Source: Patiriisocius marinistellae (lineage in GTDB: Bacteria; Bacteroidota; Bacteroidia; Flavobacteriales; Flavobacteriaceae). Taken from it: a DNA stretch of 64,000 bases. A program made the position numbers and the translations under genes. A model generated the notes under the pieces. That model did not search any database and was not told the origin of the DNA. It was given only the letters and a program-made list of their open reading frames with translations. Positions 1-64,000 of the stretch are shown piece after piece; positions within the stretch are counted from its first letter, which is position 1, and every line of letters begins with the position of its first letter. Where the stretch lies: the NCBI RefSeq assembly GCF_009014635.1, contig NZ_BKCF01000001.1, forward strand, positions 1,364,001-1,428,000. The letters run 5' to 3'.

Positions 1-183
1 TTGCTTTATTTATTTTAGCGAGTGTTTTGAAAATAGATTTTTTCATTCTTTAAAAGTATAACCTTCTTGATTGCAAATTTACGATTAAACTTCTAAATGG
101 TTAGTTAACAAATTGTTTAAAAACTCAATTCTTGTTTTGTGAATAAATTAGAAATCACATCTCAAAAATTATTTTTCAATCAG

Positions 184-191
184 TATCTTCG
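184..191 (+). promoter_or_regulatory. Probable -7 box for the antiporter gene
   Basis: TATCTTCG, one base from the Bacteroidota -7 consensus TAnnTTTG, ends 21 bases before the ATG at 213. No clear TTG -33 box is visible at the usual distance, so this rests on position and a near match only. Confidence 0.45.
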
Positions 192-212
192 CATCCTTAA
201 TATAATAATAGT

Positions 213-1166
213 ATGAGTCTTCTGTATGTTTTTCTTGGATTAGTATTGCTTGTTGTAGGCGGAGAATTTCTCGTTCGCGCTGCGGTGGGATTATCATTTA
301 AACTTAAATTATCAAAAATGGTAATAGGTTTGACGGTAGTGTCCTTTGCTACATCTGCACCAGAATTATTAGTAAGTATTCAAGCAGCAATGGAAGGTTT
401 TAGTGATATATCTATAGGGAATGTGATAGGCTCAAACATTGCAAATATAGGCTTGGTTCTAGGAATCACAGCAATAATTGCCCCATTAACTATTGATAAG
501 GATTTTTACAAATTTAATTGGCCAGTGATGATGATTCTCTCTGTCACACTCTATTTTATCCTAGCCAGCGGCAATGTAATCACTGCAATCGAAGGAGTTG
601 TATTATTATTAATGTTAGCGGTTTATTTATTTATTCTTATTCGTCGTGCAAGAAAACAACCCATAAGTGCTGATACTGTTGAGGAAATCGATGAGGGTCT
701 TTCAACGGTTTCAAATGTTAAGATTATTATTTGGTTATTAATTGGTGGTACTGCGCTGTATTTTGGTAGTGAATGGCTTGTAAGAGGTGCGGTTGATATC
801 GCTAATTATTTTGAAGTTAGTGAGCGTGTAATAGCTATCACAATGATTGCTGTAGGAACTAGTGTTCCAGAACTTGCAGCCTCTGTAATTGCCGCGTTAA
901 AAAAAGAAAAAGCACTTTCATTAGGAAATTTAATAGGGTCAAACATTTTTAATATCGCTTCAGTTTTAGGAGTTACAGCATTAATACAGCCTATTGCTTT
1001 AAAAAGTCCAGAGGTATTAACTAGTGATATTTGGTGGATGATGGGGTTTGCTGCTGTGCTTATTCCGTTAGCTTTTTTGCCTAGAAAGTTTGAGATAGGG
1101 AGGATCAAGGGGCTTACAATTGTTGTCGCATATTGTGTTTTTGTTAGTTTAGCTTTTATAGGATAA
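213..1166 (+). CDS. Calcium/sodium antiporter, CaCA family (YrbG-like)
   Basis: An inner-membrane cation/Ca2+ exchanger of 317 residues. It has the two inverted alpha-repeats of the CaCA family. The first, about residues 38-85, contains GLTVVSFATSAPEL and GNVIGSNIANIGLVLG. The second, about residues 207-258, contains AVGTSVPELAAS and LGNLIGSNIFNIASVLG. The acidic residue of each (S/T)xPE motif and the GSN segments form the ion site in known members. About ten hydrophobic segments are predicted, split by a short charged loop near residues 145-165. The length is normal for bacterial YrbG-type exchangers. It stands alone. The ion actually carried cannot be read from sequence. Confidence 0.92.
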   Translation: MSLLYVFLGLVLLVVGGEFLVRAAVGLSFKLKLSKMVIGLTVVSFATSAPELLVSIQAAMEGFSDISIGNVIGSNIANIGLVLGITAIIAPLTIDKDFYKFNWPVMMILSVTLYFILASGNVITAIEGVVLLLMLAVYLFILIRRARKQPISADTVEEIDEGLSTVSNVKIIIWLLIGGTALYFGSEWLVRGAVDIANYFEVSERVIAITMIAVGTSVPELAASVIAALKKEKALSLGNLIGSNIFNIASVLGVTALIQPIALKSPEVLTSDIWWMMGFAAVLIPLAFLPRKFEIGRIKGLTIVVAYCVFVSLAFIG

Positions 1167-1422
1167 TATTTTATTTACAACTTCGGAAATATATCTACGG
1201 CAACTTTTTAGTTATTCAATTACAATTTTAGTTTTAGAAGCGATGTTATTTTATACCTTAATATATAGGTATATAAATTCTTAAATTATTTTTTGTCATC
1301 AGTTTTTTACCAATATCTTATTGTCTAAATTTTTGTATTAGTAATTTATTTCAGAAGAGAGACTAGAAATATTATTTTGTTTTCATATTTATACATATTT
1401 AATTTTGACTTCTTAGATAAAT

Positions 1423-1488
1423 TAGGGGGTGTGTTGTTTAAAAACAACAATTATTAATAAGTTAACATTAAAAAATAGGGGGTGTGTT
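1423..1488 (+). promoter_or_regulatory. Direct repeats upstream of glnN, putative nitrogen-control site
   Basis: The 13-mer TAGGGGGTGTGTT occurs at 1423-1435 and exactly again at 1476-1488, start to start 53 bp. G-runs are rare in this AT-rich spacer. The downstream copy covers the place where a -33 box would lie relative to the TATTTTTG at 1500-1507, which otherwise lacks a -33 box; that arrangement suits an activator site. Its identity as a nitrogen-control site is inferred from the downstream gene. Confidence 0.5.
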
Positions 1489-1499
1489 TGTAAAAAGTT

Positions 1500-1507
1500 T
1501 ATTTTTG
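1500..1507 (+). promoter_or_regulatory. -7 box of the glnN promoter
   Basis: TATTTTTG matches TAnnTTTG exactly and lies 32 bases before the glnN ATG. Confidence 0.6.
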
Positions 1508-1539
1508 TGCTTTAATTTAATATAAACACACTTTAAAAT

Positions 1540-3723
1540 ATGTCTACATTAAGATTTCATGCCATAAAAGAAACATTCAATCGTCCAGTAATTGATGTTG
1601 AAGAACCAGCAAGACGTTCAGATATTTTTGGAAAAAACGTATTTAATGATGCTGCAATGCGTCAATACTTGACAAAAGACTCTTTTAAAAGTGTACAAGA
1701 TGCTATTGTTAATGGTAGTAAAATTGATCGTTCTGTAGCAGATCATATCTCGACAGGTATGAAAGAGTGGGCTATTTCAAAGGGAGCGACACATTATACG
1801 CATTGGTTTCAACCATTAACAGGAACAACTGCAGAAAAGCACGATGCTTTTTTTGAAACTACTGAGGATGGTGCGATAGAAAAATTTGGTGGTGGACAGT
1901 TAGTTCAACAAGAGCCAGATGCATCAAGCTTTCCTAACGGTGGGATTAGAAATACGTTTGAGGCTCGTGGTTATACTGCTTGGGACCCTACTTCTCCTGC
2001 ATTTATATATGGGACCACTTTGTGCATACCTACGGTATTTGTTTCTTACACAGGTGAGGCCTTAGATAATAAAACTCCTTTATTGAGAGCGTTACAATCA
2101 ATCGATACTGCTGCAACAGCTGTTGCAAAGTATTTTGACAAGAGCGTAACTAAAGTAAACCCTACATTAGGATGGGAGCAAGAGTACTTTTTAATTGACA
2201 AAGCTCTTGCTAAGTCAAGGCCAGATATTAATCTTGCAGGAAGAACATTACTTGGACATTCTTCTGCAAAAGGACAACAATTAGATGACCATTATTTTGG
2301 TTCAATTCCTAAAAGAGCGCTTGACTATATGCGTGATTTAGAAACTGAATGCATGCTTTTAGGAATTCCTGTAAAGACAAGACATAATGAAGTAGCTCCT
2401 AATCAGTTTGAGTTAGCGCCTATTTTTGAAGAAACAAACCTTGCGGTTGATCACAACTCCTTGTTAATGGATGTGATGAGTAAGGTTGCAGACCGTCATA
2501 ATTTTAAAGTGTTATTTCATGAAAAACCATTTGCTGGTATTAATGGAAGCGGAAAACATAATAACTGGTCATTAGCTACAAGTACTGGGGTAAATTTATT
2601 AAGCCCAGGTACTACGCCAATGAAAAACCTCCAGTTTTTAACCTTCTTTATTAATACTATAAAAGCAGTAAATGAATATGAAGAGTTATTAAGATCTGCA
2701 ATTGCAGGTGCAAGTAATGATCATCGTTTGGGTGCAAATGAGGCGCCGCCAGCAATTATCTCTGTTTTTATTGGATCACAGTTGACAAATGTATTAGACG
2801 CACTTGAAAAAGTGAAGAATGGGAAATTATCACCAGAAGATAAAACAGATTTAAAGTTAAACGTTGTTGGCAAAATCCCTGAAATTTTACTTGATAATAC
2901 AGATCGTAACCGTACATCACCGTTTGCTTTTACTGGAAATAAATTTGAATTTAGAGCAGTAGGTTCAACTGCAAACTGTGCGAAGCCTATGACCGTATTA
3001 AATGCTATTGTTGCAAAACAATTAATGGAGTTTAAAACGCAGGTTGATGCGCTTATCAAGGATAAAAAAATGAAGAAGGATGATGCTATGTTTAACGTAT
3101 TGAGAGAATATATTAAGGATAGTAAACGTATTAGATTTGAAGGTGATGGTTATGGAGAGGCTTGGGAAAAGGAAGCAAAGAAGCGTGGGTTGAGTAATAA
3201 TAAAACAACACCTATTGCTTTAAGGGAGCAAGTTTCTAAGAAGACAATTAAACTTTATGAGGATCTTGGTATTATGAGTAAGGTAGAGGTAGAGGCTCGT
3301 CACGAAATTGAAGTAGAAGAATATGCTATGCACATTCAAATTGAAGGGCGTGTTCTTGGTGATATTGCAAGAAATCATGTTATACCAACAGCAATTAAAT
3401 ATCAAAACATTTTAATTGAAAATGTACAAGGATTAAAAGATATCTACGGGAAAGATTTTAAGAAATTTGCTAGCGAACAAATGAGATTAATTGAAGCTAT
3501 CAGCGCCCATATTGAGAATATTAATAAAGATATTACATCAATGATTGATGCTCGTAAAAAAGCAAATAAAATTGAAGATGGAGAAAAGAGAGCTATTCTT
3601 TATTGTGATGAGGTTAAGCCATTTTTTGAGACAATTAGATATCATTGTGATAAACTTGAGCTATTAGTTGATGATGAATTATGGCCATTAACAAAATACA
3701 GAGAATTGCTATTTACTAGATAG
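1540..3723 (+). CDS. glnN: Glutamine synthetase type III
   Basis: Makes glutamine from glutamate, ammonia and ATP in the cytoplasm. The 727-residue length is typical of the GSIII class, about 1.5 times a GSI subunit. Visible GSIII features are the N-terminal IFGKNVFND and MRQYLTKD segments, the metal-site motif GWEQEYFLID near residue 210, the glutamate/ATP region HEKPFAGINGSGKHNNWSL near 330, and NRTSPFAFTGNKFEFRAVGS near 460. A long helical C-terminal part ends the protein, as in other GSIII enzymes. It is monocistronic, with a duplicated G-rich element in front and a strong intrinsic terminator behind. GSIII is the usual main glutamine synthetase of Bacteroidota. Confidence 0.97.
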   Translation: MSTLRFHAIKETFNRPVIDVEEPARRSDIFGKNVFNDAAMRQYLTKDSFKSVQDAIVNGSKIDRSVADHISTGMKEWAISKGATHYTHWFQPLTGTTAEKHDAFFETTEDGAIEKFGGGQLVQQEPDASSFPNGGIRNTFEARGYTAWDPTSPAFIYGTTLCIPTVFVSYTGEALDNKTPLLRALQSIDTAATAVAKYFDKSVTKVNPTLGWEQEYFLIDKALAKSRPDINLAGRTLLGHSSAKGQQLDDHYFGSIPKRALDYMRDLETECMLLGIPVKTRHNEVAPNQFELAPIFEETNLAVDHNSLLMDVMSKVADRHNFKVLFHEKPFAGINGSGKHNNWSLATSTGVNLLSPGTTPMKNLQFLTFFINTIKAVNEYEELLRSAIAGASNDHRLGANEAPPAIISVFIGSQLTNVLDALEKVKNGKLSPEDKTDLKLNVVGKIPEILLDNTDRNRTSPFAFTGNKFEFRAVGSTANCAKPMTVLNAIVAKQLMEFKTQVDALIKDKKMKKDDAMFNVLREYIKDSKRIRFEGDGYGEAWEKEAKKRGLSNNKTTPIALREQVSKKTIKLYEDLGIMSKVEVEARHEIEVEEYAMHIQIEGRVLGDIARNHVIPTAIKYQNILIENVQGLKDIYGKDFKKFASEQMRLIEAISAHIENINKDITSMIDARKKANKIEDGEKRAILYCDEVKPFFETIRYHCDKLELLVDDELWPLTKYRELLFTR

Positions 3724-3749
3724 TTATAAAATAAATTAGAGTTGATTTA

Positions 3750-3780
3750 AGTCCTGTTTCAGTTTGAGACAGGACTTTTG
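3750..3780 (+). terminator. Intrinsic terminator of glnN
   Basis: Stem of 12 bp with one G:T pair (AGTCCTGTTTCA with TGAGACAGGACT), loop GTT, then a T-rich tail. It starts 27 bases after the glnN stop. Confidence 0.9.
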
Positions 3781-4180
3781 TTATTTATTATATTATAAAT
3801 GCATGATAAAATTCACAAAGCAGGAAAAAGACTACGTTGATTGTCTGATAAATTCTGCATTGTAACGAACGCGTAAGGACTTTGAAATTTTAACGTTTCT
3901 TTAACATATTTGAGATATAGGAAGAATTTGTTTAGTTACCGATAAATATTAATTCTTAGCCGATTTTACCAAACACCATTAACACGTGTTTTCCTACAAA
4001 TACTTTAAATGATTGATTACTACGTACATCCACGTATATATTAAGTCAAATTAATTTTAATCTTTGGATTGCGAAATTAAATATGAATACATGTTAATTT
4101 AAGCACTCTCTCCTCGCCCAAATTTTGATTAACATATTAATCGTGTTTCATTTAATTAATAACTAAAAATCTATCTAATT
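3781..4180. other. Curli upstream regulatory region
   Basis: A 400-bp stretch without a gene. It holds the palindrome AACACGTGTT (3981-3990), the TACGTAC element (4021-4039) and a probable -7 box TAATCTTTG (4058-4066), giving a leader of roughly 110 bases before the first curlin gene. I see no further gene or RNA structure. Confidence 0.6.
4021..4066 (+). promoter_or_regulatory. TACGTAC operator and promoter of the curli locus
   Basis: TACGTACATCCACGTATAT (4021-4039) is a near-palindrome of two TACGTA-like halves. It differs at only two positions from the element on the minus strand upstream of the giant gene that starts at 61588. The -7 box TAATCTTTG ends at 4066, 45 bases after the first base of the element, the same spacing as at that giant gene. 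This looks like the site of a shared LuxR/NarL-type regulator; the regulator is not identified. Confidence 0.6.
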
Positions 4181-5083
4181 ATGAAGAAAGTAATTTTAAC
4201 AGGAATGTTTTCATTTTTAACTTTAATGGGGTTTTCACAGAATATTAGTGATTTGCTTCAATCAGGTACAAATAATGCTGATATTAATCAGACTTCAACA
4301 GGGGTATTTTATAACGCTAGTGATGTTGATCAAAATGGAGCAAGCAATGATGCTCAAATAACTCAAGTGGGTAATAATGAGTCGGTTTTAACTCAGACAG
4401 GAACTTTAAATATGGCTACAGTGAACCAAGTTGGCGGTAATGGAAATCCTGGTTTTAATCAAAACCGTCAAGACTCTTCCATAGATCAAGATGGTACAAA
4501 TAATCAAGCTTTTGTTTCACAAGTTTCTGGTGTAGGAAATAATTTTGCAAGTGGTAACTCTTCAGTATTAACTCAAAACAATACAGCTTCTTCAAATGGA
4601 GTGGGAAATTTCGCTACAATAACACAAACAAAGAGAAATCAAACTTCAACTGCAACACAAACCAACGGTAATAACTATTTAAGTGTTACTCAAGAAAGAG
4701 ATTTAAGTAATGTATCTATAAGTAATCAAACGTCATCTGAGCTTTCCTCTGGTTCTTTAGCTGGAGGTTATTTAAATAGGTCTACTGTTATGCAAAGATT
4801 TCGTAGAAACTTTTCAGATGTAGCTCAAAATGGTGATAATAATGACTCTTCTGTAAATCAAAGTTCAACTTTAAATAGTACTCCTATGACTAATGAGGCT
4901 TATATAGTCCAAGATGGAGATCTTGGTACTAGTGTTTTAGTTCAAAATAACCTTAATAATTCATTAAGAGGAGATAATACTGCTACAGTTATGCAAACGA
5001 ATATGGTAAATGGTTTAGGTAATATGAATACTGCAACTCAATTAGGTGCAAATACCGCAACTGTAACACAAACAAATAATTAA
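4181..5083 (+). CDS. Curlin-repeat amyloid protein 1 (CsgA-like)
   Basis: A secreted curli subunit of 300 residues. A signal peptide ends at GFSQ (about residue 20). The rest is a run of about 19 curlin-type repeats with the pattern N-x-A-x-(I/V)-x-Q-x-G-x-x-N, for example NNADINQTS, SNDAQITQVGNN and MATVNQVGGN. Gln and Asn are spaced as in amyloid beta-strand-loop-strand units. There are many more repeats than the five of E. coli CsgA. It ends in ANTATVTQTNN, an ending shared by the other two curlins. It is the first gene of the locus, 43 bp ahead of the second curlin. Which of the three paralogues is the main fibre subunit cannot be told. Confidence 0.88.
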   Translation: MKKVILTGMFSFLTLMGFSQNISDLLQSGTNNADINQTSTGVFYNASDVDQNGASNDAQITQVGNNESVLTQTGTLNMATVNQVGGNGNPGFNQNRQDSSIDQDGTNNQAFVSQVSGVGNNFASGNSSVLTQNNTASSNGVGNFATITQTKRNQTSTATQTNGNNYLSVTQERDLSNVSISNQTSSELSSGSLAGGYLNRSTVMQRFRRNFSDVAQNGDNNDSSVNQSSTLNSTPMTNEAYIVQDGDLGTSVLVQNNLNNSLRGDNTATVMQTNMVNGLGNMNTATQLGANTATVTQTNN

Positions 5084-5126
5084 ATAATAATTATCAACTA
5101 AATATTAATAACTAAATTTTACAATT

Positions 5127-6029
5127 ATGAAAAAAGTAATTTTAGGCGCTGCAGCGCTAATGATTGGTACAATGTCTTATGCTCAAAATGTGAATGAACT
5201 AGATCAAATGGGTTCTAACAACGCTGATATTGTACAAGTTTCAACAGGCACATTTTACAATAATAGTGATGTTGATCAAGATGGATCTGGAAACGATGCT
5301 CAGGTAAATCAAGAAGGTAACAACGATTCTACGGTTGATCAAACCGGAACTGGTAACATGGCCGATATTAATCAAATAGGGGGTAACCAGCCTACATTTT
5401 ATGTTGATGTAAATACCTCAACAGCTATTCAAAATGGATCTGGAAATGTTATTGATGTAGATCAAGCTAACCTAGGAGGCGGAAATCCTGCAAGTGGAAA
5501 CATTTCTGAAATAGATCAAAATAATGTAGCTTCGGGTGGAGATGGTAACTATGCGAGAGTATTGCAAGGACCTTTTCACAATGGGTCTTATGTTACTCAA
5601 GTGAATGATGATAACTCGGTTAATGTAGATCAATTCGGAGGTAGAAACACTAGTAATACAAATCAAACTTCTGACGGTGTTCTTAGCTCTGTAGGCGCTG
5701 GCTTCGAGCAAGAGTCTACTGTAGTGCAAAGAGGTAATTATAACCTTTCTACTGTAAATCAGGATGGTAGTAATAACCAGTCTTCTGTAGATCAACAAAC
5801 TTCAGCAGGTTTTCCAATTACTCTTGGAGAAAGCAACGTAGCAACGATAGATCAAGATGGATATAACAACATGTCGACCACTACACAAAGTGATTCTATG
5901 TTAGGAAATGATGGTAACAATTTAATTACTGTAACTCAAGAGAATTTATCAACTGCTTTCTTGGGTAATATTTCAACAGAAAATCAAATGGGAGGAAATA
6001 CAGCTACTGTAACACAAACTAATAACTAA
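5127..6029 (+). CDS. Curlin-repeat amyloid protein 2 (CsgA-like)
   Basis: 300 residues, the same length as the preceding paralogue and clearly related over the first 80 residues (STGxFYNxSDVDQ and NDAQ). A signal peptide ends near MSYAQ. Curlin repeats fill the rest, such as NNADIVQVS, GNDAQVNQEGNN and NLSTVNQDGSNN, richer in Asp and VDQ/IDQ cores than protein 1. The ending GGNTATVTQTNN is shared. It follows protein 1 by 43 bp with no terminator between them and is closed by a perfect 11-bp hairpin terminator, so genes 1 and 2 form a transcription unit. It should be exported through CsgG and added to curli fibres. Confidence 0.88.
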   Translation: MKKVILGAAALMIGTMSYAQNVNELDQMGSNNADIVQVSTGTFYNNSDVDQDGSGNDAQVNQEGNNDSTVDQTGTGNMADINQIGGNQPTFYVDVNTSTAIQNGSGNVIDVDQANLGGGNPASGNISEIDQNNVASGGDGNYARVLQGPFHNGSYVTQVNDDNSVNVDQFGGRNTSNTNQTSDGVLSSVGAGFEQESTVVQRGNYNLSTVNQDGSNNQSSVDQQTSAGFPITLGESNVATIDQDGYNNMSTTTQSDSMLGNDGNNLITVTQENLSTAFLGNISTENQMGGNTATVTQTNN

Positions 6030-6044
6030 TTAGGATAATTGAAT

Positions 6045-6075
6045 GTAAGGATGTAAATAATACATCCTTACTTTT
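6045..6075 (+). terminator. Intrinsic terminator after the second curlin gene
   Basis: Perfect 11-bp stem GTAAGGATGTA / TACATCCTTAC with a 5-base loop and TTTT. It separates the first two curlin genes from the third. Confidence 0.9.
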
Positions 6076-6167
6076 CATAAATTAAATTAATATAAAACCC
6101 CAAGTTAACTTATATTCAGTGTAGTTATTGAAATAAGTTATTAATAAGGAAATTTCTCAATCCTAAT

Positions 6168-6191
6168 ATTTCATTAAAAAATGAAATTTTT
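6168..6191 (+). promoter_or_regulatory. Terminator-like hairpin in the leader of the third curlin gene
   Basis: ATTTCATT (6168-6175) pairs with AATGAAAT (6180-6187) and is followed by a short T-run, about 50 bases before the ATG at 6243. The stem is weak and AT-only apart from one G:C pair. It could be an attenuator, a second terminator, or chance in AT-rich DNA. Confidence 0.25.
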
Positions 6192-6242
6192 GTTTTGAGT
6201 CAGCAACTAAAATAATTCAATTAATAATTTAAATTTAACAAA

Positions 6243-7142
6243 ATGAAAAAAGTAATTTTAAGTGCATTAGCATTAACATTCACAGCAGTTGGTATTAGTC
6301 AAAATGTATCAGAACTAGATCAAATAGCTGGTAACACAGCTACTGTTACACAAACAAGTATAGGGTCTTTTTATAATTTTAGTGATGTAGATCAAGTAGG
6401 AACAAATCTTGCTACAGTTACTCAAACAGGAGATAACTCTTCTATAGTAGATCAAACAGGTGCAAGTACAGCAGTTGTTACACAAAGTGGTGGTCAAGGT
6501 TTAGCTGGTACAGCAGCAACTAACTCTTCTGATGTTCTTCAGAGTGGTGGTAACACTGCGTTAGTAGATCAAACAGGAGATGGTCATAGTTCAGATGTTG
6601 ATCAATTTACAGCGGCAGGTTCAGTTGCTGTAGCTAACTTAGCAGATATTGATCAAACTGGAGACTCTCAAGAATCTAAGGTTGATCAAATGGAAGAAGG
6701 TAACTTTGCTAGTCACAATCAACAAGGAGATAACAACTATGCGGAGACAGATCAAGACAGAAATATGTCTATCGCTCCATTAGCAGGTAATCCAGCAGGT
6801 TACACACAAGGGAGTACAATAAATCAAAATGGTTCTTACAACTATGCATTAGCTACACAAAATGGTGCTAATCAAAGATCTATTATTGTTCAAAATGGTG
6901 GTGCAAATGCGTTAGCAAATTATTCTAATGAGGCTACGGTAACTCAAACTGGTTCACTTGCTTACTCTACGGTAAACCAAGGTGATTTAGTTGCAGGAGA
7001 TGCTAATAACACTGCTACTGTAATGCAAACTAATAGTTTAGCTTCGCCAACAATGGGGCCTGGTTCTTTTGGAGAAGTTAACAATAGTGCTATAAACCAA
7101 AGTGGTGCAAATACTGCAACGGTTACTCAAATTAGCAATTAA
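6243..7142 (+). CDS. Curlin-repeat amyloid protein 3 (CsgA-like)
   Basis: 299 residues with a signal peptide ending near GISQ and curlin repeats throughout (NTATVTQTS, LATVTQTGDNS, ESKVDQMEEGN, YALATQNGANQ). Its repeats carry more TQTG/DQTG units than those of the two upstream paralogues. It ends with GANTATVTQISN, so the C-terminal repeat is the best conserved part of all three proteins. It has its own intergenic region in front and its own strong terminator behind, so its level can be set apart from the other two. Probably a further fibre subunit; a specialised role is possible but unproven. Confidence 0.87.
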   Translation: MKKVILSALALTFTAVGISQNVSELDQIAGNTATVTQTSIGSFYNFSDVDQVGTNLATVTQTGDNSSIVDQTGASTAVVTQSGGQGLAGTAATNSSDVLQSGGNTALVDQTGDGHSSDVDQFTAAGSVAVANLADIDQTGDSQESKVDQMEEGNFASHNQQGDNNYAETDQDRNMSIAPLAGNPAGYTQGSTINQNGSYNYALATQNGANQRSIIVQNGGANALANYSNEATVTQTGSLAYSTVNQGDLVAGDANNTATVMQTNSLASPTMGPGSFGEVNNSAINQSGANTATVTQISN

Positions 7143-7180
7143 AAAAAGATTCTTTAATTTAAAGAGTTTGATGATTATTT

Positions 7181-7213
7181 AATAAGGTGCTATTTTTTTA
7201 GCACCTTATTTTT
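7181..7213 (+). terminator. Intrinsic terminator after the third curlin gene
   Basis: 12-bp perfect stem AATAAGGTGCTA / TAGCACCTTATT around a T-only loop, followed by TTTA. Confidence 0.9.
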
Positions 7214-7259
7214 ATATAGATTACAAATGATTTTAGTAACTTTATAAAAAACCAAGAAG

Positions 7260-7745
7260 ATGAAAATTTGTTTTTACATATCATTTCTATTGTTTGGAAG
7301 TTTTAATTGCTTTTCTCAAACTAATAAAATAGCAGATGAACTAATTGAGAATAATCAACTTTCTTTACTCTCTTCTGTAGTTAATAATGCTCCTTTACCC
7401 AATGGATCATTAAATATTGCCCAAGTGAATCAAATAGGAGTTAATAATGACGCTTCGGTTTTCGTCAAAGCAAAAAAATCAAATGTATTTATAGATCAAA
7501 GAGGATCTAATAATACTATTGACGTCTCTTATAATGTAAATGATGTTAGTGCTAATCTTCTTCAAAACGGATCAAATAATTCTATTATTGAAATTGTAAA
7601 TAATACATTTGGTTCAGTTAATTCTAATGTTAGTCAAGTAGGAAATAATCTTGAAGTTAATAAAATTGGATCTAATAGTATATCTAATGGGCTTGAAGTT
7701 AATATGTTGGGTTCTAATAAAACTATTACTATTATTAGTTTTTAA
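7260..7745 (+). CDS. csgB: CsgB-like minor curlin / nucleator
   Basis: 161 residues. A signal peptide (about residues 1-19, ending CFSQ) is followed by a non-repetitive stretch and then at least four degenerate curlin units: NIAQVNQIGVNN, NVFIDQRGSNN, NLLQNGSNN and NVSQVGNN. Short length, fewer and looser repeats, basic residues inside the repeats, and a position directly ahead of csgE fit the nucleator CsgB better than a main subunit. The call is from family pattern and neighbourhood; repeat proteins of this type cannot be assigned with certainty by eye. The next gene starts 32 bp downstream, so it probably leads the csgBEFG-lipoprotein operon. Confidence 0.7.
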   Translation: MKICFYISFLLFGSFNCFSQTNKIADELIENNQLSLLSSVVNNAPLPNGSLNIAQVNQIGVNNDASVFVKAKKSNVFIDQRGSNNTIDVSYNVNDVSANLLQNGSNNSIIEIVNNTFGSVNSNVSQVGNNLEVNKIGSNSISNGLEVNMLGSNKTITIISF

Positions 7746-7777
7746 AATTTTATATTTTTGATTCTTAGAATTTCAGC

Positions 7778-8521
7778 ATGAAATCTTTTCTTTACATTAT
7801 TTTTATTATTAGTATTGTTGCTAAGGGACAATATAATACAATTGTAAAAGCAGATTTGCTTGTTGAAGAAAATACTGAATTTACAGAAATTAAAGCCAGA
7901 GCAAATAATTTAGTTGAAGTAAACCAAGATTTACGTTTTGTTTTTTCAATAATTAAAACGATTTCAGAGGATGAGAAATTAAATAAAACTGATGAAGAAG
8001 GAGGCTTTTTTTTAAAGCCATTTGAGAAAAAATTTTTAGGAGAGATTACAATTCCAAAAACTGATAAGACAAAGATTATTATTCTTTTATTAGTTTATGA
8101 CGCCAGAGAAAAATTAATTGGTAAAGCTAGATGGTCACAGTTTGATGAAGAGAGTAGTGAAAAGGTACCTATTGTGCTTTCGAAAGAAGAGATAAGAGCT
8201 AGTGCTTATAATGATGCTTTAATTAGTGGCATTGTTACACAAGATACTCGAACAAAATTTGGGAATGATTTTTATAAAATATTTTATGCACAATATTTTT
8301 TGAGTGAGATTAATGCAGAAGAGATAATTGATGTTAAAGAGGTACTTGCTTTAGGAAGAAATACAAAAATAGAAGTGAGAATTGATGGAGTTTTGTTGAG
8401 CGAGTTTTTTTTAAGACCTAAAGAACAATATTTGAAATATATGTCTCAATTCACTATAGATAATATTGTAAAATATTTGCAGAATAAAAAAAACATGAAC
8501 AATCAAATTGAACGTTATTAA
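7778..8521 (+). CDS. csgE: Curli assembly factor CsgE (N-terminally extended)
   Basis: CsgE is the periplasmic adaptor that caps CsgG and brings curlin subunits to the pore. The CsgE part lies at about residues 143-237 of 247, marked by SGIVTQDTRTKFGNDFYKIF, corresponding to the GLxxxxTxTxxGxDFYxxF region of the family, and a later IEVRIDG segment. A signal peptide ends near AKGQ. The N-terminal ~120 residues form an extra beta-rich domain that E. coli CsgE (about 130 residues in all) does not have. It sits 12 bp before csgF. Assignment of the C-terminal half is firm; the role of the N-terminal half is unknown. Confidence 0.85.
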   Translation: MKSFLYIIFIISIVAKGQYNTIVKADLLVEENTEFTEIKARANNLVEVNQDLRFVFSIIKTISEDEKLNKTDEEGGFFLKPFEKKFLGEITIPKTDKTKIIILLLVYDAREKLIGKARWSQFDEESSEKVPIVLSKEEIRASAYNDALISGIVTQDTRTKFGNDFYKIFYAQYFLSEINAEEIIDVKEVLALGRNTKIEVRIDGVLLSEFFLRPKEQYLKYMSQFTIDNIVKYLQNKKNMNNQIERY

Positions 8522-8533
8522 AATTTTTAGTTA

Positions 8534-8938
8534 ATGAAAAAAATTATAATATTTATAATATTCATAATATTTCCTTTTTTTGGTTTTGCACAACAATTGG
8601 TTTATAAAGCAGTGAATCCAGCATTTGGTGGAGATACATTTAATTATCAATGGCTATTAAGCTCTGCAAACGCACAAAATAGTTTTACCGATCCCAATAC
8701 CCAACAAAATGAGGAAACGAGTGAATTAAGTCAATTTGCGGATAATTTGAATAGACAGCTGTTAAGCCAGATATCTCGTGAAGTGTTTAATAATCAATTT
8801 GATTCAGATACATTACAGCCAGGTACATTTACTTTCGGGAGTTTAGAAGTTGAAATAGCAGAAGGTATTACTGGTCTTATTATTAATATTCTTGACACTA
8901 ATAATGGTGAACAGACTCAAATTATTGTTCCTAATTAG
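8534..8938 (+). CDS. csgF: Curli assembly factor CsgF
   Basis: 134 residues, the normal size. A signal peptide ends at FGFAQ. It is followed by the family hallmark of a short beta segment and YKAVNPAFGGDTFNYQWLL with SANAQNSF, matching the FRNPNFGGNPxNGxxLLxxAxAQN block by which CsgF enters the CsgG channel. CsgF couples secretion to nucleation at the cell surface. The stop codon is one base from the CsgG start, so the two are probably translationally coupled. Confidence 0.92.
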   Translation: MKKIIIFIIFIIFPFFGFAQQLVYKAVNPAFGGDTFNYQWLLSSANAQNSFTDPNTQQNEETSELSQFADNLNRQLLSQISREVFNNQFDSDTLQPGTFTFGSLEVEIAEGITGLIINILDTNNGEQTQIIVPN

Positions 8939-8939
8939 C

Positions 8940-10316
8940 ATGATTTATTTTCAAAAAGTTTTAGTGTTTTTTATAACATTATTTTTTGTGAGTTGTGGCT
9001 CTTATTTTAATCAACCTACAAAATTTCAAGATGCCCGTATAGGAGAAACAACAAAAAATACAGAATCAATAAGATCGTTGCCAACACCAGAAAAAAAGGT
9101 TGTCATTGGTGTTTATAACTTTAAAGATCAAACAGGTCAATATAAACAAACTCAAGCGGGTAGTAATTTTAGTACAGCAGTAACTCAAGGAGCTACTACT
9201 GTTTTAATTAAGGCTTTAGAGGACTCAAAGTGGTTTAGACCTATAGAAAGAGAAAATTTAAGTAATTTATTACAAGAAAGAAAAATTATTGAGGCTACTA
9301 GAAATGATTATGCCTCAGACAAAACACAAGTCCAAAGATTATCTCCACTCTTGTTTGCAGGTGTAATCCTAGAAGGAGGTATAATATCTTACGATTCGAA
9401 TATTTTAACTGGCGGAGCTGGAGCCCGCTATTTTGGGATTGGAGGTTCTACCCAATATCGTCAAGATAGAATTACTATTTATTTAAGAGCAGTGGCTACA
9501 TCAACTGGCGAAGTAGTGAAAACAGTTTATGTTTCAAAAACAATTTTATCTCAAGGAGTTGATGCTGGACTATTTAGATATGTTAATTTTCAACGGTTGT
9601 TAGAAGTTGAGACGGGTTATACAAAAAATGAACCGGCAGAACTTGCTGTTAAGGAAGCCATTGAAAAAGCAGTCGAAAGTTTAGTTTATGAGGGTATAAT
9701 TGATGGTTTATGGGTAGCAGAAGGGGGAGAAGAAAAAAGAGAAGAAATTAAAACAGAATATCTAAAAAATAAAGAAGAGGAAGAGGCAATCGGGCTTTAT
9801 AATAGAAAATTTTATGAAAATGATAGAAAGCACAGCATTCATGCAGCTATAGGAGCTGCTCTTATTGATGGAGATCTAGCAACTCATGATCCAGATTTTG
9901 CTGTAGAACTTGGATATAAATACGATTTAACAAATTCGTTCCGTGTTAATGCTGCTGCGGGATTATTTAAACTGTATTCTTCACCTGAAATAAACTACTG
10001 GTTTATGGATTTTGATTTAAATTTTGAATATAGAATTTTAAGTAATGATAAATTTTCTCCATATATATATGGAGGTCCTGGACTTTTATTATTTGTAGAT
10101 GATGAGCCATTTAAATTTCTTCAAAAAGGAGATTCATTTGGAAAAATTCAATATGGAATTGGTCTTGAATACCATAGCTCTGATGCATTTAGCTTCTTTT
10201 TGAAGGGAGATTATAACTACTCTTTTTCAGATAAAATTGACAATGTTATAAATGGTTCAAAAGATGATCATTATTACAATGTTCACTTTGGTGTTAACTA
10301 CAACTTAGGATTTTAA
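8940..10316 (+). CDS. csgG: Curli secretion channel CsgG with C-terminal beta-barrel-like domain
   Basis: The outer-membrane secretion pore for curlins. I start it at the ATG at 8940, one base after the csgF stop, because this gives a clean lipoprotein signal (FFVSC, lipid on Cys at about residue 19); an in-frame upstream start at 8892 would lie inside csgF. The CsgG domain covers about residues 35-275 (KVVIGVYNFKDQTGQYK, STAVTQGATTVLIKALEDS, WFRPIEREN, LFAGVILEGGIISYDSN, GAGARYFGIGG). From about residue 297 to the end at 458 there is an added domain of alternating amphipathic strands (FAVELGYKYDL, FSPYIYGGPGLLLF, IQYGIGLEYHS) ending in YNVHFGVNYNLGF, like a small outer-membrane barrel. E. 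coli CsgG lacks it. Confidence 0.9.
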   Translation: MIYFQKVLVFFITLFFVSCGSYFNQPTKFQDARIGETTKNTESIRSLPTPEKKVVIGVYNFKDQTGQYKQTQAGSNFSTAVTQGATTVLIKALEDSKWFRPIERENLSNLLQERKIIEATRNDYASDKTQVQRLSPLLFAGVILEGGIISYDSNILTGGAGARYFGIGGSTQYRQDRITIYLRAVATSTGEVVKTVYVSKTILSQGVDAGLFRYVNFQRLLEVETGYTKNEPAELAVKEAIEKAVESLVYEGIIDGLWVAEGGEEKREEIKTEYLKNKEEEEAIGLYNRKFYENDRKHSIHAAIGAALIDGDLATHDPDFAVELGYKYDLTNSFRVNAAAGLFKLYSSPEINYWFMDFDLNFEYRILSNDKFSPYIYGGPGLLLFVDDEPFKFLQKGDSFGKIQYGIGLEYHSSDAFSFFLKGDYNYSFSDKIDNVINGSKDDHYYNVHFGVNYNLGF

Positions 10317-11833
10317 TGCATAATGTTATGAAAATAAACAATATATATAAATATAGCTTAGGGGTAATTTTATTCCTCTTTATATTTTCTTGTAGTGAAG
10401 ATCGTATAGACGGTAATCAAACAGGGTCAATTACTGGGAAAGTTGTAAAAGATCAAGATAATACACCCCTAGAGAATGTTAAAATTACAACTCAACCTGT
10501 ATCATCTACTGTGTTTTCAGATGCTGGAGGTAATTTTACACTTTCTAATGTTCCTTTAGGAAGTTATTCTGTACAGGCAGACTTAGATGATTTTTTATCT
10601 GGTTTTGAGCCAGCTAATGTAATTGCAGATGGACCTGTCAATGTAGTGTTTGAACTTTTAGTGTCAGATCAAGGGAATTCTCCTCCTACAAACCCTGTGT
10701 TGCTTACTCCTGAAAATAACTCAACAGATCTTGGGACAACAGTGAATTTTGAATGGCAGTCTGCAATTGATACAGATGAGAATGATGATATTGTATATAA
10801 TTTGAAAATATATAATGAGACAGATAGTGATGTACTAGATTTTGAAAATATTACAGATACAATTTATACTGTAGAAAACTTAAGGTTTGGTACTAAGTAT
10901 TTTTGGCAAGTTTCTGCTACAGATAATGTTACGTCACCAGTCTTTAGTAATTTGTTTAATTTTGAAACAACTACATCACCACAACTAGATATCTTATTTG
11001 TTCGTGAAGAGAATAGTAACAATGTTATTTATTCAACAGATCAAGATGGTAACGAATTTAGACTAACAAGTCCATCTGTTAATAGTTTTAGGCCAAGAAG
11101 AAATTCCATCACTAGTAAGATTGCTTTTTTGAGAAATGTAGGTGGTAATGTTCATTTATTTACTATGAATGAAGATGGTAGCAATCAAGTTCAAATAACA
11201 AACTCTCAGCCATTACAAGGTTTTAATTTTGAAGAATTAGATTTTACATGGTCTCCGCAAGGAGATACTTTATTGTATCCTGCATTTGGAACTCTCTATC
11301 AAATTTCTTCAAATGGAACTGGACTAAGAGTTTTTTTTAATTTAAGTGACGGAAATTTTGTTACTGAAGTTGATTGGAGTAGATTTGATGATGTTATAGC
11401 TGTTAAAACAAATAATAGCGAAGGTTATAATGCAGAAATATTTACAATAGATTTAGATGGTAATAGGCTAGAAACAATTTTAAGCGGTATGCCAGGCGGA
11501 GCTGGGGGTTTAAATTTAGATGTTGATGGAGATAGAGTATTATATTATCGAGATGTTTCTGGAACAGAATTGCCTAATTATGCATTGCAAGAAGCTCGTT
11601 TATTTATTTATGAAATTTCTTCAATGACTACTCAAGCGTTGTTAACTAGTGTGACAGAGGGCTTTTTAAATATAGATCCGCGTTTTTCCCCAAATGAAAA
11701 TAATGTTATATACACTCAAAAGGGTAGGGGCTTTGGTGAACCGTCTCAAGTTTTTACTCACGATTTTACACTTACAGATCAAAATTTTGTAGTGGTTACA
11801 AATGATGGTAAAATGCCAGACTGGGAAAATTAA
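10316..11833 (+). CDS. Curli-operon lipoprotein with regulatory-like, Fn3-like and beta-propeller regions
   Basis: 505 residues, start overlapping the csgG stop (TAATG); an in-frame ATG at 10328 gives an equally good lipoprotein signal ending in FIFSC. After the lipid Cys come a carboxypeptidase-regulatory-like beta-sandwich (about 35-110, GSITGKVVKDQDNTPLENV), an Fn3-like domain (about 120-220, ending FGTKYFWQVSATDN), and a long beta-rich region (about 225-500) with TolB/WD40-type units such as IFTIDLDGN and FTMNEDGSN. It is the last gene before a strong terminator, so it belongs to the curli operon. It is not a classical Csg protein. It may anchor or organise fibres at the surface; that is inferred from position. 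Confidence 0.75.
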   Translation: MHNVMKINNIYKYSLGVILFLFIFSCSEDRIDGNQTGSITGKVVKDQDNTPLENVKITTQPVSSTVFSDAGGNFTLSNVPLGSYSVQADLDDFLSGFEPANVIADGPVNVVFELLVSDQGNSPPTNPVLLTPENNSTDLGTTVNFEWQSAIDTDENDDIVYNLKIYNETDSDVLDFENITDTIYTVENLRFGTKYFWQVSATDNVTSPVFSNLFNFETTTSPQLDILFVREENSNNVIYSTDQDGNEFRLTSPSVNSFRPRRNSITSKIAFLRNVGGNVHLFTMNEDGSNQVQITNSQPLQGFNFEELDFTWSPQGDTLLYPAFGTLYQISSNGTGLRVFFNLSDGNFVTEVDWSRFDDVIAVKTNNSEGYNAEIFTIDLDGNRLETILSGMPGGAGGLNLDVDGDRVLYYRDVSGTELPNYALQEARLFIYEISSMTTQALLTSVTEGFLNIDPRFSPNENNVIYTQKGRGFGEPSQVFTHDFTLTDQNFVVVTNDGKMPDWEN

Positions 11834-11855
11834 GAAATATAATTTACAAACTTAG

Positions 11856-11884
11856 AACGCCTTAAATTTTTAAGGCGTTTTTTC
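11856..11884 (+). terminator. Intrinsic terminator of the curli operon
   Basis: 11-bp perfect stem AACGCCTTAAA / TTTAAGGCGTT, 2-base loop, then TTTT, 22 bases after the lipoprotein gene stop. Confidence 0.9.
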
Positions 11885-11920
11885 ATTTTGTATTTTTACG
11901 CTCTTGTTAAAACTATATAA

Positions 11921-13099
11921 ATGAGTCAAGAAATATCAAAAAGATACGCCCAACGAGGTGTTTCTGCGGGAAAAGAAGATGTCCACAACGCAATCAAAAA
12001 TGTAGATAAAGGTTTGTTCCCACAAGCATTTTGTAAGATAGTTCCAGATTATTTAACTGGAGATTCAGACTATTGTCTAATAATGCATGCAGACGGCGCA
12101 GGCACAAAGTCTTCTCTTGCATATATGTATTGGAAAGAAACTGGAGATATTTCTGTATGGAAAGGTATAGCTCAAGACGCCTTAATAATGAATATAGATG
12201 ATCTACTTTGTGTGGGAGCAGTAGATAATATTATACTTTCTTCAACTATAGGTAGAAATAAAAACTTAATTACTGGTGATGTAATATCAGCAATAATTAA
12301 TGGAACAGAAGAGCTTATTTCAGATTTAAAAAACCACGGAGTTGAAATTCACAGTACAGGTGGTGAAACTGCAGACGTGGGTGATTTAGTCCGGACTATT
12401 ATCGTTGATTCTACAGTTACAGCTCGTATGAAGCGTAGTGAAGTCATAGACAACAAAAATATAAAACCAGGTAATGTTATAGTTGGTTTAGCCTCATTTG
12501 GGCAAGCAACATATGAGACAGAATATAATGGAGGAATGGGAAGTAATGGTTTGACCTCTGCACGCCATGATGTATTTGACAAAGAGCTTGCAAAAAATCA
12601 TCCAGAAAGTTTTGATGCAGCTGTGCCAGAAGATTTAGTTTATTCAGGTTCTAAAAAATTGACTGACGCTGTTGAAAACAGTCCTCTGAATGCCGGTAAA
12701 TTAGTATTGTCTCCAACAAGAACATATGCGCCAATTATTAAAAAAATTATTTCAGAAGTAGGAGCGTCAAATATTAATGGAATGGTTCATTGCAGTGGTG
12801 GGGCCCAAACAAAAATACTTCACTTTATAGATAACCTTCATATTCTAAAAGATAATTTGTTTAACATACCGCCACTTTTTAAGCTAATTCAAGAAGAAAG
12901 TGGTACAGATTGGAAAGAAATGTATCAAGTGTTTAATATGGGGCATCGCATGGAGCTTTATGTAGCGCCAGATGTAGCAGATAAAATTATTAAAATATCA
13001 GAAAGTTTTAATGTACCTGCCCAAATAATAGGAAAAGTTGAAGCTGCTAAAGAAAAATCACTAACCATAAAATCTGAATTTGGGACATTTTCATATTAG
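11921..13099 (+). CDS. purM: Phosphoribosylformylglycinamidine cyclo-ligase (AIR synthase)
   Basis: Closes the imidazole ring in de novo purine synthesis (FGAM + ATP to AIR). 392 residues. Visible family motifs are RGVSAGKEDVHNAI near the start, the substrate/metal segment MHADGAGTKSSLAYMYWKETG near residue 52, DALIMNIDDLLCVGA, HSTGGETADVGD and the C-lobe GMGSNGLTSARHD. It is longer than E. coli PurM (about 345), as is usual in Bacteroidota. A TATTTTTA sequence at 11891-11898 may be its -7 box. No operon partner is close. Confidence 0.95.
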   Translation: MSQEISKRYAQRGVSAGKEDVHNAIKNVDKGLFPQAFCKIVPDYLTGDSDYCLIMHADGAGTKSSLAYMYWKETGDISVWKGIAQDALIMNIDDLLCVGAVDNIILSSTIGRNKNLITGDVISAIINGTEELISDLKNHGVEIHSTGGETADVGDLVRTIIVDSTVTARMKRSEVIDNKNIKPGNVIVGLASFGQATYETEYNGGMGSNGLTSARHDVFDKELAKNHPESFDAAVPEDLVYSGSKKLTDAVENSPLNAGKLVLSPTRTYAPIIKKIISEVGASNINGMVHCSGGAQTKILHFIDNLHILKDNLFNIPPLFKLIQEESGTDWKEMYQVFNMGHRMELYVAPDVADKIIKISESFNVPAQIIGKVEAAKEKSLTIKSEFGTFSY

Positions 13100-13144
13100 T
13101 GAGTACCTTCTATAATTGTTTGAAAATTTGATTTCATATATTGG

Positions 13145-13224
13145 CTTCGGAAATATTAAATATTTAAAACTTTCTGCTAAAAATCAAATAGTATTAATCC
13201 TTTTAATGGCTCAAATTTCCGAAG
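13145..13224. repeat. Paired inverted CTTCGGAAA / TTTCCGAAG element
   Basis: CTTCGGAAATATT at 13145-13157 and AAATTTCCGAAG at 13213-13224 face each other across about 55 bp of AT-rich DNA between purM and prfA. Similar pairs lie at 29964-30017 and 32453-32554. The ends are alike but the interiors differ, so this looks like a family of small elements or a pair of binding sites. Confidence 0.5.
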
Positions 13225-13256
13225 TTAAACCACCAAAAGATTCCGTTAAATTATTG

Positions 13257-13264
13257 TAAATTTG
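13257..13264 (+). promoter_or_regulatory. -7 box for prfA
   Basis: TAAATTTG matches TAnnTTTG exactly, 39 bases before the prfA ATG. Confidence 0.6.
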
Positions 13265-13303
13265 CCATCGTCCTTTTCAAAATGAAGGGGTGAATATTGA
13301 ATT

Positions 13304-14380
13304 ATGTTAGATAAACTTCAAATAGTAAAAAATAGATTTGATGAGGTGAGTGACCTCATCATCCAGCCTGATGTTATTAGTGATCAAAAACAATATATTC
13401 AACTTACAAAAGAATATAAAGATTTAAATGCATTAATGAAAAAACGTGAGGCTTATGTAATGGCAACAGAGCGTATAGCAGAGGCTGATGAAATATTAGC
13501 AGATGGCAGTGATGCAGATATGGTTGAAATGGCCAAGATGCAAATGGATGAAGCCAAATCTAAAATAGATATTCTTGAAGAAGAGATCAAATTTATGCTT
13601 ATCCCTAAGGATCCTGAGGATGCTAAAAATGCTGTGATGGAAATCAAGGCAGGAACTGGTGGCGATGAGGCAAGTATATTTGCAGGTGATTTGCATCGTA
13701 TGTATACAAAATATTGTGAGAGTAAAGGATGGAAGACAAGTGTTGTAGACTTTAGTGAAGGCACTAGTGGTGGTTACAAGGCAATACAGATGGAGGTAGA
13801 AGGAGACGATGTCTACGGAACTTTGAAATTTGAAGCTGGCGTACACCGTGTTCAGCGAGTTCCACAAACAGAAACTCAGGGGCGTGTTCACACAAGTGCG
13901 GCAACAGTAATGGTGTTTCCAGAAGCTGAGGAATTTGATGTACAAATAGAGGCAAAAGATGTTCGGGTTGATTTTTTCTGCTCTTCAGGACCAGGGGGAC
14001 AGTCTGTAAATACCACTTATTCTGCAGTACGTTTGACTCACATTCCCACAGGACTTGTAGCGCAATGTCAAGACCAAAAATCTCAACACAAAAATAAAGA
14101 GAAGGCTTTTAAGGTTTTACGATCTAGATTATATGATCTTGAACTTGCAAAGAAACAAGCAGAAGACGCATTAAAGCGCGGTTCTCAAGTAACAAGTGGT
14201 GATAGAAGTGCTAAAATTAGAACTTATAATTATTCTCAAGGACGTGTAACAGATCACCGTATTAATCTGACTTTGTACGATTTAAATAATATAATTGATG
14301 GAGATATTCAGAAAATTATTGATGAGCTGCAATTGGTTGATAATACAGAACGTTTGAAGGAAACGGGTGATAGTTTTTAA
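13304..14380 (+). CDS. prfA: Peptide chain release factor 1
   Basis: Reads UAA and UAG in the ribosomal A site and triggers peptide release. 358 residues, the standard length. The GGQ motif is in [12 protein letters not shown] near residue 230. The codon-recognition segment reads [14 protein letters not shown], placing it with RF1 (P-x-T) rather than RF2 (SPF). The N-terminal ~100 residues are helical, as in the family. It is followed 36 bp later by pyrF in the same direction with no terminator between. Confidence 0.96.
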
Positions 14381-14416
14381 TTATTCTGAAATTTAACAAC
14401 ATCAAGACTTTGAGAA

Positions 14417-15235
14417 ATGACTACTAAAAATTTAATTTCTGAAATTAATCGTAAAAAATCATTTCTTTGTATTGGACTTGACGTTGACCTAGATAAAATA
14501 CCAAAACATCTTCTTTCTGAAGAAGATCCTATCTTCTCCTTTAATAAAGCAATAATTGATGCAACACACCACTTGGCTGTGGCTTATAAGCCAAATACTG
14601 CTTTTTATGAGGCATATGGTTTAAAGGGTTGGAGATCATTAGAAAGAACAATTGAATATTTAAATAAAAATTATCCAGAGATTTTTACTATCGCTGATGC
14701 AAAAAGAGGTGATATAGGGAATACCTCAACAATGTATGCAAAAGCTTTTTTTGATGATCTGGCTTTTGACAGTGTTACTGTTGCTCCATATATGGGAAAA
14801 GATTCAATAGAGCCTTTTTTAGCGTTTGAAAATAAACATACAATAATGTTAGCGCTAACATCAAACGAAGGTGCTTTTGATTTTCAGACTAAAGATGTTG
14901 GTGGGCAAGAATTTTACAAGATGGTGTTGCAAACGTCAACTGCATGGAAAAATGCTAAAAATTTAATGTATGTAGTGGGTGCTACTAAGGCTGAATATTT
15001 AGCTGATATTCGTTCAATTATACCAGACAGTTTTCTTTTAGTACCTGGTGTAGGAGCTCAAGGTGGTAATTTACAAGACGTAGCCAAATACGGAATGAAT
15101 AAACATGTAGGGTTACTTGTAAATTCATCTCGAGGAGTTATTTATGCTGGTAATGATACTCAATTTTATAATGAAGCAGCAAAAGCAGCTAAAGTGCTTC
15201 AACAACAAATGGAAGTTATTTTAGATGCGCGTTAA
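14417..15235 (+). CDS. pyrF: Orotidine 5'-phosphate decarboxylase, PyrF subfamily 2
   Basis: Last step of de novo UMP synthesis. 272 residues, the longer subfamily 2 typical of Bacteroidota and Actinobacteria. The catalytic motif [15 protein letters not shown] lies near residue 94, [14 protein letters not shown] is the N-terminal substrate loop, and [11 protein letters not shown] is the phosphate-binding loop. It probably shares a transcript with prfA and overlaps the next gene by 11 bp. Confidence 0.95.
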
Positions 15236-15998
15236 GGATCAATTAGGTAGAAAATTGGTTTTTAAAGTTGTGCCAAGTCGTATTGTTTCATTAGTACCTT
15301 CCCAAACAGAACTGCTAGTTGATTTAGGGCTAGGAGATTCTATTGTGGGAGTCACTAAATTTTGTGTGCATCCGGTTACAATAAAGAAAAATAGCAGTAT
15401 AGTAGGGGGGACTAAAAATGTTGATTTTGAAAAAATATTATTACTTCAGCCAGATATAATCATTTGTAATAAAGAAGAAAACTCAAAAGAAATTGTTGAC
15501 GCTTGTCAAAATATTGCGCCAACATGGGTGAGTGATATTTATACGTTAGAAGATAATAAAAAAATGATTAAAAGCTTAGGGCTTCTTTTGAATAAGAAAT
15601 TTGAAGCTACATCCCTAAATAGCGCTATTGATAAAAATTTTTTAGAATTTAAAAAATTTATGAGGGGTAGGAGATCAAAAAAAGTTGCTTATTTAATCTG
15701 GAAAAAGCCTTATATGATTGCTGGACAAAATACATTTATAAATAATATGCTGGAGCTAAATAACTATGAAAATTTTGCGCCAATTAATTCGAGATATCCA
15801 GAAGTAGATTTAAAAATTCTTAAAAATTTAGATTTAATATTATTGTCGACAGAGCCTTACCCATTTAAAAATAAAAATGTCGAGGAATTAAAAAACGCAC
15901 TTCAAACTGAAGTGCGTTTAGTAGATGGTGAATATTTTTCGTGGTATGGATCTAGAATTATTAAAGCGTTTAATTATTTTAAAGAGTTGCACAAATAG
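15225..15998 (+). CDS. Helical-backbone metal receptor (BtuF/TroA-like), no signal peptide
   Basis: 257 residues with the fold of cobalamin/haem/siderophore ABC-transporter binding proteins: [29 protein letters not shown] in the N-lobe, [16 protein letters not shown] in the linker region, and a C-lobe with [17 protein letters not shown]. Members are normally exported, yet this protein starts [10 protein letters not shown] with no signal peptide or lipobox. The start lies inside pyrF (11-bp overlap) and no upstream start adds an export signal without deeper overlap. No permease or ATPase gene is adjacent. It may have a cytoplasmic role; ligand unknown. Confidence 0.8.
15888..15919 (-). terminator. 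Minus-strand intrinsic terminator inside the 3' end of the receptor gene
   Basis: A perfect 12-bp stem AAACGCACTTCA / TGAAGTGCGTTT with a 3-base loop lies within the coding sequence of the plus-strand gene. Read on the minus strand it is followed by a run of T, so it has the full form of a terminator for the convergent minus-strand gene ending at 16005. On the plus strand no T-run follows the stem. Confidence 0.65.
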
Positions 15999-16004
15999 CA
16001 CAAA

Positions 16005-16187
16005 CTATTTATCTGCACCTTTAAGGCTTAAATATTCAATTTCTTCATAAATTTCTAGCGCTCTTTCTTTAACTAATTTGCTTTTTTCTCTATCTCTCAA
16101 GGCTGTTTCAAAAGATTTGCGCATTAGGTCACAATACTTCGTTTGAAGTTTCTCTAATCTCGTTTTTTTTCTATTCCAGAGTGACAT
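16005..16187 (-). CDS. Lacal_2735 family small protein
   Basis: 60 residues, highly charged and helical: WNRKKTRLEKLQTKYCDLM, then KSFETALRDREKS and a final EIYEEIEYLSLKG. This matches the short Lacal_2735 family of Flavobacteriaceae (basic N-terminus, EKLQxKYxxLxxE, DR/NR-KSD, IExL). Function unknown. It has no signal peptide. It is convergent with the receptor gene, 6 bp apart, and its likely terminator lies inside that gene. Confidence 0.7.
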   Translation of the reverse strand: MSLWNRKKTRLEKLQTKYCDLMRKSFETALRDREKSKLVKERALEIYEEIEYLSLKGADK

Positions 16188-16300
16188 CGTTAAGTAATTT
16201 ATTATCCTACAAAGATATAGCTGGATCTTTGAAATATTTAATAATACTTCGTTAAGATTTTTGTAAAAGAGTTAGAGATTTATTCAAAAACGTTAAAATA

Positions 16301-17008
16301 TTAATCTTGTAGTGCAAAAACTTGTTTAAGTAGACTTGTAGTTCTTGAATTAAGATTGGTGCGTATTTTTTTTTCTTCCTCCCCAATCATTGTATATACA
16401 CCTTCTAGCGCTTTAGAGGCGACATAGTCGGTTAAGTCTGGATTTACTTTATTTGTTAATGGGATTGCATTGTATTTATTTATGATGTTGCTCCATACTT
16501 TATCTGCTCCCACTTTTGAAAAAGAATTTTTAATAACAGGGTTAAATTGTTGATATAGCGCTTGTGTTGTTCTGCCTTCAAGATAGCTTGTAGCAGCAGT
16601 GTTATTTCCTAACAATATATTTTTAGCGTCAGCAAAAGTAATATTCTTTACAGCGTCAACAAATATAGGAGTTGCTGTTTTAACAGCATCTTCAGCAGCT
16701 CGGTTCATAACTTTTAATCCTTCATCGGCTAATTTCCCTAAGCCTATACTTCGTAAAGTGTTATCAACCTTTTGCAGTTCTTCTGGCAGCAATATTTTGA
16801 CAAGAGAATTTTTATAAAACCCATCTTTTTGAGTGAGTTTAGTCACTTGTTTATCTATCCCTAGGTCTAAGGCTTGTCTAAGACCGCTAGCAATTGTGGT
16901 TGGGTCGAGTCCTCCTTGCGAAGTTGGTAATGTGTTTACGACATTTTGAAGTTCTGCACAAGAGAGAGACATAAAACAAATGATCGATAAAAAAATAGAC
17001 TTTTTCAT
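16301..17008 (-). CDS. DUF4197 domain lipoprotein
   Basis: 235 residues. A lipoprotein signal peptide ends in SLSC (Cys at about residue 17). The body is all-helical and fits DUF4197: GLRQALDLGIDKQVTKLTQKDGF, KILLPEELQKVDNTLRSIGLG, LNRAAEDAV-like MNRAAEDAV, DAKNILLGNNTAATSYLEGRT, and a C-terminal ALEGVYTMIGEEEKKIR. Probably faces the periplasm on an outer-membrane or inner-membrane lipid anchor. Function unknown across the family. Confidence 0.85.
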   Translation of the reverse strand: MKKSIFLSIICFMSLSCAELQNVVNTLPTSQGGLDPTTIASGLRQALDLGIDKQVTKLTQKDGFYKNSLVKILLPEELQKVDNTLRSIGLGKLADEGLKVMNRAAEDAVKTATPIFVDAVKNITFADAKNILLGNNTAATSYLEGRTTQALYQQFNPVIKNSFSKVGADKVWSNIINKYNAIPLTNKVNPDLTDYVASKALEGVYTMIGEEEKKIRTNLNSRTTSLLKQVFALQD

Positions 17009-17030
17009 AATACGTTTTTTAAATTTTTTA

Positions 17031-17064
17031 AAAAAAAAGGCGCTTCTTTTGAGAAGCGCCTTTT
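17031..17064 (-). terminator. Intrinsic terminator of the T9SS cargo gene
   Basis: AAGGCGCTTCT / AGAAGCGCCTT stem with a 4-base loop and, on the minus strand, a long T-run. It lies 19 bp beyond the stop of the gene ending at 17083. Confidence 0.9.
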
Positions 17065-17082
17065 AAAATAGTTAAGTATTAA

Positions 17083-17970
17083 TTACTTAATTACTTTGAT
17101 AGTTTTTGAAGTATTCCCAATAGTTACATTAACTAAGTAAGCACCAGAAGATAATCCACTCATATCAACAGTTTTTGAGTTTGATTGAGCAACAACTTTT
17201 CCTAAAATGTCATAAACAACAACTGCATCAACAGGAGCCTTTGAGCTAATGTTTAATACGTCTACAACTGGGTTAGGGTATACAGAAAATACATCTGCAT
17301 TAAAGTCTTCAGCTCCTAAAGTGTTTCCTTCTTCTAGAGAAACAGTATCTATATAATATAAAATTGTTGCGTCTCCACCAAAATAATCAACTCCACCAAA
17401 TTCAGTAATACTACCGTCGTTGAAAGCTTGAGTAGGAATAGCATCTACACCAGCAATTACCATTCTAAAAGTTTGACCATCCATATCTACTACAAATGCA
17501 ACATCAAACCATGAATCATGAGGGAAACTCCAAGAGTTGGTTCCATCACTACCTTCACCAGGAGTTGCGTTGTTTTGATTAAAATAGATGTCAGTCGTTA
17601 AGAAAGAACCTGTTAAAGCTCCAGCAGGAATAGCTCCTTGTAAGTTGAAATAACCTGATTGACCTGTAGGGATGTACATTTTCATTTTTAATGTAACTGT
17701 TCCAGATGTTACACCACTTGGAAATTCAAGTATTTGGTCAACACCTTCTTCTACTTCCATAGAAAGACTTCCGTCAAATGCAAATAAATCAGAAACGTTT
17801 GCAGCTTCAGCATCAACTGTATTATCACCACCCCAATTTCTCCATAAAGAAGATTGTAAGCTTATGTTGCCATCAACTAAATAGTCTTCCATGTTATCAT
17901 CTAATAATTGTGCATTAGATGTAGTAGTAAAGCCTATAGCTGCTAAGGCTAAAATGTAAATTTTTTTCAT
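17083..17970 (-). CDS. T9SS-sorted protein with a beta-sandwich domain
   Basis: 295 residues from the ATG at 17970; an in-frame ATG at 18003 lacks a signal peptide at its start, whereas MKKIYILALAAIGFTTTSNAQ is a good one. The middle (about 25-215) is beta-rich and resembles a concanavalin/LamG-type sandwich (SLWRNWGGDN, VTLKMKMYIPTGQSGYFNLQG, SWFDVAFVVDMDGQTFRMV). A type A T9SS C-terminal sorting domain covers the last ~75 residues (FSVYPNPVVDVLNISS, VYDILGKVV, DMSGLSSGAYLVNVT). Expected to be secreted or cell-surface attached. Ligand or substrate unknown. Confidence 0.82.
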   Translation of the reverse strand: MKKIYILALAAIGFTTTSNAQLLDDNMEDYLVDGNISLQSSLWRNWGGDNTVDAEAANVSDLFAFDGSLSMEVEEGVDQILEFPSGVTSGTVTLKMKMYIPTGQSGYFNLQGAIPAGALTGSFLTTDIYFNQNNATPGEGSDGTNSWSFPHDSWFDVAFVVDMDGQTFRMVIAGVDAIPTQAFNDGSITEFGGVDYFGGDATILYYIDTVSLEEGNTLGAEDFNADVFSVYPNPVVDVLNISSKAPVDAVVVYDILGKVVAQSNSKTVDMSGLSSGAYLVNVTIGNTSKTIKVIK

Positions 17971-18131
17971 AATATCTGTTTTTAAGTTTAAATGAGCGAG
18001 CAATATAATTAAAATAATGACTTAGAACAAAAATTTGTGTAAATTTTAAGACATATTTTCGGCGTTAAAGTCAGTGAACACGGGTTATTTTTAATTAAAT
18101 TTGTCTTCTTAATAACATTTTTGAATATAAC

Positions 18132-21100
18132 ATGCAACAGCAAACTCCTTATACACCAAAATATAAAGTAAGAATCGTAACTGCAGCATCACTTTTTGAT
18201 GGTCACGATGCCGCAATTAATATTATGCGACGCATAATCCAATCAACAGGTGTAGAGGTTATACATTTAGGTCATGATAGAAGTGTAGAAGAAGTTGTAA
18301 ATACCGCAATACAAGAAGATGCAAATGCTATCGCAATGACCTCATATCAAGGTGGACATAATGAGTATTTTAAATACATGTATGATTTATTGCAAGAAAA
18401 AGGCGCTGGTCATATTAAAATATTCGGCGGTGGTGGCGGTGTGATTTTACCGTCAGAAATTAAAGAATTGATGGAATATGGTATCACACGTATCTATTCT
18501 CCAGATGATGGTCGAGAACTTGGATTACAAGGGATGATTAATGATCTAGTTAAAACATCAGATTTTCCTATCGGAAATGAATTAAACGGAGAACTTTCGC
18601 TTTTAGTTGAAAAAAACAGTGGTGCCATTGCTCGAGTGATTTCAGCAGCCGAAAATTTCCCCGAAATAGCTGCAGAAACTTTAAATAAAATCCATAAAAA
18701 AAATAAAGATTTAAAAACACCGGTCCTTGGAATTACGGGTACAGGTGGTTCGGGTAAATCATCACTAGTAGATGAATTAGTTAGAAGGTTTTTAATTGAC
18801 TTCCCCGAGAAATCAATCGGTCTCATTTCCGTAGATCCGTCAAAACGTAAAACTGGAGGTGCATTGTTGGGCGATAGAATAAGAATGAATGCAATTAATT
18901 CGCCTCGAGTATACATGCGAAGCCTTGCTACAAGACAATCCAACCTTGCTTTATCAAAATATGTTGCCGAAGCGATTGAAGTAATTAAAGCTGCAGAATA
19001 TGACCTTATTATTTTAGAAACTTCGGGGATTGGACAAAGTGATACCGAAATTTTAGAGCATAGCGATGTGTCATTATATGTAATGACGCCAGAGTTTGGT
19101 GCTGCAACACAACTTGAAAAAATTGATATGCTTGATTTTGCAAACCTTGTTGCTATTAACAAGTTTGACAAAAGGGGATCTCTAGATGCTTTACGTGATG
19201 TAAAAAAACAATATATGCGTAACCATCAATTATGGGAAACGCATCAAGATGATTTGCCAGTTTATGGAACAATTGCTTCCCAGTTCAATGATCCTGGGAT
19301 GAACAAATTGTATAGCGCTATTATGGCAGAGCTAGAAGAAAAAACAGAGACGGATTTAAAAAGTTCTTTTGAGATTACTGATGAGATGTCTGAAAAGATT
19401 TTTGTAATTCCACCAGCAAGAACAAGATATCTTTCTGAAATTTCTGAAACGAATAGAGCTTACGATAAAACAGCAAACGAACAAGCTGAAGTTGCCCAAA
19501 AGCTATATGGAATATATAAAACAATGGAATCTGTTTTGGATAAAAAACCAGAACTTAACAAAGCAGGTATTGTTTCCGAAGAACTTAAAATTTCCGAAGA
19601 AAATAAAGAATTAGTTAAACTGTTGCTTGCTGAATTTGACCGTGTAAAATTAAATTTAGACCCTTATAATTGGGAGGTAATTACTGGATGGGATGAAAAA
19701 GTAAATCGTTATAAAAATCCTATTTATTCATTTAAAGTACGAGATAAGGAGATTAAAATTGAGACACATTCAGAGTCATTATCGCACACACAAATACCTA
19801 AAGTTTGTTTACCTAAATATCAAGCATGGGGAGATACCCTTAGATGGACATTGCAGGAAAATGTTCCGGGAGAATTTCCTTATACATCAGGATTGTATCC
19901 ATTTAAAAGAACTGGGGAGGATCCAACTAGGATGTTTGCTGGTGAAGGTGGCCCAGAACGTACCAATCGTCGTTTTCACTATGTGAGTTTGGGGATGCCA
20001 GCAAAGCGGTTGTCTACTGCCTTTGATAGTGTAACACTGTATGGAAATGACCCAGACCATCGCCCAGACATATACGGAAAGATTGGTAATGCGGGTGTTT
20101 CAATTTGTTGCTTAGACGATGCTAAAAAATTATACAGTGGTTTTGATTTAAGTCATCCTATGACTTCGGTAAGTATGACAATTAATGGGCCAGCACCTAT
20201 GTTACTTGGCTTTTTTATGAATGCTGCCATTGATCAAAATTGTGAAAAATACATTAAAGAAAACGGTCTTGAAAAAGAAATCGAAGAAAAAATAAAAGCT
20301 ATTTATGAAGAACGACAGGTAGATAGACCAGTATATCAAGGGGATTTGCCAGAGGGTAATGATGGCCTTGGTTTAGTGCTTTTAGGAGTGACAGGAGATT
20401 TGGTATTGTCTAAAGATGTTTATTATAAAATAAAGGCAGATACGATGATGCAAGTGCGTGGAACTGTCCAAGCTGATATTTTAAAAGAAGACCAAGCGCA
20501 AAATACATGTATTTTCTCTACAGAATTTGCACTTCGTTTAATGGGAGATGTTCAAGAGTATTTTATTGAAAAACAAGTGCGTAATTTTTATTCAGTTTCT
20601 ATAAGTGGCTATCATATTGCAGAAGCTGGCGCAAATCCTATTACACAATTAGCTTTTACACTTTCAAATGGATTTACTTATGTAGAGTACTATTTGAGTC
20701 GTGGAATGGATATAAATAAATTTGGACCTAATTTATCATTCTTCTTTAGTAATGGTATTGACCCAGAATATTCTGTAATTGGACGTGTAGCTCGTAAGAT
20801 CTGGAGTAAAGCACTTAAAAATAAATATGCTGCAAATTCAAGAGCTCAAATGTTAAAATATCATATTCAAACTTCTGGACGATCATTACATGCACAGGAA
20901 ATTGACTTTAATGATATACGTACAACGTTGCAAGCATTATATGCAATTTATGATAATTGTAATTCATTGCATACAAATGCATACGATGAAGCAATTACTA
21001 CACCTACAGAGGAAAGTGTTCGTAGAGCAATGGCTATTCAATTGATTATTAATAAAGAATTAGGACTTGCGAAAAATGAAAACCCAATTCAAGGTTCATT

Positions 21101-21557
21101 TATTATTGAGGAATTAACAGATTTAGTTGAGGAAGCGGTTTTATTAGAATTTGACAGAATCACTGAAAGAGGTGGTGTATTAGGCGCTATGGAAACAATG
21201 TACCAACGTAGCAAAATACAAGAAGAGAGTTTATATTATGAAACATTAAAGCATACAGGAGAATTCCCTATCATTGGAGTAAATACTTTTTTAAGTAGTA
21301 AAGGTTCACCAACGGTACAACCAGCTGAAGTAATACGAGCGACCGAGAAAGAAAAACAATATCAAATTGAAACGCTGAATAATCTCCACAAAGCTTTTGG
21401 TGAAAAGGCACAAGAAAGTATTAAAAAAGTACAGCATGCCGCCATTAATAATGAAAATATGTTTGAGCAATTAATGGAAGCCACAAAAGTTTGTTCTTTA
21501 GGGCAAATTACAGCGAAGCTATTTGAAGTAGGTGGGCAGTATAGGAGAAACATGTAA
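18132..21557 (+). CDS. icmF: Fused B12-dependent acyl-CoA mutase, IcmF type
   Basis: 1141 residues with three parts in the IcmF order: an N-terminal B12-binding domain (about 10-145, base-off motif FDGHDAA), a MeaB/ArgK-type G-protein chaperone (about 190-420, Walker [10 protein letters not shown] near 202), and a TIM-barrel mutase plus linkers (about 545-1120). In known enzymes methylmalonyl-CoA mutases have Tyr and Arg at two substrate-contact positions, whereas isobutyryl-CoA mutases have Phe and Gln. Here the positions read [10 protein letters not shown] (Phe602) and [10 protein letters not shown] (Gln790). This favours isobutyryl/butyryl-CoA or isovaleryl/pivalyl-CoA over methylmalonyl-CoA. 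No cobalamin riboswitch is visible upstream. Confidence 0.9.
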
Positions 21558-21664
21558 GAGTGAATCACCTTTTTATATTGACAAAATTGCGTTAATCGAT
21601 TTTTCCAATTTTTTTTGTGACCATTTAACTCTAGGTTATAATAATTAACTATTAATATATTTTA

Positions 21665-21696
21665 AATCCAACATTTTTAAATGTTGGATTTTTTTG
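21665..21696 (+). terminator. Intrinsic terminator after icmF
   Basis: 12-bp stem AATCCAACATTT / AAATGTTGGATT with a very short loop and a T-run, about 110 bp after the icmF stop. Confidence 0.85.
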
Positions 21697-21769
21697 ATTT
21701 GTGTTTAAGGAATTATATGTTAATTTAAAATTATAGCTACTATAATATAACAATCACGACAAAAAAGTG

Positions 21770-21777
21770 TATATTTG
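21770..21777 (+). promoter_or_regulatory. -7 box of the toxin-antitoxin operon
   Basis: TATATTTG is an exact TAnnTTTG match, 17 bases before the ATG at 21795. It overlaps an in-frame GTG at 21777, which argues that the GTG is not the translation start. Confidence 0.6.
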
Positions 21778-21794
21778 TGACAAATGGCGTAGTT

Positions 21795-22286
21795 ATGAAA
21801 GATAAACCTATAAAAAATATAATGAGTGAGCCAGAAACTTATTATAGTATTAATAGTAAATATGATAGACTGATAGGAGTTCTTGGTGGTAGTCGTGCTG
21901 TAGGTTATGATATTCAAAATGATATTGATCTCATAGCATTAACTCGCAGAGGATTGCCTAAATCTGTACTGGCTTCAGTTTGTTTTGTACTTGGTGTTTC
22001 AATGGAAAAAATGAGTGGGTTATTACATATTTCGCATAGAACATTACAAAGAAAAAAAGATGATGAGTTCTTAAATGCATACAGTACGGAGCAAATTTTA
22101 GAAATAGCACAATTAATTTCGCATGGTATTCAAGTTTTTGGTACAATAGAACGGTTTAAAAAATGGGTACATCAAGATGTACGGGCATTATCCTATAAAA
22201 TGCCTATAGATTATTTAGATACAACATTTGGTATTAAAATGGTTAGAGATGTCATGGGGCGTATTGAGCATGGCGTTTATTCTTAA
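21795..22286 (+). CDS. Antitoxin, Xre/MbcA/ParS family (DUF2384-type toxin-binding domain)
   Basis: 163 residues from the ATG at 21795. The N-terminal half holds a helix-turn-helix-like region (GLPKSVLASVCFVLGVSMEKMSGLLHISHRTLQRKK), the C-terminal half the toxin-binding domain (EQILEIAQLISHGIQVFG, FKKWVHQDVRAL, PIDYLDTTFGIKMVRDVMGRIEHGVYS). The final GIxxVxDxxGRIEHGVYS signature is characteristic. It should neutralise the RES toxin 6 bp downstream and repress their shared promoter. Confidence 0.9.
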   Translation: MKDKPIKNIMSEPETYYSINSKYDRLIGVLGGSRAVGYDIQNDIDLIALTRRGLPKSVLASVCFVLGVSMEKMSGLLHISHRTLQRKKDDEFLNAYSTEQILEIAQLISHGIQVFGTIERFKKWVHQDVRALSYKMPIDYLDTTFGIKMVRDVMGRIEHGVYS

Positions 22287-22292
22287 TATTTC

Positions 22293-22745
22293 ATGAAGAT
22301 ATATCGAATTGTAAAAGAGGCATATAAAGATGATTTGTCAGGTGAAGGCGCGAGATTATTTGGAGGACGTTGGAATAATAGAGGAGATGCGATGCTATAT
22401 TTTTCAGAACACCTTTCTCTTTGTGTGTTAGAAATCCTTGTACATTTAGATTACCAATTCATTGATAATGATTTTTATTACATAGAAGCATCAATTCCAA
22501 AAGAAAATTTAATGTCTGCTCAAGAGCAAGCTGTTTTATTACCACAATGGAATGCTTTAGTTTCACAAACACATACAGAGAATTGGGGGAGTTTATGGCT
22601 TAAAAATCGAACATCCCTAGCGATGGCTGTACCATCGGTTGTTTTGCCGCAAGAAAATAATATACTCGTCAATCCTAAGCACCCTTTAATATCAAAATTA
22701 GAGATTACAAAAGTTGAGCGTTTAAAAATTGATGAAAGAATTTAA
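22293..22745 (+). CDS. RES-domain toxin (NAD+-degrading family)
   Basis: 150 residues, the usual size. The conserved Arg, Glu and Ser positions are visible: YRIVKEAY, then GEGARLFGGRWNNRGDAMLYFSEHLSLCVLEILVHLD. Studied RES toxins (for example MbcT) are NAD+ phosphorylases; ParT instead ADP-ribosylates a phosphoribosyl pyrophosphate synthetase. Which activity applies here is not readable. It is the second gene of the pair, 6 bp after the antitoxin stop, and looks intact. Confidence 0.9.
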   Translation: MKIYRIVKEAYKDDLSGEGARLFGGRWNNRGDAMLYFSEHLSLCVLEILVHLDYQFIDNDFYYIEASIPKENLMSAQEQAVLLPQWNALVSQTHTENWGSLWLKNRTSLAMAVPSVVLPQENNILVNPKHPLISKLEITKVERLKIDERI

Positions 22746-22836
22746 TTATAAAATATCGTAGAGGATAAAATAGAAATCGATCATTAAAACACGTTTTTCA
22801 AATTAAATCTATTTTTATATCAATCAAACAAAAATG

Positions 22837-22844
22837 TATCTTTA
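22837..22844 (+). promoter_or_regulatory. Probable -7 box for the membrane LuxR-type gene
   Basis: TATCTTTA, one base from consensus, ends 16 bases before the TTG start at 22861. Confidence 0.4.
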
Positions 22845-22860
22845 ACATTAAAACATCCGT

Positions 22861-23973
22861 TTGTTAGCAACATTAGAATATACAGTAACTGCAATTGTCT
22901 GCCTTATCACAGCAATTATTATGCAGCGTATTTTTATTAAAGAAAGACAAAAAAGTGTTCAAGCATCTTCTGTTCAAGGAATTAAATGGTTTGGACTTGC
23001 AATTTTCACTTGGGGATTGGGTGCGATGGGTAATTTGACGTTGACCGAAATTTTAGGAAGCTCGCATAAAATAACTGTTTATTGGGGAGTATTTATTTCG
23101 TTGGCTAACTCTCTGTTCATATTACTTTCGCTTCCTTCAATTGAACATGCAAACCAGAGAGGACTTGGCGTACGATTAGTAGAACGATTTTCAACTAAGG
23201 AGTTTATAATGTTGTACAGTGGTGTGCTAGGAATGATTTCATTTGTCTTTTTAACAACATCATTTACAAACACAGACCTGAGTTCAAATTTTACGTGGCT
23301 AATTGATATTCCCATCTCTATTTTTGTTGCAATTTCATTATTACTTGAATTGAATAATGCTTTTTCAAGTAGACAAATGAAATTTATGCGCCTTCCAACC
23401 ACGGCACTATTTGTTTTAATAATTGTAGCAGTTTCTCAACGTATAATACCACAGGACCAAGTAGTGCAGTTTATTGATCAAGAATTTTGGTTAATAGTAG
23501 GGAGTATTTCGGCAATCTCTTTCAAGTTTTTGTTTATCCTACTATTTTCAATTTTATTATATAGCTGGAAATTTTTATCCGAAAAGGAACAACAACAAAC
23601 ACTCGCACAAACCCTTTTAATTCAAAATAACAAACTCAAAGCAGAATTGGAGAAAATTTCGCTTGCTAATGAGAGTCATTTGGACACCATCAAAAGTATG
23701 AAAATGGAAATGGGAGTACTAATTTCGTCTTCAAAAGTAGATTTATCTACGCGTCAAAAAGAAGTTTTAGCTAATCTAGCCTATTTGGGAGGTAAAAGTT
23801 CGTACTCACAGGTCGCACAAGAAATGCACATAAGTTTAGATGGATTACAAACACATATTCATCAAATAAAAAAGATTTTAAATATAAGCGGGGCTGGAGG
23901 TAAAGAACAATTAATCACTTTTGCAAAACAGAACAATTTGGTTGAATTTCAATCCATTTCCGAAGCCAAGTAA
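22861..23973 (+). CDS. Membrane-anchored LuxR-type helix-turn-helix regulator
   Basis: 370 residues from a TTG start; the next in-frame ATG (22921) would remove most of the first membrane helix. About seven hydrophobic segments fill residues 4-235 (IVCLITAIIMQ, WFGLAIFTWGLGAMG, VFISLANSLFILLSL, LYSGVLGMISFVFL, and later ones). A coiled coil follows (about 238-290, EKEQQQTLAQ to LDTIKSMKMEM), and a cytoplasmic C-terminal helix-turn-helix closes it (about 295-360, STRQKEVLANLAYL, SYSQVAQEMHISLDGLQTHIHQIKKIL). This layout suggests a one-component sensor reading a membrane signal and binding DNA from the membrane. No kinase domain. The ligand and target genes are unknown. Confidence 0.7.
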   Translation: MLATLEYTVTAIVCLITAIIMQRIFIKERQKSVQASSVQGIKWFGLAIFTWGLGAMGNLTLTEILGSSHKITVYWGVFISLANSLFILLSLPSIEHANQRGLGVRLVERFSTKEFIMLYSGVLGMISFVFLTTSFTNTDLSSNFTWLIDIPISIFVAISLLLELNNAFSSRQMKFMRLPTTALFVLIIVAVSQRIIPQDQVVQFIDQEFWLIVGSISAISFKFLFILLFSILLYSWKFLSEKEQQQTLAQTLLIQNNKLKAELEKISLANESHLDTIKSMKMEMGVLISSSKVDLSTRQKEVLANLAYLGGKSSYSQVAQEMHISLDGLQTHIHQIKKILNISGAGGKEQLITFAKQNNLVEFQSISEAK

Positions 23974-24066
23974 CCATATGCTTAACCATATTGACTACGC
24001 ATTTTGATTAGTGGTTAACCTTGTTGCAAACCTACATTTATAACAACTTGCGAGAAAAACATACCC

Positions 24067-25595
24067 ATGATTTTTCTTACACAGTCACCATCTTTTGATG
24101 AACGAGTTAACGAACAATTTAGCGCAGCCACGAGTTGGTTTACAGACACTATTTTTGCCGAAATCCCAATAAATGAAACCATAGGTGTACCGTGGGTATT
24201 GGTAGTTCTCATCCTTGGAGCAAGCTATTTTACTATTTATTTTAAGGGTGTTAATGTTCGTGGGTTTTTAACTGCTATTAAAGTGGTGCGTGGCAATTAT
24301 GATGTTTTAGAAGATGATGCGGTTGTAGTTTCAAATTCAGTGTTAAATGTTGATGGTGATAATCCAGATACTATTAGAGTTGAGGGTGATGGAGAGGTAA
24401 GTCATTTTCAAGCTTTGACGGCAGCAGTTTCTGCTACAGTGGGTTTGGGCAATATTGCTGGTGTTGCAATTGCACTTTCTATAGGTGGCGCAGGAGCAAC
24501 GTTCTGGATGATATTGATAGGTTTTTTAGGGATGGCATCAAAGTTTGTTGAATGTACACTGGGAGTTAAATATAGAGAGGTTAATGAAGAAGGGGTCATT
24601 TTTTGTGGTCCCATGTATTATTTAAAAAAGGGACTTAAAGAATTAGGGATTCCTAAAGTGGGAAAATTTTTAACTATCGTTTTTGCAATTATGTGTATTG
24701 GTGGTTCCTTTGGTGGTGGGAATATGTTTCAAGTCAATCAAGCGTTTAAATTATTTGAATATGTAACTGGAGCAGAGTCTAGTTTTATTCATGAACAAGG
24801 TTGGTTATTTGGGCTTATTATGGCAATTTTAGTAGGGATCGTAATTATTGGTGGGATCAAAAAAACAGCAAATGTGACCGACAAGGTTGTGCCTTTTATG
24901 GTGATTATATATTTGTTAGCGGTGCTCACTATTTTAGGACTCAACTTTCATGAAATCCCAAGTGCCTTTAAAGCCATTTGGGATGGAGCATTTAACCCAC
25001 AAGGCGTTACTGGAGGTTTTGTTGGTGTTGTAATACAAGGGTTTAAAAGAGCAGCATTCAGTAATGAAGCGGGCATAGGAAGTTCTTCAATTGCACACAG
25101 TGCGGTAAAACAAAATACCCAGCTAGTGAGGGGTTAGTAGCTTTATTAGAGCCATTTATTGATACTGTAGTTGTTTGTATGATGACTGCGCTAGTGCTTA
25201 TTATTACTGGACAGATTGTTCCTGGAACAATTTTAAGTGATGAAGAAGGTGTATTACTTACTGCGACTGCACTAGAAAGTGGCGTGTCTTGGTTTCCTTA
25301 CTTATTATCAATTGCCGTAATTTTATTTGCATTTTCTTCTATGATTTCGTGGTCATATTATGGATATCAAACATGGAGTTACCTTTTTGGGCGTAGTAAA
25401 AAACGTGAATATATTTACAAGTTCATTTTTTGTATATTCACCGTTTTAGGTGCAGCTATTACATTAGGTTCGGTTACCCTATTTAGTGATGCGATGATTT
25501 TTGCAATGTTAGTGCCTAATATGATTGGATTGTTTTTACTACGGAAGAAAGTAAAACAAGAATTATCAACCTATTTAAAAATGATTAAAAGATGA
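24067..25595 (+). pseudogene. Sodium:alanine symporter family, single-base frameshift
   Basis: Two adjoining open frames make one AGCS-family transporter of about 509 residues. The first (24067-25137) covers the N-terminal part with GKxN-type FKGVNVRGF, AVSATVGLGNIAGVAIAL and AFSNEAGIGSSSIAHSAVK. It then reads QNTQLVRG and stops. Adding one A to the AAAA run at 25107-25110 would give the family sequence TKYPASEGLVALLEPF and carry on without a break to 25595 (second part FPYLLSIAVILFAFSSMISWSYYG). So either a real one-base deletion has inactivated the gene or the run was miscalled. A protein ending at 25137 would lack the last membrane helices. Confidence 0.85.
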
Positions 25596-25733
25596 TTCAT
25601 TTTTTTTATCATTTAGGTTGCTATTAACTTCGGAAATATTATTTATTCCCAAGAGTTTAAGTTTTAATTTAAAATGTAGAAAATTATGTTGATGCGAGCT
25701 GTTTTGCCTTTGAAGGTAAGCACAAAAAAATAA

Positions 25734-26129
25734 TTATAAAGTCAACATCCAAGTGCGTTGAAGCTTTCTAAATTTTTTAAGTTCTTTTCTAAGAATAGGA
25801 AGAAAATCTTTTCCGTTGCTGCTACTGCGTTCTAGTCTATCACAATTTCTGTGTAATAAATTTGTAAGTCTATCAATAGAAGCAACATGCTTGTATTTTT
25901 CTTCTGAAAATATTTTTTGCTCTGCTCTTAATATTTCTGGTGCTAATGATATAGATTGTTGTACAATATCTCCAGTAAAGTAGACGTCTGGGTGTTCCTT
26001 ATTTTCTTCTTGTAATGAAGAAAAGTCCTCAACAAGATATGTTGCAATATTTCTTGAAAGGGCAAAAATCTCTACGGCCTTTAAGTAAATAGGTGATGTA
26101 GGTGTAAATTCGGGAACTTGAGAGCTCAT
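25734..26129 (-). CDS. Conserved-looking helical protein of unknown function
   Basis: 131 residues, no signal peptide or membrane segment. Predicted all-helical, with segments YLKAVEIFALSRNIATYLVEDF, DIVQQSISLAPEILRAEQ and SIDRLTNLLHRNCDRLER, and a basic C-terminus (LRKELKKFRKLQRTW). It is reminiscent of four-helix-bundle proteins (23S-intervening type), but I do not see a defining motif. It is divergent from the Lrp gene. I cannot assign a function. Confidence 0.6.
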   Translation of the reverse strand: MSSQVPEFTPTSPIYLKAVEIFALSRNIATYLVEDFSSLQEENKEHPDVYFTGDIVQQSISLAPEILRAEQKIFSEEKYKHVASIDRLTNLLHRNCDRLERSSSNGKDFLPILRKELKKFRKLQRTWMLTL

Positions 26130-26214
26130 GATAATAATGTTATTTTTCTTAATCTAGCAATCCAAATTTAATCACTAATTTCGATTTTTATATTTAATAA
26201 TTAAAGCAAAAATG

Positions 26215-26222
26215 TATATTTG
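26215..26222 (+). promoter_or_regulatory. -7 box for the Lrp-family gene
   Basis: TATATTTG matches TAnnTTTG exactly, 37 bases before the ATG at 26260. Confidence 0.55.
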
Positions 26223-26259
26223 GTTTAAATATTAACGAAATAATTAAAATTTCAGTAAA

Positions 26260-26703
26260 ATGAAAATAGATGCGATTAATTGGAAGATTTTAGATGCTCT
26301 TCAAAACAATGCAAGACAATCTAATGCACAGATAGGCAGGCAAGTGGGGATTAGTTCGCCAGCTGTTGGGGAACGCATTCGTAAAATGGAAGATGCGGGT
26401 CTTATTACTGGATATAAAACAGTAGTTTCCCCTTTTAAAGCCGAATATCAATTAAAAGCAATAATCACATTGCGTGCTTTTATGGGGAAATTGAAGCCCT
26501 TTTTAGAGAAAGTAAAAACGTACGATGAGGTACTCAATTGTTACCGTATTACAGGAAATGAAAATATTGTTATGGAGGTTATTTTAAAAAATCAAAATCA
26601 CTTAGAAACGTTTATTGATCAACTAATAGTTTATGGGGAAACTAAAACACAAATTGTGCTCTCCCATGTGGTTGCTCATAGGAGTATAGCTAGACTCAAG
26701 TAA
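26260..26703 (+). CDS. Lrp/AsnC family transcriptional regulator
   Basis: 147 residues. An N-terminal AsnC-type helix-turn-helix (about 1-60: IDAINWKILDALQNNARQSNAQIGRQVGISSPAVGERIRKMEDAGLI) is followed by the YKTVVSP linker and a RAM ligand-binding domain (about 65-145: AIITLRAF, CYRITGNENIVMEVI). It senses amino acids in studied relatives. Its targets cannot be told; it is divergent from the 131-residue unknown gene. Confidence 0.93.
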   Translation: MKIDAINWKILDALQNNARQSNAQIGRQVGISSPAVGERIRKMEDAGLITGYKTVVSPFKAEYQLKAIITLRAFMGKLKPFLEKVKTYDEVLNCYRITGNENIVMEVILKNQNHLETFIDQLIVYGETKTQIVLSHVVAHRSIARLK

Positions 26704-26765
26704 CTTAAACTGTTAAAGATTTTACAATTAATAATTTGTTGTGAAATAAAATTTAAATCTAAAAG

Positions 26766-26773
26766 TATCTTTG
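26766..26773 (+). promoter_or_regulatory. -7 box for the small membrane protein gene
   Basis: TATCTTTG, an exact TAnnTTTG match, 23 bases before the ATG at 26797. Confidence 0.55.
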
Positions 26774-26796
26774 ATAGGAACTCAAAATACATTTCC

Positions 26797-27012
26797 ATGA
26801 AAAATTATACTTCACAATTTTTAATAGTAACTTTAATTACTGGATTATTGGGTTTTACAGGGCTTGAATTTACTGGTAGTTCAATAGTGAGATTTGTTTT
26901 TTTAATCTCTGTAGTTGGACTTTTAGTTTCATGTTTAGATGCTGTATTAATCTCAACAAATATGAAAAAATTACGTTTTAAAAATTTAAGAAATAAATTA
27001 AGGAATCAATAA
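26797..27012 (+). CDS. Small two-helix membrane protein, DUF1328-like
   Basis: 71 residues. Two hydrophobic segments (FLIVTLITGLLGFTGLEF and SIVRFVFLISVVGLLVSCL) resemble DUF1328 proteins (FLVVALIAAxLGFGGIAG, AKILFFIFLVLFVVSL). A basic tail follows (MKKLRFKNLRNKLRNQ), longer than in typical DUF1328 members. It has its own promoter. Family members are often stress-induced; the function is unknown. Confidence 0.6.
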   Translation: MKNYTSQFLIVTLITGLLGFTGLEFTGSSIVRFVFLISVVGLLVSCLDAVLISTNMKKLRFKNLRNKLRNQ

Positions 27013-27013
27013 T

Positions 27014-27769
27014 CTATCTTATTATTAAGTGAGGTATTTTATTTAAGTCCCAATTAATTACAAGCCCATCTGCTAAAGATTGGGCTATTTTTTTACCATA
27101 TAAATACTCTGTGAGGTATAACGCTGCTTCAAAACTTTTTGCTCCTCCGGCCGAGGTTATATATTTTCCATCATGTACAAATAATACATCTTCTTTTATT
27201 TCAAGATTAGGGAACATCTCTCGCATTGCTTTAACATCACTAGGAAAAGTGGTTGATGCTTTATTATCAAGTAATCCAGCTTTAGCTAATACAAAAGCAC
27301 CATCGCAATGTGATGTCACAAACTGAGCTTGAGCATCGGCTTTTCTTACAAAATTTAGCATAGCTTCATCTTCTAAGTCCGTATCAAGGTGATGCTCTGC
27401 ACTTGGCACAACAAGTATATCTATATTGGGAATGCTATCATTCAAATAATTAAAATCTGGTATAATTTTCATCCCTTCAAATGTAGTAATAGCGTTATCG
27501 GTATTGGCAACAGTAAATACATTCATTGCCTTTATGTTTTCTCTAAAAATAGTATGTTGAAAAATATCAAAAGGCGCGGTTAATTCTGTATTAAACGTTC
27601 CGTCCATTATTAAAAATGCGACATTATATCTTAATGGATTTAACTTCGGAAATTTCTTCTCCTCAACATTTTCTGTCAAATGTTTAATAGTACTATCATT
27701 GTCTTTGTCTGGCACATTTCCGCAGCTTAAAATTATGAAAAAAATGAAAAGAAGAAGTTGGTGTTTCAT
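27014..27769 (-). CDS. DJ-1/PfpI family lipoprotein
   Basis: 251 residues. Lipoprotein signal ending IILSC (Cys about residue 16). The DJ-1/PfpI fold follows: VAFLIMDGTFNTELTAPFDIF (about 50-70), NIDILVVPSAEHH, and the nucleophile-elbow Cys in TSHCDGAFVLAKAGLL near residue 155, then SAGGAKSFEAALYLTEYLYG. It is unusual in being a lipoprotein, so it would act outside the cytoplasm; several Bacteroidota members are like this. Substrate unknown. It converges with the small membrane gene (one base between them) and follows the MFS gene in the same direction. Confidence 0.85.
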   Translation of the reverse strand: MKHQLLLFIFFIILSCGNVPDKDNDSTIKHLTENVEEKKFPKLNPLRYNVAFLIMDGTFNTELTAPFDIFQHTIFRENIKAMNVFTVANTDNAITTFEGMKIIPDFNYLNDSIPNIDILVVPSAEHHLDTDLEDEAMLNFVRKADAQAQFVTSHCDGAFVLAKAGLLDNKASTTFPSDVKAMREMFPNLEIKEDVLFVHDGKYITSAGGAKSFEAALYLTEYLYGKKIAQSLADGLVINWDLNKIPHLIIR

Positions 27770-27793
27770 ATTGTCAATGTTTGATTAGAAGTT

Positions 27794-29017
27794 TTACAAA
27801 GTGCTAAATTTAGGCGATTTTTTGAGTAGTCTGTACAACCATAGTGTTAATATTGAAACTATAATAAGCACTGCAGCCATTGCGTACCAAGTTATGTCAT
27901 AACCAAAACTTTCGGCAAGATTCATTCCTCCATTATGTCCCACCATATGAGATATTGAGAAGCTCATACTATATAAGCCCATGTAGTTGCCTTTTCTTCC
28001 TTTAGGTGCCATTTCTAATGCAAGTGCGCTAGAAAAAGGTGAGCCCACCATTTCACCAATGGTCATTAATAACATACCAACTACAAGTACGCCACTCCAG
28101 CTTGTTAAGTTTACAACTAGAAAGCTTAACATAATAAATATGCCTCCCCAAAAAGTTGCCATCGTTTTTGATATTTTTATACGTTCTAACCAGGCTACAA
28201 GAGGCATTTCAAAGATTACAATCATAGCGCCGTTTAAAAACATAAGCCATCCTATGGTGTCTTCATTTAAAAAATGATCTTCAGAATAATAGAGAGGCAT
28301 GACACTAAAATATTGTACAAAAGTGATGCTTGTTAAAACCATTATGATAAAAAATAATACAAAATAGGTATTGCGGTAGGGTGGAAGGCCTTCTTTTTTT
28401 ATAATTATCACTGGTTCATCAATTGTGGCTTTTTTTGGTTTTAATAATATGAATAATAATATTGCTGCAGCGGCACATGTTATACCATCTATCCAGAATA
28501 ATGATGTATAGCTTATGTGAGCAATAATTAATCCTCCTATTACTGGGCCTATTGAAAAGCCTAAGTTTATTGCAAGTCGTATTAGAGCTATGCTTCTTGT
28601 TTTATTTCCTTCTTTACTATAAACATCACTTGCTACAAAGATGGCGGGTCTGTAGGCATCTGCCACTAATATGAGTGAAAATATACCTATACAAAAACCG
28701 TAAAAAGTATCAATATATTGTAATAAGAAAAATCCAACTCCTCCAAGAAATAGACTTCCAGTAATAACTTTGTAAAACCCTATGCTGTCTGTCAATTTTC
28801 CTCCTATCCAAGTGCCAGCAAATGAGCCAATACCAAAACACGTCATGATTATACCTACCTCTGGCTTTGTAAATCCTTTATCGGTGACTAAATACAATGA
28901 TAAAAAAGGGATAACCATTGCTCCTGCGCGATTAATAAAGGTTACTAATGAAAGCAACCAGATTTCTTTAGACAGCCCTTCAAAGTTGGCTATATAATTT
29001 CTATAAAATTTTTTCAT
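27794..29017 (-). CDS. MFS transporter
   Basis: 407 residues with 12 predicted membrane helices and an MFS signature after helix 2 (GTWIGGKLTDSIGFYKVI). The central loop is charged (LKPKKATIDEPVIIIKKEG). The family (drug/peptide-type exporters, YdeR/MdtH-like) and the sequence do not reveal a substrate. It stands 24 bp before the DJ-1-like lipoprotein on the same strand and may be co-transcribed with it. Confidence 0.88.
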   Translation of the reverse strand: MKKFYRNYIANFEGLSKEIWLLSLVTFINRAGAMVIPFLSLYLVTDKGFTKPEVGIIMTCFGIGSFAGTWIGGKLTDSIGFYKVITGSLFLGGVGFFLLQYIDTFYGFCIGIFSLILVADAYRPAIFVASDVYSKEGNKTRSIALIRLAINLGFSIGPVIGGLIIAHISYTSLFWIDGITCAAAAILLFILLKPKKATIDEPVIIIKKEGLPPYRNTYFVLFFIIMVLTSITFVQYFSVMPLYYSEDHFLNEDTIGWLMFLNGAMIVIFEMPLVAWLERIKISKTMATFWGGIFIMLSFLVVNLTSWSGVLVVGMLLMTIGEMVGSPFSSALALEMAPKGRKGNYMGLYSMSFSISHMVGHNGGMNLAESFGYDITWYAMAAVLIIVSILTLWLYRLLKKSPKFSTL

Positions 29018-29047
29018 TTTTGGTTGATGAGTTGGTATATAAAAATA

Positions 29048-29075
29048 AAACGTCCCAGTGAATACTGGGACGTTT
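29048..29075 (-). terminator. Intrinsic terminator for the secreted-protein gene at 29227
   Basis: 12-bp perfect stem AAACGTCCCAGT / ACTGGGACGTTT with a 4-base loop; T-rich on the minus strand. It lies about 150 bp past the stop at 29227 and before the MFS start. Confidence 0.8.
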
Positions 29076-29226
29076 ATACATTGAAATATCTTATTATAGG
29101 ATTGTCAATACGCAAAAGCCCAGTGTTGATATCCATAGACATACACTCTTATTTGGGTTAGAATAGTGTTATTGCGTTTCATTAAATTTGTTTTAAGTAG
29201 TAAAGCTAATAAAATTTATTGAATAA

Positions 29227-29871
29227 TTAATCTACAATTCTTTTAAGAGCTTTGGCAAGTTTATAGCCTGCAGTATAATAGGCTTTATTCATTCTTAAAA
29301 AAGAAGGTCCACCTCCTTCTCCGTCATCTTTTTTACTATTGTAAGTACCCATTGCTCTTTTTATTTGAGTTGTAGAAAGTAGTAAATTAGGTTTCTCATT
29401 TTTTATAAATTCAATATCAAGAGTGACTTTAGAGGGACGGTCGATAATTTCGATATCATACCCAAAATACATCCAAGCTACAGTAACCTTCATTGTATAA
29501 TCTGTACCACTTTTATCAATTACAAAGAATGGTGGATTTTTGTATTCACTTAGTTTTTTGTTTAAAACAGATATAAAGGTTACGGGATAAAGGTCTCTTT
29601 TTGAATTGTAAAACTTATAAAGCCACTCTTTAAAATAGGGAGCGCCATGTCCATCAGTGATAGCTTCTTTTGCAATTTTTAAAAATTTATCTTCTACTTG
29701 TTCAGGACCATCGTATAATGTGTTTTCAAAATTGAATGTTACGTTAATGGTATCAATAGCTTTGAGAAACTGTAGTTCCTTTTTTTCAATAGAAATATGC
29801 TGGCAAAATCCTGATGAAGAAATAAAAAAAAGTAAAATTATGTAAATATTGAATCGCATTTTTATTTTCAA
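29227..29871 (-). CDS. Secreted protein of unknown function
   Basis: 214 residues. A signal peptide ends near GFCQ; an in-frame ATG at 29859 would also keep it. The mature part mixes alpha and beta (ELQFLKAIDTINVTFNFEN, VEDKFLKIAKEAITDGHG, DYTMKVTVAWMYFGYDIEI, LDIEFI) and ends with a GEGGGPSF loop and a helix. I do not recognise the family. Probably periplasmic. It stands alone, with its own terminator. Confidence 0.7.
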   Translation of the reverse strand: MKIKMRFNIYIILLFFISSSGFCQHISIEKKELQFLKAIDTINVTFNFENTLYDGPEQVEDKFLKIAKEAITDGHGAPYFKEWLYKFYNSKRDLYPVTFISVLNKKLSEYKNPPFFVIDKSGTDYTMKVTVAWMYFGYDIEIIDRPSKVTLDIEFIKNEKPNLLLSTTQIKRAMGTYNSKKDDGEGGGPSFLRMNKAYYTAGYKLAKALKRIVD

Positions 29872-30269
29872 AACTACTATTTAAATTAACTATCACAACT
29901 ACTTTCTATATAAACTCAAAGTATTAAAAATAACGAATCTACAGAAAGTCGTGTAGGTTTTTTCTACGGAAATATTATTGTAATGAAAAATGTATCAAGT
30001 ATTTAGTATTTCCGAAGCAAAAATGAATCGTTTATTTATGTTTATTAATGATGCGTTTTAATCATAAAAAATAAAAACAATCTAGTGAATGGGACTACAG
30101 CTAATTTTTTTTAGAAATTTTAAATAAATTAGCTGTTTTAATAACCCAATATAGCTTATAAAGTTCCAAAACATTTTTGGTCCAGAAAACACTAGAGTAT
30201 TATAATAAGAATAGACTAGAATAGTTAACAACATCTCTATTTTACTATATTTACTTAAATTAAATAGGA
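29872..30269. other. Intergenic region (398 bp) with an inverted element
   Basis: No gene seen. It holds the inverted pair CTACGGAAATATT (29964-29976) and TATTTCCGAAG (30007-30017), and a probable -7 box TATATTTA (30246-30253) for the DUF1684 gene. The rest is AT-rich DNA without visible structure. Confidence 0.6.
29964..30017. repeat. Paired inverted CGGAAATATT / TATTTCCG element
   Basis: CTACGGAAATATT and TATTTCCGAAG face each other over about 30 bp. Ends resemble those of the pairs at 13145-13224 and 32453-32554; the interior is different. Confidence 0.45.
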
Positions 30270-30881
30270 ATGAAAAATCTACTTTTAATAATAGGATTAG
30301 TATTTACATTGTGTATGCAAGCACAAAGAGAATCACCTGAGTTTCTTGAAGCAGTTTTGTCCCAAGAAGAGTTAAACGCAGAGTTTGCAGATGCCGAGGA
30401 AACAATTTTAATTCCAGAAGATTTTAAAAATTTTAAAGAGTTAGAGTTCTATCCCATTGATCTAAAATATAGAGTGACTGCTGCATTTGTAAGAACACCC
30501 AAGGAGACACCTTTTTTAATGCCAACAACAACCGATAGGTTGCCAGAATATGTAAAATACGGAGAAGCACATTTTGAATTAGATGGAAAAAAACTACGAC
30601 TAAATCTTTATCAAAGTGTACCCCCAATGACAGAACCTGAATATATAGATTACCTATTTTTACCATTTACAGATTTTACTAGTGGAGATGGTAGTTACGG
30701 TGGTGGTCGTTTTATTGACGCTCGTATTCCAGAAGGACAGATAATTATAATAGATTTTAATAAGGCATATAATCCTTATTGTGCTTATAATAGTAATTAT
30801 TCTTGTCCTATTCCGCCACGAGAAAATGATTTACTAGTTAGGATCGAAGCAGGAGTGAAAGATTTTGGCAAACATAACTAA
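30270..30881 (+). CDS. DUF1684 domain secreted protein
   Basis: 203 residues. A signal peptide ends near MQAQ. The C-terminal half has the DUF1684 signature: GGGRFIDA, IDFNKAYNPYCAYNSNYSCP and PIPPRENDLLVRIEAGVK. The family is widespread in Bacteroidota and Actinobacteria and has no settled function. The stop overlaps the convergent crcB gene by 4 bp. Confidence 0.88.
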   Translation: MKNLLLIIGLVFTLCMQAQRESPEFLEAVLSQEELNAEFADAEETILIPEDFKNFKELEFYPIDLKYRVTAAFVRTPKETPFLMPTTTDRLPEYVKYGEAHFELDGKKLRLNLYQSVPPMTEPEYIDYLFLPFTDFTSGDGSYGGGRFIDARIPEGQIIIIDFNKAYNPYCAYNSNYSCPIPPRENDLLVRIEAGVKDFGKHN

Positions 30882-31252
30882 GCAATTACCTTAGATACCC
30901 AAACCCCTACACTTATAGCAAGAATGCCAAGCGCAATACTCCCTAGGGTATATCCTAAAAATGCGGTATAATTTCCAGATTTTAGAAGTTCAAAATTCTC
31001 AAATGCAAATGCAGAAAATGTTGTAAAACCACCACAAAAACCTGTAGCTAGTAATAACAGTAAAGCGTTAGATAATGTGTGGTTTTTAAGTAGTTCTCCA
31101 AGCAAAATTCCTATTATAAAACTACCTAAAACATTTACTAGTAACGTACCGTAAGGAATCGTTGATGTATTACTTGAAAAGTAACTGCCTACAATATAGC
31201 GCAAACTACTCCCTAAACCTCCACCTATAAATACGAGTAGTAGTTGTTTCAT
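30878..31252 (-). CDS. crcB: Fluoride exporter CrcB/Fluc
   Basis: 124 residues, four membrane helices. Motifs: GGGLGSSLRYIVG in helix 1, TLLVNVLGSFIIG in helix 2 (the conserved Asn), and GFCGGFTTFSAFAFE in the broken helix 3 (Phe box). Single-copy Fluc channels work as antiparallel dimers and expel fluoride. It is 17 bp after the SRPBCC gene on the same strand; no fluoride riboswitch is visible there or ahead of the upstream gene. Confidence 0.93.
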   Translation of the reverse strand: MKQLLLVFIGGGLGSSLRYIVGSYFSSNTSTIPYGTLLVNVLGSFIIGILLGELLKNHTLSNALLLLLATGFCGGFTTFSAFAFENFELLKSGNYTAFLGYTLGSIALGILAISVGVWVSKVIA

Positions 31253-31269
31253 AATTATTTAAAAGAAGT

Positions 31270-32325
31270 TTAATTTATACTTCTCTGCTCATCAATATTT
31301 TCAATTACAGGCATGTAAACTTGCGTAACCCATTCGGCGGGGTTTTTAATTTCAGTAGGGTCTGTAGGATATACTTCAAACATTTTTGCAGTAGGGTGTG
31401 CAATAAAACCGTTTTTTGCAATGTATTCTGCACCTTTAGCATAAGCTTCTGGTAGGTTTTTATAATCACCTTTAAGCGTAGTTTTTATTGCTGTAATAGG
31501 ATCCATGTATCCAGATATTGCAGGGCTTCCGTCTGGTGTAAAAACTTTTTCTCTAGTAGGGATTCCAGCACTAAAAATTACAGTACCAGCAACCTCGTCA
31601 ATTTGATTATAAATTGTAAAGGGTTTTCCTGCCATAGGTATATTATTAGTTTCCATATATCCCATTACCTCTCCCATTAATTGTCCCATTTTAACACTAA
31701 TGTCTCCCATCGTGGAAGATGCAGTTGCGTACATGTAAAAACCACCTCCATATTGAGTAACCCCATCAACGTTAATTTCGTATTGTTGCATATCCTTAGC
31801 AACTGCAGTTGCAATTCCTTCAAGACCTTGCTTATTCATTTCATGCATTTGAGCTTTAAAATCCATCCCGCTAATAGTATAGTAAGCCTTATCTATTAAT
31901 GTGTGCTCTCCTTTCATTCCCCATGTTACTTTTGTTCCTTCGGGCACTTCTTCAAAAGTCCAATATACTTTTGGATTTCGTTCTCCAGCTGGAGTTTGTA
32001 ACGTTAAGTTTTGTTGAATTTCACTATTAGGAATCACTTTTGTCGTTGTCATGCTTCCGCTCATTTCGCCATCCCAAGAATAGGAAGCACCTTCACCGCT
32101 AGTTTTCTCAGCATAAGTAAATGTCATTGTAGGATCTTCTGTTTTCCAAGGTCCCCAATTTTCCCATGTTTTATATTCATTGACTTTGTTAAAAATAACT
32201 TCGGTAGGGGCGTTGATTATTTTTGTGTCACTAATATCATAATCACCGTCCATGGTTCCAAAATAAATGGCACCACCAATAAGTACTATTAGAATTAAAA
32301 AGAAAAGGTATTTTAAAATTTTCAT
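31270..32325 (-). CDS. SRPBCC plus GyrI-like effector-binding protein, membrane anchored
   Basis: 351 residues. An N-terminal membrane helix (YLFFLILIVLIGGAIYF) is followed by an SRPBCC/START-like domain (about 28-165: INAPTEVIFNKVNEYKTWENWGPWK, GEGASYSWDGEMSG, WGMKGE) and then a GyrI-like/AraC-effector-binding domain (about 190-345: MGEVMGYMETNNIPMAGKPFTIYNQ, FSAGIPT, EAYAKGAEYIAKNG). Both domains usually bind small hydrophobic ligands. It is the first gene of a two-gene unit with crcB. Function unknown. Confidence 0.82.
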   Translation of the reverse strand: MKILKYLFFLILIVLIGGAIYFGTMDGDYDISDTKIINAPTEVIFNKVNEYKTWENWGPWKTEDPTMTFTYAEKTSGEGASYSWDGEMSGSMTTTKVIPNSEIQQNLTLQTPAGERNPKVYWTFEEVPEGTKVTWGMKGEHTLIDKAYYTISGMDFKAQMHEMNKQGLEGIATAVAKDMQQYEINVDGVTQYGGGFYMYATASSTMGDISVKMGQLMGEVMGYMETNNIPMAGKPFTIYNQIDEVAGTVIFSAGIPTREKVFTPDGSPAISGYMDPITAIKTTLKGDYKNLPEAYAKGAEYIAKNGFIAHPTAKMFEVYPTDPTEIKNPAEWVTQVYMPVIENIDEQRSIN

Positions 32326-32348
32326 GAGCAGGGAGTTGGTTTAGGCGT

Positions 32349-32356
32349 TAAAGATA
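32349..32356 (-). promoter_or_regulatory. Probable -7 box of the SRPBCC-crcB unit
   Basis: TATCTTTA on the minus strand, 23 bases before the ATG at 32325; one base from consensus. Confidence 0.45.
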
Positions 32357-32452
32357 CTAAAAATTGGAATGTAGCATAGATAATTTAAAAGGTCGGTTTT
32401 TTTTTGATTCATTTAAATTTTATAAATACTATGTGTGGTAAAAGGAACAAAT

Positions 32453-32554
32453 AACTTCAGAAATATAACAGATTAAACATTTCTAATAAAAAAAATATTA
32501 TGGTGAATATGTTTAATTAATAACTAGTGTAATGGATGTTTTAAATTTCCGAAG
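32453..32554. repeat. Paired inverted AACTTCAGAAATAT / AAATTTCCGAAG element
   Basis: AACTTCAGAAATAT (32453-32466) faces AAATTTCCGAAG (32543-32554). Same end sequences, in the same orientation, as the pair between purM and prfA (13145-13224), with one mismatch. Confidence 0.45.
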
Positions 32555-32640
32555 AAACTTGAAAAAATCTTTTTATTTAATTAGAAAAAAGTGACTTCAC
32601 CTTACTAGTGCAAAGTGAGTAACTCCTTATAATGATTGGA

Positions 32641-32648
32641 TATTTTTG
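32641..32648 (+). promoter_or_regulatory. -7 box for the M49 peptidase gene
   Basis: TATTTTTG, exact TAnnTTTG match, 29 bases before the ATG at 32678. Confidence 0.6.
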
Positions 32649-32677
32649 TTACATTTGTGTAAACTAAAAATGTACCA

Positions 32678-34717
32678 ATGAAAAATACGCTATTACTTGC
32701 TACCGTGTGTAGTTCTATGCTTTTCTTCTCTTGTGATAATAAGGTGAAAGAAGATAAGGTTGAAACAGCAAAAGTTGAAAAAACAGATGCGTTTGATTAT
32801 AATGTAACCCAGTTTGAGGATATTAAAATACTTCGATATCAAATTCCGGGATGGGAAAATTTAACGTTGAAGGAGCAGAAATTAGTGTATTATTTAACAC
32901 AAGCAGGTCTTGCTGGGCGTGATATTATGTGGGATCAAAACTACCGTCACAATCTGGAAATCCGTACTGCACTTGAAAAAATATATACTACTTATAATGG
33001 AGATAAATCTAGTGATGACTGGAACAATTTTGAATCTTACATGAAACGTGTTTGGTTTGCAAATGGTATTCACCATCATTACTCAAATGATAAAATGAAG
33101 CCTGCTTTCTCCGCAGAATATCTTAACACATTGTTGAGCGCTACAGGAGCAACACTAGAAGGTGAAGCTTTTGACGTGTTGTTTAATGATAAAGACAGCA
33201 AAAAAGTAAACCAAGCAAAGGGTGTTGATAATGTTAAAATGAGTGCTGTTAACTTTTATGGGCCTAATGTAGGGAATGCAGATGTAGAGAAATTTTATAA
33301 GGCTAAAAAATCTCCAAATCCAGATAAGCCGCTTTCTTTTGGTTTAAATAGCCAATTAGTAAAAGAAAATGGAGTTTTAAAAGAGCGCGTGTACAAATCT
33401 GGTGGTCTTTACGGAAGTGCTATTGATGAGATTGTAAAATGGTTAGAAAAAGCACAAGGTGTTGCAGAAAATCAAGCACAAGGTGATGCTTTAGGCTTAC
33501 TTATTAAGTATTATAATACTGGTGATTTACAAACGTGGGATGATTATAACGTAGCTTGGACTGCGGCTACTGAAGGTAATATTGATTATATAAATAGTTT
33601 TATTGAAGTATATAATGACCCACTAGGTTATAGAGGTTCTTATGAAACTATTGTTCAAATTAAGGATTTTGATATGTCACAAAAAATGGCAGTTTTAAGT
33701 GAAAATGCGCAATGGTTTGAAGATAATTCTCCTTTGATGGATGAGCATAAAAAGAAAAATGTTGTAGGGGTAACTTATAAAGTAGTTAATGTTGCTGGAG
33801 AGGCTGGTGATGCATCGCCAAGTACACCTATAGGGGTAAATTTACCTAATGCAAACTGGATAAGAGCGTCTGTAGGTAGTAAAAGTGTTTCACTAGGAAA
33901 TGTGATAAACGCTTATAATAATGCTGGCAGTTCTGGAAGATTAAAAGAGTTTGTAAATAGCGAAGAAGAATATGAGCTTGAAAAAGAATATGGTCAACTA
34001 GGAGATAAATTGCATACTGCATTGCATGAAGTAATTGGGCATGCATCTGGACAATTAAATCCAGGGGTAGGAGAAACAAAAGAAACGTTGAAAAATTATG
34101 CTTCAACACTCGAAGAAGGTAGAGCAGACCTTGTGGGATTATATTATTTATATAACCCTAAATTACAAGAACTAGGTCTAGTAGAAGACTGGAAAAAAGT
34201 AGGGACTGCTGCATATGATGGATATATTAGAAATGGGTTAATGACTCAATTAATTCGTTTAAACTTAGGTGATGAGGTAGAAGAAGCGCACATGCGAAAT
34301 AGACAATGGGTATCTGCTTGGGCTTTTGAAAAAGGACAGAAGGATAATGTAATTGAGAAAATAAATAAAGATGGAAAAACTTCATTTAAGATTAATGACT
34401 ATGAAAAATTACATGATCTTTTTGGCGAGTTATTGCGTGAAACACAACGTATAAAAAGTGAGGGTGATTACGCTGCCGTAGAAGCTCTTGTTGAAGGGTA
34501 TGGAGTAAAAGTTGATCAAAAATTACATGCCGAAATTTTAGAACGTAATAAGCAGTTTACATCAGCACCATATAGTGGTTTTGTAAATCCTGTGCTTACT
34601 CCTCAAATGGATGATAATGATGAGATTACAGGTTTTGAGGTTGTACAACCTGAGAGCTTTGAGGCACAAATGCTTATGTATTCTAAAAATTATAGCAATC
34701 TTCCTATTAAAAATTAA
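32678..34717 (+). CDS. Dipeptidyl-peptidase III family (M49) lipoprotein
   Basis: A zinc dipeptidyl peptidase that removes dipeptides from oligopeptide N-termini in known relatives. 679 residues. Lipoprotein signal ending MLFFSC (Cys about residue 19), so it should be anchored outside the cytoplasm, unlike the cytosolic eukaryotic enzyme. Zinc motif HEVIGH at residues 450-455, the M49-specific HExxxH form with one residue more than HExxH; the second motif EEGRAD at 479-484 gives the third ligand Glu. The family region GLYGSAIDEIVKWLEKA and the C-terminal FKINDYEKLHDLFGELL are also visible. Monocistronic, with promoter and terminator. Confidence 0.92.
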   Translation: MKNTLLLATVCSSMLFFSCDNKVKEDKVETAKVEKTDAFDYNVTQFEDIKILRYQIPGWENLTLKEQKLVYYLTQAGLAGRDIMWDQNYRHNLEIRTALEKIYTTYNGDKSSDDWNNFESYMKRVWFANGIHHHYSNDKMKPAFSAEYLNTLLSATGATLEGEAFDVLFNDKDSKKVNQAKGVDNVKMSAVNFYGPNVGNADVEKFYKAKKSPNPDKPLSFGLNSQLVKENGVLKERVYKSGGLYGSAIDEIVKWLEKAQGVAENQAQGDALGLLIKYYNTGDLQTWDDYNVAWTAATEGNIDYINSFIEVYNDPLGYRGSYETIVQIKDFDMSQKMAVLSENAQWFEDNSPLMDEHKKKNVVGVTYKVVNVAGEAGDASPSTPIGVNLPNANWIRASVGSKSVSLGNVINAYNNAGSSGRLKEFVNSEEEYELEKEYGQLGDKLHTALHEVIGHASGQLNPGVGETKETLKNYASTLEEGRADLVGLYYLYNPKLQELGLVEDWKKVGTAAYDGYIRNGLMTQLIRLNLGDEVEEAHMRNRQWVSAWAFEKGQKDNVIEKINKDGKTSFKINDYEKLHDLFGELLRETQRIKSEGDYAAVEALVEGYGVKVDQKLHAEILERNKQFTSAPYSGFVNPVLTPQMDDNDEITGFEVVQPESFEAQMLMYSKNYSNLPIKN

Positions 34718-34738
34718 TACTGAAATTTTAAATAAATG

Positions 34739-34774
34739 AAAGCCCCAATTTTATTGAAAATTGGGGCTTTTTGT
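34739..34774 (+). terminator. Terminator between the M49 gene and the response regulator
   Basis: AAGCCCCAATTTT / AAAATTGGGGCTT stem with a 4-base loop and TTTTTG on the plus strand. It may also stop minus-strand transcripts from the response-regulator operon, though the T-run there is shorter. Confidence 0.9.
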
Positions 34775-34825
34775 TTTGTATAATAATAGGGCTTGACTTT
34801 GAGTTTAAGGGGCGATCATAAAGTA

Positions 34826-35455
34826 TTATTCGAAATCGTATTTTTTTTCAAGAGCATACCGCAATAACTCACCTTTTCCTTTTAATCCAAGCTTTCTAAT
34901 CATGTTTTTTCGATGTTTCTCTACTGTAGAAACAGAAGTAAATCTAGTTGCTGCAATCTCGCTTGAAGCTTTTCCATATCCAATTAATTTAAGAATTTCG
35001 GTTTCACTTTTTGATAAAATAGATTTTTTTGCTGAAGTGACCGAACCCTCCGTGATGAGTGAAAGATTAATCGATGAGTCAAAATAAGTTCCTCCAGCGT
35101 GTACCGTTTTAATAGCTAGTAATAGCTGTTCTAAAGGAGAGTTCTTTAAAAGATAGCCACTTGCTCCAGCTTTAATCATATTACTAATAGCTTCGTCTTG
35201 ATCAAACATACTAAAAGCAATAACTTTAATCCCAGGGTATTTTTTTTTGATAATTTTTGTAGCAGCAATGCCATCAATTTTTGGCATTTTAATATCTGTA
35301 AGTATTACCTGTGGCTGTTCTTTATCAACAATATCAATAAGTGCTTCTCCATCGTTAGCAATACCAATTATAGAAAAATTTTCATCATATTTTATTAGGA
35401 GTTCAATCCCATCAATTAAGGACTGGTGGTCTTCAGCAATAGCGACTGTAATCAT
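34826..35455 (-). CDS. LuxR/NarL-type response regulator
   Basis: 209 residues. Receiver domain (about 1-120) with acidic pocket AEDH, phosphoacceptor Asp54 in VILTDIKMP, and Lys in YLLKNSP. Output LuxR helix-turn-helix at the C-terminus (ILSKSETEILKLIGYGKASSEIAATRFTSVSTVEKHRKNMIRKLG). It is the last gene of the subtilase operon and most likely the partner of the TPR kinase upstream. A 78-bp gap carries the palindrome TACCCACTATTGGGTA, 73 bp ahead of its start codon, and TATTTTTA (35504-35511), so it may also have its own promoter and regulate itself. Confidence 0.92.
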   Translation of the reverse strand: MITVAIAEDHQSLIDGIELLIKYDENFSIIGIANDGEALIDIVDKEQPQVILTDIKMPKIDGIAATKIIKKKYPGIKVIAFSMFDQDEAISNMIKAGASGYLLKNSPLEQLLLAIKTVHAGGTYFDSSINLSLITEGSVTSAKKSILSKSETEILKLIGYGKASSEIAATRFTSVSTVEKHRKNMIRKLGLKGKGELLRYALEKKYDFE

Positions 35456-35527
35456 AGAGCGTTTTGTTAGTCTTTATTGAGGAGGTAAATAGTGTTGCTA
35501 AGGTAAAAATAATTCCTTAAAATTTAG

Positions 35528-35543
35528 TACCCACTATTGGGTA
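35528..35543 (-). promoter_or_regulatory. TACCC..GGGTA palindrome ahead of the response-regulator gene
   Basis: TACCCACTATTGGGTA, an inverted pair of TACCCA heptamer-like halves as bound by NarL-type regulators. It spans the stop codon of the kinase gene and ends 73 bp from the response-regulator start. The same sequence with one mismatch sits 71 bp from the start of the first gene of the operon. Confidence 0.65.
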
Positions 35544-37435
35544 TTTTGCTCTACTGGAATATCAATAATAATTGTTGTTCCTTTTCCAAGGCTGCTATCA
35601 ATTTCAAAAGTTCCATCAATATGTTCAATTCTTTTTTCAATATTTTCAAGACCCATACCAGTTGAATTTATGAGTTTTCTCTCTTCGGAAATTCCAATTC
35701 CATTATCCTCAATTATTATATTAATAATACCTTCATGTTGTGTTATAGCAATAGAAGCTTCCGAAGCTTTTGAGTGCTTGATAATATTAGTAACTAATTC
35801 TTGAATAACTCTAAACAACATAATCTCTAGCGTATTTTCAATTCGGTTTTCAAGACCAAAATCTGAAACTTCAATGTTTAATTTTCCATTAATACTTGCG
35901 TTTCTGGCTAGTTTTTGTACTGCTGGTAATAATCCATTTTTAGCGATGACACCACTATTGTTTATGTGTGATATATTTCTAATTTTACTATAAGCATCAG
36001 CAAGAAGGAAACTGGTTTTTTCATAAAGTTCATCAGTAATATTACTTTTAGCTCTATTTCTTTTTAAATGTTCAAATTGAAGTTTAGCAGCCGCGAGTGT
36101 TGCTCCTACATTATCATGTAGATCTCCAGCAAGTCGTTGCCTCTCTTTTTCCTGCCCTTCAATCATAGCATCAATAGTTGTCAGCTCTTGTTCTTTTAAT
36201 AAACGCTCAATTTTTTGAATTTCGATTTCTTTTTCTTGCTCAGCTATACGTTGTTTTCGCTTTGTGTTAAGATTAATTAAGACAGCTATAAAACTTCCAA
36301 GTACTAGAAGACCACCTAATGCTATAAGAAAATATTCTTGTTTTTTATTTTCTTGTTCAGAGAGTAGGAGTTGTTTTTCTTTCTCGGCTGTTTCAAGTTC
36401 TACTTGTAATTGATTAATATCTTGTTGATTTTCTTTAAAATTGAGATGATGCTCAAAAATTATTGATTTCTCTAAAAAATTATAGGCTTGCTCGTATTCA
36501 CCAATTACAGAGAGTACTTTCATTGCGCCAAACCTATAATAACTGTATGCAGCTCTAGTGCTATCAAGTTCATTAAACTGGGATTTACTTAGACTTAAAT
36601 ATTTAGTAGCTTCTTTTGCATTATTATTCGTGGCATTCAAAGACGCTAATTCAAGGTGGGCATAAAATTTAGATAGTTTTGTATAGTTAGTAGTTGGTAA
36701 TGCTAATAATTTATTCGCATATTTAATTAAACTATCTTGTTTGTTCGTTTCTCTAAAATATACCATTAGTAAATCATATACGTTACTTTCCCAATTTTTA
36801 GAGAAATTACAAGTGTTTAAAATTTTATTCAATTTTTTTGCTGTCGGAATAAATTTTAAAGCCTCCTCTCGCGTTGATTGCCCAAAAAAGAGAGTTTCAA
36901 AATAAATAACTATTGTAGCATCTTGACACGTTTCAGAAATTGATTCTAATATTTCAAGATATTTTAACTGCCTTATACTATTAGGTGTTTTTTGTAAAGA
37001 ATAGAGTTGAAGTATGTTGCTAATAATTAATTTTTGGAAAGCTTTATTGTTATTAGCACTTGCTATTTTTAATGCATTATTGAAAGAATTTAAAGATTTA
37101 CTTTGATCATTTCCATAATACATATTATAGTAGCCTTGTACGATTTCAGTAAATAGAGGAGTGTATGGATGCGGTTTATTTTTATGTGTAATTTTATCTA
37201 AGGCTATTGAATCTATTTTCTTGTTTGAGCCTCTGTTTTTTATAATGTTATTTAACTCTTCTAAAGTTATCCTTAAATCTTTGTCCTCAAGTTGATCAAT
37301 TAATTTTTGAGATTTATTAAAATCAAGAAGGTAAATATGTTTTGAGATATTTTCAATCTCATGAGAAAGCTGCCCTAAAACAATTAAAGGACAGCTTATC
37401 AAAATTATTAAAATATTTTTTTTAAGTAAGTTCAT
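35534..37435 (-). CDS. TPR sensor histidine kinase (HisKA_3 / ComP-like)
   Basis: 633 residues. Signal peptide (ends near IVLGQ), a periplasmic TPR-type helical domain (about 25-360), one membrane helix (about 373-393, FLIALGGLLVLGSFIAVLI), a coiled coil (KQRIAEQEKEIEIQKIERLL), HisKA_3 dimerisation with phospho-His440 in RLAGDLHDNVGATLA, and HATPase_c (LVTNIIKHSKASEASI, EDNGIGI, GMGLENIEKRIEH). This is a common Bacteroidota design. Its start codon overlaps the stop of the preceding gene (TAATG), showing translational coupling with the unknown 211-residue protein. The signal sensed is unknown; coupling suggests a link to the subtilase pair. Confidence 0.92.
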   Translation of the reverse strand: MNLLKKNILIILISCPLIVLGQLSHEIENISKHIYLLDFNKSQKLIDQLEDKDLRITLEELNNIIKNRGSNKKIDSIALDKITHKNKPHPYTPLFTEIVQGYYNMYYGNDQSKSLNSFNNALKIASANNNKAFQKLIISNILQLYSLQKTPNSIRQLKYLEILESISETCQDATIVIYFETLFFGQSTREEALKFIPTAKKLNKILNTCNFSKNWESNVYDLLMVYFRETNKQDSLIKYANKLLALPTTNYTKLSKFYAHLELASLNATNNNAKEATKYLSLSKSQFNELDSTRAAYSYYRFGAMKVLSVIGEYEQAYNFLEKSIIFEHHLNFKENQQDINQLQVELETAEKEKQLLLSEQENKKQEYFLIALGGLLVLGSFIAVLINLNTKRKQRIAEQEKEIEIQKIERLLKEQELTTIDAMIEGQEKERQRLAGDLHDNVGATLAAAKLQFEHLKRNRAKSNITDELYEKTSFLLADAYSKIRNISHINNSGVIAKNGLLPAVQKLARNASINGKLNIEVSDFGLENRIENTLEIMLFRVIQELVTNIIKHSKASEASIAITQHEGIINIIIEDNGIGISEERKLINSTGMGLENIEKRIEHIDGTFEIDSSLGKGTTIIIDIPVEQNTQ

Positions 37436-38070
37436 TATTTTAAAACTAAATGAAAGCTGGATTCTCTGCAGATAATACCTGGTCCAGTTTCATTGAATAA
37501 AGATTCATTTATATTTTTAACATCAATGCCTTGAGTTTCAGCTTTTGGTATTTCCCTAATATTACGTACAATATATTTTGCTCCATCTCTGTAATAAAAT
37601 TCACTATCAAAAACACCATTAGTAATTGGGCTTCCTTCTAGGCTTCCAGAAATAGGGATTAACTCACGTTCTGCTCTAAGATAATACGGATCAGTTATTT
37701 TGATGGTATTCTTAGGCGTTACGAGAGATCTATATTCTGTTAATGGACTAGATTCTGTTTCAGAAATTTGTTCATCACCACAAACCACAGCTCTTATATA
37801 AAATTTAATATTAATGTAAGAATCTTGTCCAGATGTTTGAAGAGTTACTTCTGTTTCGTGCTTTGTTGAAAATCCAAGATTTAAAATTCCTTTGTAGTTG
37901 TAGAGTTTTGTATCAATTTTTTTAATAATTGATTTATTTCCGTCTTTTTCTAAAGAAAATTTACCAAATATGGCAAAGTTTGTTCCATACAGTGAACTTG
38001 TTAGTAATAATTGATAGCCCGTATTTGTTATTAATTTGAGGCTGCTAAAATTGTCTTTAAATTCTGACAT
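37435..38070 (-). CDS. Unknown beta-rich protein of the subtilase operon
   Basis: 211 residues, no signal peptide or membrane helix. It is predicted to be mostly beta (LKLITNTGYQLLLTSSLYGTNFAIFG, LNLGFSTKHETEVTLQTSG, YINIKFYIRAVVCGD), with a C-terminal HLVLK. I do not recognise it. It lies between the subtilase gene (5 bp gap) and the kinase gene (ATG/TAA overlap), so it is made with both. It could be a substrate, inhibitor or adaptor of the subtilase, or a kinase regulator; all are inferences from position. Confidence 0.7.
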   Translation of the reverse strand: MSEFKDNFSSLKLITNTGYQLLLTSSLYGTNFAIFGKFSLEKDGNKSIIKKIDTKLYNYKGILNLGFSTKHETEVTLQTSGQDSYINIKFYIRAVVCGDEQISETESSPLTEYRSLVTPKNTIKITDPYYLRAERELIPISGSLEGSPITNGVFDSEFYYRDGAKYIVRNIREIPKAETQGIDVKNINESLFNETGPGIICRESSFHLVLK

Positions 38071-38075
38071 AATAA

Positions 38076-39563
38076 TTATTTATTTAATTGGTTAATAATA
38101 TTTTCTATATTTAATACCCCCGCTCCATAGCGTTTTGCATTTTGTCCTTTAAATCTAGGTTTTAAATGTTTAGTCAAATAAATTTTTAATTCATTCACTG
38201 TAATATTTTTATTTTTCCCTTTAATTAGGGCAATAACAGCAGCAACTTGAGGCGCTGCTGAAGAAGTATTTGAAAAATAAAGAAAATCATCATGATCTAG
38301 TGGTGGATCACAAATAACACAATCTGTCCCAGGTAAATCTAGAGACACAACTTTATACCCCACCGCAGACAAAAGTATATTTTCACCTTCCTTTGAGTTT
38401 TTAAGTGGTTTGTTTTTTTGATCTACAGCTCCAACTACAATAACATTTTTTATTTTTCTAATAAAATCTAGTTCAGAAATTTCACCTGCAATTTTATTTC
38501 CCGCAGAAAAAACAAGAGGGATTCCCTTGTGACTTGCTGTATTTGTTGTTATTTTATTAATTAATTTTCTAATTATTTCTGATTGGCTAAATTTAGTTTC
38601 AAGACTACAACTTATAACGTCTACTTTTAATTCCTTAGTAAATGCTGCGTCATAAAGAGCTCGATAAAGAAAAAAAATGCATGAAATATTATCTTGAATA
38701 ATTTTTAATGGTACAATTTTACAACCAGCTGCAATTCCATTAATGCCTAAATCATTGCTTTTTTGTGCACCTATTATGCCTGCGCACATAGTGCCATGCC
38801 AATCATTGAAATTAAATTTGGGCTCAATCTTATCTTCAACATAGTCGTATCCAGAGGATGAGTCTAATGCTTTTTTTAGATATGGATGGTTATAAACACC
38901 ATCATCTATAATACCTATTTTAATACTTGGATCACCTATTAATTCCTCGGAGTGGATTCTTTGTATGGCGTCAAACAATTTATTTCCTTCTAATATTAAA
39001 GGAACATTATTTACCTTCCCTATATAATTTTCTAATAAATATCTAAAGGGGTAACTCAGTTTAGCTAAATTTAATTCACTTGTTACACCTTTAATTAATG
39101 CAAATGTTTTTTGGGCGCGCTCTAAATCATGATTATTTTTAAATTTTAATACTGTAACGTTGCCCCATTTCATTAAAATTTTGCCTTGATAATCATCTGT
39201 GATTTTTTTTAATTTAGCCTCGCTAATTTTACTATCATAATGCACTAAGAGTGTACAATTGTATGATTGATATGGAATATTATTTAACCAATAAACTTTG
39301 CCTATCCTTTTTGATTCAAATTTATAGTCTGGAAATTCTCGACTATTTTTTTTTAAGGCTAAATATGCTTTATTACTTAATTTATTTTTAATAATAAAGT
39401 TATTTTCTATGTAACGCCTTATTTGTTTATTGCTTATTACATCATTTTTGAGAATTGAATCACTTACAGATACTATATAGGCATTGTTGTGTGTGTTAAA
39501 TTCAACATTTATATATGCCCCTTTGTCTTCATCAAAGTACTTATGACTGTAGTTTTTTGGCAT
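38076..39563 (-). CDS. S8 family subtilisin-like serine peptidase, apparently not exported
   Basis: 495 residues. Catalytic triad visible: Asp220 in IGIIDDGVYNHP, His256 in NDWHGTMCAGII, Ser434 in NTSSAAPQVAA; the oxyanion Asn is in FSAGNK. The N-terminal ~205 residues form an extra alpha/beta region ahead of the catalytic domain. No signal peptide, lipobox or membrane helix is seen at MPKNYSHKYFDEDKG, and no T9SS tail at the C-terminus, which is unusual since most flavobacterial subtilases are secreted. It leads a four-gene operon with an unknown protein, a TPR kinase and a response regulator. Substrate unknown. Confidence 0.88.
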   Translation of the reverse strand: MPKNYSHKYFDEDKGAYINVEFNTHNNAYIVSVSDSILKNDVISNKQIRRYIENNFIIKNKLSNKAYLALKKNSREFPDYKFESKRIGKVYWLNNIPYQSYNCTLLVHYDSKISEAKLKKITDDYQGKILMKWGNVTVLKFKNNHDLERAQKTFALIKGVTSELNLAKLSYPFRYLLENYIGKVNNVPLILEGNKLFDAIQRIHSEELIGDPSIKIGIIDDGVYNHPYLKKALDSSSGYDYVEDKIEPKFNFNDWHGTMCAGIIGAQKSNDLGINGIAAGCKIVPLKIIQDNISCIFFLYRALYDAAFTKELKVDVISCSLETKFSQSEIIRKLINKITTNTASHKGIPLVFSAGNKIAGEISELDFIRKIKNVIVVGAVDQKNKPLKNSKEGENILLSAVGYKVVSLDLPGTDCVICDPPLDHDDFLYFSNTSSAAPQVAAVIALIKGKNKNITVNELKIYLTKHLKPRFKGQNAKRYGAGVLNIENIINQLNK

Positions 39564-39633
39564 ATTTGTTTATTAATAATAGCAAAGTTTAAGTGGTTTT
39601 AACAAAAATCAATATTTTTTTTTCTACATAGAA

Positions 39634-39649
39634 TACCCACTATTGGGGA
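39634..39649 (-). promoter_or_regulatory. TACCC..GGGGA palindrome ahead of the subtilase operon
   Basis: TACCCACTATTGGGGA matches the site at 35528-35543 at 15 of 16 positions and lies 71 bp from the subtilase start codon, almost the same distance as the other copy from its own gene. Confidence 0.65.
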
Positions 39650-39703
39650 TATTTAAATGATTAATGATAGGGAATGCTAAAAAAATTCGGGTTTTAATTG
39701 TTA

Positions 39704-39719
39704 TACCCAAGTTAGGTTA
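39704..39719 (-). promoter_or_regulatory. Weaker second TACCC-N-GGTTA site
   Basis: TACCCAAGTTAGGTTA has the same 16-base length and the same outer halves, with one mismatch in the right half, 70 bp upstream of the first site. Possible second operator, less certain. Confidence 0.35.
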
Positions 39720-39779
39720 AAATTTAAAATTTAGCAATTTGCAAGAGATTCTATTTTATTGTAGCCAAAGAAAATAAAA

Positions 39780-39968
39780 TTAATTTTTTAGTAAAGACTT
39801 TACAAAAATTAAGACACCTACGAAAATCAAAAAACCAATTAAAACCCAAAAGCTATCCTTATAATATTTTTTATGTAATCTTATATCTTTACGATAGCTA
39901 TATGTAATGGCTGCTATAAAAGCAATAACAAAAAAAAGAGCAAACATCCATTGACCAGTACTGAACAT
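39780..39968 (-). CDS. Small two-helix membrane protein
   Basis: 62 residues with two membrane helices (WMFALFFVIAFIAAITYSY and FWVLIGFLIFVGVLIFVKSLL) joined by a basic loop (RKDIRLHKKYYKD). The composition, clean start and spacing suggest a real gene. I recognise no family. It is divergent from the MazG-like gene, with 71 bp between the starts. Confidence 0.65.
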   Translation of the reverse strand: MFSTGQWMFALFFVIAFIAAITYSYRKDIRLHKKYYKDSFWVLIGFLIFVGVLIFVKSLLKN

Positions 39969-40039
39969 AATTGTGTAGTTTTATAAACACAAAAATACAG
40001 TAATTACAAATTTTAAATAGTCGCTTTTGCGTTCAAAAT

Positions 40040-40429
40040 ATGAAAGATAAGATAGCAGCAGTTCATAAATTTCATTCTGCATTTGGTTTAGGAATTAAAA
40101 ATACACCAACCGCAGATTTAGGTGAAAAGAAAAATGCATTAAGATTTGAGTTAATGCGTGAAGAGAATGAAGAATACATGGAAGCTGCAACTAATAACGA
40201 TTTGGTTGAAGTAGCAGATGCATTAGGAGATATGCTCTATATTTTATGTGGAACAATAATAGAACATGGAATGCAAGAAAAAATTGTTGAAGTTTTCAAT
40301 GAGATACAGCGAAGTAATATGAGTAAGTTAGGGGCAGATGGTAACCCTATATACAGAGAGGATGGTAAAGTGCTCAAAGGCCCTAATTATTTTAAACCAA
40401 ACATAGCAGAAATTCTCAACAAAAAATAA
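40040..40429 (+). CDS. MazG-like NTP pyrophosphohydrolase
   Basis: 129 residues, all-helical NTP-PPase fold. The Mg-binding motif appears as LMREENEEY (Glu-rich helix) and VEVADALGDMLYIL (E-x-x-D). The C-terminal part (NMSKLGADGNPIYREDGKVLKGPNYFKPN) matches the subgroup often annotated as phosphoribosyl-ATP pyrophosphohydrolase-like. Probably cleans up abnormal nucleotides. It shares a bidirectional terminator with ilvE. Confidence 0.85.
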   Translation: MKDKIAAVHKFHSAFGLGIKNTPTADLGEKKNALRFELMREENEEYMEAATNNDLVEVADALGDMLYILCGTIIEHGMQEKIVEVFNEIQRSNMSKLGADGNPIYREDGKVLKGPNYFKPNIAEILNKK

Positions 40430-40434
40430 TAAAT

Positions 40435-40472
40435 AAAAAAGCGCATTTGAAATTAATCAAATGCGCTTTTTT
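40435..40472. terminator. Bidirectional terminator between the MazG-like gene and ilvE
   Basis: Stem GCGCATTTGA / TCAAATGCGC with a 6-base loop, flanked by A-runs on the left and T-runs on the right, so it can act in both directions. Confidence 0.92.
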
Positions 40473-40487
40473 ATTTAAAATTCTTAA

Positions 40488-41561
40488 TTAGAATAATTCA
40501 ACTTTTTTTCTCCATCCAAAAGGATCTTCAGATATATTATATTGAATGTCATTTAATTGTTTTTTAAACATAACAGCAAAGCTATCACTTTGTTCTTTCA
40601 ACTCATATATTTTATCCTTAAAACCAAAGTGGCTAATAAAACTAACTACAGCCGCAGTCCCAGCTCCAAAAATCTCTTTTAACGAACCGTCTTCTGCCGC
40701 AGCAATTAATTCGCTAACGGTTAATTTCCTTACATCGACATTTACTCCATTGTGTTTGGCTAAATCAAGAATACTTTTTCGAGTAATACCATCTAAAATT
40801 CTATCACTTGTAGGTGCAGTAATTAATGTATCATTAATTCTAAAAAACACATTCATAGTCCCTGCCTCTTCAAGATATTTATGTTCATTAGAGTCTGTCC
40901 ATATAATTTGTTGAAAGCCTTTTTCTTGTGCTAAGCTTGTAGGGTAAAATTGAGCACCATAATTACCAGCAGCTTTTGCAGCACCCACGCCACCATCAGC
41001 AGAACGACTATATTTTTCAGCAATTAAAACCTTTACAAAGCCTTTGTAATAGGCCTGTACTGGTGATAATAAAATCATAAATTTATATTCTTTTGATGGA
41101 GAAGCAGAAACACCCACCTCAGTTGCAATTGCAAAAGGACGAATGTAAAGAGAATTACCATCTCCTTTTTGAATCCAATCCTTGTCTAAGCGAACTAATT
41201 CGTTTAAAGCTTCAAGGAAAATTTCTTTTGGAAATTCAGGGATAGCCATTCTTTTTGAAGATTTGTTAATTCGCTCAAGGTTTTGTTCTGGGCGAAATAA
41301 AAACACATCATCATTTTCATCTTTATACGCTTTCATTCCTTCAAAAACTGCTTGCCCATAATGAAAAACTTTCATTCCTGGATAAACTAGCATTGGACCA
41401 TAAGGCTTAATAGTAGGACGTTGCCAAGCACCATTTTTATATTCACATTCAAACATGTGGTCTGTAAAAGTTTTGCCAAATACAAGATTGTCAAAATCCA
41501 CTTCACCTACCCTTGTTGATGTAACTTTTTCAATATGTAACGTACTATCTGTGTTTATCAT
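40488..41561 (-). CDS. ilvE: Branched-chain amino acid aminotransferase
   Basis: 357 residues, fold type IV PLP enzyme of the BCAT beta subgroup. Motifs: HYGQAVFEGMKAYK near residue 70, YIRPFAIATEVGVS, the PLP Lys region GAAKAAGNYGAQ near 195, and EEAGTMNVFF with GITRKSILDLA following. Interconverts Leu, Ile and Val with their 2-oxo acids. It ends at the bidirectional terminator; minus-strand TATTTTTA at 41584-41591 may be its -7 box. Confidence 0.95.
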   Translation of the reverse strand: MINTDSTLHIEKVTSTRVGEVDFDNLVFGKTFTDHMFECEYKNGAWQRPTIKPYGPMLVYPGMKVFHYGQAVFEGMKAYKDENDDVFLFRPEQNLERINKSSKRMAIPEFPKEIFLEALNELVRLDKDWIQKGDGNSLYIRPFAIATEVGVSASPSKEYKFMILLSPVQAYYKGFVKVLIAEKYSRSADGGVGAAKAAGNYGAQFYPTSLAQEKGFQQIIWTDSNEHKYLEEAGTMNVFFRINDTLITAPTSDRILDGITRKSILDLAKHNGVNVDVRKLTVSELIAAAEDGSLKEIFGAGTAAVVSFISHFGFKDKIYELKEQSDSFAVMFKKQLNDIQYNISEDPFGWRKKVELF

Positions 41562-41677
41562 TAGTTAATTGTTGTTTGTGCGGTAAAAATAACGAATTTT
41601 TAGGCCAAAATTTTCCTAAAAAATCCTTAAAATTGCAGTATATTATTAGCTTTAAATAATTCTGAAATTCTACAACT

Positions 41678-42190
41678 ATGAAAAATATAGCACTATTACT
41701 ACTTTGTTTAGGCATGATTGCTTGCAAGACAACAACTGAAGATAAAAAACAAGACAACATAGCTGTAGAAACTCAATATATCTCAATTGGTGATAGCGTA
41801 AAAGAAGAAAATATACTTTCTAAAAATGAAATGATTGACACTTACAAAAAACTTAAACCTGGAGATACTATTGATTTAAAATTTAAAACTAAAGTGAATG
41901 AGGTTTGCCAAGCGAAGGGATGTTGGATGCGTATGGATTTAGGCGAAGAGGAAGTAATGGTGAAATTTAAAGATTATGCATTTTTTATGCCATTAGACCT
42001 AGCCGGTAAAGAAGTTATTGTCGATGGTAAAGCATTTGTTGCAGAGGTTAGTGTAGAAGAGCAACGTCATTACGCAGAAGATGGTGGAAGTACACCAGAA
42101 GAGATTGCTTTAATTACAGAGCCTAAAAGAACATTGTCTTTTATGTCTTCAGGAGTTTTAATACCTGCAGAATCTTCTATAGAAGAATAG
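41678..42190 (+). CDS. DUF4920 lipoprotein
   Basis: 170 residues. Lipoprotein signal ending MIAC (Cys about residue 16). DUF4920 domain at about 40-165 with the hallmark VCQAKGCWMRMD, then KFKDYAFFMPLDLAGKEVIVDG and AKVSVEEQRHYAEDGG-type AEVSVEEQRHYAEDG. The paired cysteines near residue 80 suggest metal or redox binding. The next gene (mnmD) starts one base after its stop. Confidence 0.88.
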   Translation: MKNIALLLLCLGMIACKTTTEDKKQDNIAVETQYISIGDSVKEENILSKNEMIDTYKKLKPGDTIDLKFKTKVNEVCQAKGCWMRMDLGEEEVMVKFKDYAFFMPLDLAGKEVIVDGKAFVAEVSVEEQRHYAEDGGSTPEEIALITEPKRTLSFMSSGVLIPAESSIEE

Positions 42191-42191
42191 T

Positions 42192-42860
42192 TTGAAACGC
42201 GAAATTATAACAACAGGAGATGGTTCTGTGTCTATCTATATTCCAGAGTTAGACGAACAGTATCATTCAAAGCACGGTGCTATTAATGAAGCAATACACG
42301 TTTTTATTAAAATGGGCTTGCATCATTATGCCGAAATTTCTGGCGATACTAATATTGCAATTTTAGAAATTGGCTTTGGTACTGGATTAAATGCTTTTTT
42401 AACCCAAATTGAAAGTGAAAATTTAAAAACTCAAATTCAATATACTGGAGTGGAAGCTTACCCAGTTACTGTTTCTGAAACATCTCAACTAAACTATCCA
42501 AATGAGTTGAACGCATCTCAAGAAAACTTTAATAAAATGCACGAAATCCCTTGGGAAACAATGGGACTAATTACACCTCATTTCGGCTTAAAAAAAGAGC
42601 AAAAAAAGTTTTCTGAAATTATTGATAAAGAACAATTTAATATTATTTATTTTGATGCTTTTGGTTCTAGGGTGCATCCAGAAATGTGGGTCGAAAGTAC
42701 TTTTTCTACAATGTATAATGCACTAAAGCAAAATGGTGTTCTTGTTACTTATGCTGCAAAAGGAAGTGCTCGTAGAGCGATGGAAACGGTAGGTTTTAAA
42801 GTTGAGCGCCTTCCGGGACCTCCAGGGAAAAGAGAAATGTTGCGTGCTACCAAAAAATAA
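42192..42860 (+). CDS. mnmD: tRNA mnm5s2U34-type methyltransferase MnmD
   Basis: 222 residues, TTG start one base after the DUF4920 stop; the next ATG (residue 41) would cut into conserved sequence. Motifs of MnmD/MnmC-N: IPELDEQYHSKHGAINEAIHVFI, SAM site ILEIGFGTGLNAFL, YTGVEAYPV, FDAFGSRVHPEMW and the C-terminal GSARRAMETVGFKVERLPGPPGKREML. It carries out the last methylation at the wobble uridine of certain tRNAs. The oxidase half of MnmC is absent, as usual for the stand-alone form. Confidence 0.9.
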   Translation: MKREIITTGDGSVSIYIPELDEQYHSKHGAINEAIHVFIKMGLHHYAEISGDTNIAILEIGFGTGLNAFLTQIESENLKTQIQYTGVEAYPVTVSETSQLNYPNELNASQENFNKMHEIPWETMGLITPHFGLKKEQKKFSEIIDKEQFNIIYFDAFGSRVHPEMWVESTFSTMYNALKQNGVLVTYAAKGSARRAMETVGFKVERLPGPPGKREMLRATKK

Positions 42861-43014
42861 TTAATTTTATTAAAAAGTGATTTATCTCTAATCAAAGTAT
42901 AGAATATCAATTGAATTATAATAGGGGTAATACTAATCTTTTGAAAATTCAAAATTCCTTCACAATCTTTAGTTAATCATTGTTAATCATATTTCAAATT
43001 TATAAAATCGTAGC

Positions 43015-43022
43015 TATCTTTA
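43015..43022 (+). promoter_or_regulatory. Probable -7 box for the SDR epimerase gene
   Basis: TATCTTTA, one base from consensus, 23 bases before the ATG at 43046. Confidence 0.45.
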
Positions 43023-43045
43023 ATATAAGCTATAATGAATAGAAT

Positions 43046-43957
43046 ATGAAGGTATTAATTACAGGGGCCACAGGACTCATTGGCTCAAAAATTACAGAGT
43101 TGTGTCACGATAAAGGGATTGCTGTACATTATTTAACTACGAGTAAAGAAAAAATAAAAAATACAAAAAATTATCAAGGCTTTTATTGGAATCCAGCAGA
43201 GGGTTTAATTGATGCAAAAGCATTTAATGGAGTTACGACAATTATAAACCTTGTAGGAGCTACTATTGCTAAAAGATGGACTAAAAGTTACAAGAAAATA
43301 ATTTTAGATAGCAGAACACAAACTGCAAACTTAATTTTCGAAACCTTGAAATCAATAGACCATAGTGTAGGACATTTTATTTCTGCAAGTGGTATCAGTA
43401 TTTATCCTAATAGTGAAGTAGAGCTCTATACAGAGGAATACGTAGGTGTTGAAGATAGTTTTTTAGGTGAAGTAGTTGTTGCTTGGGAGGCTGTAGCAAA
43501 TCAATTTAAGTCATTAGGTATTGATGTTGCTAAAGTAAGAACTGGTGTTGTATTTGATAAAAACGATGGTGCCTTTTCTAAATTAGTCGAACCGGTTAAA
43601 ATGGGTGCTCCTGCAGCAATAGGAAATGGAAATCAATGGTTATCATGGATACATATAGATGATATAGCAGGGATTTACATGAAACTTTTAAAAGATAGAG
43701 ACGAAGGGGTTTTTAATGCCGTAGCTCCCACGCCAGTTACTAATAAGCGAATTACCAAACTTCTTTCTAATAAATATAACGTTCCCATGTGGTTACCTAA
43801 TATTCCTAGTTTTGTACTTAAATTAGCACTTGGTGAAATGGCAATTTTAGTAACAGAAGGGCAATTAGTAAGTAGTAAAAAAATTGAAGCTTTAGGATAT
43901 AAGTTTATGTATTATAATATAGATAATGCACTCGACGATTTAGTTGAAAAGAAATAA
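43046..43957 (+). CDS. TIGR01777-type SDR epimerase-like protein
   Basis: 303 residues. Extended SDR fold with N-terminal NAD(P) motif TGATGLIGSKI, the TIGR01777 signature WNPAEGLIDAKAF and VVNLVGATIAKRWT-like IINLVGATIAKRWT, then SRTQTANLIFE, SASGISIYP, and WLSWIHIDDIAG. A DUF1731-like tail follows (ITKLLSNKYNVPMWLPNIPSFVLKLALGEMA). Relatives include SDR39U1 and SulA/YfcH. Substrate unknown. Confidence 0.92.
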   Translation: MKVLITGATGLIGSKITELCHDKGIAVHYLTTSKEKIKNTKNYQGFYWNPAEGLIDAKAFNGVTTIINLVGATIAKRWTKSYKKIILDSRTQTANLIFETLKSIDHSVGHFISASGISIYPNSEVELYTEEYVGVEDSFLGEVVVAWEAVANQFKSLGIDVAKVRTGVVFDKNDGAFSKLVEPVKMGAPAAIGNGNQWLSWIHIDDIAGIYMKLLKDRDEGVFNAVAPTPVTNKRITKLLSNKYNVPMWLPNIPSFVLKLALGEMAILVTEGQLVSSKKIEALGYKFMYYNIDNALDDLVEKK

Positions 43958-43999
43958 TATTAAATAAAGTGTTGATTGTTCATTTTTATTTGTTAGAAT

Positions 44000-46900
44000 T
44001 TATTCTATTAATAGCTGTTTTGTGATTTGACCCTGTTCACTTTCAATTATAACAAGATAGTTTGCACTCTGCAATAAGGAAACATCTATTTTTTTATTAA
44101 CTCCCATCATTATTAAATCTTCGTTTTGTACTAGTTTACCGTTGAGGTTATAGATTGAAAGAGATGTCAATGCAGCATTTTGTGGATTACTTAGTATTAT
44201 ATAATTTGTTGCTGGATTAGGATAGAGTGTAATTGTTGCTAATGAGATTTGAGAGGTGTTATTACCTAAGGTATCATCTACAGTTAATACGAAAGTACAT
44301 TCACCTTCAAAGCCATTATTGTCTTGAGCAGATAGCGTGATAATATGTGTGCCTTGTTCAAGTAATGTTCCAGGATTAGGATCTTGATCTGTTACTGTAA
44401 CTGGATCTGTACAATTATCAATTGCCATAGCCTCTCCTGTAGCAAAGTAATCTGGTAGTACATACGGGCCTGTTGAGATAACTGTTTGGTCTGCTGGGCA
44501 TAAAACTTCTGGAGCTAATCCATCAATTACGTTAACAAAAGCTACACAGCTATCAGTGTCTCCATTACCATTTGTAATTGTTAAGGTTACCATAACGGGT
44601 GTTCCTATATCGCTACAATCAAAAGTGTTAATGTCTATACTTAATCCATTTGAACATCCAGCTCCACTAGAACCACCGTCTAGTGCTTGAGGTAATAAAG
44701 TAGCAGTACCGTTTTGCATTAGTGGGATGGTAACATTTTGACAAACTGCAATAGGAGTTGCGTTAAGTTCATTTACGGTTACAACAGCAGTACATGTTGC
44801 TTCATTACCATATAAATCAATAACGGTTAGTATTACATTATTAGCTCCTACATCGCTGCAGTCAAAAGATGTGATATCAATTGCTGTAAATTCTATTCCG
44901 CAGGCATCTGAGCTTCCTCCATCAACATCAGCAGCAGTAATAGTAGCTGTTCCATTAGCATCAAGCATCACCGTAATATCTTGGCAAACTGCTGTAGGTG
45001 CAGTCGTGTCTTCAATGGTTACCACAGCAGTACAAGAGCTCTCATTTCCGAAGGTATCAGTCACTGTCAATATTACATCATTTTCACCTATGTTAGTACA
45101 ATCAAAAGTATCGTTATCTATCATTATTGTTGCAATGCTACAATTATCACTACTGCCAGCATCAACATCTGAAGGAATAATTGTTACAAAACCGCTAGCA
45201 TCAAGTGAAACCGTGATGTTCTGGCAAAGTGCAATTGGGTTTTCGGTTTCTTCTACCGTAACGACAGCAATACATGATTGAGTATTTCCATTAATGTCTG
45301 TTACGGTGAGGGTAACATTATTAGCACCAATGTTTGAACAGTCAAAAGTATCAATATCAATACTCGTAGCACTTATGCCACAAGCATCTGAACTACCGCC
45401 ATCAATAGCTGCGGGTGTTATTGAAATAGTTCCAGTAGCGTCTAGCTGTACAGTAATGTTTTGACAAAGAACCTGTGGTGCTATTGTGTCTTCTACTGTG
45501 ACGGTAGCTGTACAACTATTTGTATTTCCTTGGTCATCTGTAACTGTTAAAATAACATCATTAGGTCCTATGTTTGAACAATCAAATGTGTCTATGTCAA
45601 TTGATAAAGGGGTTGTAGCGATACATGTTAAAACACTACCACCATCAATATCTGATGGGATAATTGTCACCATTCCTGTAGTATCTAATTGTACGGTAAT
45701 ATTTTGGCAGATAGCTGTTGGAATGTTATTATTTTCAACAGTAACAATAGCTGTACATTGACTAGAATTTCCGAAGATATCTGTAACCGTTAACGTCACA
45801 TTATTAGTGCCAATGTTTGAGCAATCAAAAGTATTAATATCGATTGAAATTGTGTCAACTCCACAATTATCTGTACTCCCGTTATTAACATCTGCAGCTA
45901 CAATGTTTGCTATTCCCATGGTGTCAAGTTGTACAGTAATGTCTTGACAAATAGCAGTAGGGGGAAGGGTGTCTTCTACTGTGACAATGGAGACACAAGA
46001 ACTATTGTTTCCATTATTATCTGAAACGAAAAGTGTAACATTATTAGTACCTATGTTTGAACAATCAAAAGTGGTAATATCAATAGCTAAGTTGTTTATT
46101 CCGCAGGCATCTGTACTTCCTCCATCAATTTCTGCTGGTGTAATAACAGCCATTCCTAAGGCGTCTAATTGTATTGTAATATTTTGACAAATGGCTTGTG
46201 GCGCAATTATATCTTCTACCGTTACCATGGCTGTACAAGAACTTGTATTTCCAGCATTATCTGTCACAGTTAACACAACAGGATTGATACCTATATTACT
46301 GCAATCAAAAGTGTCAATGTCCACTGTAAGCGAAACCGTACTACAACTATCACTGCTACCATCATCAATGTCACTAGGAGATAATGTAGCTGTGCCTAAT
46401 GCATCAAGCAAGATGGTAAAATCTTGACAAATAGCAATTGGATTTGTATTGTCTTCAAGAATCACCTCAAAAGTACAACTTGTTGTATTCTGAGAATCTG
46501 AAGCCTCCATTGTTACAATTGTTGTTCCTACATTAACAATAGTTCCAGCTAGAGGGGTTTGTACAATGGTAGGTGTGCTACAAGCATCGTTTGCAGTGAC
46601 TAATGAGGTATAATCTGGCAATATAAATTGACAATCTGAATTTACAGTTACAATTTGTGTTGGAGGACACATTATTGTTGGAGGTGTATTGTCTATTATT
46701 GTAACGGTAAAATCACAACTAGTTTCATTCAAGCCATCAAATGCGGTAAAAGTTACAATAAGATTTCCCGGAGTTACTATTGTGCCAACAGGTGGGTCTT
46801 GAGTAACAGAAACTATAGAACAATTATCACTAGCGGTAACTAGGCTTAAATAATCTGGGACAATAAAGTCACACGTGTTAGGATCTCCAAATGCAGTGAT

Positions 46901-49900
46901 GTTATCTGGACAGGTTACAACAGGAGGTGTGTTATCTTTTACGTTTAAGTTAAAACTACAAGTATCTGTATTAGTTCCGTCAGATACAATTAACGTTATT
47001 GTTGTATCTCCTAACCCAACGAGTGTCCCGGGTAACGGATTTTGTTCTACGGAAATTACTGTGCAATTATCCATAGCTAATGCAAGGGAAGTGTAGTCTG
47101 GTACGGAAAACATGCAATCAACATCAACACTTTCAAACTGGTCAATTGGGCAACTAATTGTTGGCGGAATATTATCATTTACAATGACATCAAACATGCA
47201 TTCTACAAAATCCTGTCCGTCATCTGCCGAAATTGTTATGGTATTTGCTCCAGTTGAAACAATTGTTCCAGCAACTGGATTTTGAGTGACTGTCACTGGG
47301 CCACAGTTTTCAATTGTCATAATAATACTTGTGTAATCTGGAATTATAAACTCACAATTAATGTCTGCAGAAACGGTTTCGTTCATTGGACATTCAATTA
47401 CTAACGGAGTATCATCTATTACGTTTAGATTAAAGCTACAACTCTCGGTGTTTGTTCCATCTGAAACTGATATTTCTACAATTGTATTCCCGATATTTAC
47501 GAGTGTTCCAGCGGTAGGTGTTTGTGTAACGGTTGTAATTCCGCAGTCATCAGAGAAAACTGCTAGTGCAGTGTAATCTGGTACTTCAAATTGGCAATCT
47601 GCATTTGCGCTTTCGGTTTGGTTGTCTGGGCACGTTATTTCTGGCGGTGTTCCGTCAATAACTGTAATGTTGAAGTTGCAATCTGTGGTATTTGTACCAT
47701 CAAAAGTAGTTAATGTTATTTGTGTTACTCCTGCTATTACAGCTGTTCCCGGCACTGGACTTTGAGTTATTGAAACTATTGTACAGTTGTCTGTTGCTGT
47801 TGCTAATGTGGTGTAATCTTCGATTGTAAAAGTACAGGTGGCGTCAACATTTTCTGTGATATCTGCCGGGCATGAGATTTCTGGTGGCGTATTATCAATA
47901 ACGGTAATATCAAACGTGCATGTGTTTGAGTTTGTGCCATCGTTTGCAAATAGTGTTATTGTTGTTGTTCCTGTCAATATTGTTGTTCCAGCAACGGGAT
48001 TTTGTGTGATGGTTACGTTTCCGCAGTTATCGCTCGTTATTGCTAATGTTGTGTAATCTTCAAGTATAAATCCACAATTGATATCTGCCGAAACTGTCTG
48101 GTTTAATGGGCAGCCGATGATTGGCGGAGTATCATCTATTACGTTTAGATTAAAGCTACAACTCTCGGTGTTTGTTCCATCTGAAACTGATATTTCTACA
48201 ATTGTATTCCCGATATTTACGAGTGTTCCAGCGGTAGGTGTTTGTGTAACGGTTGAAATTCCGCAGTCATCAGAGAAAACTGCTAGTGCAGTGTAATCTG
48301 GTACTTCAAATTGACAATCTGCATTTGCGCTTTCGGTTTGGTTGTCTGGGCACGTTATTTCTGGCGGTGTTCCGTCAATAACTGTAATGTTGAAGTTGCA
48401 ATCTGTGGTATTTGTACCATCAAAAGCAGTTAATGTTATTTGTGTTACTCCTGCCATTACAGCTGTTCCCGGCACTGGACTTTGAGTTATTGAAACTATT
48501 GTACAGTTGTCTGTTGCTGTTGCTAATGTGGTGTAATTTCCGAGTGTAAAAGTACAGCTGGCGTCAACATTTTCTGTGATATCTGCCGGGCATGAGATTT
48601 CTGGTGGCGTATCATCAATAACAGTAATATCAAACGTGCATGTGTTTGAGTTTGTGCCATCGTTTGCAAATAGTGTTATTGTTGTTGTTCCTGTCAATAT
48701 TGTTGTTCCAGCAACGGGATTTTGTGTGATGGTTACGTTTCCGCAGTTATCGCTCGTTGTTGCTAATGTTGTGTAATCTTCAAGTATAAATCCACAATTG
48801 ATATCTGCCGAAACTGTCTGGTTTAATGGGCAGCCGATGATTGGCGGAGTGTTGTCTAATACCGTTAGTGTAAAATTACAAATACTACTATTGTTAGAAG
48901 TATCAGTTACTACTAAATCAATCAACGTATCTCCTATGCCAATAAATGTTCCAGCAGCTGGAGTTTGTACTATAGATGCTATACCACATCTATCTTCTAT
49001 AGATGCAAGAAGACTGTAATCTGGCACTTCAAATTGGCAGTTGGTGTCTGCGTTTTCGGTTTGTGCTGAAGGGCAAATTAAAAGAGGATCCTCGTTATCA
49101 ATTACTGTAAGATCAAACATACAGTTTTCGGTATTTGTTCCGTCAGTTGCTTCTAGGGTTATTTGTACTGTTCCGGGACCTACTATAGTGCCTATAGGAG
49201 GGGTTTGACTTATAATTATTGAATTACAATTGTCAGAAAATGTTGCTATAAAACGATAGTCTTGTATTACGTATTCGCAATTAATATTTACAATTCTGGT
49301 TTGGTCTGATGGGCAATTAATAACTGGAGGGGTATCGTCGACTATGGTTACATTAAATATACAATCTATAGCGTTTGTTCCATCTGTTGCTTCCAGTGTT
49401 ATTTGTGTAACTCCTAATCCTATGGCTGTTCCAGGAGCTGGGTTTTGTGTGATTGAAATTGATGCTGCACAATTATCTGTCACAGTAGCAAGTGCTCTGT
49501 AATCATCAAGAGTGAACATACAATTAATATCTGCGCTTTCAGTGATGTCTTCAGGGCATGTTATTATTGGAGGCATAGTGTCTTCAATGGTAATAGTCGC
49601 ATTACAAATGTCACTATTACCTGCTGCATCTGTAGCGGTTAATTGTACCATGTTTGCCCCTACATTATTACAGTCAAAGGTGTCATTGTCTAAAGTTAAT
49701 GTAAAACTACCGCTGTCATCACTTGTTCCTCCGTCAATGCTTGATGGTAAAATTGTAACATTCCCTGTAGCATCTAATTGTACGGTTATATCTTGACAAA
49801 TGGCAATAGGGTCTACTTCGTCAACAAAGCCAACGATAAAACGAAAATCAAAAGTAGGATCATGATAATTAGGGAATTCGCCTGGCTGTAATTCTAATAT

Positions 49901-50329
49901 ACTCCCATTAGGATAAGCGTTACCAAAGGATGCTTGCCAAGAAATAGGAAGAGTTTGCCCTGATATAATATAGGTGTAAACACCTCCATTTATCACTGCG
50001 GGATTAGAAGGGAACGGTATTAAAAATTCTGTGGTTCCGTTATTTATAGTAAAGGGTTGTGTTGCAAGTGGTGTAGTTGCATCTGTACCTTCAAAAATTG
50101 TCATTAATAATGTAGCGCTTGCTTGTCCATTTGTATAAACGGTTAATGACTCTATACTACCGTTACAAAATGTTGTAAAACTCTGCCCATATGCATCACC
50201 TGGTTGCGAGGGTAAACTAACTTGTTCAATATTTTGAGAAATATTTTGACCAGGTCCACATTGTGTAAACCCACTATAGCTAAAGAGAAAAAAGGCAATT
50301 GTAATAAATAGCAGGGTATTTTTTTTCAT
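44000..50329 (-). CDS. Giant T9SS surface protein with HYR and ICQ repeats (giant 1)
   Basis: About 2109 residues from the ATG at 50329; an ATG 12 bases upstream is in frame, but the start at 50329 gives a leader like that of giant 2. Signal peptide ending SGFTQ; a lone beta-rich domain (about 25-180, SFTTFCNGSIESLTVY, WQASFGNAYPNGS); one ICQ-type repeat (xICQDITVQLDA); 13 HYR-type repeats of about 80 residues (PPxIxCP, xxC.F.xPDY, DNC, VTQxPxxGT, G....IT....DGxN...C.F); eight more ICQ-type repeats; one HYR; and a type A T9SS sorting tail (about the last 80 residues, LYPNPATNYIILS, LSIYNLNGKLV, YLVIIES). Probable surface adhesin, SprB-like in plan but not a recognised SprB. Confidence 0.88.
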   Translation of the reverse strand: MKKNTLLFITIAFFLFSYSGFTQCGPGQNISQNIEQVSLPSQPGDAYGQSFTTFCNGSIESLTVYTNGQASATLLMTIFEGTDATTPLATQPFTINNGTTEFLIPFPSNPAVINGGVYTYIISGQTLPISWQASFGNAYPNGSILELQPGEFPNYHDPTFDFRFIVGFVDEVDPIAICQDITVQLDATGNVTILPSSIDGGTSDDSGSFTLTLDNDTFDCNNVGANMVQLTATDAAGNSDICNATITIEDTMPPIITCPEDITESADINCMFTLDDYRALATVTDNCAASISITQNPAPGTAIGLGVTQITLEATDGTNAIDCIFNVTIVDDTPPVINCPSDQTRIVNINCEYVIQDYRFIATFSDNCNSIIISQTPPIGTIVGPGTVQITLEATDGTNTENCMFDLTVIDNEDPLLICPSAQTENADTNCQFEVPDYSLLASIEDRCGIASIVQTPAAGTFIGIGDTLIDLVVTDTSNNSSICNFTLTVLDNTPPIIGCPLNQTVSADINCGFILEDYTTLATTSDNCGNVTITQNPVAGTTILTGTTTITLFANDGTNSNTCTFDITVIDDTPPEISCPADITENVDASCTFTLGNYTTLATATDNCTIVSITQSPVPGTAVMAGVTQITLTAFDGTNTTDCNFNITVIDGTPPEITCPDNQTESANADCQFEVPDYTALAVFSDDCGISTVTQTPTAGTLVNIGNTIVEISVSDGTNTESCSFNLNVIDDTPPIIGCPLNQTVSADINCGFILEDYTTLAITSDNCGNVTITQNPVAGTTILTGTTTITLFANDGTNSNTCTFDITVIDNTPPEISCPADITENVDATCTFTIEDYTTLATATDNCTIVSITQSPVPGTAVIAGVTQITLTTFDGTNTTDCNFNITVIDGTPPEITCPDNQTESANADCQFEVPDYTALAVFSDDCGITTVTQTPTAGTLVNIGNTIVEISVSDGTNTESCSFNLNVIDDTPLVIECPMNETVSADINCEFIIPDYTSIIMTIENCGPVTVTQNPVAGTIVSTGANTITISADDGQDFVECMFDVIVNDNIPPTISCPIDQFESVDVDCMFSVPDYTSLALAMDNCTVISVEQNPLPGTLVGLGDTTITLIVSDGTNTDTCSFNLNVKDNTPPVVTCPDNITAFGDPNTCDFIVPDYLSLVTASDNCSIVSVTQDPPVGTIVTPGNLIVTFTAFDGLNETSCDFTVTIIDNTPPTIMCPPTQIVTVNSDCQFILPDYTSLVTANDACSTPTIVQTPLAGTIVNVGTTIVTMEASDSQNTTSCTFEVILEDNTNPIAICQDFTILLDALGTATLSPSDIDDGSSDSCSTVSLTVDIDTFDCSNIGINPVVLTVTDNAGNTSSCTAMVTVEDIIAPQAICQNITIQLDALGMAVITPAEIDGGSTDACGINNLAIDITTFDCSNIGTNNVTLFVSDNNGNNSSCVSIVTVEDTLPPTAICQDITVQLDTMGIANIVAADVNNGSTDNCGVDTISIDINTFDCSNIGTNNVTLTVTDIFGNSSQCTAIVTVENNNIPTAICQNITVQLDTTGMVTIIPSDIDGGSVLTCIATTPLSIDIDTFDCSNIGPNDVILTVTDDQGNTNSCTATVTVEDTIAPQVLCQNITVQLDATGTISITPAAIDGGSSDACGISATSIDIDTFDCSNIGANNVTLTVTDINGNTQSCIAVVTVEETENPIALCQNITVSLDASGFVTIIPSDVDAGSSDNCSIATIMIDNDTFDCTNIGENDVILTVTDTFGNESSCTAVVTIEDTTAPTAVCQDITVMLDANGTATITAADVDGGSSDACGIEFTAIDITSFDCSDVGANNVILTVIDLYGNEATCTAVVTVNELNATPIAVCQNVTIPLMQNGTATLLPQALDGGSSGAGCSNGLSIDINTFDCSDIGTPVMVTLTITNGNGDTDSCVAFVNVIDGLAPEVLCPADQTVISTGPYVLPDYFATGEAMAIDNCTDPVTVTDQDPNPGTLLEQGTHIITLSAQDNNGFEGECTFVLTVDDTLGNNTSQISLATITLYPNPATNYIILSNPQNAALTSLSIYNLNGKLVQNEDLIMMGVNKKIDVSLLQSANYLVIIESEQGQITKQLLIE
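47406..48850 (-). repeat. 720-bp tandem duplication inside giant 1
   Basis: The segment beginning at 47406 is repeated starting at 48126 with an offset of exactly 720 bp (240 residues, three HYR modules). I see only scattered single-base differences, mostly near identical over whole lines. Beyond both edges similarity falls to that of ordinary modules. The two copies cover about residues 494-734 and 734-975. Confidence 0.93.
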
Positions 50330-50355
50330 TATAAGTCGCAAGTATTATTTAAAGG

Positions 50356-50402
50356 GGCAATATACTAATTAACAAAAAATTAGCATCAAGTAAAATCACG
50401 TA
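50356..50402 (-). promoter_or_regulatory. Promoter and TACGT element of giant 1
   Basis: On the minus strand TACGTGATTTTACTTGATG (50384-50402) is a degenerate form of the TACGTAC element. The block TGTTAATTAGTATATTGCC (50356-50374) follows and includes a -7-like TATATTG. The same block, with one mismatch, precedes giant 2. From the first base of the element to the end of the -7 is 44 bases (45 at giant 2 and curli). Confidence 0.55.
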
Positions 50403-50625
50403 GCTTAAATGTTTTCGATAAACGGCTTTAAAGATTTTTCTGGGATGCTTAATTTTTTTAAACTGTTGATCGTTTTACAAATTATTGATTTTAAATAGTT
50501 TGCTTTTTAAAGTATAAAAACCAAAACCACGTAAAAACACCCGTTTTGTGGTTAGCTATTTTTTATACGAGGTATTTTTAAGAACTTGTAAAAAACAAAT
50601 GACCAAAATTTAAAATTTATATAAG

Positions 50626-51078
50626 ATGAGTGAATCAAAAAATAATGCAGCATTACCAACAAATGGTGTGAAAATTGGTGATGCTGAAGCTTGGACTCAA
50701 GCGTGGCAAGAACACTGCAAAGATCAAGCAAAAGCATTTCTTATACCAATGGTAGATTTGTTAGAATTACTTACCGAGCTTAAAGTATTAAAACCAGATG
50801 GTAATGGAAATTTAATTACAGATGGAACTTCTTACCCAATTGATGGTATTCGTGCGTATAATGGTTTGATTATGGATTCATCAAACCCTAAAAGTGTAGC
50901 AAAAGCTGAAAAGAAAATAGTGTTAGTAGGTACAGTTGAGGTTAATGGTGAAGCACAAGATCAAGTTGAAAATAGCCTAGATAAACCACAAGTAAAATTA
51001 GCTGGAAGTGGTGCTTTTGATTTTGGGAAACCGTGTCCTGTATATTGTAATAAAAATAGTTCTTTGTATCATAGTTAA
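50626..51078 (+). CDS. Unknown protein, first gene of the two-component operon
   Basis: 150 residues, no signal peptide or membrane helix. Features: AEAWTQAWQEHCKDQAKAFLIP, DLLELLTELKVLKPDGNGNL, IDGIRAYNGLIMDSSN, KIVLVGTVEVNGEAQD, and a Cys-bearing end (GKPCPVYCNKNSSLYHS). I do not recognise the family. The neighbour starts 4 bp after its stop. It probably acts with the membrane protein and the kinase. The two cysteines near the C-terminus could bind metal. Confidence 0.7.
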   Translation: MSESKNNAALPTNGVKIGDAEAWTQAWQEHCKDQAKAFLIPMVDLLELLTELKVLKPDGNGNLITDGTSYPIDGIRAYNGLIMDSSNPKSVAKAEKKIVLVGTVEVNGEAQDQVENSLDKPQVKLAGSGAFDFGKPCPVYCNKNSSLYHS

Positions 51079-51081
51079 TTT

Positions 51082-51747
51082 ATGCAAGTACTATTACAGT
51101 TAATTGGTAAATTATGGTTTATTCTAATTGGTTTTAATTCAGTTCTATACCTGTATAGTGCTTTTAAAATTAAAAAAAATAGGTCGCTTAATTTATTAGC
51201 ATTATACCTAGTCTTAATATTTTTAAATCAATTAGTTGCTGATTATGTGGCAGATTTGACTGGTAATAATTTATTTTTATTTCATGTCTATTTAATTATT
51301 CAATTTCTTTGTTTGTCATTTTTTTATAAATCGTTATTCAATAAAAAACAAAAAAAAGTTGTTAACCTTTTACTCGTTATTGTTTTAATAGCATTAATAG
51401 TTTATTATATAGTTTGGCCAGATGATTTTGTATATTTTAATTTACCAGAAATTTTGATAGCGACCATTCCAGTCTTGGGTTATATCATGGTCCATTTGTA
51501 CAATTCATTAACAGAAAAGGGAGACTATTTATTGGTAAGTGGGGGGTTATTAGTATACTTATCTATTAGTTCATTAATCTTTTTATTATATGCTTTATTT
51601 ACAAACAATATTGATAAAAATATTTTAAGTGATGAAACAGCATTTAATATTTCAGAAATAAATAGAATCTCATATTTATTGTTACATGTAGTAATATTTC
51701 TTGAATGGAAATTTAATATTTCAAAATGGAGACGCAAGACAGTTTAA
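51082..51747 (+). CDS. Polytopic membrane protein of the two-component operon
   Basis: 221 residues with six or seven membrane helices (for example FILIGFNSVLYLYSAF, LLALYLVLIFLNQLVADYVA, LLVIVLIALIVYYIVW, LLVYLSISSLIFLLYALF). The C-terminus is charged (EWKFNISKWRRKTV) and overlaps the kinase start by 22 bp. No known family recognised. The short histidine kinase next door has only one helix, so this protein may provide the sensing part. Confidence 0.75.
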   Translation: MQVLLQLIGKLWFILIGFNSVLYLYSAFKIKKNRSLNLLALYLVLIFLNQLVADYVADLTGNNLFLFHVYLIIQFLCLSFFYKSLFNKKQKKVVNLLLVIVLIALIVYYIVWPDDFVYFNLPEILIATIPVLGYIMVHLYNSLTEKGDYLLVSGGLLVYLSISSLIFLLYALFTNNIDKNILSDETAFNISEINRISYLLLHVVIFLEWKFNISKWRRKTV

Positions 51748-52529
51748 TAGCATTTCTCGTTTACGGTATAATTTTTACCGTGTTTCTAACAACAGGGTTA
51801 ATGTTGTTCTTTTTCTATTCTCGTAAACGAATCGTTCAAAAAGAATTAGAAAAAATAGGATTACAAGTAAAATATAAAGACCAATTATTACAAACCACAA
51901 TAGCAACACAGGAAGAGGAACGTCAACGTATTGCACAAGATTTACACGATGATATTAGTGCAAAATTGAATGTAGTGAGTTTGACTACCCACACCTTACT
52001 AGATAATCCAGAATTATCTAAAGAAGATAGAATGTCACTAGAACATGTACTTAATGTAGTCACAAACACATTAGAAAGTTCAAGACGGATTGCCCATGAT
52101 TTACTGCCACCTGTACTGGATAAATTTGGTCTGCAAGTTGCACTAGAAGAACTTTTTGAGGATTTTAAAAGAACAAATGCACTGCAAATGTTGTATGAAA
52201 TTAAAATCCAAGAACTGCAATTAAATTGTACCCAAGAACTTCATATTTTTAGAATAGTACAAGAGCTAATCAATAATGCCACACGCCACGGAAAAGCTAC
52301 CCAAATCAAGTTTAAATTGCTACAAGCCTCTAATGGATTTTCTTTAACCTTTGAGGATAACGGTTCAGGTTTTTCAATAAAAGGTCTAGAAGAACGAACA
52401 GGTCTTGGGTTACAAAATATTAAAAGTAGAGCAGCAATACTTAACTGCCAGATACACATAAATAGTATTGTTGGAAAAGGGAGCACATTTATAATTACTT
52501 CTGAAATTCCCGAGACTCAAACAATCTAA
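51726..52529 (+). CDS. Sensor histidine kinase (HisKA_3, one membrane helix)
   Basis: 267 residues: one N-terminal membrane helix (FLVYGIIFTVFLTTGLMLFFF), a short coiled coil, HisKA_3 with phospho-His74 in RIAQDLHDDISAKLN, and HATPase_c (LINNATRHGKATQIKF, EDNGSGF, GLGLQNIKSRAAIL). No extracellular sensor domain of its own, which fits use of the preceding membrane protein as sensor. It starts inside the end of that gene. Confidence 0.92.
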   Translation: METQDSLIAFLVYGIIFTVFLTTGLMLFFFYSRKRIVQKELEKIGLQVKYKDQLLQTTIATQEEERQRIAQDLHDDISAKLNVVSLTTHTLLDNPELSKEDRMSLEHVLNVVTNTLESSRRIAHDLLPPVLDKFGLQVALEELFEDFKRTNALQMLYEIKIQELQLNCTQELHIFRIVQELINNATRHGKATQIKFKLLQASNGFSLTFEDNGSGFSIKGLEERTGLGLQNIKSRAAILNCQIHINSIVGKGSTFIITSEIPETQTI

Positions 52530-52535
52530 AAACAT

Positions 52536-52559
52536 AAAATTTCCAACTTCGGAAATTTT
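52536..52559 (+). repeat. Hairpin AAAATTTCC / GGAAATTTT between kinase and response regulator genes
   Basis: Nine-base arms around a 6-base loop that contains AACTTC; the right arm includes the recurring word CTTCGGAAA (52547-52555). It begins 7 bases after the kinase stop and ends 15 bases before the response-regulator ATG. May affect translation or be another copy of the TTTCCGAAG element. Confidence 0.4.
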
Positions 52560-52573
52560 AAACAACCAAAACA

Positions 52574-53248
52574 ATGAGTACAAAAATAACAATGGTCCTT
52601 GCCGATGATGAGCAGCTCTTTAGACAAGGAATGCGAGCTATACTAAATAGAGTTGAAGAATTTGAGATATTATTTGACGCAGCTGATGGCAAAGACTTAG
52701 TTGATCAACTTAGAGTAGCAGAAACACTACCCGATATCATAATAACCGATTTGAAAATGCCAGAACTTAATGGGGTAGAGGCAACAAAGCTAATCCAAAA
52801 AGAATTTCCAAATTGTAAAGTAATTGCTTTAACTAGTTACTTTAGTAAACCATTTGTGGTAAATATGATATCAATAGGTGCCGTAGCTTATTTAGCAAAA
52901 AATAGCTCACCCACACTTATGGTAAAAACCATAAAGGAGGTAGCAGAAAAAGGATTTTTTTATGATGAAAAAGTACTTCAGTTTATCAAAGATGGTTTGT
53001 TTAATAAAGGGAAAGCAACAAAATCTAGATTTGATAAAAACCATTTGTCAACAAGAGAAAGTGAAGTTCTACAACTTATCTGTCAACAATTAACCACAAA
53101 CGAAATAGCAGAAAAACTATTTATAAGCCCACGCACCGTAGAAGGACACCGTAACAATCTACTCCTAAAAACCGAAGCAAAAAACAGTGCAGGTCTTGTA
53201 GTTTATGCAATTGAAAACGGTATCGTAAACTTAGATCCAAAATATTAA
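52574..53248 (+). CDS. LuxR/NarL-type response regulator
   Basis: 224 residues. Receiver with DDEQ acidic pocket, Asp59 in IIITDLKMPE, Lys in YLAKNSS. LuxR helix-turn-helix at the C-terminus (LSTRESEVLQLICQQLTTNEIAEKLFISPRTVEGHRNNLLLKT). Partner of the kinase 45 bp upstream. Its gene lies between giants 1 and 2, so it is the nearest candidate to bind the TACGTAC element found ahead of the giants and curli; this is inference. Confidence 0.93.
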   Translation: MSTKITMVLADDEQLFRQGMRAILNRVEEFEILFDAADGKDLVDQLRVAETLPDIIITDLKMPELNGVEATKLIQKEFPNCKVIALTSYFSKPFVVNMISIGAVAYLAKNSSPTLMVKTIKEVAEKGFFYDEKVLQFIKDGLFNKGKATKSRFDKNHLSTRESEVLQLICQQLTTNEIAEKLFISPRTVEGHRNNLLLKTEAKNSAGLVVYAIENGIVNLDPKY

Positions 53249-53283
53249 ATCTAATTAGTAGGTTTGCGTTTGTAGCGTAAAAT

Positions 53284-53317
53284 AAAAAAAACTCCCTAAA
53301 ATTTAGGGAGTTTTTTA
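53284..53317. terminator. Bidirectional terminator between the response regulator and giant 2
   Basis: Near-perfect palindrome ACTCCCTAAAATTTAGGGAGT flanked by an A-run and a T-run. Serves both convergent genes. Confidence 0.93.
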
Positions 53318-53329
53318 TGTTAGTTCAAT

Positions 53330-56300
53330 TTATTCCACAACCAACTGCTTTATTACATCACCAAGCTCAGTGTTAATTATAACAACGTAAGTTGCTCCTT
53401 GCAAGGTTGAAATATCTAGCGTAGTTCTCTCTTCATGAACTTCAGTTTGCAATAGCACTAATCTTCCAGTAATATCATAGATTGAAATCTGGTCGATAAT
53501 AACTAATTGAGGGTTTGAAATCATCACCACATTTGAGGCCGGATTAGGGTACATTACAATAGTAGCTACTGAAAGTTCTGTATTGTTTGTTCCTAATAGG
53601 TCATCTACAATTAAAACAAACTCACATTCAACTTCAAAATTGCTATTGTCTTGAGCTGATAATGTAATTATATGTGTGCCTTGTTCTAATGGAGTTCCTG
53701 GACTAGGGTCTTGGTCAAATACTGTCACAGGGTCTGTACAGTTATCCATGGCTATTGCTTCGCCAGTTGCAAAATAATCTGGTAGTGCATAAGGACCAGT
53801 TGAGGTTACTGTATGATTATCTGGACAAATTATCATAGGCTCTAGAGAATCAACCACATTTACAAAAGCTTGACATGTGGTAATATTTCCATCATTATCT
53901 ATAGCGGTAAGTATTACAGGAACTGGTGGTCCTATATCATCGCAAGTAAATGTGTCAATGTCAAGACTAAATACATTTTCTGGGCAACTAATATCTAGTG
54001 TTCCTCCATAAACGCTTATAGCTGGAATCGTTACAGTTCCATCTTGTCCTAATGGCGCTGTTACATTTTGACATATGGCAACAGCTCCAGTTGTTCCTAT
54101 AATGGTTACTGTTGCGTCACATGTTGCTTGATTTCCAGATGTATCTGTCACTGTTAATGTAACAATATTTTCTCCTATATTTGAACAGTCAAATATTGTT
54201 TGACTTACTTCTATTTCAAAAGACACAATTCCACAGGCATCAGTACTTCCGCCATCAATATCACTTGCCTCTATAACTGCCATCCCATTACCGTCAAGTT
54301 CAACTGTTATATTGTTGCATAATGCTTCTGGAGCAGTTTCATCAACGATTGTTACAATTGCAGTACAGGTCGCAATATTTCCGTTGTCATCTTCTACAGT
54401 GAGTATTACTTCATTTGTTCCTAAATCTTCACAGTCAAATGTGTCTATATTAATCGTTGTTGTTACGTTTCCGCAGTTATCATTACTACCATTATCAACA
54501 TCTGCCGCTGAAATTGTTGCTGTTCCTGTAGCATCAAGAATAACCGTTATGTTTTGGCAAATTGCAATAGGTGGAGTCGCCTCTACAACGTTGAGGTCAA
54601 ATGTGCAGGAATCACTATTTATGCCATCACTTGCTGTCATTGTAATAATTGTAGTTCCAACTAATACGGTTGTCCCCGCAGCAGGAATTTGAGTTACCGT
54701 TACCGTTCCACAATTATCTGTGGCACTCACGAGTGGTGTATAATCTGGGATAATAAATTCGCAATTAGCAACGGCGCTTTCGGTTTGATTGCCAGGGCAA
54801 CTAAGTGTAGGAGCAGTATCATCTGTGACTGTTAAGATAAATTGACAGTTCTCAGTATTTGTCCCGTCAGAAACTACTAATTCAATATTTGTAATTCCTA
54901 CTGAAACTATAGTACCTGCTACTGGTGTTTGAATTATAGAATTAACTCCACAATTATCTGTAGTGGTTGCAAATCCAGTATAATCTGGCACGACAAATTC
55001 ACAATTTGTATCTGCACTTTCATTTTGGTCTAATGGACAAATAATTACTGGAGCAATGTCATCAATTACAGTAATGTTGAAGGTGCAATCTGTAGTGTTC
55101 GTTCCATCAAATGCTGAAACTGTAACTAGTGTAATCCCAGTGCCTACGATTGTTCCCGGTGCTGGAGATTGCGTTAAAGAAACAGGATTTGCACAGTTAT
55201 CTGAAGCTGTGACGAGTCCAGAATAATCTGGGACTACAAAAGAACACGTAGCATCTACACTTTCGGTTTGATCTCCAGGACACATTATAGTTGGAGCAAT
55301 ATTATCAATTATATTTAAGTCAAAAACGCAACTACTTATATTTGTTCCATCATCTGCAAATAATGTTATTTGCGTAATACCTATACTCACTGTAGTCCCT
55401 GTTGCTGGAGATTGTGTTAAGGTAACAGGGTTTGCACAATTGTCAAATGCTGTAGCTAATCCAGAATAATCTGGGATTATAAAAGAGCAAGTACTATCTG
55501 CACTTTCGGTTTGATTGCTGGGACACGTTATAGTTGGAGCTATATCATCAATAATATTTAAGTCAAAATTGCAACTGCTTGTATTTGTTCCGTCATCTGC
55601 AAAAATTGTTATTTGGGTAACACCTATGCTTACAATAGTCCCCGGTGCTGGAGTTTGTGTTAGAGCAACAGGGTTTGCACAATTATCTGAAGCCGTTGCA
55701 AGCCCAGAATAATCTGGGATAACAAATTCACAGTTTGTGTCTGCACTTTCAGTTTGATTTGCTGGGCAAAGTACTGTAGGAGCAATGTCATCAATAACGT
55801 TTACATTAAATGTACAGCTGCTAGAATTTGTTCCATCAAATGCAATAATTGTAATTATTGAAATTCCTGTGTTTACTATTGTACCTGGTGCTGGAGATTG
55901 GGTTAAGGAAACTGGATTCGCACAGTTATCTGAAGCCATTACAAGTCCAGAATAATCCGGAATTGTAAAAGAACAACTAGCATCTGTACTTTCGGTTTGG
56001 TCTCCAGGGCATGCAACTGTTGGAGCTATATCATCAATAACATTTAAGTTAAATATACAACTACTTATATTTGTCCCATCATCAGCAAATATTGTAACAA
56101 CAGTAGTTCCTTGAGTTAAAATTGCACCAGGTGCAGGGTCTTGCGAAATACTTAAAGCAGAAAGACAATTGTCTGTAACCGTAGCAAGCATTGTATAATC
56201 TGGAACTAAAAATTCGCAATTTCCATCCACACTACCTACTTGGTCAGCAGGGCAATTAATCGAAGGAGCTACTGTATCTTCAACAGTTACAATTGTGCTA

Positions 56301-59300
56301 CAACTACTCATTAAACCGCTAGAATCAATTACAGTTAATGTAACTGTATTATCACCTATATCTGCACATGTAAAGCTTGTAATGTCAATAGAAATACTAG
56401 CGATTGAACAGTTGTCAATACTTCCATTATTGATGTCTACTTCGGAAATATTAGCCATCCCAAAATTATCTAATGAAATTGAAAATGGTGCCACACACAT
56501 TGCCATAGGAGCAGTTGTATCAATTACTGTAACATTAAAAGCACAGTTTGCTGTATTGCTATTTCCGTCATCTGCAGTCAATGTGACTATTGTTACACCC
56601 GTGCTTATCATTGTTCCTGCAATGGGCGATTGAGTTACTGTTACTATACCACCGTTGTCTGAAGTTGTAGCAAGTGATGTGTAATCAGGTAAAGTAAACA
56701 TACAATTGGCATCCACTTCTCCCACTTGATTAGCAGGACATGAAATCATAGGAGGGGTATCATCTGTAATAGTTATATTGAAAGTACAATCTGCTGTATT
56801 TGTACCATCACTGACAGTTAATGTAATTATAGAAGTACCAAGTCCAATCACAGTTCCTGGAACAGGCATTTGTGTTACTGAAACTACCATACAATTATCA
56901 TTTGTGGTTGCGAGTCCTGTGTAATCTAGTAGTGTAAATACTCCTAAACTATCTGCGCTTTCTGCCTGATCTGCAGGACATATAATCGTTGGTGGGATGG
57001 CGTCGCTTACCGTAACATTAAAAGCACAATCTGCTGTGCTATTTCCATCATCAGCGGTCAATGTAACTATTGTTAACCCAGTGCTTACCATTGTTCCTGC
57101 AATAGGAGACTGAGTAATTGTTACAACACCACTGTTGTCAGTAGCTGTAGCGAGTGATGTATAGTCTGGCAAAGCAAACATACAATTGGTGTCAACATTT
57201 CCTACTTGATCTGCAGGGCATGTGATCATAGGAGGCTCGTCATCAGTTACATTTACAGTAAATATACAGTCTGCTGTATTTGTTCCATCACTTACAGTTA
57301 GTGTAATTACGGTTGCACCTAGACCAATTACAGAACCGGCTGTAGGCATTTGCATTACCGAAACTACCATACAATTATCATTTGTGATTGCAAGACCTGT
57401 GTAATCTGGAAGTGTAAATGTCCCAGTACCATTAGCACTCACTCCTTGATCAGCAGGACATAAGATAGTTGGTGGAATTGTATCACTAACGATTACATCA
57501 AAAGTACAATCTGCAGTATTATTTCCATCATCAGCCGTCAATGTAACTATTGTTATTCCAGTGCTTACCATTGTTCCTGGGATAGGTGATTGGCTTACCG
57601 TTACAATACCACTATTATCAGTAACTGTAGCGAGTGATGTGTAGTCTGGTAAAGCAAACATACAGTTTATATCTACAGTACCCAGTTGGTCTGCAGGACA
57701 TGCAATGACTGGTGGTGTATCATCCGTAATAGTTATAATAAAAGTACAGTCAGTAGTATTTGTACCATCACTTGCAGTTAATGTAATTGTAGTAGTGCCA
57801 AGACCAATAACAGCTCCTGGAAGCGGCGATTGTGTTACTGAAACTACCATACAATTATCATTTGTGATTGCTAATGATGTGTAATCTGGAAGTGTAAATG
57901 TTCCTGAACCATCTGCACTTTCTGCTAAATCTGCAGGACATAAAATAGTTGGTGGAATTGTATCGCTAACAACTACATCAAAAGTACAATCCGCAGTATT
58001 ACCTCCATCGTCAGCAGTTAAAGTAATTAAGGTTGTTCCTACTCCCACCATTGTTCCAGGGGTAGGTGATTGGCTTACCGTTACAATACCACTATTATCA
58101 GTAGCTGTAGCGAGTGATGTGTAGTCTGGTAAAGCAAACATACAGTTCTCATCTACAGTACCCATTTGTTCTGCAGGACACGCAATCATTGGAGGTGTAT
58201 CGTCTGTAATCATTAAAATAAAAGTACAATCTGCTGTATTTGTACCATCGCTTGCAGTTAAAGTAATTGTAATAGGGCCAAGTCCAATCACAGTTCCTGG
58301 AAGTGGCGATTGAGTCACTGATACAACGGTACAATTATCATTTGTAATTGCTAGTCCCGTATAATCTGGTATTGTAAAAGTTCCTGAACCATCTAAACTT
58401 TCTGCTTGATTTCCAGGACATACAATGGTTGGGGGCGTAACATCTTCAACAGTCACTGTTGAAGTACAAGTATCTGTATTTCCTCTACTATCAGTTACAG
58501 TAAGCGTTACTGTATTTGGCCCAATTTCTGCACAGCTAAACATATCCATATCTATAGATAGGGTAACTGGTCCATCAGGGTCGGATGATCCATTGTCTAT
58601 TTGTGAAGGAACAATACTTACGTTGCCATTAACGTCTAAAGGGACGGTAATATCTTGGCAAATTGCAGTTGGTAATGAATCTACATAAAGTACTACATCA
58701 TTTCCATCACCACCTGTATAGCTAATAATTAACTGTTGAGCATTAAAAGTAAATTCGGCAGCCTCAGGAAACCCACTGAATGTGCCTATTACAGGGTCTA
58801 CACCATCATTGTCTATAATCGTTATAGTCGATGCCTGAGAAATAGGCATAAATATATTATCCACTAGATTTAAAGTAGCATCTGTAATATCTACGGTTCC
58901 TGTAATTAATAATTGATCGTAATCTAAACCACCAACCGTTTCACCAGCTACATTAACCGTAAAAATATCTCCAGAAGAAATTGCTACCGCTGCGTTAATT
59001 GGAAATTGGGCTAATGATGTAGGGTTCAAACCGGGTCTCATTTCACCGTTAAATGTAAACGAGTTTCCCACAACTAAACTAGAAGGAGGTATGCCGTTAG
59101 GTGTGACTAAAGGACCCGTAATTGCTGTCATTATTATATCACCACCAGCATCAATTAATGCATCATCATTTCTTAATGAAATGCCAGGGCCATTAGCATT
59201 ACCAGCTGTACCAAAAATTGTAATATTTCCAGTACCCAAAGTTGTTATTTCAGAATTAAAATAGCAACCTCCACTAAAACCTCCTGTTGAACTTGTTGCA

Positions 59301-61588
59301 AGTCCATTCAAAATTATATTACCATTTACAGCACTTACAACAGTACCTAAATTTAAAACCTCTAAACCATAATTAAAATCTATACCGCTTCCTCCTGTTC
59401 CATTAATATTTATAGAGCCATTATTAATGGTTGAAATTTGAGCTAAATTTCTGATACTTACACCTATATTAAAATAACCAAATGCAGCAAGGTTACCAGA
59501 TCCCAAAATATTAATGTCACCGCCATTTGAAATCACATCCACATTTGCTCCTTCAATTTGTATTCCTCTATTAAATTCATCACCGATACCACCTTGTCCA
59601 TTAATTGATATAGTACCGGTTGAAAGTTCAATTACTTTAGCTGCATTTAATATGGCGACTCCTTGATTTTCATCAATAGTTCCGTTACCTCCTGTACCAT
59701 TAATATTAGATCCACCACCATTAGTTTGTATTGATGAGTTTTCTATATGTACCCCTGTGTTTTCTTCTATTCCAGTACCACCTTGACCATTAATTAAAAT
59801 TTCTCCTTCAGAAAGATCTTCCATTTTAGAAAGATTTGATAGATATATACCTTTATTACCACTACCAGTCCCATTTCCAGCAGTAGCATTAACAATTATA
59901 CCGCCACCATTAGTTTCAACAACCGAATTTCTTACATAAAAACCCTGATTATCTCCATTTCCATTTCCTCCTTGCCCTGTAATTAAAATCTCTCCCAATA
60001 AAAGATCTTTCATAACTGATTGATTGTCTAGAAAGACACCTCTGTTTGAACTGCCGCTATTATTTACAGCAGCTCCATTAGCAGTTATACCACCACCGTT
60101 AGATTGTATAGATGAACCATTTAAATAAATACCATTATTAGAATTAGTTCCCATACCTCCAGTTCCATTTATACGTGTTTCTGCACTATTAGATTGTATA
60201 AAGGAATCATTCATTAGTATTCCGTAGTTGAAATTTGTTCCGGTACTACCTTGACCAGAAATAACAACAGTACCCGATGAAGTGTCTTCAATCATCGACA
60301 TATTGATTAATGCGACTCCTACACTACCTATGTCTGTTCCATTTCCTCCAATTCCATTCACTGAAACTCCACCGCCATTAGATTTGACCACCGAATTACT
60401 TATGTTTACGCCATAATTTGATTCTATTCCGCTTCCACCAGAGCCGTTTAAAGAAATGCTACCACTTCCTATTGTTTCAATCAAGGCATTATTTGTCAAA
60501 TTAATACCATGGTTATTATTGCTAATACCGTTTCCTGTGGCAACACCAGTCATCATTATTGTACCTGCTGCTGAGTTTACCAAACCACCATCAATAATAA
60601 TGGCGTTTGTGTCAGGTCCTATAAAAGTTCCAGAGGTATTCGCGTTAAGAGTAATATTTCCATTTGAGGTAGTAATTGAGCTTGTTGAGAATGCTATAAT
60701 ATTTCTAATGGCATTAAAATCTATTTTTCCAGCTCCTGAAGTGATAACAGGTCCATCTACAATTATTATTTGAGCATTTATTAAATAATCACCTGTTCCT
60801 ATATTTACAGGAGTAAATGATTGAAAAGTTACTTCATCAATTTGACCTCCACCATTTATAGTAAAATTAGCATCAAAAGCGATATCTAAATTACGAACTA
60901 ATATTTCGTCATTCATATCTCCACCATTAATGGTAAGTGATGTGGTTGGGTTAGGAATAATAGTGTCTTCAAATGTTGCTCCGTTGTCAATAATTTCTAT
61001 TTCTCCAGGATTGATACTATTTCTAACAGTAGCATTATTGTTTACGCCATTAGGTAGATTGATTATAGTATTTGCAGCATCTCCTGCGCTAATAGGTTCT
61101 AGGCCTGTAAAGTTAATTACTACACCATCTAAATCTAAATGACCATTATTTCCATCTAATCCAGGAGGAGTATGTGTAATTATTTGATTTAAGAATGTTC
61201 CTCTTATAGCTAAATAATCTCCTTTTGTAGTTGCTTGTCTTTGACCATTAAAAGTAATGGGAAAAGAAAAATTAGTATCTGTAAAATTTATTACAACAGA
61301 ATCATCACCATTACCTCCATTAATGGTTAAACTTGTCGTATTTTCAATTGATTGCATCAAAACCTCATTACCGTTCATGGTAACTATTAAAGAATTTGCG
61401 ATTTCAGAAATTATAAAAGCATCATCTCCAGTTGTACCGTTTAAAACTGATTTTGTGAATAAGTCTAAATCAACGTTTTTATTAATTGTATTTTTTAATA
61501 ATGAACTATTTCTATGATCATCATTAATCTGGCCTAAAACTGTTAGGAAAGGTAGGAGGAGAGTATAGAAAAGTATTGTTTTTTTCAT
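53330..61588 (-). CDS. Giant T9SS surface protein with beta-helix-like N-terminus and HYR repeats (giant 2)
   Basis: 2752 residues. Signal peptide near LLPFLTVLGQ. Residues about 30-960 are Gly/Asn-rich with recurring short units (SIQTNGGG, INGTGGNG, ISINGQGG, VHIENSS), as in parallel beta-helix passenger domains. An ICQ repeat at about 966 follows, then 16 HYR and four more ICQ-type repeats in blocks: about residues 1050-1691 hold eight HYR modules in alternating types, later ones form an ESADxxCxFxIPDYSGL series. The type A T9SS tail (LNVxYPNP-like VMYPNPASNVVMIS, ISIYDITGRLV, TYVVIINTE) ends it. Probable large surface or gliding-type adhesin. Promoter shares the TACGTAC element with curli. 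Confidence 0.88.
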   Translation of the reverse strand: MKKTILFYTLLLPFLTVLGQINDDHRNSSLLKNTINKNVDLDLFTKSVLNGTTGDDAFIISEIANSLIVTMNGNEVLMQSIENTTSLTINGGNGDDSVVINFTDTNFSFPITFNGQRQATTKGDYLAIRGTFLNQIITHTPPGLDGNNGHLDLDGVVINFTGLEPISAGDAANTIINLPNGVNNNATVRNSINPGEIEIIDNGATFEDTIIPNPTTSLTINGGDMNDEILVRNLDIAFDANFTINGGGQIDEVTFQSFTPVNIGTGDYLINAQIIIVDGPVITSGAGKIDFNAIRNIIAFSTSSITTSNGNITLNANTSGTFIGPDTNAIIIDGGLVNSAAGTIMMTGVATGNGISNNNHGINLTNNALIETIGSGSISLNGSGGSGIESNYGVNISNSVVKSNGGGVSVNGIGGNGTDIGSVGVALINMSMIEDTSSGTVVISGQGSTGTNFNYGILMNDSFIQSNSAETRINGTGGMGTNSNNGIYLNGSSIQSNGGGITANGAAVNNSGSSNRGVFLDNQSVMKDLLLGEILITGQGGNGNGDNQGFYVRNSVVETNGGGIIVNATAGNGTGSGNKGIYLSNLSKMEDLSEGEILINGQGGTGIEENTGVHIENSSIQTNGGGSNINGTGGNGTIDENQGVAILNAAKVIELSTGTISINGQGGIGDEFNRGIQIEGANVDVISNGGDINILGSGNLAAFGYFNIGVSIRNLAQISTINNGSININGTGGSGIDFNYGLEVLNLGTVVSAVNGNIILNGLATSSTGGFSGGCYFNSEITTLGTGNITIFGTAGNANGPGISLRNDDALIDAGGDIIMTAITGPLVTPNGIPPSSLVVGNSFTFNGEMRPGLNPTSLAQFPINAAVAISSGDIFTVNVAGETVGGLDYDQLLITGTVDITDATLNLVDNIFMPISQASTITIIDNDGVDPVIGTFSGFPEAAEFTFNAQQLIISYTGGDGNDVVLYVDSLPTAICQDITVPLDVNGNVSIVPSQIDNGSSDPDGPVTLSIDMDMFSCAEIGPNTVTLTVTDSRGNTDTCTSTVTVEDVTPPTIVCPGNQAESLDGSGTFTIPDYTGLAITNDNCTVVSVTQSPLPGTVIGLGPITITLTASDGTNTADCTFILMITDDTPPMIACPAEQMGTVDENCMFALPDYTSLATATDNSGIVTVSQSPTPGTMVGVGTTLITLTADDGGNTADCTFDVVVSDTIPPTILCPADLAESADGSGTFTLPDYTSLAITNDNCMVVSVTQSPLPGAVIGLGTTTITLTASDGTNTTDCTFIITITDDTPPVIACPADQLGTVDINCMFALPDYTSLATVTDNSGIVTVSQSPIPGTMVSTGITIVTLTADDGNNTADCTFDVIVSDTIPPTILCPADQGVSANGTGTFTLPDYTGLAITNDNCMVVSVMQMPTAGSVIGLGATVITLTVSDGTNTADCIFTVNVTDDEPPMITCPADQVGNVDTNCMFALPDYTSLATATDNSGVVTITQSPIAGTMVSTGLTIVTLTADDGNSTADCAFNVTVSDAIPPTIICPADQAESADSLGVFTLLDYTGLATTNDNCMVVSVTQMPVPGTVIGLGTSIITLTVSDGTNTADCTFNITITDDTPPMISCPANQVGEVDANCMFTLPDYTSLATTSDNGGIVTVTQSPIAGTMISTGVTIVTLTADDGNSNTANCAFNVTVIDTTAPMAMCVAPFSISLDNFGMANISEVDINNGSIDNCSIASISIDITSFTCADIGDNTVTLTVIDSSGLMSSCSTIVTVEDTVAPSINCPADQVGSVDGNCEFLVPDYTMLATVTDNCLSALSISQDPAPGAILTQGTTVVTIFADDGTNISSCIFNLNVIDDIAPTVACPGDQTESTDASCSFTIPDYSGLVMASDNCANPVSLTQSPAPGTIVNTGISIITIIAFDGTNSSSCTFNVNVIDDIAPTVLCPANQTESADTNCEFVIPDYSGLATASDNCANPVALTQTPAPGTIVSIGVTQITIFADDGTNTSSCNFDLNIIDDIAPTITCPSNQTESADSTCSFIIPDYSGLATAFDNCANPVTLTQSPATGTTVSIGITQITLFADDGTNISSCVFDLNIIDNIAPTIMCPGDQTESVDATCSFVVPDYSGLVTASDNCANPVSLTQSPAPGTIVGTGITLVTVSAFDGTNTTDCTFNITVIDDIAPVIICPLDQNESADTNCEFVVPDYTGFATTTDNCGVNSIIQTPVAGTIVSVGITNIELVVSDGTNTENCQFILTVTDDTAPTLSCPGNQTESAVANCEFIIPDYTPLVSATDNCGTVTVTQIPAAGTTVLVGTTIITMTASDGINSDSCTFDLNVVEATPPIAICQNITVILDATGTATISAADVDNGSNDNCGNVTTTINIDTFDCEDLGTNEVILTVEDDNGNIATCTAIVTIVDETAPEALCNNITVELDGNGMAVIEASDIDGGSTDACGIVSFEIEVSQTIFDCSNIGENIVTLTVTDTSGNQATCDATVTIIGTTGAVAICQNVTAPLGQDGTVTIPAISVYGGTLDISCPENVFSLDIDTFTCDDIGPPVPVILTAIDNDGNITTCQAFVNVVDSLEPMIICPDNHTVTSTGPYALPDYFATGEAIAMDNCTDPVTVFDQDPSPGTPLEQGTHIITLSAQDNSNFEVECEFVLIVDDLLGTNNTELSVATIVMYPNPASNVVMISNPQLVIIDQISIYDITGRLVLLQTEVHEERTTLDISTLQGATYVVIINTELGDVIKQLVVE
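56515..58440 (-). repeat. Four-copy ~480-bp two-HYR repeat in giant 2
   Basis: Eight HYR modules of about 80 residues form four pairs. In each pair the first module has xxSADGSGTF-like sequence without the second Cys but with DNC, and the second module has VDxNCMF but DNSG or DNGG in place of DNC. Neighbouring pairs are strongly alike at the DNA level, so the two-module unit is the unit of duplication. Confidence 0.85.
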
Positions 61589-61611
61589 CTAAAACAGCAT
61601 TATGATTTGGA

Positions 61612-61659
61612 GGCAATATACTGATTAACAAAATTTTATGATATACGTAGAAGTACGTA
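61612..61659 (-). promoter_or_regulatory. Promoter and TACGTAC element of giant 2
   Basis: Minus strand TACGTACTTCTACGTATAT (61641-61659) matches the curli element at 17 of 19 positions. TGTTAATCAGTATATTGCC (61612-61630) follows, with the -7-like TATATTG ending 45 bases from the element start and 26 bases before the ATG. Confidence 0.6.
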
Positions 61660-61753
61660 ATCTTACATAATCGTTCAAGTTAAAAAATTTACGATAAAAT
61701 GTAGTTTTTAGTGTTTTTGAACTATTTTTTATAAGAATATCTTGATTTTAAAT

Positions 61754-61782
61754 AAAAAAATCGTTCCAAAATTGAAACGATT
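61754..61782 (-). terminator. Intrinsic terminator of giant 3
   Basis: AATCGTT / AACGATT stem, extended by a C:G-type pair, with T-run on the minus strand. It lies 26 bp past the stop at 61808. Confidence 0.85.
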
Positions 61783-61807
61783 CATTTTAATATTATGATG
61801 GATTTTT

Positions 61808-64000
61808 TTACTCTTTGATGAGTTGGATTGTAAACTTTCCTATTTCAGTTTGAAGCATTACTAGATAGTTTCCACTTTGTAATGTGGATATGTCAATTGT
61901 TTTTTCAAAAGTTCCGTTTTTAATATTTTCAGTAATTATGAGCCTTCCTATAATGTCATAAATAGTGATGAGGTTCACTTGTATTTTTGATGGATTATTT
62001 AAGGAAACTAAATTATCTGCTGGATTAGGGTATAAACCTATTGAGCTAATTTCTTTTAATATTTCAGAAGTACCCAAAACATCATCTACAACTAAAATAA
62101 ATTCGCAATCACCTTCAAAACCATAACTATCTTCAGCCATTAAAGTAATAGTATATGTGCCTTGTTCAAGCAATGTTCCAGGTGAAGGGTCTTGATCAAA
62201 AATGGTTATTGGAGTAGTACAATTGTCAACTGCAGTAGCCTCACCAATGGCAAAATAATCTGGTAATTCATAAGGTCCCGTTGATATTACGGTTTGATTC
62301 TCCGGACAGGTCACTATTGGGGCAAGTGAATCTACAACATTAACTTGTGCTAGACAGCTTGTTGTATTACCGTTATTATCGGTTGCAGTTAGTGTAATGG
62401 TTATTTGTTGTCCTATATCATTACATGTAAAAGTATCTCTATCAAGACTGAAAACTGTTTCTGGACAACTTACATCCAGATTTCCACCATACACATTTAT
62501 AGGGTTAATGGTCATTGTTCCATCCTGTCCTAATGGAACTGTAATATTTTGACATATTGCCTGCACAGCACTTGTTCCTATAACGGTAACAGTGGACTCA
62601 CATGAACTTTGATTGCCAGAGTCATCAGTTACTGTTAGTGTAACTATATTTTCTCCCAAATTTGAACAATCAAAAAAGAAAGTATCAATATCAATATTTG
62701 TTATACCACACGTATCTGTGCTACCGTTGTCAATATCACTTGCTTCAATTACCGCCATACCATTACCGTCAAGTTCAACAGTAATATTTAGGCATGCGGC
62801 CGTAGGTGCAGTTTCATCAACAATGGTTACAATTGCTATACAAGTGTTGACATTTCCATTTATATCTTCTACGATTAAGGTAACTTCATTAGTCCCTAAA
62901 TTATCACAGGTAAAAGTATCTATATCAATTGTTGTTGTTATATTTCCGCAGTTATCTGTACTACCGCCATCTAATTCAGCAGCCGTTATTGAAGCAACTC
63001 CTGTTGCGTCAAGAGCAACTGTTATGTTTTGACAAACTGCAGTGGGAATTTCGGTTTCTTCTACTGTTACCATGGCGTTACAAGTACTTGAGTTTCCATT
63101 AACATCTGTTACTGTTAATATTACTGTGTTTTCACCAAGATTACTACAATCAAATGTATCAATGTCTAGTGCATATGTGTCAATAGCACAGTTGTCTGAA
63201 CTTCCATTGTCAATATCTTGAGGTAGTATCGTTACGCTTCCTGTACTGTCAAGACTAACGGTGATATTTTGGCATAAAGCCGAAGGGATTACCATATCTT
63301 CAACCGTAACAATCGATGTGCAAGTAGAGGTATTTCCGCTAGTATCTGTAACCGTTACTGTCACGTTATTTGATCCCACGTTACTGCAGTCAAATGTATC
63401 ATTATCAAGTAGAATTGTATCAATAGTACAATTGTCAGTGCTTCCTGAAGCAACATCAGCAGCAGTAATGGTTGCATTTCCTGTACTGTCCAATTGAACC
63501 GTAAAGTCGTTACAAATCACGGCAGGTGGCGTATTATCAATAACATCAACTATAAATGTACAATCAGCAGTTGAGTTTCCGTCGCTCGCTGTTAAGGTAA
63601 TCATGTTCACCCCTATGATAACAGCGGTACCTGGAACAGGTGATTGTGTTACTGAAATGAAACTACAATTATCCATAACTGTAGCCATTGAAGTGTAATC
63701 TGGAAGAATCAATGTGCAATTACCATCTGCACTCTCTGTTATCGTATTTGGACATGTAATCATTGGCGCAAAATCATCAATTACTGTCACTGTTGATGTA
63801 CAACTGCTAGTGTTTCCGTTTATGTCACTCACAAAAAGTGTAACTGTATTATCGCCAATGTTTGTACAATCAAACGTAGTGATATCAATGGCATAATTAT
63901 CTATTTCACAATTATCAGTACTTCCATTATTAATATCTAATGGTGTAATTGTAGCCATTCCAGTTGCATCTAGAAATACGGTGATATTTTGACAAATAGC
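61808..64000 (-). CDS. Giant T9SS surface protein, C-terminal part (giant 3, partial)
   Basis: The frame stays open to the window end (the last 14 codons read AICQNITVFLDATG), so the start lies beyond 64000; at least 730 residues are present. From N to C: an ICQ repeat, one HYR (PMITCPNTITESADGNC), five ICQ-type repeats (including ICNDFTVQLDSTG and AVCQNITVALDATG), a final HYR (IVTCPENQTVISTGPY), and a type A T9SS tail (LYPNPADNLVSLN, ITIYDIIGRLI, NYLVMLQTE). The last ~470 residues are close paralogues of the end of giant 2. Its own promoter and N-terminus are out of view. Confidence 0.88.
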   Translation of the reverse strand, partial: AICQNITVFLDATGMATITPLDINNGSTDNCEIDNYAIDITTFDCTNIGDNTVTLFVSDINGNTSSCTSTVTVIDDFAPMITCPNTITESADGNCTLILPDYTSMATVMDNCSFISVTQSPVPGTAVIIGVNMITLTASDGNSTADCTFIVDVIDNTPPAVICNDFTVQLDSTGNATITAADVASGSTDNCTIDTILLDNDTFDCSNVGSNNVTVTVTDTSGNTSTCTSIVTVEDMVIPSALCQNITVSLDSTGSVTILPQDIDNGSSDNCAIDTYALDIDTFDCSNLGENTVILTVTDVNGNSSTCNAMVTVEETEIPTAVCQNITVALDATGVASITAAELDGGSTDNCGNITTTIDIDTFTCDNLGTNEVTLIVEDINGNVNTCIAIVTIVDETAPTAACLNITVELDGNGMAVIEASDIDNGSTDTCGITNIDIDTFFFDCSNLGENIVTLTVTDDSGNQSSCESTVTVIGTSAVQAICQNITVPLGQDGTMTINPINVYGGNLDVSCPETVFSLDRDTFTCNDIGQQITITLTATDNNGNTTSCLAQVNVVDSLAPIVTCPENQTVISTGPYELPDYFAIGEATAVDNCTTPITIFDQDPSPGTLLEQGTYTITLMAEDSYGFEGDCEFILVVDDVLGTSEILKEISSIGLYPNPADNLVSLNNPSKIQVNLITIYDIIGRLIITENIKNGTFEKTIDISTLQSGNYLVMLQTEIGKFTIQLIKE

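Follow-up and report, generated by a model that had tools for sequence, protein, structure and literature searches.

The promoters of the curli operon and of giant T9SS-exported proteins in Patiriisocius marinistellae share a 16-bp palindrome, TACGTA-N4-TACGTA, that sits 22–23 bp ahead of a −7 box of flavobacterial type. We interpret this palindrome as an operator bound by one clade of NarL/FixJ-type response regulators, represented by RR11 and RR12, which would act as activators and jointly switch curli and T9SS adhesins; we put the probability of this reading at roughly 0.77. The analysis began from a window of 64,000 nucleotides (contig NZ_BKCF01000001.1, positions 1,364,001 to 1,428,000) and was extended to the whole genome and to related genomes.

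A shared operator in the window

The curli operon of the window is preceded by the 19-bp element TACGTACATCCACGTATAT (4021–4039, forward strand) and the gene for giant 2 by the similar element TACGTACTTCTACGTATAT (61641–61659, reverse strand). A preliminary description of this DNA had proposed that these two loci share an element and that a degenerate copy precedes giant 1; both copies lie where it had placed them, and the degenerate copy is present at 50387–50402 (reverse strand) with 3 mismatches. The element had been written as TACGTAC-N4-ACGTA, and while the element itself stands, its core is better defined as TACGTA-N4-TACGTA, a 6-4-6 arrangement. By this definition the curli operator is TACGTA-CATC-CACGTA (4021–4036, forward strand), one mismatch from the palindrome, giant 2 has the perfect TACGTA-CTTC-TACGTA (61644–61659, reverse strand) with an additional half-site-like TATGTA 10 bp upstream (61664–61669), and giant 1 has the degenerate TACGTG-ATTT-TACTTG. 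The −7 boxes follow at nearly constant distance, with AATCTTTG (4059–4066, forward strand) 22 bp 3′ of the curli operator and TATATTGC, a box of the TAnnTTGY type, 23 bp 3′ of the operator at giant 2 (61613–61620, reverse strand) and 22 bp 3′ at giant 1 (50357–50364, reverse strand). Counted inclusively from the start of the element to the last base of the −7 box, the distances are 46 (curli), 46 (giant 2) and 45 bases (giant 1), in agreement with the fixed spacing proposed earlier. When the leaders were dinucleotide-shuffled and either box type was accepted, an equally good operator with a box at 22–23 bp arose in 0 of 1,000 shuffles for curli, 0 of 1,000 for giant 2 and 3 of 1,000 for giant 1.

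The genes behind these promoters belong to two export routes. Three curlin-repeat genes (4181–5083, 5127–6029 and 6243–7142, together 4181–7142, forward strand; PF07012 in each) are followed by csgE, csgF and csgG (7778–10316, forward strand; PF10627, PF10614 and PF03783), and the presence of curlin repeats together with all three csg genes identifies a curli (T8SS) operon. Giant 2 (2752 aa, 53330–61588) and giant 1 (2113 aa, 44000–50341), both on the reverse strand, combine HYR repeats with the T9SS C-terminal sorting domain PF18962. A NarL/FixJ response regulator is encoded between the two giants (52574–53248, forward strand).

Operator copies across the genome

A whole-genome scan allowing up to 1 mismatch to TACGTAC-N4-ACGTA, which captures every perfect TACGTA-N4-TACGTA, returned 15 rows. 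Five of these are perfect palindromes, and in each case a box begins 23 bp further downstream. They precede giant 2 (box TATATTGC), a 79-aa protein consisting only of a GerE (LuxR-type helix-turn-helix) domain (box TACCTTTG), giant 3 (box TATCTTTA), a 38-aa predicted membrane ORF (box CACATTTG) and, on a different contig, a fourth curlin-type gene (box TATATTTA). Giant 3 (1968 aa) has FG-GAP repeats and a T9SS tail (PF18962), the same domain that marks giants 1 and 2 as T9SS cargo. The fourth curlin-type gene and giant 3 both lie outside the window and were discovered through the motif alone. A genome search with PF07012 matched only inside the curlin genes of the window, and the fourth gene became visible by hmmscan (PF07012, E = 5e-5); on the evidence of these searches there are two curlin loci in the genome, each with an operator. 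PF18962 has 79 matches in the genome, ten of which fall in open frames of at least 1500 aa, and among these ten a strong site precedes giants 2 and 3 and a weak one giant 1.

According to the preliminary description, its proposal would fail if the motif were equally common inside coding regions, which is not what we find. All five perfect palindromes are intergenic, the one before the 79-aa gene on the understanding that translation starts at ATG, as an upstream TTG start would place it within the ORF. Near-matches that are neither perfect nor the curli site (L003, L007, L008 and L009) seem to fall in coding sequence. The same check in relatives gave a similar result: 1 of 30 palindromes falls within an ORF that starts at ATG and spans 100 aa or more, compared with 490 of 600 random positions from the same loci. 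Searching the genome for the composite of operator and box gave 8 matches with up to 2 mismatches and 0 for the reversed control. Composite matches with exactly 3 mismatches were at control level (10 of 18 rows, against 11 control matches) and were set aside. One such weak site, upstream of the kinase gene that precedes RR11, was equalled in 1 of 1,000 shuffles.

Conservation in the family and promoter geometry

We scanned both strands of 79 genomes for the composite with up to 2 mismatches. In the 47 Flavobacteriaceae relatives the composite has 69 matches and its reversed pattern 22; in the 31 genomes from other families the numbers are 6 and 9. Across 249 family genomes, the own genome included, the exact palindrome occurs 409 times against 87 for the reversed pattern; it is found in 122 genomes against 70, and 59 genomes against 0 have three or more copies. 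G170, G235 and G240 hold 16–19 perfect palindromes each and perhaps have much larger regulons.

To measure spacing we used 30 palindrome loci picked regardless of any box and read in 60 orientations (28 rows displayed, each from another genome). At exactly 23 bp downstream, 13 of the 60 orientations match at least five of the six TAnnTTTG positions, against a background of 0.74 per offset (s.d. 0.88) at offsets 40–119; under 40, the next-highest counts are 5 (at 0 bp) and 4 (at 7 bp). The −7 box of Flavobacterium psychrophilum spans −12 to −5 (PMC9723704), so a 23-bp spacer puts the centre of the palindrome at −43.5. A constant distance from the box, seen here as the spike at 23 bp, together with a centre within −41 to −44 is class-II-type geometry. 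Many operators also run straight into a TTG near −33, as in TACGTATTG.

Candidate regulators

In a tree of 34 proteins the regulators encoded next to operators form one clade of 17 rows (support 84/96; the fork is drawn open at its bootstrap of 84). Of the genome's 14 GerE matches, three fall in this clade: RR11, RR12 and the 79-aa protein. RR11 (C1:271512–272138) and RR12 (C1:748298–748921) are NarL/FixJ-type response regulators outside the window, each preceded by a kinase with HisKA_3 and HATPase_c domains; the TPR-like N-terminal matches of these kinases score under the Pfam cut-off. Neither protein reaches the 250-bit NCBIfam cut-off of the CsgD equivalog (RR11, 37.5 bits; RR12, 51.7 bits), and no NCBIfam cut-off is reached among the matches listed for RR11 and RR12 (best 25 rows each) and for the 79-aa protein. 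The 79-aa GerE protein (L011:8334–8573) is encoded as a stand-alone domain and groups with RR11. Its ATG lies 4 bases after the box, so its mRNA is probably leaderless or nearly so.

We then approached the association from the protein side, searching a profile of 16 clade regulators in 30 genomes, 15 bearing the sRNA described below and 15 hand-picked for having no perfect palindrome. RR12-type regulators (class B, E below 1e-90; RR11-type regulators are class A) occur in 14 of the 15 sRNA-bearing genomes and in 2 of the 15 palindrome-free ones. In 15 of 16 class-B loci an operator with up to 2 mismatches starts 5–32 bases from the beginning of the regulator's stop codon; the remaining locus, L299, has none in the 250 bases beyond the stop codon. 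The reversed pattern is absent within 900 bases at all 15 class-B loci examined for it. The box at 12 of 15 class-B sites fits only four of the six TAnnTTTG positions. An inverted repeat of about 16 bp with a gene of the regulator family beside it, as at all class-B loci except L299, is what a NarL/FixJ operator would look like. Among the ten second-rank loci displayed (L304–L313), an operator-like site directly after the regulator is followed by a secreted protein in L304, L306, L310 and L311; the sites of L308 lead to no clear gene, four loci have no operator and one more gave no readable ORF. First-rank loci of four palindrome-free genomes (L300–L303) showed no operator or no readable ORF.

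In other genera (L089, L092 and L094), the palindrome precedes apparent nitrate/nitrite assimilation genes that have NarL-type regulators of their own, and the box spacing differs there. Its presence beside these other regulators indicates that the motif is not private to the RR11/RR12 clade.

A small membrane ORF and a predicted sRNA

The class-B operator is mostly followed by an ORF of 33–47 aa with one hydrophobic segment, exemplified in the own genome by the 38-aa predicted membrane ORF beside RR12 (L012:8095–8211, reverse strand). An asparagine is invariant in 27 of 27 aligned sequences of this family, drawn from operator-found and protein-found loci, some with trimmed starts. L289 has no such small ORF after its class-B operator. 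Several −7 boxes of the family read GAnnTTTA.

A further operator precedes a candidate sRNA of about 122 nt (C2:347179–347300, reverse strand; also L032:6180–6301) between dsbD and an esterase gene. In four genomes (G000, G007, G022 and G037), operator and box are followed by 122–133 nt with the near-identical stretches TTTTTTGTGGGGAT and TTTACTAAGTTAGGTTTGTTAA and with a terminator-like stem that has compensatory pairs. A covariance model finds it in 21 of 199 family genomes, and in 17 of these 21 an operator with up to 2 mismatches lies 42–47 nt upstream (3 of the 17 copies are in the model, 14 outside it). Three of the four matches without an operator (L281–L283) we judge false, as they have E values of at least 0.001 and lack the GTGGGGAT core; the fourth, L276, begins at a contig edge. 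Across relatives, L263–L280 included, the candidate is about 122–150 nt long. An Rfam search of L032, L076 and L088 returned two sub-threshold matches and none at the sRNA places.

The site at L021 had been considered as an esterase promoter, and the four aligned genomes favour the sRNA on the other strand. Pairing of the sRNA with curli or giant mRNAs was likewise rejected, as RNAduplex over 14 leaders did not single out the regulon members and gave the lowest value for glnA. In G006 and G005 a second candidate sRNA (L076:6413–6549 and L078:6150–6282, both reverse strand) follows a perfect operator and box; it runs divergently from a cassette that holds orthologues of the window's genes at 50626–53248.

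Curli and T9SS cargo links in relatives

Some relatives repeat the curli link or the link to T9SS giants. Among eight syntenic curli operons, in which glutamine synthetase III is followed by curlins, four have the operator at 22 bp (the own genome, G009, G022 and G007; 0 of 500 shuffles each) and four have none (G037, G006, G041 and G019). The best 80 of 573 curli loci hold 12 sites; the reversed pattern has none there, and the other strand has 1. Eleven of the 12 precede genes in curlin position, ten of which have curlin repeats; the eleventh is the 106-aa ORF of L165, in which the curlin repeat pattern was not found, and the twelfth site, in L196, precedes another gene. By locus, the operator lies before curlin-position genes in 8 of these best 80, and the other 72, some of which end before the promoter, show no site before curlin genes upstream of csgG. 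L165 and G009 are contigs of equal length (13839 bases) with the match in the same place, and the N-terminus of the first curlin is identical in L207 and G022 and again in L163 and L164; given these duplicates, there are fewer independent lineages than the counts suggest. The association of curli with the operator recurs but is patchy rather than general.

In Ulvibacter litoralis every one of the three curlin genes has a separate operator followed by a box at 23 bp. Their leaders (L161:4153–7140) have in common, within the 5′ untranslated region, the sequence CCGTCCCAGGTTC or its beginning, and the stretches compared end within or just after it; CCGTCCCAGGTTC is a possible leader element of these genes.

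The T9SS side of the link also extends beyond the own genome. Two class-A loci found through the operator lead into proteins with T9SS tails, of 1726 and 156 aa in L063 and of 1987 and 1285 aa in L071. At L304, L306 and L310 the proteins that follow measure 1354, at least 1327 and 1376 aa and have C-termini that look T9SS-tail-like by eye; two of them have HYR matches. At these three loci a further TACGTA half-site lies, by eye, about 23 bp before a box-like sequence.

Weighing the alternatives

The preliminary description had argued for one regulator common to all three window loci. A common operator with fixed geometry stands; that one regulator serves it is open to doubt, because the paralogues RR11 and RR12 are neighboured by sites that differ, for the most part, in their centres. 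Sites next to RR11-type genes mostly have GGTC- or GACC-like centres and those next to RR12-type genes ACGT, GTTC, GAAG or TTTC, a difference that argues for two regulators sharing one site type. The main rival to a single regulator takes this further and posits two regulons with look-alike sites and no joint switching, RR11 serving the T9SS giants and RR12 serving curli, the sRNA and the membrane ORF. The RR11-type loci L011, L063 and L071 do lead into giants and the RR12-type loci into the small membrane ORF, and a TACGTG half-site is common to the sRNA and membrane-ORF operators in many genomes. However, the centre CTTC occurs both at giant 2 and at the curli site of G022, and a Mesoflavibacter curli site has a GGTC centre, so centre and target class are not cleanly separated. 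We regard separate regulons as a serious contender that falls somewhat short of even odds. An assignment of curli, the sRNA and the membrane ORF to RR12 and of giant 3 to RR11 from the central N4 bases would be a guess.

The regulator at 52574–53248, which the preliminary description had put forward as the binder, has its position between two target genes in its favour, and in G005 and G006 an operator lies about 2.0–2.6 kb from its orthologue. The tree nevertheless places it outside the clade of operator-adjacent regulators, and the G005 and G006 operators, oriented by their boxes, face away from the orthologues, which makes it an improbable binder. A repressor site, or one that works with either sign, is also unlikely: a protein bound to sites that run into the TTG near −33 could occlude polymerase, but a palindrome ending near −36 at an exact 22–23 bp from the box is an activator arrangement, as for NarL at napF and yeaR (PMC4549865), and a repressor would presumably need no such fixed spacing. 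Mere likeness of AT-rich promoters could be argued from permissive searches of the window, since with up to 3 mismatches the 19-bp element has an expectation of 0.41 per window and 2 matches are reached in 5 of 100 shuffles, and the palindrome with up to 3 mismatches of 12 is not commoner in the window (21) than in shuffles (mean 25.4). Our conclusions on the operator are built on strict matches instead, and the strict counts across genome and family, with the spacing peak, contradict chance and leave it a negligible probability.

A model for joint control

In our preferred reading, a joint switch operated by the RR11/RR12 clade, the regulators are encoded beside histidine kinases with putative TPR-like N-termini. 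We infer from sequence that, on a presumed signal, a phosphorylated NarL/FixJ-type dimer would bind the 16-bp palindrome near −43 and activate RNA polymerase in class-II fashion at TAnnTTTG and TAnnTTGY boxes. Predicted targets in the own genome are the curli operon, the second curlin locus, giants 2 and 3 and, weakly, giant 1; further targets would be the stand-alone 79-aa helix-turn-helix protein, the 38-aa predicted membrane protein and the putatively transcribed sRNA of about 122 nt. Feedback could run through the small membrane ORF (on RR12) and the 79-aa protein. The output would be a joint switch with built-in feedback that governs amyloid fibres and T9SS adhesins. Curli and the giant surface proteins are likely to form a common attachment programme.

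On a broader scale, the balance tips slightly towards the view that the Flavobacteriaceae own a two-component switch for biofilm formation or attachment, in which a NarL-type regulator and its kinase would autoregulate a conserved membrane protein of under 50 aa and a structured, apparently undescribed sRNA, and which would have recruited curli and giant T9SS adhesins into one regulon lineage by lineage, as a counterpart of CsgD of independent origin. A defined operator of fixed geometry, a few candidate regulators and a regulon predicted to include an sRNA and a microprotein make the question directly testable, for example in Ulvibacter litoralis, a relative that can be cultured, and the operator offers a genome-readable marker of the switch across the family.

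Comparison with known systems

The openly licensed literature that we searched yielded no report of the operator, of a regulatory link between curli and T9SS cargo or of the sRNA, and on the regulation of flavobacterial curli or very large T9SS adhesins it yielded only the PorXY–SigP work and promoter mapping. Rfp18, an sRNA of F. psychrophilum, has predicted targets that include metalloproteases and an adhesin (PMC9723704). Our candidate resembles it as a conserved, structured flavobacterial sRNA, compared by description only, and is apparently undescribed unless it proves to be Rfp18 itself. The same source assigns TAnnTTGY to motif SM5, tied to gliding motility, with the remFG-sprCDBF operon of the sprB adhesin among its promoters; a word search of its main text did not find 'palindrom' (PMC9723704). 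The TATATTGC boxes of giants 1 and 2 belong to this TAnnTTGY type, as at the sprB operon, and not to TAnnTTTG.

PorXY–SigP is likewise a case of two-component control linked to T9SS. PorX reportedly has no motif for DNA binding and does not bind the promoters of T9SS genes, and SigP is an ECF-type regulator (PMC5005315). Here, in contrast, promoters of T9SS cargo bear a NarL-type operator. The 7-2-7 palindrome of NarL also measures 16 bp, and NarL sits at about −40/−49 and −38/−47 when activating napF and yeaR (PMC4549865). Both systems combine a 16-bp inverted repeat with TAC...GTA ends, a response regulator with GerE output and a centre near −43. They differ in the half-site, which is TACGTA here and TACCCCT-like for NarL, and the flavobacterial system has its own −7 boxes, other kinases and other targets.

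In enterobacteria, the LuxR/FixJ-family protein CsgD governs curli together with other matrix functions. LuxR/FixJ-family control of curli alongside other surface functions is the likeness to the system proposed here. Unlike CsgD, RR11 and RR12 have Response_reg receiver domains and score far under the CsgD equivalog cut-off, and the operator, the sRNA and the T9SS cargo set the flavobacterial system further apart.
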